38,731 nt of DNA from a virus. How positions within the stretch are numbered: position 1 is the first letter of the stretch; each line of letters opens with the position of its first letter. The notes below the pieces were generated by a model. The model searched no databases. It had not been told where the DNA came from and was given only the letters and a program-made list of their open reading frames with translations. Shown here piece by piece: positions 1-38,731 of this stretch. A program made the translations under genes and the position numbers. The DNA lies in the IMG/VR virus record IMGVR_UViG_3300009506_000106, positions 1-38,731 of that record. The stretch is one strand, 5' to 3'.

Positions 1-203
1 ACGACCGGGTGCTCAAGACTGCACGGTATAAGGACGCGATGGCTCGACTGGAAGATGCCATCGATGCTGCCGAAGGCATTCGGAAAATGAAGGCAAAGGG
101 CGATATCAAAAAAGGCGATCTAGTAGCTTATTCTGATAATACCAAGGGTCGGGTCTATAAACCATTTGTAGAAAAAGTGGCGGGGGAGAATGAGTCCAGA
201 TAA
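1..203 (+). CDS. Hypothetical protein, 5' end outside the window
   Basis: The frame is open to the left edge, so the true start may lie upstream; a GTG at position 9 is the first possible start inside the window. The visible 64-65 residues are charged and lysine rich, with a helical N-terminal half (KDAMARLEDAIDAAEG) and a C-terminal stretch (DLVAYSDNTKGRV) that looks like a small beta domain. I do not recognise a family. The stop overlaps the start of the next gene by 14 bp, which suggests one plus-strand operon of small accessory phage genes. Function unknown. Confidence 0.55.
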   Translation, partial: DRVLKTARYKDAMARLEDAIDAAEGIRKMKAKGDIKKGDLVAYSDNTKGRVYKPFVEKVAGENESR

Positions 204-381
204 AAAAACTGAGGATCTGTATCCCGGCGCGGAAATCGATATAAACGAAGTTGAAAAACTATCAGAAGCCCATGCAGAATGGTTCCTAAGGATGGTGAAA
301 CCGTTGCTTGTTTCATTCGGAATCCACATGTATAAGCACGGGCATGACGATGCAGTGGAAGAGGAGAAAAATGCCAGATAA
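190..381 (+). CDS. Small hypothetical acidic protein (63 aa)
   Basis: This 63-residue ORF starts at an ATG placed right after a GGGGGAGA purine run and overlaps the previous gene by 14 bp and the next one by 11 bp. It is acidic in its N-terminal half (EDLYPGAEIDINEVEKLSE) and has a hydrophobic helix-like segment around residues 33-45 (WFLRMVKPLLVSFGIHMY), followed by a charged tail. No catalytic motif is visible and I do not recognise the family. Its reality is supported by the operon-like overlaps and by the good ribosome site of its downstream neighbour, which lies inside its 3' end. Confidence 0.55.
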   Translation: MSPDKKTEDLYPGAEIDINEVEKLSEAHAEWFLRMVKPLLVSFGIHMYKHGHDDAVEEEKNAR

Positions 382-637
382 AAACATATCGACAATGAGC
401 ATAGACCTGGAAGAATGTAAAACAGTAGACTGCCCCAACTGTGGGCATAATACATTTGATACCGTATCAATTATTTATCGGATCAGTGGACTCCTAGTCG
501 GTAAAAAATCTGATGCATTTTTGAAACTATACCGATTCAAATGCTCAGAATGCGGTCACGTGCTCAATGAACCGAATGACCCGGTGCCACCAACACCTGC
601 ACATAATCCTAACATTACAGGTGGCATCATTACATAG
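371..637 (+). CDS. Zinc-ribbon protein (88 aa)
   Basis: I chose the ATG at 371 because GAGGAG lies 5 bases upstream; the frame is open further upstream but that part has no ribosome site. The protein carries two CxxC knuckles, CPNCGH near residue 18 and CSECGH near residue 58, spaced as in a zinc ribbon, with a beta-rich segment between them. The tail is proline rich. Zinc ribbons of this kind bind nucleic acid or act as protein interaction modules; the role here is unknown. Its stop is at the 5' edge of the inverted-repeat segment described separately. Confidence 0.65.
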   Translation: MPDKNISTMSIDLEECKTVDCPNCGHNTFDTVSIIYRISGLLVGKKSDAFLKLYRFKCSECGHVLNEPNDPVPPTPAHNPNITGGIIT

Positions 638-780
638 AGCTTGTGCAGAATTTATCATTGTCGCATGTGACCTAAGCTCCGAGTGTTAATAGGGTGGTTC
701 TGCACATATCCGCATGGAAGACACCCTATTGCTCCGATCTCTCTATAGCCAGAAGGTCATATCGGAGCAGGCTATAGGGA
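637..780 (+). ncRNA. Candidate structured RNA with interleaved stems
   Basis: This gene-free stretch between 637 and 811 is dense with exact inverted repeats. E: 637-642 with 674-679. A: 643-650 with 698-705 (8 bp). B: 688-696 with 722-730 (9 bp). C: 731-738 with 761-768 (8 bp). D: 740-750 with 770-780 (11 bp, one G-U). A interleaves with B, and C with D, as in two successive H-type pseudoknots. GCTCCGA occurs at both 676-682 and 731-737, so the 3' arm of C has two possible partners. No T-run follows the last stem, so a simple terminator is unlikely. It could be a pseudoknotted RNA, a two-state switch controlling the 55-aa membrane protein at 811, or a DNA element such as an origin or packaging site. 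It matches no ribozyme or riboswitch family I know by eye. Confidence 0.4.
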
Positions 781-810
781 AATAAATAGAATTGAAAGGT
801 GGTGATACGA

Positions 811-978
811 ATGACTGATCAATTGATAAGGGCAGTAATCGAAGACTTTGATATGAAATTCTGGAGCATTGTCTGGTTCATGGTCAAGGTCGCGTTCGCA
901 TCGATTCCTGCAATAGTAGTCGTCTGGATAGTTACATTGGTATTATTCGCAATTTTCGGCGGAATAGGATCGCATTGA
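811..978 (+). CDS. Small single-span membrane protein (55 aa)
   Basis: This 55-residue ORF starts at an ATG with AGGTGGTGA upstream. After a short charged N-terminus (MTDQLIRAVIEDFD), residues 17-50 are almost wholly hydrophobic (SIVWFMVKVAFASIPAIVVV, then a second apolar run ending in FGGIGSH), enough for one long or two short membrane spans. It ends one base before the start of the lipoprotein gene at 980. Size and hydrophobicity would suit a holin, a holin regulator or a superinfection-exclusion protein, but no motif decides between them. Its leader is the candidate structured RNA. Confidence 0.6.
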   Translation: MTDQLIRAVIEDFDMKFWSIVWFMVKVAFASIPAIVVVWIVTLVLFAIFGGIGSH

Positions 979-979
979 T

Positions 980-1336
980 ATGAGATACACCATTTTATCG
1001 ATACTGCTTTTCACGGCATGCGCCACGCCACTCGCTATAAATAAAACCTGTGTCCCGATAGCGTTCTCGAATGCAATCGCCTGGGAGCAGGAGACGGGGA
1101 ATAGGGCTCGCATAATTTACTGCCATACCGACGACCCGAACATGGATCACGCGCAGGCTCAAGGCGAGATCGATGGGCAGTGGATTTACTTAAAAGAATA
1201 TAGCGACAAGACTGGCAGGAAATATGTCGATGTAGGCAAGGATGAATGCGGGGGTTTTTATGCGATTTATGACCTTCGCCGGGCGTTGGATCTTCATTAT
1301 GAAAAAGCAATTCGAAAGAGACTGGAAATCAAATAA
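980..1336 (+). CDS. Lipoprotein with transglutaminase-like Cys/His pattern
   Basis: The 118-residue protein starts with a short signal sequence and a plausible though not ideal lipobox (LFTAC, Cys14), so it may be anchored to a membrane outside the cytoplasm. The mature part has TCVPIAFSNAIAWEQETGN, then ARIIYC, then DHAQAQGEIDGQWIYL. This resembles the catalytic Cys helix, the beta strand and the His-containing strand of transglutaminase/papain-like folds (family knowledge). A later Asp (VDVGKD) could be the third residue. The fold and activity are inferred. It follows the 55-aa membrane protein by one base and precedes the zinc-ribbon gene by two bases. As a possible prophage-expressed envelope protein it could affect phage adsorption or lysis. 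Confidence 0.55.
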   Translation: MRYTILSILLFTACATPLAINKTCVPIAFSNAIAWEQETGNRARIIYCHTDDPNMDHAQAQGEIDGQWIYLKEYSDKTGRKYVDVGKDECGGFYAIYDLRRALDLHYEKAIRKRLEIK

Positions 1337-1338
1337 AA

Positions 1339-1635
1339 ATGGAAAAACATATCTGCTCGAACTGTAACTCGGTCGCAGAATGCGAAATAATAGACGGGAA
1401 ACATCTTTGCCTTTTATGTAGAGAAAGCCGTTCAGAAGGCGAGCCAAAAAAAAGAAACCCGAAGGCATATTTCACCATGTACTGCAACAAATGCAATAGC
1501 AGGCTCTTATTTCCTTTTCATGCGAATTGGGATTTCGCATTCCAGGGGTACCTTCGGTTTAGATGCAAATCCTGCGGGAATACTTATATCGTTACAAGTC
1601 TCCCGCAGGACTCACGCTTTTTTAGGAACCCTTGA
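1339..1635 (+). CDS. Double zinc-ribbon protein (98 aa)
   Basis: The protein has two CxxC pairs near the N-terminus (CSNC at residues 6-9, CLLC at 24-27) and a second pair set (CNKC near residue 50, CKSC near 76), which is a tandem zinc-ribbon layout. The second ribbon spans LRFRCKSCGNTYIV, a form common in nucleic-acid-binding ribbons. It starts 2 bases after the lipoprotein stop. Its 3' end overlaps the convergent minus-strand gene at 1622-1948 by 14 bp and contains a strong inverted repeat. It is the last gene of the plus-strand cluster. Its exact role is unknown. Confidence 0.65.
   Translation: MEKHICSNCNSVAECEIIDGKHLCLLCRESRSEGEPKKRNPKAYFTMYCNKCNSRLLFPFHANWDFAFQGYLRFRCKSCGNTYIVTSLPQDSRFFRNP
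1570..1623. terminator. Possible terminator at the convergent junction
   Basis: TCCTGCGGGA at 1570-1579 pairs perfectly with TCCCGCAGGA at 1601-1610, a GC-rich 10-bp stem with a 21-base loop. On the plus strand a run of six T begins 7 bases after the stem. The long loop and displaced T-run make it an imperfect intrinsic terminator. It lies exactly where the plus-strand cluster meets the end of the minus-strand late operon, where termination would be expected. Confidence 0.35.
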
Positions 1636-1948
1636 TTATATCAAACGACGCCTTGTCTGCTATCGGCAAATCGGATCCGAGGTCAGAATCATATGTTCCC
1701 CAAATCTTGAAATACCTTACCTCGCGGTTTCCTGATATTGCAAGATCATCCCCCTGCAAAACAACTGTAATGCTCGTAGCAGGGGATATGCTTTCCTCTT
1801 CACGGTCATTTATGACCGTATCATCCTTATCCTGGAGGCTCCAGTAAAGTTCATTCGGCTCGACCGGATCGTCGTTCTCATCCGTAAAACTTGCAGTAAC
1901 GATATAGGTCGAGGCATCAATCGCATTGACACTAAGATGTGAAGGCAT
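1622..1948 (-). CDS. Hypothetical phage structural-type protein (108 aa)
   Basis: The start at 1948 has AGGAG 8 bases upstream. The protein is rich in Thr, Ser, Asp and beta-branched residues (TYIVTASFTDENDDPVEPNE, then ISPATSITVVLQG), which suggests a single immunoglobulin-like beta sandwich. Small proteins like this (tail-associated bacterial Ig-like modules) are common at the end of phage late operons. It is the last gene of the right-to-left operon and runs convergently into the plus-strand cluster. No catalytic signature is seen and the function is inferred only from composition and position. Confidence 0.6.
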   Translation of the reverse strand: MPSHLSVNAIDASTYIVTASFTDENDDPVEPNELYWSLQDKDDTVINDREEESISPATSITVVLQGDDLAISGNREVRYFKIWGTYDSDLGSDLPIADKASFDIIKGS

Positions 1949-1963
1949 GGCAGAACTCTCCTA

Positions 1964-2566
1964 TTAAGCACCGTCATCCGCAGCAGAAAGGGTATAGGTC
2001 ACTTCCAGGGTGTCGTTATCAACGACTGCTCTCGATGCAGTGAATTTGGCGCAACATAAGAGCGTCCCGCCACCTCCGGTATCCCCAGGCGTACTGGCGT
2101 TGCTACCGCTACTGTCCTCACCGGCGATGCCTACAAGACCCGCGCCATAAATGGTTTTTGAGGCATTCATGGTGAATACTGCCTTATTCGCGGAATTTGT
2201 GATCGACTGCCCGGATGATGCTGCCTCGACATATTCCGGTCTGGTCGCCTCATCATATGCAGTCGATTCGGTATAAACCGGGACTGCATATGTCTCGCTA
2301 CCGTCTGGAGTCGTATCGGATTCAAAAATGATGACGTACCAGGTGGTGATCTGAGACGTTCCATGGAGCATGATGTCCAGTAGGGCGTCGAGCCCCTCAT
2401 CGGTCACAACATTGTGGCATTTATCAATGCCTTTTATGTTGCCGTCGCAGTCCCGGTGAATTATTTCGAACTCTCCCCGGAACCGCGTCCCATCACTGGC
2501 GCCCGGTCTACTGGTAATCTTTGATTCAGCCCGGTCGCCGACCTTCAGTTTAATTCTGTGAGTCAT
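1964..2566 (-). CDS. Hypothetical phage structural protein (200 aa)
   Basis: The start at 2566 is set by a near-perfect AAAGGAGG 7 bases upstream, although the frame is open 17 codons further up. The sequence has an N-terminal charged beta region (HRIKLKVGDRAES) followed by HNVVTDEGLDALLDIMLHG, a pattern seen in phage proteins encoded next to tail fibres. The rest is Thr/Ser/Gly rich with a GDTGGGGTLLCC segment and ends in beta strands (DTLEVTYTLSA). I infer a tail-tip or fibre-associated protein; I cannot name a family with certainty. The strong ribosome site predicts high expression, as expected for a virion protein. Confidence 0.6.
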   Translation of the reverse strand: MTHRIKLKVGDRAESKITSRPGASDGTRFRGEFEIIHRDCDGNIKGIDKCHNVVTDEGLDALLDIMLHGTSQITTWYVIIFESDTTPDGSETYAVPVYTESTAYDEATRPEYVEAASSGQSITNSANKAVFTMNASKTIYGAGLVGIAGEDSSGSNASTPGDTGGGGTLLCCAKFTASRAVVDNDTLEVTYTLSAADDGA

Positions 2567-2594
2567 TTTAAAACCTCCTTTGATGATGTTGATA

Positions 2595-4712
2595 TTAGTC
2601 CCGGTCTTTTGTGCCAAGTGTAATCCCAGGCAGTTTACCAGTAATTTGGATCCCGGGTTTTTTGGACGTTATAACGAGCGAGGGTGCCTTTCCGCTCATG
2701 ACAATGCCGGGTGCTTTACCAGTAATTGTTATCCCGGCACTCTTTCCTAAGAATGATACTGTAACAAATCCGACTGCGCGACCACTGAGATTCGTGCCGG
2801 CGGACAGGTCTGATATCGTTATGCCATCATAGACATTCTGAATCATGGTCATGATGGTGGAAACTGCATCAGAAAGCGAGACGCCATCTTGCGCGGTCAA
2901 ATTAAAGGTGCATTTCGTTATTGGATCATCAGAAAACAAAACGCCATCGATCGCCTCAAGAACGATCCTGCAAAAATTCAATGCAGAATCCGACAAAACG
3001 AACGAATCGGAGGCGAGTGCCTGATAAATCATCCCGAATGTCGCAGAATCCCCTAATCTGATGCCGTCCTGTGCGATTTCCTGGAGCGTTGCCATCGATA
3101 CCGGCACATCGGATAGGGTGAGTCCCTCAAGTATGGTCTGCACGGCAATCAGGCGGGTCTGAGGCGTGTCTCCCAATACGATACCGTCAGAACAGATCAT
3201 TGAAAATACATTGTCCTGACTATAATTTGTTTCATCGCTAAAGATGATTCCGTCGGTAAGAAGGCATTGGAAAATTATTCTGGACGTTATTATGTCCGAT
3301 AGCGTTATGCCGTCGGAGAGGCTCTCCCGGAGAGTCAGTTTCCCGGAGATTGAATCGGAAAAAGAAACCCCGTCAGATGCCGTCAATGATATTCTGATCT
3401 TATCATTGACATCCTCCGATAATATCATGGAATCATAAACGGAAACCTGGGCAGTCATCAAATTCGATGGCGTGTCGCTAAAGGTAATGCCTTCGAGTGC
3501 TGATTTTAAAAATATGGCGATATTTTCCGGGGTATCGCTCATCGTGATGCCATCGGATGCAACCGATATGAATGCGCCCCTCGTTGCGTTAACGTCAGAA
3601 ATGACAAACCCGTCAGAAACTAATTGCTGAAGGCTTTTTCTATTAAGCAGATCTTCTGATATGATTATGCCGTCCGCCACCGAATTTATAAACCTCGCCA
3701 TGGCAACCGGCAAATCGCTCATCGCTATTCCATCAGTAATTATCGATAAGAATCTGGCTATATTGGAGAGGCTCTCGCCAACCTTAAAACCGTCGGCGAG
3801 GATAACGGACAACTGCATAATATTGGCCGGCGTGTCTGACAGTACGATCCCGTCCTCCACCAGTGTGAGGAGTTTTTTCACATTATCCGGAAGGTCTCCG
3901 AAATCGATGCCGTCCGATACGGATTCTGCCATGGTCAATGTATTGGCTACCGCCTCGCTCAATTCCATGCCATCCAATACAATTTTTGGTATGGTCAGGG
4001 AATTGGAGAGTGATTCGCCGAAATTTACAGTATCCGATGCCGTCTCCTGATAATTGCTTGGACCGCCTACTGCGACCAACGATACACAACATCCACGCGA
4101 TTTCCTATTAGAAGAGCTTGACCACTCGCATCTTTCATCGGTCAATGCCGTGTCGGATGTCCTGTACTGGCTTAATAAAGAAATCGAGCCCCATAAATAG
4201 TTGACTATATCTGTGAAATTCGATCCTGGCGTTATTGTTCCGCCATTGGCGGTGGTTAGTCCTGCTGCTATAACAAAAACATCGGCGCCTGTATCTATTT
4301 CACCGGCATCCGCGCAGTAATGGGTCGTCGACGATGAATCGTTGTAGGTCGATCCAGATGTGTCCACTGATGATTCAGACACTTCAAGTACAGACATTGC
4401 AAAATCAGTAGAGGAATTCGGTGTTACTGTTATTTCCGTCGCACCGCTATTCGCGCCTTCTGCCACCATGATGGCCGTATGGCGCGCTATCCCCACACCC
4501 TCGACCACGGTGCTCCAGGAATTTCCGTTATCATCAGAAGCAGTAAACGTTCTTGAATCTGTCGCCACGAGCCAAGCGATGGCAATTAATGAACTTCCAG
4601 AGGAAACATCTGCACCGGACGCTGCAGTACTTAGCGTTAACGAAAGGGAGGCGACACCGCTACCGCTTACATAATCGGCGGAGTCCCCCTGTATGAGAGT
4701 CGGTGCAGTCAT
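2595..4712 (-). CDS. 705-aa repeat protein, probable surface or fibre protein
   Basis: The N-terminal 220 residues form a Ser/Thr/Gly-rich beta domain (SLSLTLSTAA, FTASDDNGNSWSTVVEGVG) like modules found in phage tail-associated and adhesin proteins. Residues about 226-635 are twenty-one tandem units of close to 20 residues with consensus DGIxxSD plus 13 variable, often hydrophobic, positions. Residues 656-700 are five exact 9-residue units of the type GKxPGIxIT. Both blocks suggest a regular solenoid or fibrous fold. No signal peptide is visible. The start lies 5 bases after the upstream stop with no good ribosome site, so coupling is likely. A virion decoration, fibre or host-binding role is inferred from repeats and position. 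Confidence 0.65.
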   Translation of the reverse strand: MTAPTLIQGDSADYVSGSGVASLSLTLSTAASGADVSSGSSLIAIAWLVATDSRTFTASDDNGNSWSTVVEGVGIARHTAIMVAEGANSGATEITVTPNSSTDFAMSVLEVSESSVDTSGSTYNDSSSTTHYCADAGEIDTGADVFVIAAGLTTANGGTITPGSNFTDIVNYLWGSISLLSQYRTSDTALTDERCEWSSSSNRKSRGCCVSLVAVGGPSNYQETASDTVNFGESLSNSLTIPKIVLDGMELSEAVANTLTMAESVSDGIDFGDLPDNVKKLLTLVEDGIVLSDTPANIMQLSVILADGFKVGESLSNIARFLSIITDGIAMSDLPVAMARFINSVADGIIISEDLLNRKSLQQLVSDGFVISDVNATRGAFISVASDGITMSDTPENIAIFLKSALEGITFSDTPSNLMTAQVSVYDSMILSEDVNDKIRISLTASDGVSFSDSISGKLTLRESLSDGITLSDIITSRIIFQCLLTDGIIFSDETNYSQDNVFSMICSDGIVLGDTPQTRLIAVQTILEGLTLSDVPVSMATLQEIAQDGIRLGDSATFGMIYQALASDSFVLSDSALNFCRIVLEAIDGVLFSDDPITKCTFNLTAQDGVSLSDAVSTIMTMIQNVYDGITISDLSAGTNLSGRAVGFVTVSFLGKSAGITITGKAPGIVMSGKAPSLVITSKKPGIQITGKLPGITLGTKDRD
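2613..2747 (-). repeat. Five 9-residue GKxPGIxIT coding repeats
   Basis: Five consecutive 9-residue units (GKSAGITIT, GKAPGIVMS, GKAPSLVIT, SKKPGIQIT, GKLPGITLG) close the C-terminus of the repeat protein. The alternation of a basic turn with a beta strand suggests a small stacked beta structure capping the 20-residue repeats. Confidence 0.8.
2798..4034 (-). repeat. Twenty-one tandem 20-residue coding repeats
   Basis: Inside the 705-residue protein, units begin with D-G-hydrophobic-x-hydrophobic-S/G-D/E and recur every 20 residues, occasionally 19-22. Aspartates at 4034 and 3974 mark the first two units and the last unit begins at 2828. The units are divergent at the nucleotide level, so this is an old, selected protein repeat rather than a recent DNA duplication. 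Confidence 0.8.
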
Positions 4713-4716
4713 ATTT

Positions 4717-5064
4717 TCATGCTAAAATAGTGGCATCCAATCCGAGTTGGATGTCTTTGTCAGTTTCGATTTCTATCTTGACCCTCTTGCCTTTAAACAA
4801 ATTTACAGGAGCACTGATATAAGCAGGTACCCCCTGCGGGAGCGGGAATATGAATTTCGCACCGCAAAGCCTCTGCGGATGCCATGTAGAGCCAATATCA
4901 TTAGATGCCAGATAAATGGACAAATCAACCGTTACTGTCTCTACAAGTTTACTACTATCCACATCAAAATGCAGTTCAATCGTTTTGTATGAATTCAATA
5001 GCAACCCGCTTACTGCCAACATTTTGCCACTGACCACCTGATTTGAAATGAGCTCTATATCCAT
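4717..5064 (-). CDS. Hypothetical beta-rich protein (115 aa)
   Basis: The start at 5064 has AAGGA 9 bases upstream. The protein alternates hydrophobic and polar residues in strand-like fashion (TIELHFDVDSSKLVETVTVD, VKIEIETDKDIQLGLDATIL), typical of a small beta sandwich. It has no signal peptide, metal site or catalytic motif that I can see. It stands directly before the 705-residue repeat protein, 4 bases away, so a partner or chaperone role for that protein is possible but unproven. The family is not recognised. Confidence 0.6.
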   Translation of the reverse strand: MDIELISNQVVSGKMLAVSGLLLNSYKTIELHFDVDSSKLVETVTVDLSIYLASNDIGSTWHPQRLCGAKFIFPLPQGVPAYISAPVNLFKGKRVKIEIETDKDIQLGLDATILA

Positions 5065-5070
5065 TTCGAG

Positions 5071-5607
5071 CTATCCTTCATTCCTCGCCTTGAATTTTAG
5101 CAACATCTGCTTCTGGTCATCCAAATGGTAAAGAATATACCCCTCATCGCGAGACGTCAGGATTTCATCGAAGACTGCATTCTCGATAAAAAGGTCGGCA
5201 ACCTCGAATAACCCTGGGTACTGATCTCCAAGATCTTCCAATTCTTCTCCGAGCAACGAATATGTAATCCCTTTATTGATCTGTCCTTCTATCCTCTCTA
5301 TCTCCCGGAGGGCGTCGTCGGCAGAATAAGCCCCCTGGCCGATCATAACCGAATTTGTGACTTTCATGATATAACCGACTGATTCGAGCTTTACATGCTT
5401 ACCGGTTTTTTCTTCGAGCATCATGCAGATGTCACATAATCTGCTTGGACCCAATTGCTGATCATCGATGCAGACATCTGAATTCGAAAGAGAATCTATA
5501 AATGAGCACCCATTGTTACACATGGAAATCAGTATCGCCAGTGATATGAATAAAAGACTTGCCGATAGAAAAAACAACCCCTGCGTCACTCTATACATTA
5601 TCTTCAT
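5071..5607 (-). CDS. Membrane-anchored hypothetical protein (178 aa)
   Basis: Residues 9-29 form one hydrophobic span (LFFLSASLLFISLAILISMC) close to the N-terminus, followed by a Cys-containing stretch (CNNGC, then C46, and C58xxC61). This predicts a type II anchored protein with a disulfide-bearing outer domain. The rest is acidic and helical (ADDALREIERIEGQINKG, ELEDLGDQYPGLFEVADLFI). The ATG overlaps the upstream stop as ATGA; a second ATG 9 bases later is an alternative start. Membrane anchoring next to other membrane and DUF5675 proteins fits a lysis or spanin-like role, but nothing in the sequence proves it. Confidence 0.55.
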   Translation of the reverse strand: MKIMYRVTQGLFFLSASLLFISLAILISMCNNGCSFIDSLSNSDVCIDDQQLGPSRLCDICMMLEEKTGKHVKLESVGYIMKVTNSVMIGQGAYSADDALREIERIEGQINKGITYSLLGEELEDLGDQYPGLFEVADLFIENAVFDEILTSRDEGYILYHLDDQKQMLLKFKARNEG

Positions 5608-6134
5608 TTCATCTCCTCCATTTCCTGGGGCAGTAATGCCCTTTTTTTGGATTTTTCAACGCTATTTCTCACGGAATACAATGTAGAAGGAGACATTCCC
5701 ATCCACTTTGAGAGCTCCGGTACGGAATCGAATTTGTCCATTAGATGCTCGAAATAATACTCCCTCATTATCACAATGAAGTCATTCATCTTTATCTTGT
5801 TTTCGAACATTATTTTGCAGACGTCTTCGATGAGCTCGTGAAATGTCAATTCTTCCTTCTGATATTCTATAACCTGATCTTTCTGCAAATCCGCCTTTAA
5901 TTTAACGTAGCCCTGATCGCGCATTGTCTCGCGCAGTATTTCTGATGCTATTTTTAAAATGGGTCCATAATTTATCTGAGCATACTGGAACACATTGATA
6001 CTGCCACCATTTCTCGGCGGTTGGCGACTACCTAGATCAACAGATTGAGTTATGGAATCCTTTTCCCTTAGATTCTCAAGTTTGGTCTGCTGAACGGCAA
6101 TTTCATCGATTAAACTTAATACCAAATCCCTCAT
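5604..6134 (-). CDS. Hypothetical protein with C-terminal helix-turn-helix
   Basis: I prefer the ATG at 6134 because AGAGG stands 5 bases upstream; an ATG at 6146 overlaps the previous stop but has no ribosome site. The 176-residue protein is helical. Its N-terminal part contains a heptad-like stretch (IDEIAVQQTKLENLREKD). Its C-terminal 40 residues read YYFEHLMDKFDSVPELSKWM, then GMSPSTLYSVRNSVEKSKKR, which matches the pattern of a helix-turn-helix of the Fis/sigma-54-activator type (family knowledge). It could regulate late or lysis genes. It could also be a structural protein that happens to carry such helices; no promoter target is visible. Confidence 0.55.
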   Translation of the reverse strand: MRDLVLSLIDEIAVQQTKLENLREKDSITQSVDLGSRQPPRNGGSINVFQYAQINYGPILKIASEILRETMRDQGYVKLKADLQKDQVIEYQKEELTFHELIEDVCKIMFENKIKMNDFIVIMREYYFEHLMDKFDSVPELSKWMGMSPSTLYSVRNSVEKSKKRALLPQEMEEMK

Positions 6135-6142
6135 GTTGCCTC

Positions 6143-6586
6143 TCATAAATCATCGTCACTAATTCTTCTATCTGGAAGTTGTCCGCGTTGGATAAGGACT
6201 GCCTCCATACGTGCAGTAAGTGATCGATGTTTGTCGTTTGCTTCTATTATTCTCAGTATCGCCGATGCATTTAGCTCCGCTTTTGCGTCAATATGGATCA
6301 ATTGATCCTGCACATGTTTTAAACACATTTCGCGATTTTCACGGCAGTTGCCTTTGAACTCGGTGACGATCTCCTTTTTTACGATCCCGATCTGATCATA
6401 TACCCGCTTTATGTCCCTATTAAAGCTCTCTCGCAACCCCTCGATAGCAGTCGATATCGTGGCATCTACTGCAAACGCCTTTCTGAATATGATCATTAGG
6501 ACGCCAATGAGTATGGTCGCCATGAATCCCATTGTAGTCATTATCATAGTTATGACGACCGGACTGATAACTGTATGTCCTTCCAT
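6143..6586 (-). CDS. Single-span membrane protein with coiled coil, holin-like candidate
   Basis: The start at 6586 has AGGAG 9 bases upstream. Residues 8-34 are a long hydrophobic segment (VISPVVITMIMTTMGFMATI and onwards), then a basic FRK, then a long helical charged region (residues 40-147) with coiled-coil character. One span with the C-terminus in the cytoplasm or periplasm fits a class III holin, a pinholin or an inner-membrane spanin. Its position between DUF1353/DUF5675 genes and other membrane proteins supports a lysis region. There is no proline-rich or cysteine spanin signature. Calling it a holin is inference. Confidence 0.5.
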   Translation of the reverse strand: MEGHTVISPVVITMIMTTMGFMATILIGVLMIIFRKAFAVDATISTAIEGLRESFNRDIKRVYDQIGIVKKEIVTEFKGNCRENREMCLKHVQDQLIHIDAKAELNASAILRIIEANDKHRSLTARMEAVLIQRGQLPDRRISDDDL

Positions 6587-6597
6587 TCATAAAGCTC

Positions 6598-7002
6598 CTA
6601 TGCAACAAAAATGTCTCTTGCAGAGCAGGCTTCTGATGCCCGTTTTGCAAACGTCTTAACTGCCCAATGTACCCAATTCGCTCTAATCCTACTCATACCG
6701 CGATCAATGCATATCCGCCTTAACTCGTTATCCGCTATATTTCTGTTCAATCCTGGGAGCAAACCTTCACGCATTAACTGATAAAACACATCATGGACAA
6801 GACTTCCAACCATAAAATTTTTTGTATCTACTGCGGGTCCGGATGGTCCATCCCAGGCATATCCCTTGCATACCTTTAGACTGCCATCCTTATCGAGTAC
6901 GATGAATTCCGTTATGATCGCCCTGACCGGTTTCATTGCAGTTTGAATTCTAAAATCCTCATAAACCTGATATTTATAACCCTTGCGATATTTTAGAAGC
7001 AT
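6598..7002 (-). CDS. DUF1353 family protein
   Basis: I set the start at 7002 because GGAGG lies 6 bases upstream. The core motif GYAWDGPSGPAVDTKNFMVG followed by SLVHDVFYQLMREGLL is diagnostic of DUF1353, a family of small phage proteins often encoded near lysis genes or tail fibres (family knowledge). The conserved D, H and D residues in WDGPSGP and LVHD could form a metal or catalytic site, though the activity is not established. It is 134 residues, normal for the family. The gene starts 12 bases after the DUF5675 stop, in one operon. Confidence 0.8.
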   Translation of the reverse strand: MLLKYRKGYKYQVYEDFRIQTAMKPVRAIITEFIVLDKDGSLKVCKGYAWDGPSGPAVDTKNFMVGSLVHDVFYQLMREGLLPGLNRNIADNELRRICIDRGMSRIRANWVHWAVKTFAKRASEACSARDIFVA

Positions 7003-7013
7003 GTTGAACCTCC

Positions 7014-7418
7014 TCAGCCAATTCGCGACCAATCAGTAATGACGATTTGATCCCTTGCTCTACCGTCCATGGCGTTCATAAATTTAATGAATGTTTTTCT
7101 GCTGTTAATTACTGACCAATAATCCATTAGGCATCCGAGCCCATCGCCTACTGCGATGCACCCTTTGACGTTGGTCATGACATTGCCGATATGAATCTTG
7201 ATTTCAGTACGATTCGGCACATCGAGAATTTCATATGCCTCATATCCGCCGTGGTTATAAAAAGATTTTTCAATTATATACTTACCGCATGGGATGCAGG
7301 AAACGTCTTCCTGATTGTTGCGCCAGGGGCGCTCGACGGTATAGCATTCGAAATCATCCACAATCAGTTTCCCGAATGTACCCATAGGCGAATATGCAAA
7401 CCGTTCAAGTATAAGCAT
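7014..7418 (-). CDS. DUF5675 family protein, L,D-transpeptidase-like motif
   Basis: AGGAG stands 7 bases upstream of the ATG at 7418. The layout TFGKLIVDDFECYTVERPWR, NNQEDVSCIPCGKY, then IHIGNVMTNVKGCIAVG matches DUF5675. The H-x-G-N ... GC-I pattern resembles the His/Gly/Cys catalytic signature of YkuD L,D-transpeptidases, so an activity on peptidoglycan is a reasonable but unproven idea. At 134 residues it is about the usual family size. There is no signal peptide, so export would need a holin. It may serve in lysis or wall penetration; the neighbouring DUF1353 and membrane proteins support a lysis setting. Confidence 0.75.
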   Translation of the reverse strand: MLILERFAYSPMGTFGKLIVDDFECYTVERPWRNNQEDVSCIPCGKYIIEKSFYNHGGYEAYEILDVPNRTEIKIHIGNVMTNVKGCIAVGDGLGCLMDYWSVINSRKTFIKFMNAMDGRARDQIVITDWSRIG

Positions 7419-7428
7419 AAAACATCTC

Positions 7429-7827
7429 CTATTGCGGATTTGTAACCACTTCGAATGTTACTGTAACATTTTCCGCAGGCACTCCCGCCGGCGGGACAAC
7501 GAGATCCGCGCAGGCTACTGCAGACGGACTGATGGTATTGCCTTCTACATCGAGAGTGATAACCCGGAAACAATGCGTTGTGGTCGTCCCAGGCACCGCA
7601 GAAATCGTACTGCCCCCGCTATATGGACCCTGTGAACCGGGTTGCCTGTCTATCGTCGCAAATTCTGCCCATGAATTGTCAGCCTGCTGTTTCTCTATGA
7701 TCCACCCGGTGACATTGTCATTGACGACGACCTGATCGAACGTGATTTTCGCTATACGGTCAACGGCGAGTGCAGGCAACGAAAAAAAGATTAGAACTGC
7801 CAGAATTAATAGAATAATCCTCTTCAT
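7429..7827 (-). CDS. Secreted FN3-like protein (132 aa)
   Basis: The start at 7827 follows GGAGGG by 5 bases; an in-frame ATG at 7842 lacks a site. A classic signal peptide (MKRIILLILAVLIFFSLPAL, cleavage after ALA) is followed by one fibronectin-III-like beta sandwich: TGWIIEKQQADNSWAEFATI, then HCFRVITLDVEGNTISPSAV with the usual late-strand pattern. The protein should leave the cytoplasm by the Sec route. It follows another secreted FN3 protein, from which it may derive. Secreted proteins are odd for virion genes; they could mask or bind host surface glycans or exclude superinfecting phages. Confidence 0.65.
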   Translation of the reverse strand: MKRIILLILAVLIFFSLPALAVDRIAKITFDQVVVNDNVTGWIIEKQQADNSWAEFATIDRQPGSQGPYSGGSTISAVPGTTTTHCFRVITLDVEGNTISPSAVACADLVVPPAGVPAENVTVTFEVVTNPQ

Positions 7828-7838
7828 TTTTCCCTCCA

Positions 7839-8609
7839 TCATTTTTTCTCAAAAATTATTCTCAAATTAAATGCAGGCTCGGTAACAACCGTGCCCGGAT
7901 ATCCGTAAGCCATGAATTCGGTAATACTGTTCCAGTCATGCAGGTTGTTGCCATGACCGGTTATTCGGACAAACCGTCCGTCTACTGTATAAAAATTATA
8001 CTGTTCGAGCTCAAGCGTCGTGCCACTGCTTACACCGGAAAAAATATTCGACCAGGACTGCCCATCCACCGATACCTCTATATCGAATGTTTCCTGCCGG
8101 GCATTGCCCATATACCATGCGATTTTCATATATTTTAAAGTGCATACTGATCCGAGGTCGTACTGAATCCACTGACCGTCTCCCTGAGCAGACCACCGGG
8201 TGCCGAGGTCTCCATCCACGGTATTTTTCGGGACATTCCCATCATCTGCACTCGCGATGACCAACGTCGACGGCGAAACCAGATCCTGCGGGAAAACCGG
8301 TGGCGGAACGTCAGAAGCTATTTCATGGGACACTTCGTTCGAATAATATGACTCGTTTCCATCCACATCATATGCAGTCGCAGCAAAATAATAAAGGACG
8401 CCGGTATCGAGACCAGTAATCGTGAATTCATTGACATTCCCGACATCTATCGATTCGGTATAGGCACCGCTTGCAGTCCCGTAATACAATTTATAACCCG
8501 CCAGATCTGTTTCTGAATTCGGGTCCCAGGCGAGCGTCACATCACCCGCCATAACGAGTGAAGGAGATAACACTAATAATAAAAATACTACGAATAAAGC
8601 TCGCATCAT
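7839..8609 (-). CDS. Secreted FN3 plus discoidin (F5/8 type C) protein
   Basis: Residues 1-21 form a signal peptide ending SLVMA. Residues about 22-97 are a fibronectin-III domain (VTLAWDPNSETDLAGYKLYY, FAATAYDVDGNES). Residues about 112-237 match a discoidin/F5-8C (CBM32-like) domain: NTVDGDLGTRWSAQGDGQWI, QYDLGSVCTLKYMKIAWYMG, FDIEVSVDGQSW, RFVRITGHGNNLHDWNSITE. Such domains bind sugars or lipids outside the cell. The FN3 version resembles those abundant in Desulfobacterota and related bacteria, a weak host hint. The ATG overlaps the upstream stop and AAGGA lies 9 bases ahead. Likely role: binding a carbohydrate at the cell surface or on the particle. Capture from a host gene is plausible. 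Confidence 0.75.
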   Translation of the reverse strand: MMRALFVVFLLLVLSPSLVMAGDVTLAWDPNSETDLAGYKLYYGTASGAYTESIDVGNVNEFTITGLDTGVLYYFAATAYDVDGNESYYSNEVSHEIASDVPPPVFPQDLVSPSTLVIASADDGNVPKNTVDGDLGTRWSAQGDGQWIQYDLGSVCTLKYMKIAWYMGNARQETFDIEVSVDGQSWSNIFSGVSSGTTLELEQYNFYTVDGRFVRITGHGNNLHDWNSITEFMAYGYPGTVVTEPAFNLRIIFEKK

Positions 8610-9136
8610 TTTTTACTGTCCTTTTTTGGTGTTTCTTTTTTGGGACTCGGAATTCGCTCAATTAATTTATAAAGAAATCCGCCAGTATGCATTGAAAAAT
8701 CCGGTAATGCAGAAATGTCTTCTGGCGTCATCCTGATTTTATCAATCGTGAGCGTGACGGTCTCCTCTTTCATCTCATCCCATTTTTTATCCCACCCGTC
8801 CCGATCTTTAAAAACCGGGGCTCCTATTGCTCCGGGTCTTGGGGCAGGCTCGCGCTTGATTTTCCCGTCCTCCTGCATGCAGAAAGGCAACATTTGAGCG
8901 TCCTTTGTTTTCTGTAGGCTTTCTGCTTTATACCGCAACTGGTCTATCGCTTCGCCGAATGCGAGGGCGAATTTCCCTCTGAGATTCGTTCTGAGAGATT
9001 CGAAGTCGAGACCCTCAGTTAGAAAATAGATATTGATCGTCCTATAATCCATTGTTATTTTTCTCGGATCCGGTGCGATATTATCCTCTTCTGTTTTCAC
9101 TACTTTGCCTTCTGCCTTTGCTTTACTCGAAGTCAT
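8606..9136 (-). CDS. Hypothetical protein (176 aa)
   Basis: AAGGAG precedes the ATG at 9136. The protein is charged, with lysine-rich ends (SSKAKAEGKVVKTEE and PSPKKETPKKDSKK). A central helical part (LRTNLRGKFALAFGEAIDQL) is followed by a segment with repeated acidic and basic residues (DRDGWDKKWDEMKEETVTLT) and IDKIRMTPEDISALPDF. No motif points to an enzyme. Placed after the fibre gene, it could be a fibre or tail assembly helper, but I do not recognise a family. Confidence 0.55.
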   Translation of the reverse strand: MTSSKAKAEGKVVKTEEDNIAPDPRKITMDYRTINIYFLTEGLDFESLRTNLRGKFALAFGEAIDQLRYKAESLQKTKDAQMLPFCMQEDGKIKREPAPRPGAIGAPVFKDRDGWDKKWDEMKEETVTLTIDKIRMTPEDISALPDFSMHTGGFLYKLIERIPSPKKETPKKDSKK

Positions 9137-9172
9137 GATTAACTCCTTTCCTGATTTTGATTGATTATAATA

Positions 9173-9610
9173 CTATAATACTGCGCTTATTTCGTCAAAA
9201 ATGCCAATGATTTTTTCCCTCAGAAACGGGGTTAAGTCGAGCTCGTGATTTTCTGATGCTTCTCTAATCATCTCGCTTAGTTTGGCACATTTTTTGGCGA
9301 TATCCCTTTGGGTCATATGCAATTCGGAATTGTTCGCATACTCCTGTATTTCAAGCAGATCTTCTACATTCTCGGATTCTGGAGCAAATGCAATAAAATA
9401 AGACAAGAGCTCCTTTAAATAGCCGATATATTTTTTCAACTGCTCTTCGGACATCAGTCTTTTGAATACCCATAGTCTTTCTGCCGTCCGATGACCGATT
9501 GCCTCATCGAATAAATGACCGACATCGAAATTATCCTGCTTATTTAGCCAGTCGACCCCTGGGGCGCATGCGCTCCGGGCAATAACTTCTTCTGGTGTCA
9601 ATTCCTTCAT
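9173..9610 (-). CDS. Hypothetical alpha-helical protein after the fibre gene (145 aa)
   Basis: The ATG at 9610 has GAAGGG at normal distance; the ATG at 9616 overlaps the fibre stop but sits directly on that site, so 9610 is favoured. The protein is helical and acidic (KELTPEEVIARSACAPGVDW, AERLWVFKRLMSEEQLKKYI, then ENVEDLLEIQEYAN). No catalytic signature is seen. Small helical proteins directly after a giant fibre gene are often fibre assembly factors, which is the best guess from context only. Confidence 0.55.
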   Translation of the reverse strand: MKELTPEEVIARSACAPGVDWLNKQDNFDVGHLFDEAIGHRTAERLWVFKRLMSEEQLKKYIGYLKELLSYFIAFAPESENVEDLLEIQEYANNSELHMTQRDIAKKCAKLSEMIREASENHELDLTPFLREKIIGIFDEISAVL

Positions 9611-9612
9611 GA

Positions 9613-12600
9613 TCATCCCTTCAATGCATCAACCTGCGCCTGCAGGTCTGCAATTTGCTGTTGAAGTGTTGATACATAGTCCTCAAGTTTATTATCTACC
9701 TGTTTGATACCGCCCCAGGCAAGCGGGACTGTCCTGCTCGGCGCCAGGAACGGTTTGCCTTTCGAATCATAGACTATTTCTCCTGTTATTTTATGCCGGG
9801 AGAGCAACCAATCGGGCAGGGAGGCATCGTCAATGATTTCATTTCCGGTATTCGGATCGAATGCTCCACTGCCTTTGATCTGGTGGATGGCTGCCAGGTC
9901 GTCGCGATCATCGAAATAGCAATAGTCTGCGACTTCGTTCCAGTTGTTTGCATAGCATTGTGCATATTTGTATGGAGTCCCACCGCTTATACCGATATCA
10001 TATGCCTCATCAGTATCAGGCCAAATATCGCCAGATGTTTTTATCGTGGCTCCTACATACGGAAAATTAAGATGATAGCAAGTGATGCTCGCGCCATTAC
10101 TAATTCCATCATATCCGAACCGCCCATATTCTGTCGCATCGGCGAAAGCCATTCTTTCAATATAGCCAGTCCCTGCAGAAGTCCTAAAATATACAGTAAT
10201 TCGGACATGATCTATATAAGCGACATTATTCGCATTCGGATTCGTGACTTTTACTGAAACGCCGAAATTGGATGCATCGACTTCTGCCTCGCTCCAGGTG
10301 GTTCCCCATAGGTCATTCTGCCCTCCGAATGAGACATACGCATCGTCAACGAACCATTCGGCGCCACTTGATTTATTGTCGCCGACTTCTGTTCCCGCTT
10401 TTAATAGTTTGATTTCATAATCATACGGGACATAAAATTCAAGATCTGGAGCGACACCGCCGATGTACCAATCAGCATGCCGTTCTATTTCAACTTTTAT
10501 GCCTACGATATCTACTGCTGCCGACGGAAATGAAAAACTGAAACCTGTGACCCGCAAATATCCGGAAGTGCCTGCGCCTGAGAACGTCGCATATGCATCG
10601 TTCGACGTATAGACATTGCTTTCTCCAGTCCAGTCCGAGCTCGGATCGGATGTCGATGACGGATTGCTTGTATCGTTGTCAGGAATCCAGGCGGAACCGA
10701 CTGTCTCGAATGTCCAGTCGCCGTCTTTATTCGTGGACATCCTATGGGTAAAAGTGTCGCCTGCAAATACTATCATCGAAGGATCAGTATCTGCGCCCTC
10801 GAATGTTAGTCCGCCACCGCCCTCAAAATTAATGAAACCACTGCCCTCGATATTGAGTCCGCCACCGCCCTCGATATTGATATTACCGCCACTGCCTATA
10901 TTAAGATTTCCTGAGTTCCCAATATTGAAATCGCCGAAAATATTGAAAACGCCAGACGTCGAGCATTCAAGACCAGATCCCCGGAAGGCAATATAATTGT
11001 TGCCACCATCTCCTGCATAGAAGAACCCGTCTCCATCGGCATAAAACCCCTGGTAATCCCCCAGGAGGCTTATCGAATCCGCAGAAGCTCCGAGCGCGAT
11101 CCTGACCGGGCTCAAGCTCGTATCCTCGGCGGACAAGACCAGTACGGTCGCGGAATTGCCTATTGCAGAATTTCCTGCCCATATGTCGGTCGCGCCGATA
11201 TAAAACCCGCCGATATTACCGTCTTCGGCAGTAATCGTTCCTGAGAGGGTGACGTTCCCGGATGCATCCCAACTGAAGTTGCCACTACCGCCGATCCACC
11301 CAGTCCCGTCATTTGCTATATGAACCCTCTCATTGGTGGCAGAATACATGCTGACACCGCTACTGCTGATGGTGACATATTCGCCACCGCTCGTTAGACC
11401 GAGAGTCAAAACACCCGCGGTCAGGTCAGTATATACACTTGACCCGTCCTTGAATTGAACTGATGTGGAAGTGATGTTTACGTGTTCTGATGCCGTGAGT
11501 CCAATCGTAGTGGTCGATGCGAACCGGGCATACATGGCAGTATTGTCATATAGGCTTACACCGTTTGTATCGATCTGCAAATATTCTGCACTCGTTATGC
11601 CGAGCGTCCATATTGACCCGGATAATTCTGCAAGGACGTTGGCACCGTTTTTGAACTTGATCGATGTCGAATCCCAGGTCAGCCATTCTGAGCTCGGATC
11701 ACCGATGTATGCCTTATATGCGCCAGAATCCTTCCCAACCCAAAAACCCGCATCCCCTCCATATGCAGTAGGCGCATCGGCGCCTATTGAAAAATACGGC
11801 GTCGAATGTTCAAGAAGTATGACCGGGTTACTGCCATCATGTATGGCGACGTCTATGTTTTTAAACGTCGCCTGGAAGTTTGAAACAATGATCTGCTGAT
11901 CAGTGTCCCCGGTTCCGTTTCCTGCCCACATGCCGAATTCGTCCCCGGCAGATCCTCCGAGCCCGGATATACCGCTCAGATTTCCTGCTCTCGAATAGGT
12001 GCTTATATGAGTTGGATCCGGTTCTCCAGAACTTAACGTGCCGTCCCAAACCTGCACATCAGAATATGGAGATTCCGTATCAAGGACTGTAGCGAGCCAT
12101 ATTCCATTGTCTTCACCGGACTGCCCATAATCGAGCGCTATACTGCCACTATAGATCAAATCTCCGGACCCATACCCGGTGGTGGTTGTCGTAAATGTCC
12201 ATGACTGCTCGCCCTCATTGAGTTCTGACGACCCGGAGGAACCCCCGCTATAACCGGTCACCTGGCCGAATATGTCCTGCACGATGAGACCAACGCCCTC
12301 TTTCTGAATCACCCGGAGTAGAACATAATCATTGACCTCGAAAACCGGTGTATCGCTCATTCCATCAAGGTCTTCGACATATAATACTGCAGAATTGCCG
12401 GTGTCAGGTATGGTGAAAGTCCTGCTTAATTTTGCCCGGCTTTTTGTGATGACGATGCCACCCGCGAACGCCTCATAGACATCGGTTGTGAATGCTTTGA
12501 CATGCAGTTCGTCTGCATAGATATACCGGAAATCCGCATCCCCGCCATTACTGCCGTATTTAATCGACCATCCTGTGGTCTGAGACACATAATCATCGCT

Positions 12601-15600
12601 TTCAATGGATTTACTGGCGCCCCAATCCGCATAGAAAACCTGATCGCCACTGATATAGACATCACCGGATTCACCCGCAGAAAGCAATAATTTCCCAGGA
12701 TATGTTGCATGCTCGTTTCCGTAGGCAGAAACATAAGCTCCTCTCGAATCGTCTACAGATCCACCGCCACCCATTGACACTCTTTTAGAGTCAGAACCAT
12801 CGGAGGTGTCTGATACCCTATCAAAATTCTGAGCTCCGCCTACAATATTTCCAGATGCAGTTACTTGATAAATCTGAGACCCGCCGGCCTCAGTCCATAG
12901 TCGAAATCCATATGATTCGGAAATATCAGCATACTTATCTGCGGGAGCAGTGCCATCGGTAAATCTTACAAGGTTGGCAGCCACCGTCAGCCAGTTATTG
13001 TTCGCACTATAAATTCCCAAACTGATATCGGCGCCTGCATCCGGGAATACAAGATAAGTACTACCGAGGATCTCAAATCCTCCTGATTCTGGAATTACAA
13101 CCCTTTCTGTGAGCGAGGCACCCGCCATCGTTGAAAAGACGAATTTCCCATGATTCTTATATGTATCATGATCATTATGTACTGCAATTCTGGCGACGCC
13201 ATTACTATAATAATTGTAGAAATCCAAAGAATAGACATCGTCTTCAAGAATGCCTACCCAATTGTAAAAACCCGTGATATGGTTGGGCTCAATCACCATT
13301 TTGTCAGAAATGTCATCCGCAGATAACCCTTCGGCGATTCTGAACCTAAGGCGACCAGGAATAGTATTAGCAGACGGAGTACCTTCAACCTCTCCCCTGA
13401 TTTCTATAGGATAGGTGCCGACATTAGTTCCATCGGAACCTGCAAACCGGATAAACCCAAGCGAATCGCCATCCTGCACTATTGTATAGTCAGCAACTGC
13501 AGTACCTCTGGATTTACCGAGCGTTAAAAATGCCGATGAGGCATCATCGCTCCATCTTGTCCAACTTTGCCCGATGACAGCCAATCCATGAGCCTGCATA
13601 ATAGCAGTATTACCGCCGGTGGAAATGGATGCAGTCGATGGACCCAAAAAGAAATAGCCAGACGTATTGAAAGCTCCGCACAATGTTCCGGATGTTGTCG
13701 TATCATCGGAGGCAGTATAAAATTTTATAGCAGTCGCAGCATTCCCCAATGATGTCCCGCCTCCGATATCTATCACATTACCGGTTCCATCAGAATAACC
13801 GAAAATTATGATTGCAGGTTCTTCAGCATTATTATAATGCGGGACTGCCAACCGCATGCCTTTCGATGTGGTATCTGACTCGCCGTTCGCAATATAAAAC
13901 ATCCCGTTAGTGCCGACATAATGAAATGGAGCTTGAGGATTAGTAGTACCGATCCCCAAATTGCCACTATTGTCAATGGTCGCCCTAACTGCATCATTCG
14001 TCTGAAAATACAAATCCTGGCTTGTTGTGGTGCCGATAGTCATTGCCTCATCGGCATCGAGGACGATCTCCGCATATGTGGCAGCACCTGCACCGGCACC
14101 TGCAGTAAAGGCGATAGAACCGACACTCCCGCCCAATTTTTGGATGTTGAGAGTCGGATCAGAAGCATTGTAAATATGTAATACGTCTTCCGGGACAATA
14201 CCTATGCCGACATAGCTATCAGAACCCTGCACAAAGAATGCATTGACATTCGCATCCGATTCCACTCTAAAATCAACGTCATTGCTATTGTCATTGACAA
14301 CCACCTCAGTCATGCCTTTGCAGGTAACCATGTTGATATTATGCTCGCCACCACTATCTTCATACATATACCGGATAGCAAAATATGCGTCTGGCAGATC
14401 ATAATTCAACGAGCCATAATCAAATATACCAGATCCCCTTACACCAGGAGTTACACTATCAACTGGACCGCATACTTGAAACCGTGGAGCTTTGTCATCA
14501 GCTTCAGCAGCCTGTACTGTTATTCTTGAGTCAGCACTGAATGTCGAAAGCTGAGTATGAAGAGAACCACCTGCATGGCCACCAATATATAGCGCCCACG
14601 GCATGACATCGTCTTCGCCATGAAAATAAATCTGATCAGTAGCGGTCGCGCCGTCTGCCTGCACCTCGAATGCATATCCAGGGGAGACGCCCACGCCGAC
14701 ATAACAGTCCATGGCATATAGGACATCACGAGCTGACATGCTATCGAAGACCCATCGTCCGCCGTCTACTGCAAGCCCGATCCATCCCTCGTCTGGCATG
14801 GCGATGTAGCCACCGCTCGGCACCTCATAAACCTCGCCGGTGATGGTAAGGACGCCGTCATAATATGAGATATACTGACCAGTAGACGAATCCGGGTCAC
14901 CGAAATGGAAGGCATACTGACCGGAATATTTGCCCATGAAGGCGCCCTCTCCGGTCATATAATCAGTCGCACTGCCCATTAAAATCGCGGGAATCGCACT
15001 GCTGATTGTGAGACTGCCACTATCGGCAGATATGGTTGTATCCGTTAAATCCCATCCTGCAAATTTAGCCTGGGGCGTATCATCGACGAGGAAAACGATA
15101 TCACCGGTGCTATTTAAAACCTGTATGCCGAACTGACTTCCGAGATCCCCGATCTGCACCATTTCGACGCTATTTACTGTCATCGAGATTACCGAATTGT
15201 CGGAATCGAGGAGGATATTATCGGAACCGCTACCTAGGATCACCCTCCCGGGCATGACATTCTGCCCATCTCCATCGCCACCGCTCACGACTGCACTCCA
15301 TGGGGTGGTGGAATCGGTGGTTGAATCGCCTACTGTTACTGATGAATAATCCAGGTCGTCCCAATCGTCGAGTATGGTTAGGAGCTCAAAAGACACATCG
15401 TCATAATATACTGAATAACTCGATTCAGTATTGTGCCTCGACATTGAGGCGAGGACTCCCGTAACGCCAGTCTGAATTGTGAAGTATGTATAATCTTTGA
15501 CCCATGTGGTACCAGGTCCGAATGAATTGATCGGATCATATGCAAGCCATACTCCGTCGGACGCCCTAAGATAATCAGTACCACCGGCATTTTCCCTAAT

Positions 15601-17619
15601 GATATATCTATTGTGTTTTGTCGCGCTACTGGTTTTGCCCCATATCTTGAATTTATATTGCCTGCCTTCCTGCACTGTAAGGGACTGGCTAACCGATGCC
15701 GGGTTTCCACTGCCGTCGATATCGAGCCTGGCGCAATGAGCCCCGGTAGCCCTATTTTCGGACGTGTCATCATTTACAGTAGAACTGCCGGGTTGATATT
15801 CAACCCATGTCCCGAAGACATCCGCCCCGCCACCGCCGGCGGTCTCAAAACTCGGATTGCCGAGCATGTTTTTATCGCCCTGCGTCTCGAACGATACTGT
15901 TTCTAAGGTAGTCGTCAAATCCAGATCGATGGTTATCGATTCGACCATCGCCTCGAACACGTCGCCGTAAAGATCATTTACCACCGTGATCATGTCGCCG
16001 GGTTCAAGTTGAATTGCAGAAAATTTATATTTGAATGACTGCGTCGCGCCTCGAAGATATTTTCTCTGCCCCCATAGGTGGACCAGGTTCTGAGCATGGA
16101 TGGAATCATCGATCAACGGGCATTCCATTGTATCAGTAGACGGGGAATCGGTTGTCGACTCGAACGGCACAAGTGCAGTGGCGAGCATATCGCACGGATC
16201 ACCGGATATCGCCCATGCGACCCTGGCAGAATCATACTGGCTTCTGTCAATTTTTGTGAGTTTGAACGAATTCTCCCGGACTTTGGTGGTCAAGGTCATT
16301 TGGGAGGTTCTATCATAGGGAACAAGTTTTAACTGTTCACCGACCACTAAATGGGAATTGCAGAATTTGAGCAGATCTGCCAACTGTTCTTCGACTGACC
16401 GTTGCGTGAAAAACCCGTTTTTCCAAACGAGCCCCCATTCTGCAAACTGAGCTTCTGCTGCCCCCCAGGCATCGTCGTCGACCCGGCTTGTGGGCATGCC
16501 TATGCCGTCGGTCGAATCGCAGAACATGAACCGAATGACTGATGCGGGACCACCGACCCGGTACCCGTCGCCGTTGCTCCAATCACCGCTCGAAAGGGAT
16601 GCAGTAATAGATCCCGCAGTATTGGCAGTAATTAGACCATAGGCGCCGGTCGTCGTATTGACGACATATGAGCCGATCATGACATCTGCTATGAACGGGT
16701 TCCCGCTATCCTCCAGGGTGGCTGAATCGCCTCCTGTATGCGTCCCGGATATCTCCCCGCCGAGGTGCCGGGTTCTGTTCATCGAATATTTCAGAAAGGC
16801 GTCATAAAGATAAGAGCCGTCAGACCATAACCCGTTTGATTCATATACCCCGTCGCCGTTGGCATCGTCGATCAGAAATTCGACGACCCGGTATCCGCTT
16901 CTATCAGTCTCATTGAATGCATATACCGAGTCATGTGGCCAGGTCTGGTTTCCCCTGGCTCTCGGTGCTCTAACTTCCTGGAGATCATAAGTGTCAGTAT
17001 TCGAATCGAGACCAATGACATATCTCCTGGCATTGTCCGCTATAACAAGAACCGGTCGAACCGGAATATATGATGCAGTACCAATCGGTATCGGTACGCA
17101 CATGTTGTCCTGACGTGCAGGAGCGAATGAAGGATCGTCCGAAGGGAAAATGTCCCTGATCTGCTTTCTGACCGGCCAAAATCCCGCGAGGTATTTCTGA
17201 ATGAACGATACTGCTTTTACATGGATCATCCGCTCGATCTCAAAGCAGTACCCGGCGGGGATATCCATGGCAACGGATGCCACGACATCCTCCTCGCCGT
17301 CCGATGCGACCACGAGCTCCAACAACAATTCTGCATCATCGAAATCTGATGCGTCATACGACTGATCTGCATTCGAGATCCCGAATTCGAAATCCATCGG
17401 GGCGACCATATTAAAATCCCCGGATACATTAGATTGCCGGGGAAATCCGCGAAAACTATTCTCAGGGATACGCGCCTCGAAGGATTCACCGCCATAATCC
17501 CTACTGGAAGTCGAAAATCTTAGCACCTCATCATATTGAGTCGTGATGGTGAAAAGCCAGGAAACAGTAGGGTGTTCGCTCGCGACCAGGCTCTCTTGTG
17601 TAGAATCCCAATCTCTCAT
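9613..17619 (-). CDS. Giant tail hub/fibre fusion protein (2668 aa)
   Basis: Residues 1 to about 583 look like a siphovirus tail-tip hub (HPTVSWLFTITTQYDEVLRF, GGESFEARIPENSF, later QLEPGDMITVVNDLYGDVFE). About 583-745 form a carbohydrate-binding-like beta domain (LGNPSFETAGGGG ... YSVYYDDVSFELL). The rest is fibre: repeated motifs such as YVGIGIVPEDVLHIYN and NLGIGTTNPQAPFHYVG, a glycine-rich block near residues 2228-2275, further beta domains, and a C-terminal coiled coil (KLEDYVSTLQQQIADLQAQV). Hub plus fibre in one chain would place receptor binding straight on the tail tip. The ATGA start overlaps the distal tail gene. It is the largest gene of the window and probably sets host range. 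Confidence 0.85.
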   Translation of the reverse strand: MRDWDSTQESLVASEHPTVSWLFTITTQYDEVLRFSTSSRDYGGESFEARIPENSFRGFPRQSNVSGDFNMVAPMDFEFGISNADQSYDASDFDDAELLLELVVASDGEEDVVASVAMDIPAGYCFEIERMIHVKAVSFIQKYLAGFWPVRKQIRDIFPSDDPSFAPARQDNMCVPIPIGTASYIPVRPVLVIADNARRYVIGLDSNTDTYDLQEVRAPRARGNQTWPHDSVYAFNETDRSGYRVVEFLIDDANGDGVYESNGLWSDGSYLYDAFLKYSMNRTRHLGGEISGTHTGGDSATLEDSGNPFIADVMIGSYVVNTTTGAYGLITANTAGSITASLSSGDWSNGDGYRVGGPASVIRFMFCDSTDGIGMPTSRVDDDAWGAAEAQFAEWGLVWKNGFFTQRSVEEQLADLLKFCNSHLVVGEQLKLVPYDRTSQMTLTTKVRENSFKLTKIDRSQYDSARVAWAISGDPCDMLATALVPFESTTDSPSTDTMECPLIDDSIHAQNLVHLWGQRKYLRGATQSFKYKFSAIQLEPGDMITVVNDLYGDVFEAMVESITIDLDLTTTLETVSFETQGDKNMLGNPSFETAGGGGADVFGTWVEYQPGSSTVNDDTSENRATGAHCARLDIDGSGNPASVSQSLTVQEGRQYKFKIWGKTSSATKHNRYIIRENAGGTDYLRASDGVWLAYDPINSFGPGTTWVKDYTYFTIQTGVTGVLASMSRHNTESSYSVYYDDVSFELLTILDDWDDLDYSSVTVGDSTTDSTTPWSAVVSGGDGDGQNVMPGRVILGSGSDNILLDSDNSVISMTVNSVEMVQIGDLGSQFGIQVLNSTGDIVFLVDDTPQAKFAGWDLTDTTISADSGSLTISSAIPAILMGSATDYMTGEGAFMGKYSGQYAFHFGDPDSSTGQYISYYDGVLTITGEVYEVPSGGYIAMPDEGWIGLAVDGGRWVFDSMSARDVLYAMDCYVGVGVSPGYAFEVQADGATATDQIYFHGEDDVMPWALYIGGHAGGSLHTQLSTFSADSRITVQAAEADDKAPRFQVCGPVDSVTPGVRGSGIFDYGSLNYDLPDAYFAIRYMYEDSGGEHNINMVTCKGMTEVVVNDNSNDVDFRVESDANVNAFFVQGSDSYVGIGIVPEDVLHIYNASDPTLNIQKLGGSVGSIAFTAGAGAGAATYAEIVLDADEAMTIGTTTSQDLYFQTNDAVRATIDNSGNLGIGTTNPQAPFHYVGTNGMFYIANGESDTTSKGMRLAVPHYNNAEEPAIIIFGYSDGTGNVIDIGGGTSLGNAATAIKFYTASDDTTTSGTLCGAFNTSGYFFLGPSTASISTGGNTAIMQAHGLAVIGQSWTRWSDDASSAFLTLGKSRGTAVADYTIVQDGDSLGFIRFAGSDGTNVGTYPIEIRGEVEGTPSANTIPGRLRFRIAEGLSADDISDKMVIEPNHITGFYNWVGILEDDVYSLDFYNYYSNGVARIAVHNDHDTYKNHGKFVFSTMAGASLTERVVIPESGGFEILGSTYLVFPDAGADISLGIYSANNNWLTVAANLVRFTDGTAPADKYADISESYGFRLWTEAGGSQIYQVTASGNIVGGAQNFDRVSDTSDGSDSKRVSMGGGGSVDDSRGAYVSAYGNEHATYPGKLLLSAGESGDVYISGDQVFYADWGASKSIESDDYVSQTTGWSIKYGSNGGDADFRYIYADELHVKAFTTDVYEAFAGGIVITKSRAKLSRTFTIPDTGNSAVLYVEDLDGMSDTPVFEVNDYVLLRVIQKEGVGLIVQDIFGQVTGYSGGSSGSSELNEGEQSWTFTTTTTGYGSGDLIYSGSIALDYGQSGEDNGIWLATVLDTESPYSDVQVWDGTLSSGEPDPTHISTYSRAGNLSGISGLGGSAGDEFGMWAGNGTGDTDQQIIVSNFQATFKNIDVAIHDGSNPVILLEHSTPYFSIGADAPTAYGGDAGFWVGKDSGAYKAYIGDPSSEWLTWDSTSIKFKNGANVLAELSGSIWTLGITSAEYLQIDTNGVSLYDNTAMYARFASTTTIGLTASEHVNITSTSVQFKDGSSVYTDLTAGVLTLGLTSGGEYVTISSSGVSMYSATNERVHIANDGTGWIGGSGNFSWDASGNVTLSGTITAEDGNIGGFYIGATDIWAGNSAIGNSATVLVLSAEDTSLSPVRIALGASADSISLLGDYQGFYADGDGFFYAGDGGNNYIAFRGSGLECSTSGVFNIFGDFNIGNSGNLNIGSGGNINIEGGGGLNIEGSGFINFEGGGGLTFEGADTDPSMIVFAGDTFTHRMSTNKDGDWTFETVGSAWIPDNDTSNPSSTSDPSSDWTGESNVYTSNDAYATFSGAGTSGYLRVTGFSFSFPSAAVDIVGIKVEIERHADWYIGGVAPDLEFYVPYDYEIKLLKAGTEVGDNKSSGAEWFVDDAYVSFGGQNDLWGTTWSEAEVDASNFGVSVKVTNPNANNVAYIDHVRITVYFRTSAGTGYIERMAFADATEYGRFGYDGISNGASITCYHLNFPYVGATIKTSGDIWPDTDEAYDIGISGGTPYKYAQCYANNWNEVADYCYFDDRDDLAAIHQIKGSGAFDPNTGNEIIDDASLPDWLLSRHKITGEIVYDSKGKPFLAPSRTVPLAWGGIKQVDNKLEDYVSTLQQQIADLQAQVDALKG
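10797..10938 (-). repeat. Glycine-rich short repeat in the fibre
   Basis: About seven units of six to seven residues follow each other, of the type GSGGNINIEG, GGGLNIEG, GSGFINFEG, GGGLTFEG. The pattern of a glycine turn plus a short hydrophobic strand suggests a narrow beta-helical or beta-prism rod segment in the trimeric fibre. Confidence 0.7.
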
Positions 17620-18047
17620 GATTCGTCTATCCTATGCAGTATAGCGAGCTTCGCCTTCGAGGGCAGTCCTTGCATGAAATCAGTGATTGCTCTTTCCAGG
17701 GGCTCATAGAATTTTGAGATATAGCTATGCCCATCAGTGGGGTGTACGAATTCAAACGAATTCGCCATCCCATGCGCCTTATTTGAATCATTGTATAGCG
17801 ACCAGATGGTGCCGATATCAGACGCAGTCATATTGTCGAACGGCAACGTCACTATGAAAAATGCCTTTGTTGTTTTTGAAACGACGTCATAGGTCTTATC
17901 AGAATACCAGTGCTTTATCTGCCCGAAGTCCCCGGTTGCCTCATACATGATCTTCTGAGGGGAAAGTGAAAGCGTTTCCCCGGTATAATCTGGCGTATAT
18001 GTGCCGGGATTGCTTGGCAGTAAATCATACATGTCAAATTCTGCCAT
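17616..18047 (-). CDS. Distal tail protein-like (143 aa)
   Basis: The start at 18047 overlaps the tape measure end by 14 bp and has GAGG 8 bases upstream. The sequence reads SLSPQKIMYEATGDFGQIKH, then VSKTTKAFFIVTLPFDNMTA, then IWSLYNDSNKAHGMANSFEF and HPTDGHSYISKFYEPLER. Together with its place between tape measure and hub, this fits the small tail protein that links tube to hub in siphoviruses (distal tail or lambda gpM-like slot). The exact family is not certain. The stop overlaps the hub gene as ATGA, which implies coupled synthesis. Confidence 0.65.
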   Translation of the reverse strand: MAEFDMYDLLPSNPGTYTPDYTGETLSLSPQKIMYEATGDFGQIKHWYSDKTYDVVSKTTKAFFIVTLPFDNMTASDIGTIWSLYNDSNKAHGMANSFEFVHPTDGHSYISKFYEPLERAITDFMQGLPSKAKLAILHRIDES

Positions 18048-21000
18048 TGCCGAACCTCTTCCTCCCGAGTTCTACAAACTCAGTATTGTATTTCACCATG
18101 TCCCATATTTTTTCCGATATTAATTCATCGTTCAAGATGAGTTGGAGCGTCATTGGACCCACATGGGACTGCCCCTGCGACGGGATTTTATCGGCAATCC
18201 GTTCTGCAATTCTATCTGGATCGAGTCCAATCGACTGCAGGAATCTTGCGCTATCCGATGGGTTTGTGGGAACGACATATTCCGTTCCATTTTCTGCCCC
18301 CTGGTATAGACCCGGAACGTCGATTTTACCGCCATGCTGATAGCCAGGTAAGCTCGGCGGGGATATATTCTGCAATTCACTGAGCAATTGTGCGATCTCA
18401 TCATCCGTTAGCGCACCGGATTCCCCACCGCCTACAACGACGACATTGTTATTCTGCTGAACTCCCGTCGGTATCTCCGCCGGTGTCACATAATCGTTCA
18501 GATTGACCGAGGTCACATACTGCGTGAAATCCAAAACTCCCCCAGGACCCAACTGCTCGACGAAATCCTGATAGAGGCTATCCCAATCGAGACCCTCCGG
18601 GATCTGTCCCCAATCTAGGACGATGTTCTGCTCATTTATAGCATCGATGATATCCTGAGACCGTGAGGTTACCTCATCCTGCAGGCTTGAGATATCATTC
18701 GGCTTAGAGGCGATATTTTCGAATCGTTTCGAAATCGAATCCAGTATGCTCTGGACACCGTTAAATGTCTCGGTGTAATTACCACTCGCCACCTGCATGA
18801 ATTGCAGATAATCCGGGATGAAGGACTGGAGCTCCTGGGCAGCCTCCGATGCAGTACCGATATCGGGATTATTCATTGCCTGCGATGCGAGCGAATAAAA
18901 TTTCAATACATATTTTTCAACGCTATCGACGGGCGATAGTTTTTCATTGAAAAGAAGACTATCTGCAAGGTCTTTCATTCCGTCGCTCGTTTTATTCGCC
19001 AGATCCACCTGCTCCTGCTGAAGGCTCGCGATCTTTTCGGATGCAGTCAACTGATCGTTCAGTATTGCGAGCGCATCGTCATAATATGTTTCACTGGCAG
19101 TATCGAGATTATCGAGACCCGTCCATACATACTCGAAAAGCGTTTTCCACTGGTTGATATCAAACCCGCTCAATGCCTTGTCTATTCGACCCTGCTCAAT
19201 ATTGCCCTGTATCTGCTCGAATGGCGCCGTGGAGGTCATTTTTATGACTGCCCGTCGTTCTGATTCGAGTTTCAGAAATTCCTTTGCAGATGCACCTATC
19301 GAATCGAGCTCACCCGCCATTTCTGCAAACCGCGCATTGATGTCCTGCAAGGTCTTTGCGAGCCCGGTGATCGGATTCGCCATCGATTCCGCCTCGGCAT
19401 GTACTGACGCGATGGCGGTCTGGATGAGGTTGAACGCACTTGCGAATTCCTGAGCCTTCTGAATGTAGGTATCAAGATCTGTTATGGAGTCATCCAGGAG
19501 CTCCTCATAGAGCTTTTTAATCGGATGCTCCTTGACGAGGGACGATAGATCGATGTTCGCCATGGATTCCTTCACGAATTTCATGGTCGCATCCTGGAAG
19601 AAATCCTTTGCCTCTTCTGTCAGTGTTTCTGCCCAATTGGTCAGGGTATTATTTACAAGAGATGCGAATTCCTCAGAAGTATGTTTCAACCCGGTGACAT
19701 AAAATTCTTTCGGATCGATTTTCATAAAATCTTCCGGGATATCGTCTTCTGTAATTATCCCCGCCTGTATGAAATCTTTCAATGCAGATGAAGTGTTTTC
19801 CATGATCGGACCGAGCGCGTCATTGATGGACTGGATAACGCTATCCTGCATCTCGGTCTGCCATTTGTCCTGATAATTGAACATGGCTTCTGCATTTATT
19901 TCCGGGTTATTTAGAATGTCAAACCCGGCACCGGTTTCTGCACTGAACCCGCCTCTTACTGTCGGTATTTTCGCTCCGCCGAGTAGATCCATAAAAGCGC
20001 GACCTGGATCGAATAGATAAGACAGTGATGTCCCCAACTGATCCTCGACCCAATTCCCCATATTATACATCGGGTTTCCGAGTGACGAGCTCGCCCAACC
20101 TTCACCGCCGACCATCTGCCCAAGCTCCATCGCTAGTGGCCAGATCGCCATGAACGGGTTTCCTGACGCTATGGTCGCGCCCCACCCTGCAGTCTTCTGA
20201 AAGTCATAGCTCGCCTGCGCCTCGTTGCCACCCATGAGGTTCTGATACCCGGAATATGCAGAAGTACCGGCTGCCAGGTACGGCGCATATTTCCCGATCA
20301 TCTCTCCTGCTTTTGAAAAGAAGGATGGTTGCTGTGCAAGTGCCGAGGTTCCCGTCGCCGGTGCTCCAGTCGACATGCCGTTAAATGGCTGTATTCCTGC
20401 CAGGTCTCCGGTCGACATACCGTTGACCCAATCGATGTTGGTGGACATGCCCGTGGCGATATCCGCAGGCAACGCAGAAGACTGAGCCCCGAACCCAAGC
20501 CATCCGCCGAGTTTGTTGACGCCAGACGATAACCATCCGCCGACTTTACTGAGACCTGATCCGCCGAATACTGTACCAAGCATTCCGCCGGTACCGCCAC
20601 CTCCGGTCAACTGTGCGATACTGCCACCAAGATTTATCCCCAAACCGGACAACATACCGCCTGCCATATCGGTGACAATCGGTATGATGATTTTCTGCGT
20701 CGCTATTTCTGCAATCATGCGACGGATGATCGCGACAACCCTATCCTTGAAATCGTCGAAATTCATCACGCCGTCTTCGAGCATGGATTCAATCGTATCG
20801 GAGAATCCATCCTTCATTTCATCGAGCAGTTCGATGGTTTTGTCATATGCGATTTCTGATGATGACTGGAGAGCTTCTGACCAGTCCTTCCAGGCGACGA
20901 CCATGGCATCGATCATGGTGCCGTGTCGCCGTACCTGCAACCTCTGGAGCTTATCGAGCTCATTATAGAACCACCTGGCTTTGAGCGCCTCATCGTCGGT

Positions 21001-22749
21001 GAGGGTATCGTACTGTCTTTTTTCCTCATTGAGTAGCGCAAGAGATAGGTCATAATCATCGAGCCTGAGGTTCGCCATATCCGCGTACATTTTCTCCCTG
21101 GCCGATAATTCTGCCTGCGACGTTTTACGCGCATTTTTCTCTTTTTCGATGGCGGTCACAAGGGCGAGCACTGCTTTGAACTGATCGTCGGTGACCTTCA
21201 CATCGAGCTTTTTGACCATGTTCCAGGCTTTCTCGACTGCACTTAATTCCTTGACCTCGCCCTTATATTTTTTTAGCGTACTGAGTTGATCCTCTAAGGT
21301 ATTGATCAGTTTTTGATAATCGGAAATCACCGCCTTTTTCGGATCTTTCCCGCCCTCCTGACCGAGGACTGTAACATTTTTGAGAGCCCGGTTGATTTTA
21401 TCGAGCATCGCGGTTTCGCCGGTAACATCTGCAATGAATTTATGCCAGTCTTCCGTCATACCGGACGCCATCGCCTGCCAGTTCACCTCTAATTGCCCGA
21501 AACCGGTTTTCGCAGAATCGAAAAATTTCTTTCTTTCCTCTTCTGCCTTTGTCCACTGGAGGGTGATCGCATAATATGCCCCCCGGCTCAATGCCCCGAA
21601 CATATTCCAGACGCCCTTGACCATCTCATATATGTCGCCGAGCGCAGTAGCGATGAACCTTCCGAGCACCTTGGCAATAAATGTGACGCTTTGCAGTATG
21701 ACCTCGCCGAACTTCTGGATCCCGCTCAATAATTCATCCCAGGATGTCCGAGCCTGCATGGTCTCATTGAGACCCCCAAGAACCTTTGCAGTCTTCTCCG
21801 CCTCTTTCTGCAAATCCTCCATTTTGCCTATGGTGTCGCCGAAGCCAACGAATAATGCCGAGGCAGCATCCCAAATGAGACCGAACTGGTCTGCAAGGGT
21901 CTGAAGGTACCCGGATTCCACAATCCACCGTACTGCATCCGCCAATTTCATGATGGCGCCTGCAATGCTCTCGGCAAAGGAGCCATAATCGCTTAGTTTT
22001 TTGATCCCCTCGTCGAGTTCGTTCCGAAACACCGTCCACGCCTGACTGATCGTGACCGGCATGGATTTGAATTCTTCATCGATCACTTTCTTCTGCTTTA
22101 AGAGGGCGTCCATGACCGTCTTGGCGTTCAGTTTGCCCTCCTGCCCGTAAATACGCAGTTGCCCTATGGCGATTCCCATGCCGTCGGCGATTGCTTTGGC
22201 GAGCCTCGGCGTCTGCTCGAGTACAGATCTCAATTCGTCTCCGCGAAGAGTTCCGGATGCGAGACCCTGGCTCAACTGGATGAGGGCAGCACTCGCCTCA
22301 GTAGCACTTGCCCCGGATACGATGAGAGCCTTGTTGATGGTCTCCGTTACCTGGAGCAGATCCTTTTGCGATGTGCCGAGCTCTTCGACACTGCGACCGA
22401 TCCGAGCATATAGATTTGCAGTAGCCGAATATGAGTTCCTCGTTCTATTCGATATATCCAGTAGTTCCCTCTGGACATTGGTCAAGTCCTGAGCGTTTTT
22501 CGTGACGAGCTTGAGGCGCCCTTCCAGTAGGGTCAGGTCATCGACAACATGGATGATCTCCCGCATGGCGAACGCCCCTGCAAGTGCCACAACGCCCGTT
22601 TTGAGGCTCATTACTGATTTGCCGACCTTTCTGAGCGTCGATTCAGTAGTGTTCGCATATTTTCTGAACATGCTATCGGCGCGACTCAGGTCGCTTTTTA
22701 ATGGACCGAAATCAGCTCCGAGGCTTGCTACCAGTTCTCCGAGATTCAT
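18034..22749 (-). CDS. Tail tape measure protein (1571 aa)
   Basis: The N-terminal 260 residues carry the tape-measure domain: LGELVASLGADFGPLKSDLS, then LRKVGKSVMSLKTGVVALAG, then RSVEELGTSQKDLLQVTETI, and GLASGTLRGDELRSVLEQTP. Long helical regions follow, with hydrophobic segments in the middle (residues about 690-900, Gly/Ala/Met rich) and charged helices to the C-terminus. Tape measure length scales with tail length at roughly 0.15 nm per residue (established), so a flexible tail near 235 nm is expected. The gene overlaps the gpT-like frame by 38 bp. Its presence with a tube gene and no sheath gene supports a siphovirus. Confidence 0.92.
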   Translation of the reverse strand: MNLGELVASLGADFGPLKSDLSRADSMFRKYANTTESTLRKVGKSVMSLKTGVVALAGAFAMREIIHVVDDLTLLEGRLKLVTKNAQDLTNVQRELLDISNRTRNSYSATANLYARIGRSVEELGTSQKDLLQVTETINKALIVSGASATEASAALIQLSQGLASGTLRGDELRSVLEQTPRLAKAIADGMGIAIGQLRIYGQEGKLNAKTVMDALLKQKKVIDEEFKSMPVTISQAWTVFRNELDEGIKKLSDYGSFAESIAGAIMKLADAVRWIVESGYLQTLADQFGLIWDAASALFVGFGDTIGKMEDLQKEAEKTAKVLGGLNETMQARTSWDELLSGIQKFGEVILQSVTFIAKVLGRFIATALGDIYEMVKGVWNMFGALSRGAYYAITLQWTKAEEERKKFFDSAKTGFGQLEVNWQAMASGMTEDWHKFIADVTGETAMLDKINRALKNVTVLGQEGGKDPKKAVISDYQKLINTLEDQLSTLKKYKGEVKELSAVEKAWNMVKKLDVKVTDDQFKAVLALVTAIEKEKNARKTSQAELSAREKMYADMANLRLDDYDLSLALLNEEKRQYDTLTDDEALKARWFYNELDKLQRLQVRRHGTMIDAMVVAWKDWSEALQSSSEIAYDKTIELLDEMKDGFSDTIESMLEDGVMNFDDFKDRVVAIIRRMIAEIATQKIIIPIVTDMAGGMLSGLGINLGGSIAQLTGGGGTGGMLGTVFGGSGLSKVGGWLSSGVNKLGGWLGFGAQSSALPADIATGMSTNIDWVNGMSTGDLAGIQPFNGMSTGAPATGTSALAQQPSFFSKAGEMIGKYAPYLAAGTSAYSGYQNLMGGNEAQASYDFQKTAGWGATIASGNPFMAIWPLAMELGQMVGGEGWASSSLGNPMYNMGNWVEDQLGTSLSYLFDPGRAFMDLLGGAKIPTVRGGFSAETGAGFDILNNPEINAEAMFNYQDKWQTEMQDSVIQSINDALGPIMENTSSALKDFIQAGIITEDDIPEDFMKIDPKEFYVTGLKHTSEEFASLVNNTLTNWAETLTEEAKDFFQDATMKFVKESMANIDLSSLVKEHPIKKLYEELLDDSITDLDTYIQKAQEFASAFNLIQTAIASVHAEAESMANPITGLAKTLQDINARFAEMAGELDSIGASAKEFLKLESERRAVIKMTSTAPFEQIQGNIEQGRIDKALSGFDINQWKTLFEYVWTGLDNLDTASETYYDDALAILNDQLTASEKIASLQQEQVDLANKTSDGMKDLADSLLFNEKLSPVDSVEKYVLKFYSLASQAMNNPDIGTASEAAQELQSFIPDYLQFMQVASGNYTETFNGVQSILDSISKRFENIASKPNDISSLQDEVTSRSQDIIDAINEQNIVLDWGQIPEGLDWDSLYQDFVEQLGPGGVLDFTQYVTSVNLNDYVTPAEIPTGVQQNNNVVVVGGGESGALTDDEIAQLLSELQNISPPSLPGYQHGGKIDVPGLYQGAENGTEYVVPTNPSDSARFLQSIGLDPDRIAERIADKIPSQGQSHVGPMTLQLILNDELISEKIWDMVKYNTEFVELGRKRFGNGRI

Positions 22750-23532
22750 TCCTTTTCCCTCTCAGTGTCCGCGGTGGTGTCGTTCTCGGCACCCGTTTTT
22801 TTAATGATGCATTATGAACCTTTGCAAAACTCATCATGACCATTTTCATCTCTTCTACTGATTGACGCCGTACCCTTTTATCGACCCGCGCCCAATCAGG
22901 CACAAAGTCTTCGGGCGATGCACTCTTCCTACTGCCTTTCTTTCCGAATATAGCCGATACGAGATTCGTGATGACCGATGCGAGCAGTCCAGTTCTGTAC
23001 CAGTCGTATTTCGATGTGCCGATGGGCTCGATTTTATCATAAGCCTCCCATTCTGCTAATTGACCCGCGGTCATCTCATCGAGCAGATGATCCGGGTGGG
23101 CATATCCTAATTCTCTACTGAGTCTGAACTGGAATCGGCGACTTGGTCGCCCTCTGAGTTTTTTACGAGCTTCAACTGCTCTTCTTCTGTTATTTTATTG
23201 AGTTCGCCGGCCTTGTTCGCGATGAGGGTCAGATTCTTGGCGGACATATTTTGACTAAGCATTTCCACGTCGCTTTTCCTAAATATCAGGACGCCCTCCT
23301 CATTGCAGACAGTAAATACTGCAAGTTTTGCCCGGTAATCCTCAAGGACGCGTTTGAATTCAATGAATTTGCCGTTTGCGTCGACCACTTCCTGCATCCC
23401 TGTTTTCTCCCACTCTTCCTTCTGGCGCCCGGACATTTCCCGGACAAACGCATGATCGCCATCCGGGAAATCCACTCTTTCGATTTTGAATTTTTCTTTT
23501 GCCAGTAATGCATCTCTTGTTTTTAATGCCAT
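22712..23532 (-). CDS. Tail assembly chaperone, gpGT-like frameshift fusion
   Basis: The downstream frame has no start of its own at the junction but continues coding upstream of the first ATG: it reads LRGRPSRRFQFRLSRELGYA, HPDHLLDEMTAGQLAEWEAY, which is the typical gpT-like region (RELG.HP...L...EWEAY). It overlaps the end of the G-like gene. A -1 slip at A AAA AAC (23158-23164) joins 125 residues of the G part to 148 residues of the T part, 273 in all. As in lambda gpG/gpGT (established), the fusion would recruit tail tube subunits to the tape measure. The ATG at 23074 inside the T frame has no good ribosome site. Confidence 0.8.
23107..23532 (-). CDS. Tail assembly chaperone, gpG-like
   Basis: The 141-residue protein sits between the tail tube and tape measure genes. 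It reads MALKTRDALLAKEKFKIERV, FPDGDHAFVREMSGRQKEEW, then a helical region and an acidic Ser-rich tail (VADSSSDSVEN). The motif EMSGRQKEEWE is common in siphovirus tail assembly chaperones. AGGA lies 11 bases before the ATG. It would be the main product; the gpGT-like fusion is made by a minority of ribosomes. It would coat the tape measure before tube assembly and leave the finished tail. Confidence 0.8.
   Translation of the reverse strand: MALKTRDALLAKEKFKIERVDFPDGDHAFVREMSGRQKEEWEKTGMQEVVDANGKFIEFKRVLEDYRAKLAVFTVCNEEGVLIFRKSDVEMLSQNMSAKNLTLIANKAGELNKITEEEQLKLVKNSEGDQVADSSSDSVEN
23158..23164 (-). promoter_or_regulatory. Programmed -1 frameshift slippery site A AAA AAC
   Basis: On the coding strand the zero frame reads GTA AAA AAC TCA (Val-Lys-Asn-Ser), giving the canonical heptamer A AAA AAC. 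A one-base backward slip continues as CTC AGA GGG CGA, exactly the frame that encodes the gpT-like domain. The site lies 51 bases before the zero-frame stop at 23107. Confidence 0.82.
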
Positions 23533-23630
23533 GATTAATTTTTCCTTTCTGACCGGTAATGATTAATGATTTGGTTATCTAACTGGCAGTTGCAAGGTTA
23601 TAATCCATGATTAGGATTATGGCGTTTAAA

Positions 23631-24062
23631 TTAGCCAGGACTTGGTCCAGAACCGCTATTGATAACAACCTGACCTGAGATCTTGATGGTCACATTCGCA
23701 CTAACCCGATCATTCGGCGGAAGGCTTAAAGGCAGTTCTGTCACCAAACCTTCGAATTCGAATGAGGTATTATCCGCGTCTGGCAGTACAAGCTCATAGT
23801 TCTGATTGTTGTCATCATTGAAATCGTCGAGAATGATTTCATAAGCAGTCCGGGTAAAGTTCATTACGAAAGACAGGTTGCCAGGGTCTCTCAAACCGCC
23901 GATGAATGTCATGTATCCGCCGACAGTAGAAAGCGTGGTGGTGTCAATCGTTGTTCTGGTCATACCGGGCCCGTCGATGCTTTGAATCTCGGCGAGCTCC
24001 TCCCATGCACCAGAACTTGAATTCCAACGTCTTAATTCTGCTCCTTGCGATGCTATAGCCAA
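23631..24062 (-). CDS. Major tail tube protein
   Basis: The start codon is TTG at 24062, chosen because AAAGGAGGTGATC, almost a full anti-16S match, lies 8 bases upstream. The sequence MAIASQGAELRRWNSSSG, then EIQSIDGPGMTRTTIDTTTL and GGYMTFIGGLRDPGNLSFVM, matches lambda gpV-like tail tube subunits (family knowledge), where the IDTTTL segment precedes the tube hairpin. At 143 residues it is of normal size and lacks an extra C-terminal Ig domain. The very strong ribosome site fits a protein needed in hundreds of copies per virion. Confidence 0.88.
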   Translation of the reverse strand: MAIASQGAELRRWNSSSGAWEELAEIQSIDGPGMTRTTIDTTTLSTVGGYMTFIGGLRDPGNLSFVMNFTRTAYEIILDDFNDDNNQNYELVLPDADNTSFEFEGLVTELPLSLPPNDRVSANVTIKISGQVVINSGSGPSPG

Positions 24063-24067
24063 TTAGA

Positions 24068-24463
24068 TCACCTCCTTTGTGCTTCAAGATTAACAATAAA
24101 ACGTGCTCGGTTGTTCTCATCCCGATCCAGTAGGAACGGTTCATTCAAACAACGGATCACTGTATATAGAGACCCGTTCCATGTTTCCGGTCCACGCCCA
24201 TGGAGACAGTTCTTTATATCGAATGCAAGACTCCAACCAGTAGGATACGACCTATTCCTGATTTGAATCTGTAAGTGCGGGTAGCCATACGAGCTATCGT
24301 TTCCCAATGTCAGATCAGGAGTGCCACCCGGTGTATCAAATATCGTCACGCAGTTGTCCGGTGACGTCGGCTCCATGCCGATGAAAAGATCAGTGCCGAA
24401 AGTGAGCCCAAGGGCGGATTCGGCGACCAGTATGTCTTTGATGTCTTCTGATGGCGGATTCAT
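24068..24463 (-). CDS. Tail terminator / minor capsid-type protein (131 aa)
   Basis: The sequence GTDLFIGMEPTSPDNCVTIF, then DTPGGTPDL, YGYPHLQIQIRNRSYPTGWS, and ENNRARFIVNLEAQRR matches the phage family that Pfam-style annotation calls minor capsid protein from bacteriophage and that fills the tail terminator slot (family knowledge). It sits right before the tail tube gene, the usual place. Its ATG overlaps the stop of the neck gene by 4 bp. The ribosome site of the tail tube lies inside its last codons. Confidence 0.75.
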   Translation of the reverse strand: MNPPSEDIKDILVAESALGLTFGTDLFIGMEPTSPDNCVTIFDTPGGTPDLTLGNDSSYGYPHLQIQIRNRSYPTGWSLAFDIKNCLHGRGPETWNGSLYTVIRCLNEPFLLDRDENNRARFIVNLEAQRR

Positions 24464-24963
24464 ATTTTCATTCGCCTCGCGAGTTCTGGCAGGAACCTGC
24501 TATAATACCGTGCGAGTGCTGCCTCGAAAAATTTTGCCCCGGTGGGTGCCTTTACTGCACCCGCCTTCGGTTGCTTGAAATTTGCCCCTACCATTTCATG
24601 GACATATACTGCATAAAATGCAGAAAACCCCATGACCACTATTTTCGAATCAAACGCCCTATACTGATTCCTGACCTTCGATTTTACCGTCGAATGGTCT
24701 GCCGACATTTTCCCCGCCTGATCACCGATGAACCTGGGAGCTTTACCGGCAGGCTCGGCACCGCCCTCTACTGCAATAATAAACCAACTGTTCCGAAGGT
24801 TGCCCTGGTCGACCGGAATTGAGGGCGCATTGTTATCCATGCTCCTCCTGATTCCGATGGCGATTTCTATAAGGGCAGGCGTCGACCTCATCTTGAGTTG
24901 ATCTATTGCCTTTGTAAGGTTGCGACTTATCGTCTCGATACCGCTCACCTTCCCGCGCATCAT
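24460..24963 (-). CDS. HK97 gp10-like neck / tail completion protein
   Basis: The 167-residue protein reads RNLTKAIDQLKMRSTPALIE, then PVDQGNLRNSWFI, later VVMGFSAFYAVYVHEMVGAN and FFEAALARYYSRFL. The D-x-G-x-L-R-x-S-W segment and the FSAFYAVYVHE segment are the hallmarks of HK97 gp10-like tail completion proteins (family knowledge), which help join tail to head. Gene order (connector, closure, gp10-like, terminator, tube) supports this. The ATG overlaps the upstream stop as ATGA. Confidence 0.82.
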   Translation of the reverse strand: MMRGKVSGIETISRNLTKAIDQLKMRSTPALIEIAIGIRRSMDNNAPSIPVDQGNLRNSWFIIAVEGGAEPAGKAPRFIGDQAGKMSADHSTVKSKVRNQYRAFDSKIVVMGFSAFYAVYVHEMVGANFKQPKAGAVKAPTGAKFFEAALARYYSRFLPELARRMKI

Positions 24964-25313
24964 AGGTATGCCTTTCGATAAAATCTGCCAGAATTCATGG
25001 TCGGTATTTTATCGAACCGGATGATTTCATATACCCCGGATACTGACCTGGGGTCATCCTCCTGATTGGAATCCAAATCATCCAATTCTCCGAGGTAGAG
25101 CATGCCCTGCTCATCCAAATCCTGAGACACTTCGACAATTGCTCTACAGGCGACCTCGCGACCGCTATTATTTCTAATTATCCGGGTGGAATCTACCCAC
25201 CTGCAGGTGATTTCAACCGGATCGGCGTATGTAAAACCGCCGTATCCATCATCAGTAGGAGTCCCCCAATATATTGCCGTCTGATTCTGATTTCGGTTTG
25301 GGAATACGCTCAT
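24960..25313 (-). CDS. Head closure / head-tail adaptor protein (117 aa)
   Basis: AGAGG precedes the ATG at 25313 by 5 bases. The small beta-rich protein (QTAIYWGTPTDDGYGGFTYA, then CRWVDSTRIIRNNSGREVAC, VYEIIRFDKIPTMNSG) has the pattern of phage head closure or stopper proteins of the SPP1 gp16/HK97 gp7 slot: an early tyrosine-tryptophan strand, a W/D segment, and a final strand with IIRFDKIP. Position directly after the connector supports the call. It would sit below the connector ring and stop DNA leaking before the tail joins. Confidence 0.72.
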   Translation of the reverse strand: MSVFPNRNQNQTAIYWGTPTDDGYGGFTYADPVEITCRWVDSTRIIRNNSGREVACRAIVEVSQDLDEQGMLYLGELDDLDSNQEDDPRSVSGVYEIIRFDKIPTMNSGRFYRKAYL

Positions 25314-25321
25314 ATCAACCT

Positions 25322-25708
25322 CTATTCAAAACTGGTAACTGCACGTATGGATGCCCTCTTCTTGCCAGATCCCTGAGCGAATTTACCGGATGTGTCTATC
25401 ATTAAAACCTGCTGACCGTATCGAGTCCCCTGGAGCCCCAAACCGGTTTTGCCCTCGTAGATGATTCTGGCTTGCTCGGCAGCCTCCTCCTGCGCCTGTC
25501 GCAGGAGTGTCGATGCCAGTAAATGTGCAGTAAGCCATTTCTCGATCGATGCCTTCTGAGCATCGGTAAGAGACGTATCCGACCCCACGACGTCGGTTAC
25601 AATGGCATTGGCATCGTCTATAAAAGACTGGATTATCTCATCATCGGAATCGCCGAGATCCGATGTGTCGATGATGAGCTTGACATCAGATGGTTGCGTT
25701 CTGGACAT
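25322..25708 (-). CDS. Head-tail connector protein (128 aa)
   Basis: GGGAG lies 7 bases before the ATG. The N-terminal part DSDDEIIQSFIDDANAIVTD, the helix IEKWLTAHLLASTLLRQAQE and the tail GLQGTRYGQQVLMIDTSGKF fit the small helical connectors (gp6-like or DUF4054-like) that bind under the portal (family knowledge). The gene resumes the morphogenesis order after the glycan cassette. It is the first gene after the parS-like palindrome, which lies only 12 bp upstream of its start. Confidence 0.75.
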   Translation of the reverse strand: MSRTQPSDVKLIIDTSDLGDSDDEIIQSFIDDANAIVTDVVGSDTSLTDAQKASIEKWLTAHLLASTLLRQAQEEAAEQARIIYEGKTGLGLQGTRYGQQVLMIDTSGKFAQGSGKKRASIRAVTSFE

Positions 25709-25720
25709 TTTTGATCTCCC

Positions 25721-25734
25721 GTTTCACGTGAAAC
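25721..25734. other. parS-like palindrome GTTTCACGTGAAAC
   Basis: This perfect 14-bp palindrome equals the inner 14 bases of the bacterial centromere consensus parS (TGTTTCACGTGAAACA, established). Only the outermost pair differs: C at 25720 and T at 25735. It lies in the 34-bp gap between the second sulfotransferase and the connector gene. A random 14-mer match in 38.7 kb would be expected about 0.00015 times. It may bind host ParB; alternatively it is a short RNA hairpin (stem GUUUC/GAAAC) between operon parts. Confidence 0.6.
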
Positions 25735-25742
25735 TTGCAGTA

Positions 25743-26477
25743 TTATTTCCTGGCTTTCCATAGCTTCGGGTCAATGAACGATAACGCCTTGCTGTTCCAT
25801 TGCAGTCCGAGCCATTCGACTGTTTCCATGATCTGCCGGTAATCGCCGAGCACCATGCGTTCTGGCCATACGATCTTGACATTGAGACCGCACTGTATCA
25901 TCTCGATGAATCGCTCTTCATGCCTTTCAATCCACCACCGCCAGGCTTCTTTTTCATCGGACGCGCCAACTGCCTTCTGATTTTCCTCCCGCCGAAACCG
26001 GTTCATGAAACTGGTTTTAATGCAGGAGGCGATAATGTCGCCCGGTCGCCTTCTAACGATAATCCACTTGGCATTCGGGAATGCATAGCTCCAAATCGGC
26101 CACATGAGGCACATTTTCGCGCCCTTATAGAACCACTGCCGGTCTTCCTTATAACCCTCCTCGGTCATTACTGTCAGTATACGAGCTTTCCAATCAGGCG
26201 GGATCGGGAGCTCTCCTGCAACCGGCAGTGGGTACTGGCATTTATCGTCGAGCCCCTGCGACCTGAGAAATGGTTTGACGACGCTATTTCTGATCCGCGC
26301 ATTCTCGAACATGCCCTTCTGATTGTTTTTATTTGGTCCGGACATACGTCCGCCGAACGCCCCGCAGATATTGATCACGCCACCGACGAGACTGGTGCCA
26401 GATCTCGCGCATCCTGTAATCAGTATCGGCTCTTCCCGGTACCGGTACCGCTTCAATGTATCCTCCTGATTATTCAT
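25743..26477 (-). CDS. PAPS-type sulfotransferase 2 (244 aa)
   Basis: The start at 26477 overlaps the upstream stop as ATGA. Residues 17-30 read PILITGCARSGTSL, the 5'-phosphosulfate-binding loop of sulfotransferases. PNAKWIIVRRRPGDIIASCI further on matches the 3'-phosphate-binding motif (R..P.D...S) (family knowledge). The protein would move a sulfuryl group from PAPS to a hydroxyl or amine, most likely on a sugar, in the cytoplasm. A basic aromatic segment (EAWRWWIERHEERFIEMIQC) may line the acceptor site. It is last in the GT/ST block. No membrane span, so it differs from Golgi-type enzymes. Acceptor unknown. Confidence 0.8.
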   Translation of the reverse strand: MNNQEDTLKRYRYREEPILITGCARSGTSLVGGVINICGAFGGRMSGPNKNNQKGMFENARIRNSVVKPFLRSQGLDDKCQYPLPVAGELPIPPDWKARILTVMTEEGYKEDRQWFYKGAKMCLMWPIWSYAFPNAKWIIVRRRPGDIIASCIKTSFMNRFRREENQKAVGASDEKEAWRWWIERHEERFIEMIQCGLNVKIVWPERMVLGDYRQIMETVEWLGLQWNSKALSFIDPKLWKARK

Positions 26478-27217
26478 ATCCAGTATCCTCTTATCCAAGG
26501 GTCTTTGATTTGATGGGGTCGAGGCACCCCATGGCAAGAAACGATTCTTGCATCCTTTGGCAGTCTTCTGGTCGGTGCCACATGCCGTTTATAGCTCACG
26601 ACCTGATTAGGGGCATACTGATCCCACCGGTCTGCATATTCTCCGATGCATTTTCGGATCCAGTATCTCTCGCGCCCGGATGTCTCTTCGATTGCGCCGT
26701 CCACGTCTTTGATGAACGGTTTCCAGAAAACAGATTCCGCCTTCGCGCCTGCAGTAAAGCTCATGATGTCGCCGTCCAGTTTCCATTCGAGCCCCCGCTT
26801 GAATTTAGATCTGGCGCAGAATTCTCCATGATAATTGAGAAAATCCGTTAGGTCGCCCACGATAATGATATCGATATCCAGGCATAAAACCTGATGCCCG
26901 AATAGACCTGCATCCCTGGAGAACATGAAAAGCCGGGGCAGTACGCCATGTTGCGTTACCATCGGGAACTGTCTTGTCTCGATTTCCGGGTCGAGCCCCA
27001 CGAGCTCTTCATTCGTAAAGCAGATGAAGTCCACCTGGCGTCCTGCATATCTCCTGATGCCGTTGAAGAGATTATTGATATATCGGCCAGGCAGGTTATC
27101 GGATACCGTCCCTGCACGTTTCATGAATTTTTTCTGCAGGTTTTTATGACCGTCAACCGGCGTATAATCCGGTTGTTGCCATCGGTCGCCCTGCCAGTAA
27201 AAGCAGATTATTTTCAT
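26474..27217 (-). CDS. GT-A glycosyltransferase 3 (247 aa)
   Basis: The start at 27217 overlaps the previous stop as ATGA. The protein begins MKIICFYWQGDRW and carries VLCLDIDIIIVGDL near residue 110, with Asp114-x-Asp116 as the metal-binding DxD motif of GT-A enzymes, in the setting seen in GT8-like proteins (family knowledge). A later segment (FCARSKFKRGLEWKLDGDIM) could form the acceptor site. It shares the ICxYWQGD start with the two other transferases of the block but is the most divergent. Donor and acceptor sugars cannot be told from sequence. Confidence 0.75.
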   Translation of the reverse strand: MKIICFYWQGDRWQQPDYTPVDGHKNLQKKFMKRAGTVSDNLPGRYINNLFNGIRRYAGRQVDFICFTNEELVGLDPEIETRQFPMVTQHGVLPRLFMFSRDAGLFGHQVLCLDIDIIIVGDLTDFLNYHGEFCARSKFKRGLEWKLDGDIMSFTAGAKAESVFWKPFIKDVDGAIEETSGRERYWIRKCIGEYADRWDQYAPNQVVSYKRHVAPTRRLPKDARIVSCHGVPRPHQIKDPWIRGYWI

Positions 27218-27885
27218 TGATTGCCTCTCGCCATGGGCAGGAGCCAAGGATATTTGGATGCAGGGTTATAAAACGATCCGTCCTTCGGCTGCCCGGTGAT
27301 TATTATCGCGTCGTCGGGTGCTTTTTTTGAACTGCACTTTCCGAGCTTCGCGAGCCATTCTGATGGGAATGTCGGTTGGTCCGGGATCAGGTCTCCCATC
27401 ATGTCCTGATCACTCCGGTATTTCTGCATGAACGCATCCGATCTCTTTCTAAACATTTCGTAAAGATCTGACATGCACCCCGGGTCAAATAGCATGGTCG
27501 ACGCCTGATATTTGAGCACGGACTGCTCTTTCATGAACCCCGGCTTGTTATCATATGGCGTCGGGAACATGACCAGATTGCCGGGATAATCGAGAATCGG
27601 CGAAAGGTCGCGGATCACATAGGAGTCCAGATCGAGATACAATGTCCTGCCAGGAGGCATGTCCGGTCGGTGTAGTTCCATTTTTGACCACCACCCCGGA
27701 AAATTGTGCCTCAATGGAATTATTGTCGCAGGAAAACTCAGGCGCAATTCCACATTGCTCAAAATATAAAAATCGAACGGTCGGTCAATATGATGCCATA
27801 CTGACTGCCATAGGTGATGGATGTTATCGGCGCCGAAATCGCGCCCACGGAAATCACCCTGCCAGTATAGACAAATCACATTCAT
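27214..27885 (-). CDS. GT-A glycosyltransferase 2 (223 aa)
   Basis: The start at 27885 overlaps the sulfotransferase stop as ATGA. The sequence MNVICLYWQGDFRGR, then FPGWWSKMELHRPDMPPGRT, LYLDLDSYVI (DxD at residues 85-87) and KYRSDQDMMGDLIPD aligns by eye with glycosyltransferase 1 over its whole length, including the P-x-EW-x-xKLG segment. The two are clearly paralogues. The fold should be GT-A with metal-dependent sugar transfer from a nucleotide sugar in the cytoplasm. The 223 residues lack any membrane anchor. It is separated from its paralogue by a sulfotransferase gene. Confidence 0.78.
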   Translation of the reverse strand: MNVICLYWQGDFRGRDFGADNIHHLWQSVWHHIDRPFDFYILSNVELRLSFPATIIPLRHNFPGWWSKMELHRPDMPPGRTLYLDLDSYVIRDLSPILDYPGNLVMFPTPYDNKPGFMKEQSVLKYQASTMLFDPGCMSDLYEMFRKRSDAFMQKYRSDQDMMGDLIPDQPTFPSEWLAKLGKCSSKKAPDDAIIITGQPKDGSFYNPASKYPWLLPMARGNQ

Positions 27886-28523
27886 TTCATCATCCCCGGC
27901 TTGAGCCATTCATTGATTTTCTGCCAGTCTTCCCGGATGCCGACAAAATTAAAAAGACTTTTTATGTCTTTTTCTCTCCTCTCGGATATCGCCTTCACAT
28001 CCGCTCTAAACACATTCTGAACAGTCGTTTCGACTTCTGTCTGTCGGTATTTTAGGGCAGTAATAAAATCTATCCTCTGTATTTTCGGTCGTTTACGCAT
28101 GCCGGGATGCCGGTCTGTACTATCGAGGATGCTCAATGTCGGGCGTTCTGTCATGATCCATAGCGCATTCGGGAAGAGGGCGTCCCATAATTTGTAAAAT
28201 ACGAGCGTCCAGGACGTCTTAACGAGCCACCTCTGCCTGGGGGGTACTATACCCCTCAGTTCATCCAGAACGTCAGAAGGCGACGACGTAGCGGATTCTG
28301 GCAACGGGATTTTCCAGTTCTTGTAGCCCACTTTTTTCGCCTCGCGCTTCATGATGCCCTTGATATCGATATTTTCTGATCCGAAATTGGAGTTGCTACC
28401 GGGGTACCGGGTCGTCCTGGCGTGACCTACCCATACCCCATGCTGATGCAGGAGACCGGCGAGCATCGTGGTGCCAGACCGGGGTGGACCGGCGATAAGT
28501 ATCGGATACTGATCTATTTCCAT
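27882..28523 (-). CDS. PAPS-type sulfotransferase 1 (213 aa)
   Basis: Residues 7-20 read PILIAGPPRSGTTM, the phosphosulfate-binding loop. NALWIMTERPTLSILDSTDR later fits the 3'-phosphate-binding region, with Arg and Ser at the expected spacing (family knowledge). WLVKTSWTLVFYKLWDALFP supplies the usual strand before it. The gene overlaps glycosyltransferase 1 by 10 bp and glycosyltransferase 2 as ATGA, so synthesis of transferase and sulfotransferase is coupled. Acceptor unknown, with a glycan made by the neighbours the obvious candidate. It shares the loop with sulfotransferase 2 but little else, so the two probably act on different positions. Confidence 0.8.
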   Translation of the reverse strand: MEIDQYPILIAGPPRSGTTMLAGLLHQHGVWVGHARTTRYPGSNSNFGSENIDIKGIMKREAKKVGYKNWKIPLPESATSSPSDVLDELRGIVPPRQRWLVKTSWTLVFYKLWDALFPNALWIMTERPTLSILDSTDRHPGMRKRPKIQRIDFITALKYRQTEVETTVQNVFRADVKAISERREKDIKSLFNFVGIREDWQKINEWLKPGMMK

Positions 28524-29215
28524 AATTTTCTGAACTCCGGGAACCGCTTTGATGCGATCATGTTTTTTAACGGCATCGCGAGCAGTATTTTGACATCCTC
28601 CGGGATCTGATCGAGCTTTCCAGTCCGCCTATCGATAAATGCACCGAGCTTTCTAATCCATTCCGGTGGGTATTTCGTGAAGTCAGACCAGAATCGTTTC
28701 AAATAATCCTGATCTGACCGGTAATTCGCCATGAAATATTCTGGCGCCTCTTTGAATGCGTCATATATCTCGCTCATGGTGCCGGTATTGAAACTCATTA
28801 CTGAGGAGTTGTACCCATGGGACATCCTCGGATTGCCCTTATCCTTCGTCTGAGCAGGAGATATCATCATCCGATTGCCGTGACCGTTCATGACGAAAAA
28901 ATCGATCTCCTGCAGTATTACCAGGTCCAAGTCGAGATATAGCACCCGGTCATATTTAAACGGCAGATCTGCCCGGAATATTTCTATTTTCGACCACCAC
29001 CCCTGCCAGTCATGTAGTAACGGCAGGACGGTGACGCCATCGATCACGAATTCATGATTGGAAAGGCAGACGAATTCATAGGGGCTCGTCGACCACCTTC
29101 TGACCATCTTGTGAAGGCGATCCACCCATAACGGCGAATACTGCGTTTGCACATACCCGTCAGAATTGAAATCGCCCATCCAAAGGACGCAGATGACTGT
29201 TACACCGTTTTCCAT
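28514..29215 (-). CDS. GT-A glycosyltransferase 1 (233 aa)
   Basis: The gene overlaps the methyltransferase by 16 bp. It begins MENGVTVICVLWMGDFNSDG, carries GWWSKIEIFRADLPF and VLYLDLDLVIL (DxD at residues 95-97), and later NYRSDQDYLKRFWSDF and PPEWIRKLG. These are GT-A features with GT8-like spacing (family knowledge). It is the closest relative of glycosyltransferase 2. There is no signal peptide or membrane span; the WW pair and the YRSDQD box are probably in or near the active site. Substrates unknown. Confidence 0.78.
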   Translation of the reverse strand: MENGVTVICVLWMGDFNSDGYVQTQYSPLWVDRLHKMVRRWSTSPYEFVCLSNHEFVIDGVTVLPLLHDWQGWWSKIEIFRADLPFKYDRVLYLDLDLVILQEIDFFVMNGHGNRMMISPAQTKDKGNPRMSHGYNSSVMSFNTGTMSEIYDAFKEAPEYFMANYRSDQDYLKRFWSDFTKYPPEWIRKLGAFIDRRTGKLDQIPEDVKILLAMPLKNMIASKRFPEFRKLWK

Positions 29216-29727
29216 AAGTACCAGAACCTATCCTGCCTGAGCTTGATATTGTCCCGACCATAAAATTCGTCTACTGCCTGCACGACACCGGGAAACCGCC
29301 TCTGATGATAATCATGACCGCAGATCAATCCGCCGGCGCGAACTTTCGGATGCCATGCCTTGATATCCTCCAGGCAACATTCATAGGAATGATCTGCATC
29401 GATAAAGACAAAATCGAGGGATGCGTCCTTGACGCGCCCAGCAGCAGTAACACTCGGAAACGGCAGTATTTTTATCCGGTTGCGGTATCTCCTAATCCGT
29501 TTTTCCCAGAGAGCCTTCGCGGTGCCGGTCGTGCAGTACATCGGGTGCTTTTTATCGAGATGCCTCGGTCCGGGATAATAAGCCACCTCGATGAGAACAA
29601 GCTCAGGATTCTTTTTGAGAAGTTCCATGGCGGTCTTTCCGTTCCCGGTACCGACTTCTGCACCCCGGGTCAATTTGTGATCCCGGATAAAATCATTGAT
29701 AATGTGAAATCGTTTTATTCCGTTCAT
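29200..29727 (-). CDS. Class I SAM-dependent methyltransferase (175 aa)
   Basis: The ATG at 29727 is chosen because AGGAG lies 7 bases upstream and because it overlaps the radical SAM stop as ATGA; the frame is open further upstream. Motif I is GAEVGTGNGKTAMELL (residues 22-37), followed by a strand ending in Glu (LVLIEVAYYPG). The later segment SLDFVFIDADHSYECCLEDI, then GGLICGHDYHQRRFPGVVQA, is the signature of the Methyltransf_24 / TylF-like group, which often O-methylates sugars and uses metal bound by Asp/His (family knowledge). It may methylate the glycan made by the adjacent transferases. Confidence 0.8.
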   Translation of the reverse strand: MNGIKRFHIINDFIRDHKLTRGAEVGTGNGKTAMELLKKNPELVLIEVAYYPGPRHLDKKHPMYCTTGTAKALWEKRIRRYRNRIKILPFPSVTAAGRVKDASLDFVFIDADHSYECCLEDIKAWHPKVRAGGLICGHDYHQRRFPGVVQAVDEFYGRDNIKLRQDRFWYLWKTV

Positions 29728-30914
29728 TTGGAGCTCCTGCATTTTCTGTATGCAGATCTTAAATCCCGCTCGGTGAGCCCATGGGGTATGAATATGAGCT
29801 CGCGGTTGTTCCACTGTTTCCAGTCATAGGTTTTAACCGTGCCGAATTCCTTTCTTTTCTGCCAGAACACCGAGCCGGGATACGGGATGGCATACCCGAA
29901 GAACGGATTGCCGTCAGTACCGATTGCCCTGGAGAGCCGATAGGTGGCATCGAGCGATTCGAGGGTCTCGCCCATGTTTCCGATCATCCATAGGCAGTGC
30001 AGTTGAATTTTTCCTTTGCGCCTTTTGACCATCTCATGGACTTTGACATAATCGGCAGTCGTTGCCCGTTTGTTGATCGTTTTTAGCACCCGGTCGTCTC
30101 CTGATTCTGCCCCCAAGCTCAGTTTATCGACGCCCATTTCAATGAAGGCATCGAGCTTTTCTTCTGTCAGTGTTTTGCCGTGGACGAACACCTGGAACCT
30201 CATCTGCACCTTGCGGTTCTTGAGAGCCAGTATGAACCTTTCGAGCCAGTTCATATTGAGACCGAAAATGTCGTCATAAATAAAGAGGCGTTTCCATCTA
30301 AAGAACCCTTCCAGGCAGGAGATATAGAGGGCAGCCTCGTCTGGATCAGGTGTCAGTACTTTCCTCGATTCGGAGCAGAAATGGCAATTGAACATGCATC
30401 CCCTGGAGAGCAATACCGCAGGCTTTTTCCGTTCTGGTCTCGCGAGCATGTATCTTTTGACGAACTGCGGGGAAGGGAATTCCATCTCGATGAAATCCTC
30501 GAATTCAAATGGTCTGCCGTATATGATATGATCGTTTTCTGATCCGTTTGCGATACCTTCCATGGCATACTCGCCGTCCCCGATCACGATGTGATTTGCA
30601 GTCTTTACGTCGAGATCCAGGAGCATATCGAGAACGTCAGGCTGAAAGTGGCGCCCACCGAGAACCAGTTTTGCATTCGGGAACCTCTCCCGCACCGACG
30701 CCATCACCCTCGGCAGTAAATGGCGCGTTACTGTCGACGAGCTTATCCCGACGATGTCGTAATAACCGCCGATGATCTCTACCGGCAGTGATGTGAGTCC
30801 CCATAAATGCAGGAAATCGACATCGAATCCCTTTCTGCCGAGGTAATCATAAATCGAATAGAGACCAATCGGGTTGGTGTTCGTCCCGAATGCTATGAGC
30901 AGAATTTTATTCAT
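29724..30914 (-). CDS. Radical SAM enzyme with B12-binding-like domain (396 aa)
   Basis: Residues 1-130 form a Rossmann-like cobalamin-binding type domain (KILLIAFGTNTNPIGLYSIY, YYDIVGISSSTVTRHLLPRV, KLVLGGRHF, VIGDGEYAMEGI). Residues 168-183 hold the cluster motif, Cys173-x3-Cys177-x2-Cys180 (RGCMFNCHFC), followed by a radical SAM barrel (RLFIYDDIFGLN, MGVDKLSLGAESGDDRVLKT). This is the class B radical SAM layout, many members of which methylate unreactive carbon or phosphorus atoms or rearrange sugars (family knowledge). AAGG precedes the start, which overlaps the upstream stop as TAATG. Such an enzyme among phage virion genes is rare. The substrate is unknown; a sugar or lipid is inferred from the neighbours. 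Confidence 0.85.
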   Translation of the reverse strand: MNKILLIAFGTNTNPIGLYSIYDYLGRKGFDVDFLHLWGLTSLPVEIIGGYYDIVGISSSTVTRHLLPRVMASVRERFPNAKLVLGGRHFQPDVLDMLLDLDVKTANHIVIGDGEYAMEGIANGSENDHIIYGRPFEFEDFIEMEFPSPQFVKRYMLARPERKKPAVLLSRGCMFNCHFCSESRKVLTPDPDEAALYISCLEGFFRWKRLFIYDDIFGLNMNWLERFILALKNRKVQMRFQVFVHGKTLTEEKLDAFIEMGVDKLSLGAESGDDRVLKTINKRATTADYVKVHEMVKRRKGKIQLHCLWMIGNMGETLESLDATYRLSRAIGTDGNPFFGYAIPYPGSVFWQKRKEFGTVKTYDWKQWNNRELIFIPHGLTERDLRSAYRKCRSSK

Positions 30915-31117
30915 TAGACCTTCTTGTACGGCTCAGTTATTTTCCATCCGAGTTTTTTGGCGACCTCATTACAACGCTCGATGCCTGCCTTAATCGTTCT
31001 GGTGACGCCGGCGACAAAATATTCCCCGCCTTCTGACTTAATGCGTACTTCGAATTTTTTAGTCGCATATTTGTCTATCATGCCTTTCGCGAGAATCTTT
31101 GGGGTTTTTTTACTCAT
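30914..31117 (-). CDS. Small basic protein (67 aa)
   Basis: AGGAG lies upstream of the ATG at 31117. The lysine-rich protein (MSKKTPKILAKGMIDKYATK, FEVRIKSEGGEYFVAGVTRT, IERCNEVAKKLGWKI) has a beta-beta-alpha pattern like a small ligand- or RNA-binding domain. I do not recognise a family. It is coupled by TAATG overlap to the radical SAM gene and may act with it, for example as a partner or substrate carrier, but this is only context. Confidence 0.55.
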   Translation of the reverse strand: MSKKTPKILAKGMIDKYATKKFEVRIKSEGGEYFVAGVTRTIKAGIERCNEVAKKLGWKITEPYKKV

Positions 31118-31143
31118 GATTAGCTTCTCCTGTCTAATTAGAT

Positions 31144-31851
31144 CTATAGAACATCGCTTAATTTTACCTTTGGGAAAACATCGATTGAACTGGTCGGAGA
31201 GACATTCAGTATCTCGATCCCGATGCGCCGGGCGTCTTCTGCAATCTCCGGAAACCCTTTCAAATGCCTTCCGAAAGCCGGTTTTTTCCTCCTATTCTGG
31301 ATATCGCGGGAATGCGATCCATGCCAGTGGCTATAGGATGTCTTCTTGTCGATATTCATATCGAATCCGAGCAGTAAGATCTGCTTGACTCCGAAATGAT
31401 TGGCTATACTGATCGATGCTGCCCCACTATTCGAATTCCAGGCAACATGGTGCCGATCAGTATGGATGCCGTGGCGTTTGCCCGGATCTTTAGGGACGTA
31501 TTTGATGCCGTCAGTATCGCCTTTTTTCCGTTTGTCGAACCTCGGACAACATGTCAGTTTGAGACCGGGGAACTTCGCCAGTCTTAGCCGATGCACAAGA
31601 TACCAGGTCGAGTCGCCGAAAAACATGGCATCGATCCAGTCGCCGATCTGGTAGGCATTGTTGATGCCTATGACATGTTCTGCATGCAGTACGGATAGGA
31701 AATCAGAATAGATATGTGACGGATACTCACCGGATGCCACTTTTTTGACGACATCATCAGGAATACCGAAGACCTTGGTCAGAGATGAACCGCCACCGAT
31801 GATCCAACACCTTCCGTCCTGCCAGATGGGTGGAACCTTCCATGCAGGCAT
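31144..31851 (-). CDS. MptE-like (DUF115) Rossmann protein
   Basis: I prefer the ATG at 31851, which has GAGGT 4 bases upstream; an ATG at 31866 overlaps the previous stop but has a weaker site. The key segments are RCWIIGGGSSLTKV, then HVIGINNAYQIGDWIDAMFF, GDSTWYL, a conserved VAWNSNSGAASISIANHFGV and ILLLGFDMN. These match the phage-borne MptE-like/DUF115 family, related to sialyltransferase-type Rossmann folds (family knowledge). The GGGSS loop and NSGAASI suggest nucleotide or nucleotide-sugar binding. It opens the accessory block and may start or supply glycan synthesis. Its reaction is not established. Confidence 0.7.
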   Translation of the reverse strand: MPAWKVPPIWQDGRCWIIGGGSSLTKVFGIPDDVVKKVASGEYPSHIYSDFLSVLHAEHVIGINNAYQIGDWIDAMFFGDSTWYLVHRLRLAKFPGLKLTCCPRFDKRKKGDTDGIKYVPKDPGKRHGIHTDRHHVAWNSNSGAASISIANHFGVKQILLLGFDMNIDKKTSYSHWHGSHSRDIQNRRKKPAFGRHLKGFPEIAEDARRIGIEILNVSPTSSIDVFPKVKLSDVL

Positions 31852-31858
31852 AGCGACC

Positions 31859-32356
31859 TCATTCATTTAGGCTTCTAAGCAGTTCATCTGCCTCATGGAG
31901 GCGGAGAGCTTTTTCATTGAGAATCTTGCCGGTAACAGTATTGATGACGTTATACCACCCGGCGGACTGAACCACGATTTCATGCTCATTTTCCGGGTTT
32001 TCATTGCTGGCAGTATTGGCATCGGCGTCGGTTCCCGGTGCCTGGTCGGTGGTTTTGGCATCTGCCTGGGTTTCTGGAGTAGGCGGGTTTTCGAGATCGT
32101 CGAGAGCCTTTTTCTGCTCATCGGTCAGTTCGTTATCCGGAACTTTTTTCTTTTCGAATTCCGTTCTGCCTTTGAGCGGGGGTTCGACTGGCAGATCCTC
32201 TACCGGCTTTATGATGTCCCGGAATGCCTCAGGCACTTCGGACGGGTATGCATCGAATTTCTGCTGTGGCTTGATGATGTCCATCTTGCCGTTTATTCTT
32301 CTGAGCCGGTGGGTGCTATGCCCCGTATGGTGCCATCGAATTTTTTTCTCTTCCAT
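31859..32356 (-). CDS. Hypothetical protein following the major capsid gene (165 aa)
   Basis: AGGAGG stands 7 bases before the ATG. The N-terminus (IRWHHTGHSTHRLRRINGKM, DIIKPQQKFDAYPSEVPEAF) and the C-terminus (SAGWYNVINTVTGKILNEKA, LRLHEADELLRSL) look conserved and folded, with a long acidic Thr/Asp/Ala/Pro-rich linker (residues about 80-125) between. Phages often encode such a protein right after the capsid gene. A capsid-associated or connector-adjacent role is likely but the family is not certain. A weak intrinsic terminator precedes it, so its expression should be lower than that of the capsid protein. Confidence 0.6.
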   Translation of the reverse strand: MEEKKIRWHHTGHSTHRLRRINGKMDIIKPQQKFDAYPSEVPEAFRDIIKPVEDLPVEPPLKGRTEFEKKKVPDNELTDEQKKALDDLENPPTPETQADAKTTDQAPGTDADANTASNENPENEHEIVVQSAGWYNVINTVTGKILNEKALRLHEADELLRSLNE

Positions 32357-32374
32357 GATTTTCCTCCTGATTAG

Positions 32375-32399
32375 AAAAAAATAGCCTGATTAGCTATTT
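32375..32399 (-). terminator. Weak intrinsic terminator after the major capsid gene
   Basis: On the coding strand AAATAGC pairs with GCTATTT around a 7-base loop (TAATCAG) and runs straight into a row of seven T. The stem is only 7 bp and AT-rich, so partial termination is expected. It lies in the 83-bp gap after the capsid gene and would reduce transcription of the accessory block relative to the capsid gene. Confidence 0.55.
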
Positions 32400-32439
32400 G
32401 TGTTTATTCAAATCATTCAATAGATTCATTCAGTGCAGT

Positions 32440-33549
32440 TTAGGTATAATGGACGATGCCACTATGCCCTTCCTGATCTGCCCTTACCTGGGGAACTTGA
32501 ATGATTAAAACCTTGAACTTGTTGACCATCCCACCCTCAGTAGACCACTGGATGTTCTGCATCGCCATACCACGAACGATGCGGACGGTTTCCTTGTTCA
32601 TTTCCACGAGCTCGACATTGTCTGCAGGCATGGTGTCGATGACCTGCACGTCCTCGATGCCACCGATCTTGAGAATCCTCTCGCGGATGGTGGTACCCGG
32701 TGTCGTGGAATCATAATCATCGTCCATGACTGTCTCATAGTTGGTCGGGATATACAGTACCCACGGACCATAATGCCGGTCGTTGATGCTCGCCTGCTTC
32801 ATGGCACGAACATCTGCAACGATGTTCGCTCCGCCTTCGATGGCAGAATCGTCCCAATTTGCAGTAAGACTACCAGTATTTCGTTGCGGATGGTTGAGCA
32901 GGGAATAAATCGTCCCGCCACCATAGGCATAACTGGTATTTGTGAACGTCAAGGATTCGAGCTTTTCCGCCACCTTACGTGCTGCATGTTCTGCACTGGT
33001 CGCGTCAAGCGGGTTTCCGAGCTTTCTGCTATTCGCCAACACCCGCATATTGATCTCATAATCAACATGGATGATCGGAATTGGCATATAGACGTGTTGG
33101 AAGTCAGGACGGTCTCCCTGCCCCCTGGTGACGCCGTCCATGGTCATTTCTGCCTCCATGGAGTCCGACACCGTATGGGTTTCCAGGATGGTCGTTCCCA
33201 TTCCGTCTCCGAGATCATAGGTCAGTCCTCTTGAGATCAGACCGTTGACACCCGGCAGCCGGGTTCTGGCAACTTCCAGTATCGCCTCGTCGAGGGTCTT
33301 CCACTCATCTCTTCTGAGGGTGGCGTTCACCTGCAACGGATTGTTACTGCGTAGTGGGATCTGGCTATAATTCCTGATATCGCCCTTGTCCCCGCCCCGG
33401 AAGACTGTGATATATGACCTTCCGTCAGGATTGATATACGGTCTCATCATCCCGACATTGATGGCGCCCATTTCGAAGAAGCGTCCTGCAACCTCTCCCT
33501 GTCCACCGTTTATGCCGATCAAATCGACTTGCGCGTTAAAATCGTTCAA
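32440..33549 (-). CDS. Major capsid protein, HK97-fold encapsulin-like
   Basis: I set the start at the TTG at 33549, which lies 8 bases after GGAGG; a GTG at 33558 sits directly on that site and is less likely. The segments RRDEWKTLDEAILEVARTRL, PGVNGLISRGLTYDLGDGMG, then DFQHVYMPIPIIHVDYEINM, RVLANSRKLGNPLDATSAEH and AARKVAEKLESLTFTN match the encapsulin-like HK97-fold capsid group (family knowledge). The 369 residues are a normal length. No separate delta domain is visible, consistent with the separate protease/scaffold gene upstream. The strong ribosome site and following weak terminator fit very high expression. Confidence 0.85.
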   Translation of the reverse strand: MNDFNAQVDLIGINGGQGEVAGRFFEMGAINVGMMRPYINPDGRSYITVFRGGDKGDIRNYSQIPLRSNNPLQVNATLRRDEWKTLDEAILEVARTRLPGVNGLISRGLTYDLGDGMGTTILETHTVSDSMEAEMTMDGVTRGQGDRPDFQHVYMPIPIIHVDYEINMRVLANSRKLGNPLDATSAEHAARKVAEKLESLTFTNTSYAYGGGTIYSLLNHPQRNTGSLTANWDDSAIEGGANIVADVRAMKQASINDRHYGPWVLYIPTNYETVMDDDYDSTTPGTTIRERILKIGGIEDVQVIDTMPADNVELVEMNKETVRIVRGMAMQNIQWSTEGGMVNKFKVLIIQVPQVRADQEGHSGIVHYT

Positions 33550-33566
33550 CTGATTCACCTCCCCTC

Positions 33567-34088
33567 TTATACAATTTTTACTTTGATGCGTTTGTTATAG
33601 CCAATGACGCCTGACGACTCTTCCTCACCGGAAGAACTGCCAAGGTCAAGATGCTCCAGGGCGACGGCAACGATGTTCTGCGGATATACTGTGATGGCAC
33701 CCGCCTCCGCCGATTCGAACGACTCGACGTCAGCAACGTGCTTTTGCAGATATCCTGCACCGTTGGATTCGAGCGGATCGCCCACGTTGACATCCTCACC
33801 GTCTGCCAGGATCGCATAAACCTCTTCACCGCGTTGCGGAATCCAGACCTGCACCCGGTCGCCTGAGGAATAATTCGTCTTGATATCATTCCCCTGCAGT
33901 TCGTCCTCAAGGGCGAACATGACCGGTAGTGCGTTTCCACCGGCAGTAGCATGCGCCTTTACTGTCAGGGCATACAGTGCAGTCGAGGTCATGAATTCGA
34001 GCAACATACCGGGTGTAATCGTTCCACCCGCCAGATACTCTTCCTGGATGTCCAGGAATTTTTTCAACTTGATGGTATATTTCGCCAT
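33567..34088 (-). CDS. Capsid decoration-like protein (173 aa)
   Basis: AAAGGAGG lies 11 bases before the ATG. The segments GGTITPGMLLEFMTSTAL, KAHATAGGNALPVMFALEDE, LQGNDIKTNYSSGDRVQVWI and PLESNGAGYLQKHVA form a beta-tulip-like pattern as in phage head decoration or stabilising proteins (family knowledge). The order protease, decoration, capsid is the common one. It would bind the mature capsid at threefold or quasi-threefold sites. If the glycan cassette acts on the virion, this and the capsid protein are prime acceptors. Confidence 0.72.
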   Translation of the reverse strand: MAKYTIKLKKFLDIQEEYLAGGTITPGMLLEFMTSTALYALTVKAHATAGGNALPVMFALEDELQGNDIKTNYSSGDRVQVWIPQRGEEVYAILADGEDVNVGDPLESNGAGYLQKHVADVESFESAEAGAITVYPQNIVAVALEHLDLGSSSGEEESSGVIGYNKRIKVKIV

Positions 34089-34113
34089 TTAAGAGCTCAC
34101 CTCCTTTTGGGGC

Positions 34114-34623
34114 TTATTTTGTTTTGTTAAGTACAGTACCGGCAGGCAGTAAAATATCGCCTTCGTTTACTGCCACGCGACCGGCGCCACCACCCAAGGA
34201 ATAGTCCATTACTGGAGCAGGAATTGCCTTGTTGAGCTTTTCCAGTTCCTCGAATGGGCGGTCTTTGAGATCCTCGGCAGTATAAACGCCATTGGAATTG
34301 GCGACGATGGAATCGATTGTCGCCTGCCTTTTGGCGTTGTATTCCTTCATGCCGTACTGCAGATTTTCCCGGATGTCCTTCGGGAAAAAACCGAGAGCTT
34401 TTTCCGGGTCAGAAAGATTCTGGAGAACCTTTTTGACGACATCATCCTCGTTAACTGCCGGGGCGATGGGAGCTTTCGGCTCTTTTACTGCCAGTATCTC
34501 ATCGACACGGGCTTCGTTTAGGGTCAGAAGATATTCCCTGTCGTCCTCGGTGAAGGGCAGGTGATCTGCTTGGATGATCATCTCGACCTTCTCTTTGCAG
34601 CAGGGAGTCGTTTTTTGAGCCAT
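34114..34623 (-). CDS. Nested scaffold protein from internal start (169 aa)
   Basis: The in-frame ATG at 34623 follows AAAGGAGG (34634-34641) by 10 bases, a ribosome site as strong as those of true virion genes. The product begins MAQKTTPCCKEKVEMIIQAD and is helical and charged (LTLNEARVDEILAVKEPKAP, KKVLQNLSDPEKALGF), ending in a Gly-rich tail (YSLGGGAGRVAVNEGDILLP). This is the typical look of a capsid scaffold. Another ATG at 34632 sits too close to the site. Independent synthesis is inferred; it parallels lambda Nu3 inside C (established). Confidence 0.6.
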   Translation of the reverse strand: MAQKTTPCCKEKVEMIIQADHLPFTEDDREYLLTLNEARVDEILAVKEPKAPIAPAVNEDDVVKKVLQNLSDPEKALGFFPKDIRENLQYGMKEYNAKRQATIDSIVANSNGVYTAEDLKDRPFEELEKLNKAIPAPVMDYSLGGGAGRVAVNEGDILLPAGTVLNKTK

Positions 34624-36078
34624 TGTTTTCATACCTCCTTTCGAAGTATTTACTGTTATAAATTCAACCTGGCGCCTGACCTCAACAGGCTCTCCAGTAA
34701 ATTCGATGTTTTCATTATCGGTCAGTGAATATGTCCGCTTGTAAAAGGTACTGCCCGGACGATCCCGGTACTGCACCTCATAAACGAACCAATCATCATA
34801 GACCTCAACGAGGAAATGGAGCTTCGCGTCAGTATCCATAACATCCAGTTTCGACTGGATATCTCTGGTCTTCTCGCGATACCCCGCCTCGTTTTCCGCT
34901 ACCTGGGGCGTCGATACATACCGCCCCTGCCCTGCCAGTTTTTTAATGATGCCGACATCGTCGCCTTCATCAAATCCCGACTGGAACTCGTCGGCGAGCA
35001 GTGCATTTGCCTTGTGATCGATGATGCCTCGCATTTCTTCTGGCATGTCACCGAACTCCTCACTGCCGTCCTCGACGACTGCTTGAAGGGCGCGTTCGTT
35101 CAGATTTCCTGTTTTGGGATTGACGACCGGATACTTCAATCCTTCGTAGGAATCCAAAGATGAACTGCCGGCGAGAAAGTGGCTTGCCACCTTGAGCCGG
35201 TCTGCCTCATCGAGCTTGTCCCATTCACCCTTGACGCCGAAACTCTTGAGCGTCAGTTTTTTGGGGAATGCAGTCTTTTCTGTTCCTGCATAACTGAGGG
35301 CATTGATTAAAAATGGTTTCATGTTTTCTTCCTCACCTCCCTTCATGTTAGCTCTAACGCCACAACCATCTGCCCATGAGCAGGCGCCGATTCGGCCAGG
35401 TAAAAGGGCGAGGTGGTCTGGTCTATGGTTACGGGCGACTGCATCATATGCCTCGCCGTTCCATTCTCCGGGTGTAAATTCATCGTCAGTAATGACGCCG
35501 ATACTGACATCGAGCGGTTGACCCGCCATGATAATCTCGTAAGTGTCATTGGCATACTGACGCAGTTTCTGCTCATCGAGCCACGCCTCGGCTCTTAGCC
35601 GGGTGCCGTCCATATGGGTATTGAAGACTCGCCCGACAGTAAATTGTTCTATGTTTTCGGGCGTGTTCGCCGATGCAGGATTGCCGTCCTCATCATTCGG
35701 ATGAGGGACTGTTACTGGTCGACCATCCCAGGCAATCGGATATTTTCCGAGTTCTTCTGCAGAATGGAATAATGGGCCATGAGATCCTGCATGGACGCCT
35801 TCGACCATCATGACGACGGGAACCACGACCTGCCTTCTGCCTTCGAGCATCTCGATTCTGGTCGAATAATGCTCATGTAAACTGATGTATATTTCCATTT
35901 CGTTGCTCCCTACTGCACCGTTTGCAGATCTTATCGCTTTACCTTCGCAGAATTTCTGGCTTTTGCCGTCCGCGAGGCATGTTCTGAGTGTCGAATTGGC
36001 GATATGCACCCACTGCCTTTTCTGCACTGCAGTGAGCCCCTTTTTGTGTTTTTCAACGTCCCTGGATGTCCATGGCAT
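34114..36078 (-). CDS. ChaB-like / prohead protease (DUF2213-like) / scaffold polyprotein
   Basis: GGAGG lies 7 bases before the ATG. Residues 1-56 resemble a ChaB-like module (MPWTSRDVEKHKKGLTAVQK, AIRSANGAV). Residues 61-248 are a DUF2213-like prohead protease: VVVPVVMMVEGVHAGSHGPL, PLDVSIGVITDDEF, then DHLALLPGRIGACSWADGCG (family knowledge). Residues 253-485 hold the DUF6582-like segment (SFGVKGEWDKLDEADRLKVA, YEGLKYPVVNPKTGNLNERA). Residues 486-654 are helical and scaffold-like. Each junction has its own in-frame ATG with a ribosome site (35898, 35322, 34623), so several nested products may be made, as lambda C/Nu3 does. The protease would cut the scaffold during head maturation. Confidence 0.8.
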   Translation of the reverse strand: MPWTSRDVEKHKKGLTAVQKRQWVHIANSTLRTCLADGKSQKFCEGKAIRSANGAVGSNEMEIYISLHEHYSTRIEMLEGRRQVVVPVVMMVEGVHAGSHGPLFHSAEELGKYPIAWDGRPVTVPHPNDEDGNPASANTPENIEQFTVGRVFNTHMDGTRLRAEAWLDEQKLRQYANDTYEIIMAGQPLDVSIGVITDDEFTPGEWNGEAYDAVARNHRPDHLALLPGRIGACSWADGCGVRANMKGGEEENMKPFLINALSYAGTEKTAFPKKLTLKSFGVKGEWDKLDEADRLKVASHFLAGSSSLDSYEGLKYPVVNPKTGNLNERALQAVVEDGSEEFGDMPEEMRGIIDHKANALLADEFQSGFDEGDDVGIIKKLAGQGRYVSTPQVAENEAGYREKTRDIQSKLDVMDTDAKLHFLVEVYDDWFVYEVQYRDRPGSTFYKRTYSLTDNENIEFTGEPVEVRRQVEFITVNTSKGGMKTMAQKTTPCCKEKVEMIIQADHLPFTEDDREYLLTLNEARVDEILAVKEPKAPIAPAVNEDDVVKKVLQNLSDPEKALGFFPKDIRENLQYGMKEYNAKRQATIDSIVANSNGVYTAEDLKDRPFEELEKLNKAIPAPVMDYSLGGGAGRVAVNEGDILLPAGTVLNKTK

Positions 36079-36095
36079 TTTACTGCCTCCATCGT

Positions 36096-36284
36096 TTACT
36101 GCGTCCTAAGATGCCGGGTATGCACCCGCTTTTTGAACGCCTGGTATTTACTGCGGAGACCGAGACAGACATGTCCGCCATTCTCACCGCGAGCATATCT
36201 CTGATCCTTCCTGGAATCGCTCCTCTTCGCGCCGACCTCGCCATAAACCAGTCGGGCGATTGCCTTGCATCGTCCGCCGTTCAT
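36096..36284 (-). CDS. Small basic protein (62 aa)
   Basis: GGAGG lies 7 bases before the ATG, which overlaps the upstream stop as ATGA. The protein is strongly basic (MNGGRCKAIARLVYGEVGAK, LRSKYQAFKKRVHTRHLRTQ). Small proteins of this look are frequent in phage head gene clusters next to portal and protease genes, but I know no function. It could bind nucleic acid. Real gene status is supported by the ribosome site and tight packing. Confidence 0.6.
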   Translation of the reverse strand: MNGGRCKAIARLVYGEVGAKRSDSRKDQRYARGENGGHVCLGLRSKYQAFKKRVHTRHLRTQ

Positions 36285-36532
36285 GATGCCACCTCCGGTA
36301 TCATGTACAGTTTTTCCGGTTCCGGATTTTTAATGAACCGGTCAGAACCTTCCCTGCAGATCATTACAAATGCCCCATAGGGTCGCGAATGATCCATCTG
36401 AACCAGTTGAGCGAATTTCCTGACCTGCTCCTGATCCCTGCAATTGGCACTCGCCACATATTCTGTCCGCTCGATGACCGTATTTCCGTCATCGTCCTTG
36501 CCGTCATACTGCCAGTGAAATTGTACTTTCAT
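36281..36532 (-). CDS. Hypothetical protein (83 aa)
   Basis: The ATG at 36532 has AAGGTGG upstream and overlaps the methyltransferase-like stop as ATGA; the frame is open further up but without a site. The sequence MKVQFHWQYDGKDDDGNTVI, ERTEYVASANCRDQEQVRKF, then SRPYGAFVMICREGSDRF is a small alpha/beta domain. I do not recognise a family. It belongs to the dense run of small genes between MuF and the protease. Confidence 0.55.
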   Translation of the reverse strand: MKVQFHWQYDGKDDDGNTVIERTEYVASANCRDQEQVRKFAQLVQMDHSRPYGAFVMICREGSDRFIKNPEPEKLYMIPEVAS

Positions 36533-37180
36533 TCGATTGCCACCTTTCCCCAATCTATACCCCCCATGTATCGGAAGAAGGCGCAACAACATCCGTCCTG
36601 CCAGTCAATGAGCTTTTCGAAGGAATCCGGGTTGTTTTCGATGAACCTTTTCTGCACCTCGGCGATCAACCGCTTTCTGCCAAACCGCTTCTGGTAAAAA
36701 TGATAGTCCAGTAATCCCCAAATGGTTTTTCCGGGGATAAACGCCGGTCCCACCTGCCTTACTGCATATTCGAAGACAGGATTTCGTTTTGGCGCATCGA
36801 AGAGGCAAATCTCGATCTCCTGTTCTGGATTCCAGTGCAGGGTGTCGGTGATATTGCCCCGGTATGCGACGACATGGTGGTATATCTGATTAATGTTTTT
36901 AATGCAGAAAGGTAAAAGATTCTCGCCCTTGCGGATCTCAATTCCTGCATCACGTGCCTTTATGACCTCCTCCCTCCTCCTTGTTCGCCTTCCACCGGTC
37001 ATAGCAGTAAAACGGCTTGTTATAACCGGCGAATACAAGCCCCTGGAGGAGATAAAATGCAGTCGCGCCGAACCATGATCCGAGCTCGACTGCGACGCCC
37101 TCGCCAGTCCATCCTGCACCGATTTTGGTCAGGTAATCATGGACGTGTTCTGGCGTCATTGCCGGGATCTGCTCGGTCAT
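36529..37180 (-). pseudogene. Methyltransferase-like gene split by a frameshift
   Basis: Two frames together encode one SAM methyltransferase-like protein of about 215 residues. The first frame gives GEGVAVELGSWFGATAFYLL (motif I) and KPFYCYDRWKANKEE, then runs into a stop. The second frame resumes with EEVIKARDAGIEIRKGENLL, IEICLFDAPKRNPVFEYAVR and a C-terminal part that overlaps the next gene. The cause is visible: GAGGAGG occurs twice in tandem at 36966-36979 on the coding strand. Removing one copy restores AAG GAG GAG GTC and an open frame. It may be a true frameshift, a slippage-switched gene, or a sequencing error. The second frame also has an ATG (coding MTGGRR...) near the break, so a truncated product is possible. 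Confidence 0.7.
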
Positions 37181-37380
37181 TCTGATGCCTCATAAACAAT
37201 GTTATTCCCCTGACCGTCTACTGGCGCAGCATGGGGATTATCGCCATATGCGATTTCCCTCGGTATTCCTTCCGGGAATGCAATACAGACCGGCTTTTCG
37301 CTCAGTTCTGTGCCGTCGTTCTGATCGATGCCGACATAGTGAGCGCATTTTCTTTCCGAGCATCGGGGCTCGATTATCAT
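37177..37380 (-). CDS. Small Cys-containing protein (67 aa)
   Basis: AGAGG precedes the ATG, which overlaps the MuF gene stop as ATGA. The sequence MIIEPRCSERKCAHYVGI, then EKPVCIAFPEGIPREIAYGD and NPHAAPVDGQGNNIVYEASE has a C-x4-C-x-H ... C pattern that recurs in small phage proteins beside head genes. Metal binding by the three cysteines and the histidine is likely. No function is known to me. Confidence 0.65.
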   Translation of the reverse strand: MIIEPRCSERKCAHYVGIDQNDGTELSEKPVCIAFPEGIPREIAYGDNPHAAPVDGQGNNIVYEASE

Positions 37381-38731
37381 ATTGCCTCTCTTTCAAGATC
37401 CAGAAAAAACTGCTCTATTTCCGGTGCCAGAGATGTGGATGTGCCAAATTTATATTCTGGATGCGTGATTACCGAGAATGCTTCTGCAAACGCCTCATTC
37501 TCGTTTGTAAGCGCATAATTACTGATCTCTCTGATCGGTTCTGCAATCTTCCGCCTTGGGTCATAGTAACGGTTTTTCCAGATGGATTTCCATTTTGAAA
37601 TGGTGCTGTTCTCCATCCATTCACTATACAACTGCGCATATAGCTTATGTCCTAATTCGTGGCGCAGGTATCCGTTCCGACCTGATACTGCAACGTGTTT
37701 CCTCTTGAAGAGATTTATGTCCTCTATTGAAGGATTGATATACCCGACATCACCGCTCATTCCGAGCATCACCCGGTTTCTGTTTGGATCAAAAAACCCG
37801 CCGATGGTGGCATTGTTCTTCTTGAAGATAGGGTATGGATCGTTCACCATATCGATGCTCGCCAGTGGCTTTTTGAACATTCTTGCAGTCGTATTCGGCC
37901 ATTGGGTGTTCAGTCTTTCAACCTCCCTCAATGCGCCACTCGCCACATTAAGGAACTGCTCGTCAGTATAATGATTCGGTACCATTTCGATCTGACTTTC
38001 AAGCGACATCGGGTGGTTAGTGATTTTTTTCACGCCGACTGCCTTGAACCTCGCCTGAGCCTCCTCGATAGTATTTACAGTCGCATATGTGAATTCTGGC
38101 CGGCGCATCGCGATCTGCCTCGCCTCGTCTTCCCTTGCGATTCTCGCCCTCTCCCTGGCGCGACCTTCTCTTCTAGCTCTTTCGCGGGGAGTCTCCTCCG
38201 GGATCGGCGGAATCACCCCTCTCCGGGGACTAGGGGTGTAACCTTCTGTTTCTATCGTACTAATTTCCTCGCCCTCATCGCGGAGCTTCGGCAGCCAGGC
38301 GCATCTGCATTGCGGGTGGACTGGTATGACGCCCCTTGCCTGCTTTGTCGTATAGACATGACCTTCCAGACTCTCGCAGATCGGGCAGGCATTTCCTGAC
38401 GTGCGAAATTCGACATCGGCAAAGACATCGAACTGCCCGAAATTCTCATATTCCTGCAACTGCGCCTCGGCATGCGCCCGGATGACTTCAGTACGCGCCA
38501 ACATCGATGCCCGTCTTTGCGCCGGGATAAACCGACCGAGTGTGTCAGTAATGCCGAGATCGCCCACGGGACCCGTGATTGTCCGGGTGAGTAGTTTTGC
38601 CATCTCGCGGGGATGCTTTCCTTCCGCCATGGCTTGAGATAGTATCCTTGACACTTGACCTTCCATGGCGTCAGTAATGCCTTTGAGATCACCGAATGCC
38701 CGGGTGTACAGTATGCCGACGCGGTCTACAT
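37377..38731 (-). CDS. MuF-type head morphogenesis protein with metallopeptidase-like C-terminus, partial
   Basis: The frame is open to the right edge, so the N-terminus lies outside. The visible part begins VGILYTRAFGDLKGITDAME and contains ARTEVIRAHAEAQLQEYENF and the zinc-binding CPICESLEGHVYTTKQARG, VIPVHPQCRCAW typical of Mu F/SPP1 gp7 minor head proteins (family knowledge). After an Arg/Glu-rich linker comes a C-terminal domain with YLRHELGHKLYAQL, a HExxH-type zinc site, followed by NYALTNENEAFAEAFSV, whose glutamates could give the third ligand. Such toxin- or peptidase-like tails on MuF proteins are thought to be injected with DNA. The substrate is unknown. Counted from the first visible Met, the site is His336-Glu337-x-x-His340. 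Confidence 0.85.
   Translation of the reverse strand, partial: VDRVGILYTRAFGDLKGITDAMEGQVSRILSQAMAEGKHPREMAKLLTRTITGPVGDLGITDTLGRFIPAQRRASMLARTEVIRAHAEAQLQEYENFGQFDVFADVEFRTSGNACPICESLEGHVYTTKQARGVIPVHPQCRCAWLPKLRDEGEEISTIETEGYTPSPRRGVIPPIPEETPRERARREGRARERARIAREDEARQIAMRRPEFTYATVNTIEEAQARFKAVGVKKITNHPMSLESQIEMVPNHYTDEQFLNVASGALREVERLNTQWPNTTARMFKKPLASIDMVNDPYPIFKKNNATIGGFFDPNRNRVMLGMSGDVGYINPSIEDINLFKRKHVAVSGRNGYLRHELGHKLYAQLYSEWMENSTISKWKSIWKNRYYDPRRKIAEPIREISNYALTNENEAFAEAFSVITHPEYKFGTSTSLAPEIEQFFLDLEREAI

Follow-up and report, generated by a model that had tools for sequence, protein, structure and literature searches.

The window (the whole analysed stretch of 38,731 nt, virus record IMGVR_UViG_3300009506_000106) carries on its minus strand a cassette of predicted glycan enzymes, flanked by the major capsid gene on one side and the first connector gene on the other. 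The set comprises an MptE/Maf-like transferase, a B12-radical-SAM enzyme, an O-methyltransferase-like protein, three GT-A glycosyltransferases, and two PAPS-type sulfotransferases. Genes and coordinates agree with the preliminary description, and the placement of the cassette between capsid and connector genes is confirmed by protein families, coordinates, and neighbours; an ORF of 67 aa inside the cassette (30914-31117) is added to the earlier list. From the capsid side, the features are:

32440..33558, minus strand: major capsid protein, left boundary (phrog_771/264; 35% identity with the MCP annotated in Brevundimonas phage MaInes)
31859..32356, minus strand: small capsid-adjacent two-module protein g31859, accompanying the cassette (AF2 model; N-module-enzyme fusions in relatives)
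31144..31851, minus strand: MptE-like/Maf-Cst-like putative glycosyltransferase, constant first gene (phrog_4603, 1.5e-32; PF01973 in homologues; VIA Z)
30914..31117, minus strand: 67-aa ORF inside the cassette, no family match and no assigned function
29724..30914, minus strand: putative B12-binding radical SAM enzyme with C-x3-C-x2-C, optional member (PF02310, 2e-12; PF04055, 1e-16)
29200..29727, minus strand: putative SAM methyltransferase, Methyltransf_24, O-methyltransferase-like (Pfam, 3e-14)
28514..29215, minus strand: GT1, putative GT-A type glycosyltransferase, DLD (phrog_1962, 3e-20; invariant DxD)
27882..28523, minus strand: ST1, putative sulfotransferase, PAPS motifs intact (PF13469, Sulfotransfer_3, 4e-8, above cut-off; invariant R and S of the 3'-phosphate site)
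27214..27885, minus strand: GT2, putative GT-A type glycosyltransferase, DLD (phrog_1962, 9e-14; invariant DxD)
26474..27217, minus strand: GT3, putative GT-A type glycosyltransferase, DID (phrog_1962, 5e-17; invariant DxD)
25743..26477, minus strand: ST2, putative sulfotransferase, constant last gene (PF13469, 3.5e-5 alone; 13/13 homologues)
25322..25708, minus strand: first head-tail connector gene, right boundary (phrog_37884/302; kept 3' of ST2 in relatives)

Connector and neck genes continue from 25708 downwards. The overlapping starts and stops reported earlier are borne out: exact 4-nt ATGA overlaps join the radical SAM and methyltransferase genes, ST1 and GT2, GT2 and GT3, and GT3 and ST2, and shorter or longer ones occur at 30914 (1 nt), between GT1 and ST1 (10 nt), and between the methyltransferase gene and GT1 (16 nt). 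The MptE-like gene starts with ATG at 31851, with an SD upstream, and the methyltransferase gene with ATGA at 29727, also with an SD. The GC content of the cassette (0.48-0.51) is that of the adjoining structural genes, while scans of the locus for promoters and terminators stayed at or close to the shuffle level and were uninformative. Translational coupling of this kind supports the earlier proposal that the genes are made as one co-expressed set, placed with the late virion genes.

Archaeal MptE is a pterin kinase. The name 'MptE-like' given to the first enzyme is misleading as a label, as the predicted fold is closest to the Maf/Cst glycosyltransferases. PF01973 was detected in 12/12 homologues (best E 3e-5), the window protein itself falling below the curated cut-off; the matching phrog_4603 is labelled 'alpha-2,3-sialyltransferase'. 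In structure comparison (VIA Z), the highest scores were obtained with Maf (5mu5, 13.4), Cst-I (12.4), and Cst-II (11.7), against 10.7 for archaeal MptE, 8-9 for human sialyltransferases, and about 4 or less for unrelated structures (the highest of these 4.1). The catalytic domain is predicted to adopt the fold of the Maf/GT42/GT29 superfamily, in common with the Maf flagellin O-glycosyltransferases (Maf_flag10, PF01973) and the GT42 enzymes Cst-I and Cst-II. Members of GT42 act on glycans and lipids. Unlike Maf and Cst, the phage protein is a single domain of 235 residues. Maf consists of three domains (PMC11339370), and the phage protein aligns only to residues 257-510 of 5mu5, corresponding to the central domain, which weakens the case for a protein acceptor of the first enzyme.

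Among the enzymes that follow, the three glycosyltransferases match phrog_1962 (3e-20 to 9e-14), which PHROGs files under 'moron', and their DxD motif is invariant. The radical SAM enzyme contains both the B12 domain and the C-x3-C-x2-C radical SAM domain; AprD4 is its only sequence match in the PDB, and none of the NCBIfam subfamilies reached its cut-off. It recurs in one relative only (L037), found through the MptE search; as sole query, it yielded no confirmed relative in viral contigs, and locus L068 encodes a different B12-radical-SAM protein. Judged by gene content, the radical SAM enzyme is optional, and what stays constant is the MptE/Maf-like gene together with the last sulfotransferase. 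The 67-aa ORF has no match in Pfam, PHROG, or NCBIfam, and no relative among loci L003-L021. In the alignment of ST2, all 13 members match PF13469 (best 7e-10). Both ST1 and ST2 possess an RSGT-type 5'-phosphosulfate loop with invariant R and G, and R143 and S151 of the 3'-phosphate site are invariant in the alignments, as expected for PAPS-dependent sulfotransferases, to which both proteins can be assigned on these motifs.

The cassette is not an isolated one but a regular fixture in a large clade of phages. A survey of relatives covered 72 non-redundant closed (complete) capsid-to-connector intervals. The MptE-like gene opens 64/72 of them, and ST2 is last, or followed by one gene, in 60/72, that is in all 60 of the loci possessing it; both hold together in 57/72. 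When loci were chosen by the capsid protein alone, MptE was found in 34 of 36 closed loci. ST2 without MptE occurs in L027, L028, and L167. The search for the same set in relatives, suggested in the preliminary description, was successful, as L037 repeats the set of the window gene for gene. Five of the 72 loci keep the capsid and lack the cassette, which is therefore dispensable. The middle genes are hypervariable and include GT11, GT29, and DXD glycosyltransferases (fucosyl- and sialyltransferases among them), GDP-mannose dehydratase/epimerases and other sugar-nucleotide enzymes, a DegT aminotransferase, FkbM and other methyltransferases, a PfkB kinase, and a transketolase. In several relatives an APS kinase (PF01583, 6e-18), which would supply PAPS, lies directly after or near ST2. 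The earlier prediction of a sulfated, methylated glycan is supported, and the adjoining APS kinase strengthens its sulfation part.

Chance ORFs were rejected as an explanation because about 100 loci show the same families, motifs, and order. A recent foreign insertion was also rejected, as there is no GC shift and gene order is kept across capsids 46-64% identical. Loss of catalytic residues in homologues had been raised as a possible objection; the motifs are intact and invariant, so that decayed genes can be dismissed as well.

The carriers form a large group of tailed bacterial viruses that have not been cultured. A tblastn search of 50,697 phage records gave no match to ST2, and no isolate phage with ST2 or the set was found; the MptE search of phage records returned only relatives of 27-30% identity, among which jumbo phages of Brevundimonas and Caulobacter are numerous. 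An integrase occurs in 2/20 viral records, so there is mostly no sign of lysogeny. Capsid relatives fall in MAG bins of Bacteroidota, Balneolales, Syntrophomonadaceae, Spirochaetota, Halanaerobiaceae, and others; as binning of phage contigs is unreliable, no host is claimed.

The small protein g31859 is predicted (AF2) to form two ordered modules (pLDDT above 85) joined by a disordered linker. It is present in 66/67 closed loci with the cassette and in 2/5 without (Fisher p 7e-4, a value that overstates independence, as the loci are related and only five lack the cassette). The exceptions include L032, which keeps the full small protein without the cassette, and L128, which has the cassette without the small protein. 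In seven loci the N-module is fused to cassette enzymes. The N-module bears only a weak resemblance to the C-domain of lambda gpFI, a capsid-binding domain from the same map position, which scores Z 3.8 where GINS domains score 5-7. A mucin-like linker serving as acceptor site was considered and dropped, the linker being short in many relatives, with no obvious Ser/Thr enrichment. The small protein is the best candidate for an acceptor, or for a dock that might bring the enzymes to the capsid.

Taken in full, the locus is probably a virion-glycan biosynthesis operon with a constant first and last enzyme. The cassette and the capsid genes would be transcribed together, and the soluble enzymes of the cassette would act in the host cytosol during head assembly. 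The first enzyme, with its Maf/Cst fold, might begin the chain by attaching or transferring a sugar, a virion protein being the most likely recipient; extension and decoration would fall to the variable middle (here the three GT-A enzymes, the methyltransferase, the B12-radical-SAM enzyme, and ST1); and ST2 would add a sulfate derived from PAPS, the small protein serving as acceptor or as dock at the capsid. A particle surface that varies and carries negative charge is the likely benefit. A more specific version is tentative and falls somewhat short of probable: a serotype-like locus, in which a constant Maf-like protein glycosyltransferase starts and a constant sulfotransferase ends the chain, the hypervariable middle, swapped from phage to phage, gives many different sulfated virion glycans, and a capsid-binding module docks the enzymes on the head.

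The preliminary description had left the target between virion and host surface. O-antigen is often modified by phage glycosyltransferases, and the cassette might act late in infection on a glycan or glycolipid of the host surface, for instance to block superinfection or to free trapped progeny; the 'moron' category of phrog_1962 and the GT29, GT11, and epimerase genes, typical of capsule loci, would suit such a role. Nevertheless, no credible flippase, polymerase, transporter, or polytopic membrane transferase was found among 784 cassette ORFs, whereas the E. coli O16/colanic acid controls were detected (6-9 segments in wbbH, rfbX, and wzxC). It is thus unlikely that phage proteins export the product to the host surface, and the virion is favoured; an acceptor in the cytosol, in the simplest case a virion protein, seems to fit best. 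Soluble enzymes could still modify lipid-linked intermediates subsequently flipped by host proteins, but the fixed place in the capsid operon and the co-occurring capsid-adjacent protein also speak against the host surface, which is an unlikely target overall. With the same locus and a virion target, ST2 could instead sulfate protein tyrosines directly, making the set partly a protein-sulfation system. Protein-tyrosine sulfotransferases are the best PDB matches of a joint ST1+ST2 profile (E 2e-9) and rank first for ST2 alone (E 0.003), and ST2 occurs in three loci that lack MptE; the match of ST2 alone is weak, however, its catalytic residues were not matched, and Pfam places ST2 in the broad Sulfotransfer_3 family. 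Tyrosine sulfation is quite improbable, and the sulfate is more plausibly placed on sugar. Modification of DNA bases, by which glycosylated and sulfated nucleotides would shield the genome from host nucleases, is very improbable: phage nucleotide modification by glycosyltransferases and sulfotransferases has a precedent cited in PMC10829341, and phrog_2675 is labelled DNA methyltransferase, but thymidylate-synthase-type genes, which make modified pyrimidines, occur in only 2/19 phage records (one over the cut-off), the methyltransferase belongs to the O-methyltransferase-like class Methyltransf_24, and neither the Maf/Cst/GT29/GT11 enzymes nor the capsid-connector position fits.

To our knowledge, few phages are documented to have glycosylated particles. 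The virion-glycan operon proposed here shares with them glycosyltransferases encoded in or near the virion gene set, and glycan enzymes in such a position have a precedent in Corndog and the cluster O mycobacteriophages, where an O-methyltransferase, two glycosyltransferases, and a GlcNAc-transferase lie between the portal and protease genes and capsid modification was proposed by the authors (PMC4351075). The Corndog set differs in that its four genes occupy another position, in five phages that are close relatives, with no sulfotransferase mentioned, no Maf/Cst-like or radical SAM enzyme, and no fixed-ends, variable-middle pattern described. The cluster F1 mycobacteriophages Che8 and Rita have glycosylated capsids, and the glycans are reported to act as a shield (Freeman et al. 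2023, cited in PMC11256854); these phages likewise encode glycosyltransferases, with glycans on virion proteins, which here are predicted. In the F1 relative Maravista, the transferase genes lie near the 3' end of the genome, not in a capsid-connector operon, and sulfation is not reported there. The role of phage sulfotransferases is stated to be unclear (PMC10580990). Virion glycosylation is known from mycobacteriophages, and the new elements are sulfation and the architecture of fixed ends with a variable middle. The earlier description took a late operon combining sulfation with a radical SAM step to be undescribed; the literature searched yielded no hypervariable version carrying a sulfotransferase, and the radical SAM enzyme is optional. 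The locus is also a source of numerous soluble glycan enzymes yet to be characterised and of a possible tag for docking on virions. Bacterial capsule and O-antigen loci similarly have conserved flanks with hypervariable sugar genes between them; unlike these, the cassette lacks flippase, polymerase, and export genes and sits in a phage capsid operon. With a large clade in which glycosylation and sulfation genes are both fixed beside the capsid gene around a hypervariable middle, the question whether phages vary the surface of their particles as bacteria vary their capsules can be tested directly.

The window holds 38.7 kb of a siphophage genome whose virion genes all lie on the minus strand, with a set of glycan-enzyme genes (the cassette) between the major capsid gene and the first connector gene:

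37377-38666, minus strand, MuF-type minor head protein
between the minor head and major capsid genes, minus strand, protease-like and decoration-like genes
32440-33558, minus strand, major capsid protein
31859-32356, minus strand, small protein between the major capsid gene and the cassette
31851-25743, minus strand, cassette
past the cassette, minus strand, connector, neck, major tail and chaperone genes
18034-22749, minus strand, tape measure protein
9613-17619, tail-fibre-like protein of 2668 aa, matching a PHROG family of tail fibres only over residues 1082-1497

An uncharacterised head-region protein (36529-37119; no PHROGs match at 0.01), encoded between the genes for the minor head protein and the protease, is about 40% identical in several relatives (loci L006, L014, L017, and L021).

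The preliminary description listed an MptE-like protein, a radical SAM enzyme, a methyltransferase, glycosyltransferases, and two sulfotransferases, coupled by overlapping starts and stops. Pfam, PHROGs, homologue sets, and invariant motifs uphold this list: DxD is invariant in the glycosyltransferases, as is the Arg/Ser pair of the 3'-phosphate site in the sulfotransferases, and the radical SAM protein carries C-x3-C-x2-C. Exact ATGA overlaps at four junctions, together with other short overlaps, couple the genes, whose GC content equals that of their neighbours. One addition is a 67-aa ORF (30914-31117) that separates the gene for the MptE-like protein from that for the radical SAM enzyme; it has no family match and is not found at the matching place in the related locus L037.

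The cassette is a standing locus. Capsid-based searches, one sulfotransferase search, and one MptE-based search (best 80 of at least 563 relatives kept) yielded 168 loci with a capsid gene, 130 of them non-redundant. Among the 72 having both boundaries, 64 contain the MptE-like gene, always first past the small protein, and 60 contain the sulfotransferase ST2 (25743-26477, minus strand, in the window), always last or with a single gene behind it; 57 have both and five neither. As the MptE-based search had selected on MptE, the capsid-selected set L114-L178 was counted separately: 34 and 31 of its 36 closed loci, some near-duplicates, contain MptE and ST2, respectively. The capsid-to-connector interval has a median length of 5.2 kb and a range of 83 to 10768 bases; in the outgroup phages MaInes and Hardycor1 it lacks a cassette. 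L037 matches the window's set gene for gene, radical SAM enzyme included, while L019, L021, L020, L056, L107, and L139 are close versions without that enzyme. The record of L037 also encodes a thymidylate-synthase-family gene (G001:13729-14073, 1e-14), not found in most relatives; the DNA of this phage may be modified.

Across 49 two-ended loci, mean pairwise identity is 48% for MptE and 50% for ST2. The middle is variable: in well-populated classes with capsids 50-70% identical, 82-87% of locus pairs have no middle gene in common at 35% identity, and what the middle contains is uncorrelated with how similar the capsids are (r 0.05). The 466 middle ORFs from 97 loci form 115 clusters, whose representatives match in Pfam methyltransferases, NAD epimerases, GDP-mannose dehydratases, RmlD-like reductases, GT2, GT11, DegT aminotransferases, FkbM methyltransferases, radical SAM, PfkB, and transketolase; a separate analysis added GT29 and DXD glycosyltransferases.

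An APS kinase gene (PF01583, 6e-18) directly or almost directly follows ST2 in L019, L020, L021, L056, L057, L085, L139, and L142, and lies just ahead of the last gene in L107. Since its product, PAPS, is the sulfotransferase donor, the genes labelled as sulfotransferases very likely function as such. No APS kinase is encoded in the window's own record, which would therefore rely on host PAPS. We predict with high confidence that the locus product is a sulfated glycan; the sulfate may sit on tyrosine as well as on sugar.

The preliminary description left both virion and host surface as targets. A host-surface glycan requires export; of 784 cassette ORFs, all but three (for a PfkB kinase, a dehydrogenase, and a single copy of MptE) have at most one hydrophobic segment, against 6, 9, and 7 in E. 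coli wbbH, rfbX, and wzxC in the same test, which makes phage-driven export to the host surface unlikely. Given cytosolic synthesis and expression alongside head genes, the most parsimonious acceptor is a virion protein, and the glycan is probably carried by the virion.

The AlphaFold model of the MptE-like protein (31144-31851, minus strand; pLDDT 86) resembles the catalytic domain of a Maf flagellin glycosyltransferase (Z 13.4 over 190 residues), then Cst-I (12.4), Cst-II (11.7), archaeal MptE kinase (10.7), and human sialyltransferases (8-9), versus about 4 or less for unrelated structures; Foldseek alone gave no significant match. Unlike Maf, the phage protein is the Maf_flag10 domain (PF01973) alone. 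Maf proteins transfer nonulosonic acids to flagellin Ser/Thr (PMC11339370), so that, on its predicted fold, a protein acceptor is plausible for the phage enzyme. In L019 (425 aa), L012 (710 aa), L077 (1108 aa), and L088 (948 aa), the MptE-like enzyme forms part of a longer fusion protein that probably combines several enzymes.

The small protein occurs in 66 of the 67 cassette-bearing loci versus two of the five that lack a cassette (Fisher p 7e-4, with few negatives and loci treated without phylogeny). Its N-terminal module (~45 residues) is fused to glycosyltransferase-like or MptE-like cassette proteins in seven loci (L003:12189-14306, L015:12286-14643, L042:6070-7542, L052:965-3085, L162:12534-13481, L171:12181-13125, and L172:3084-5375), which suggests that it serves docking, possibly as a virion docking tag. 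A weak structural likeness (Z 3.8) to lambda gpFI, which binds the capsid and whose gene occupies the equivalent map position, offers only a lead.

Virion glycosylation has precedents: in Corndog and its relatives, four modification genes lie between those for the portal and the protease, with capsid modification proposed (PMC4351075), and the capsids of Che8 and Rita are reported as glycan-bearing (PMC11256854). Phage sulfotransferase function has been called unclear (PMC10580990). Full-text searches of the open-licence literature turned up no description of phage sulfotransferases within a virion operon. Compared with known virion glycosylation, the new elements are sulfation, a constant Maf/Cst-like enzyme, and the architecture of fixed ends and a variable middle.
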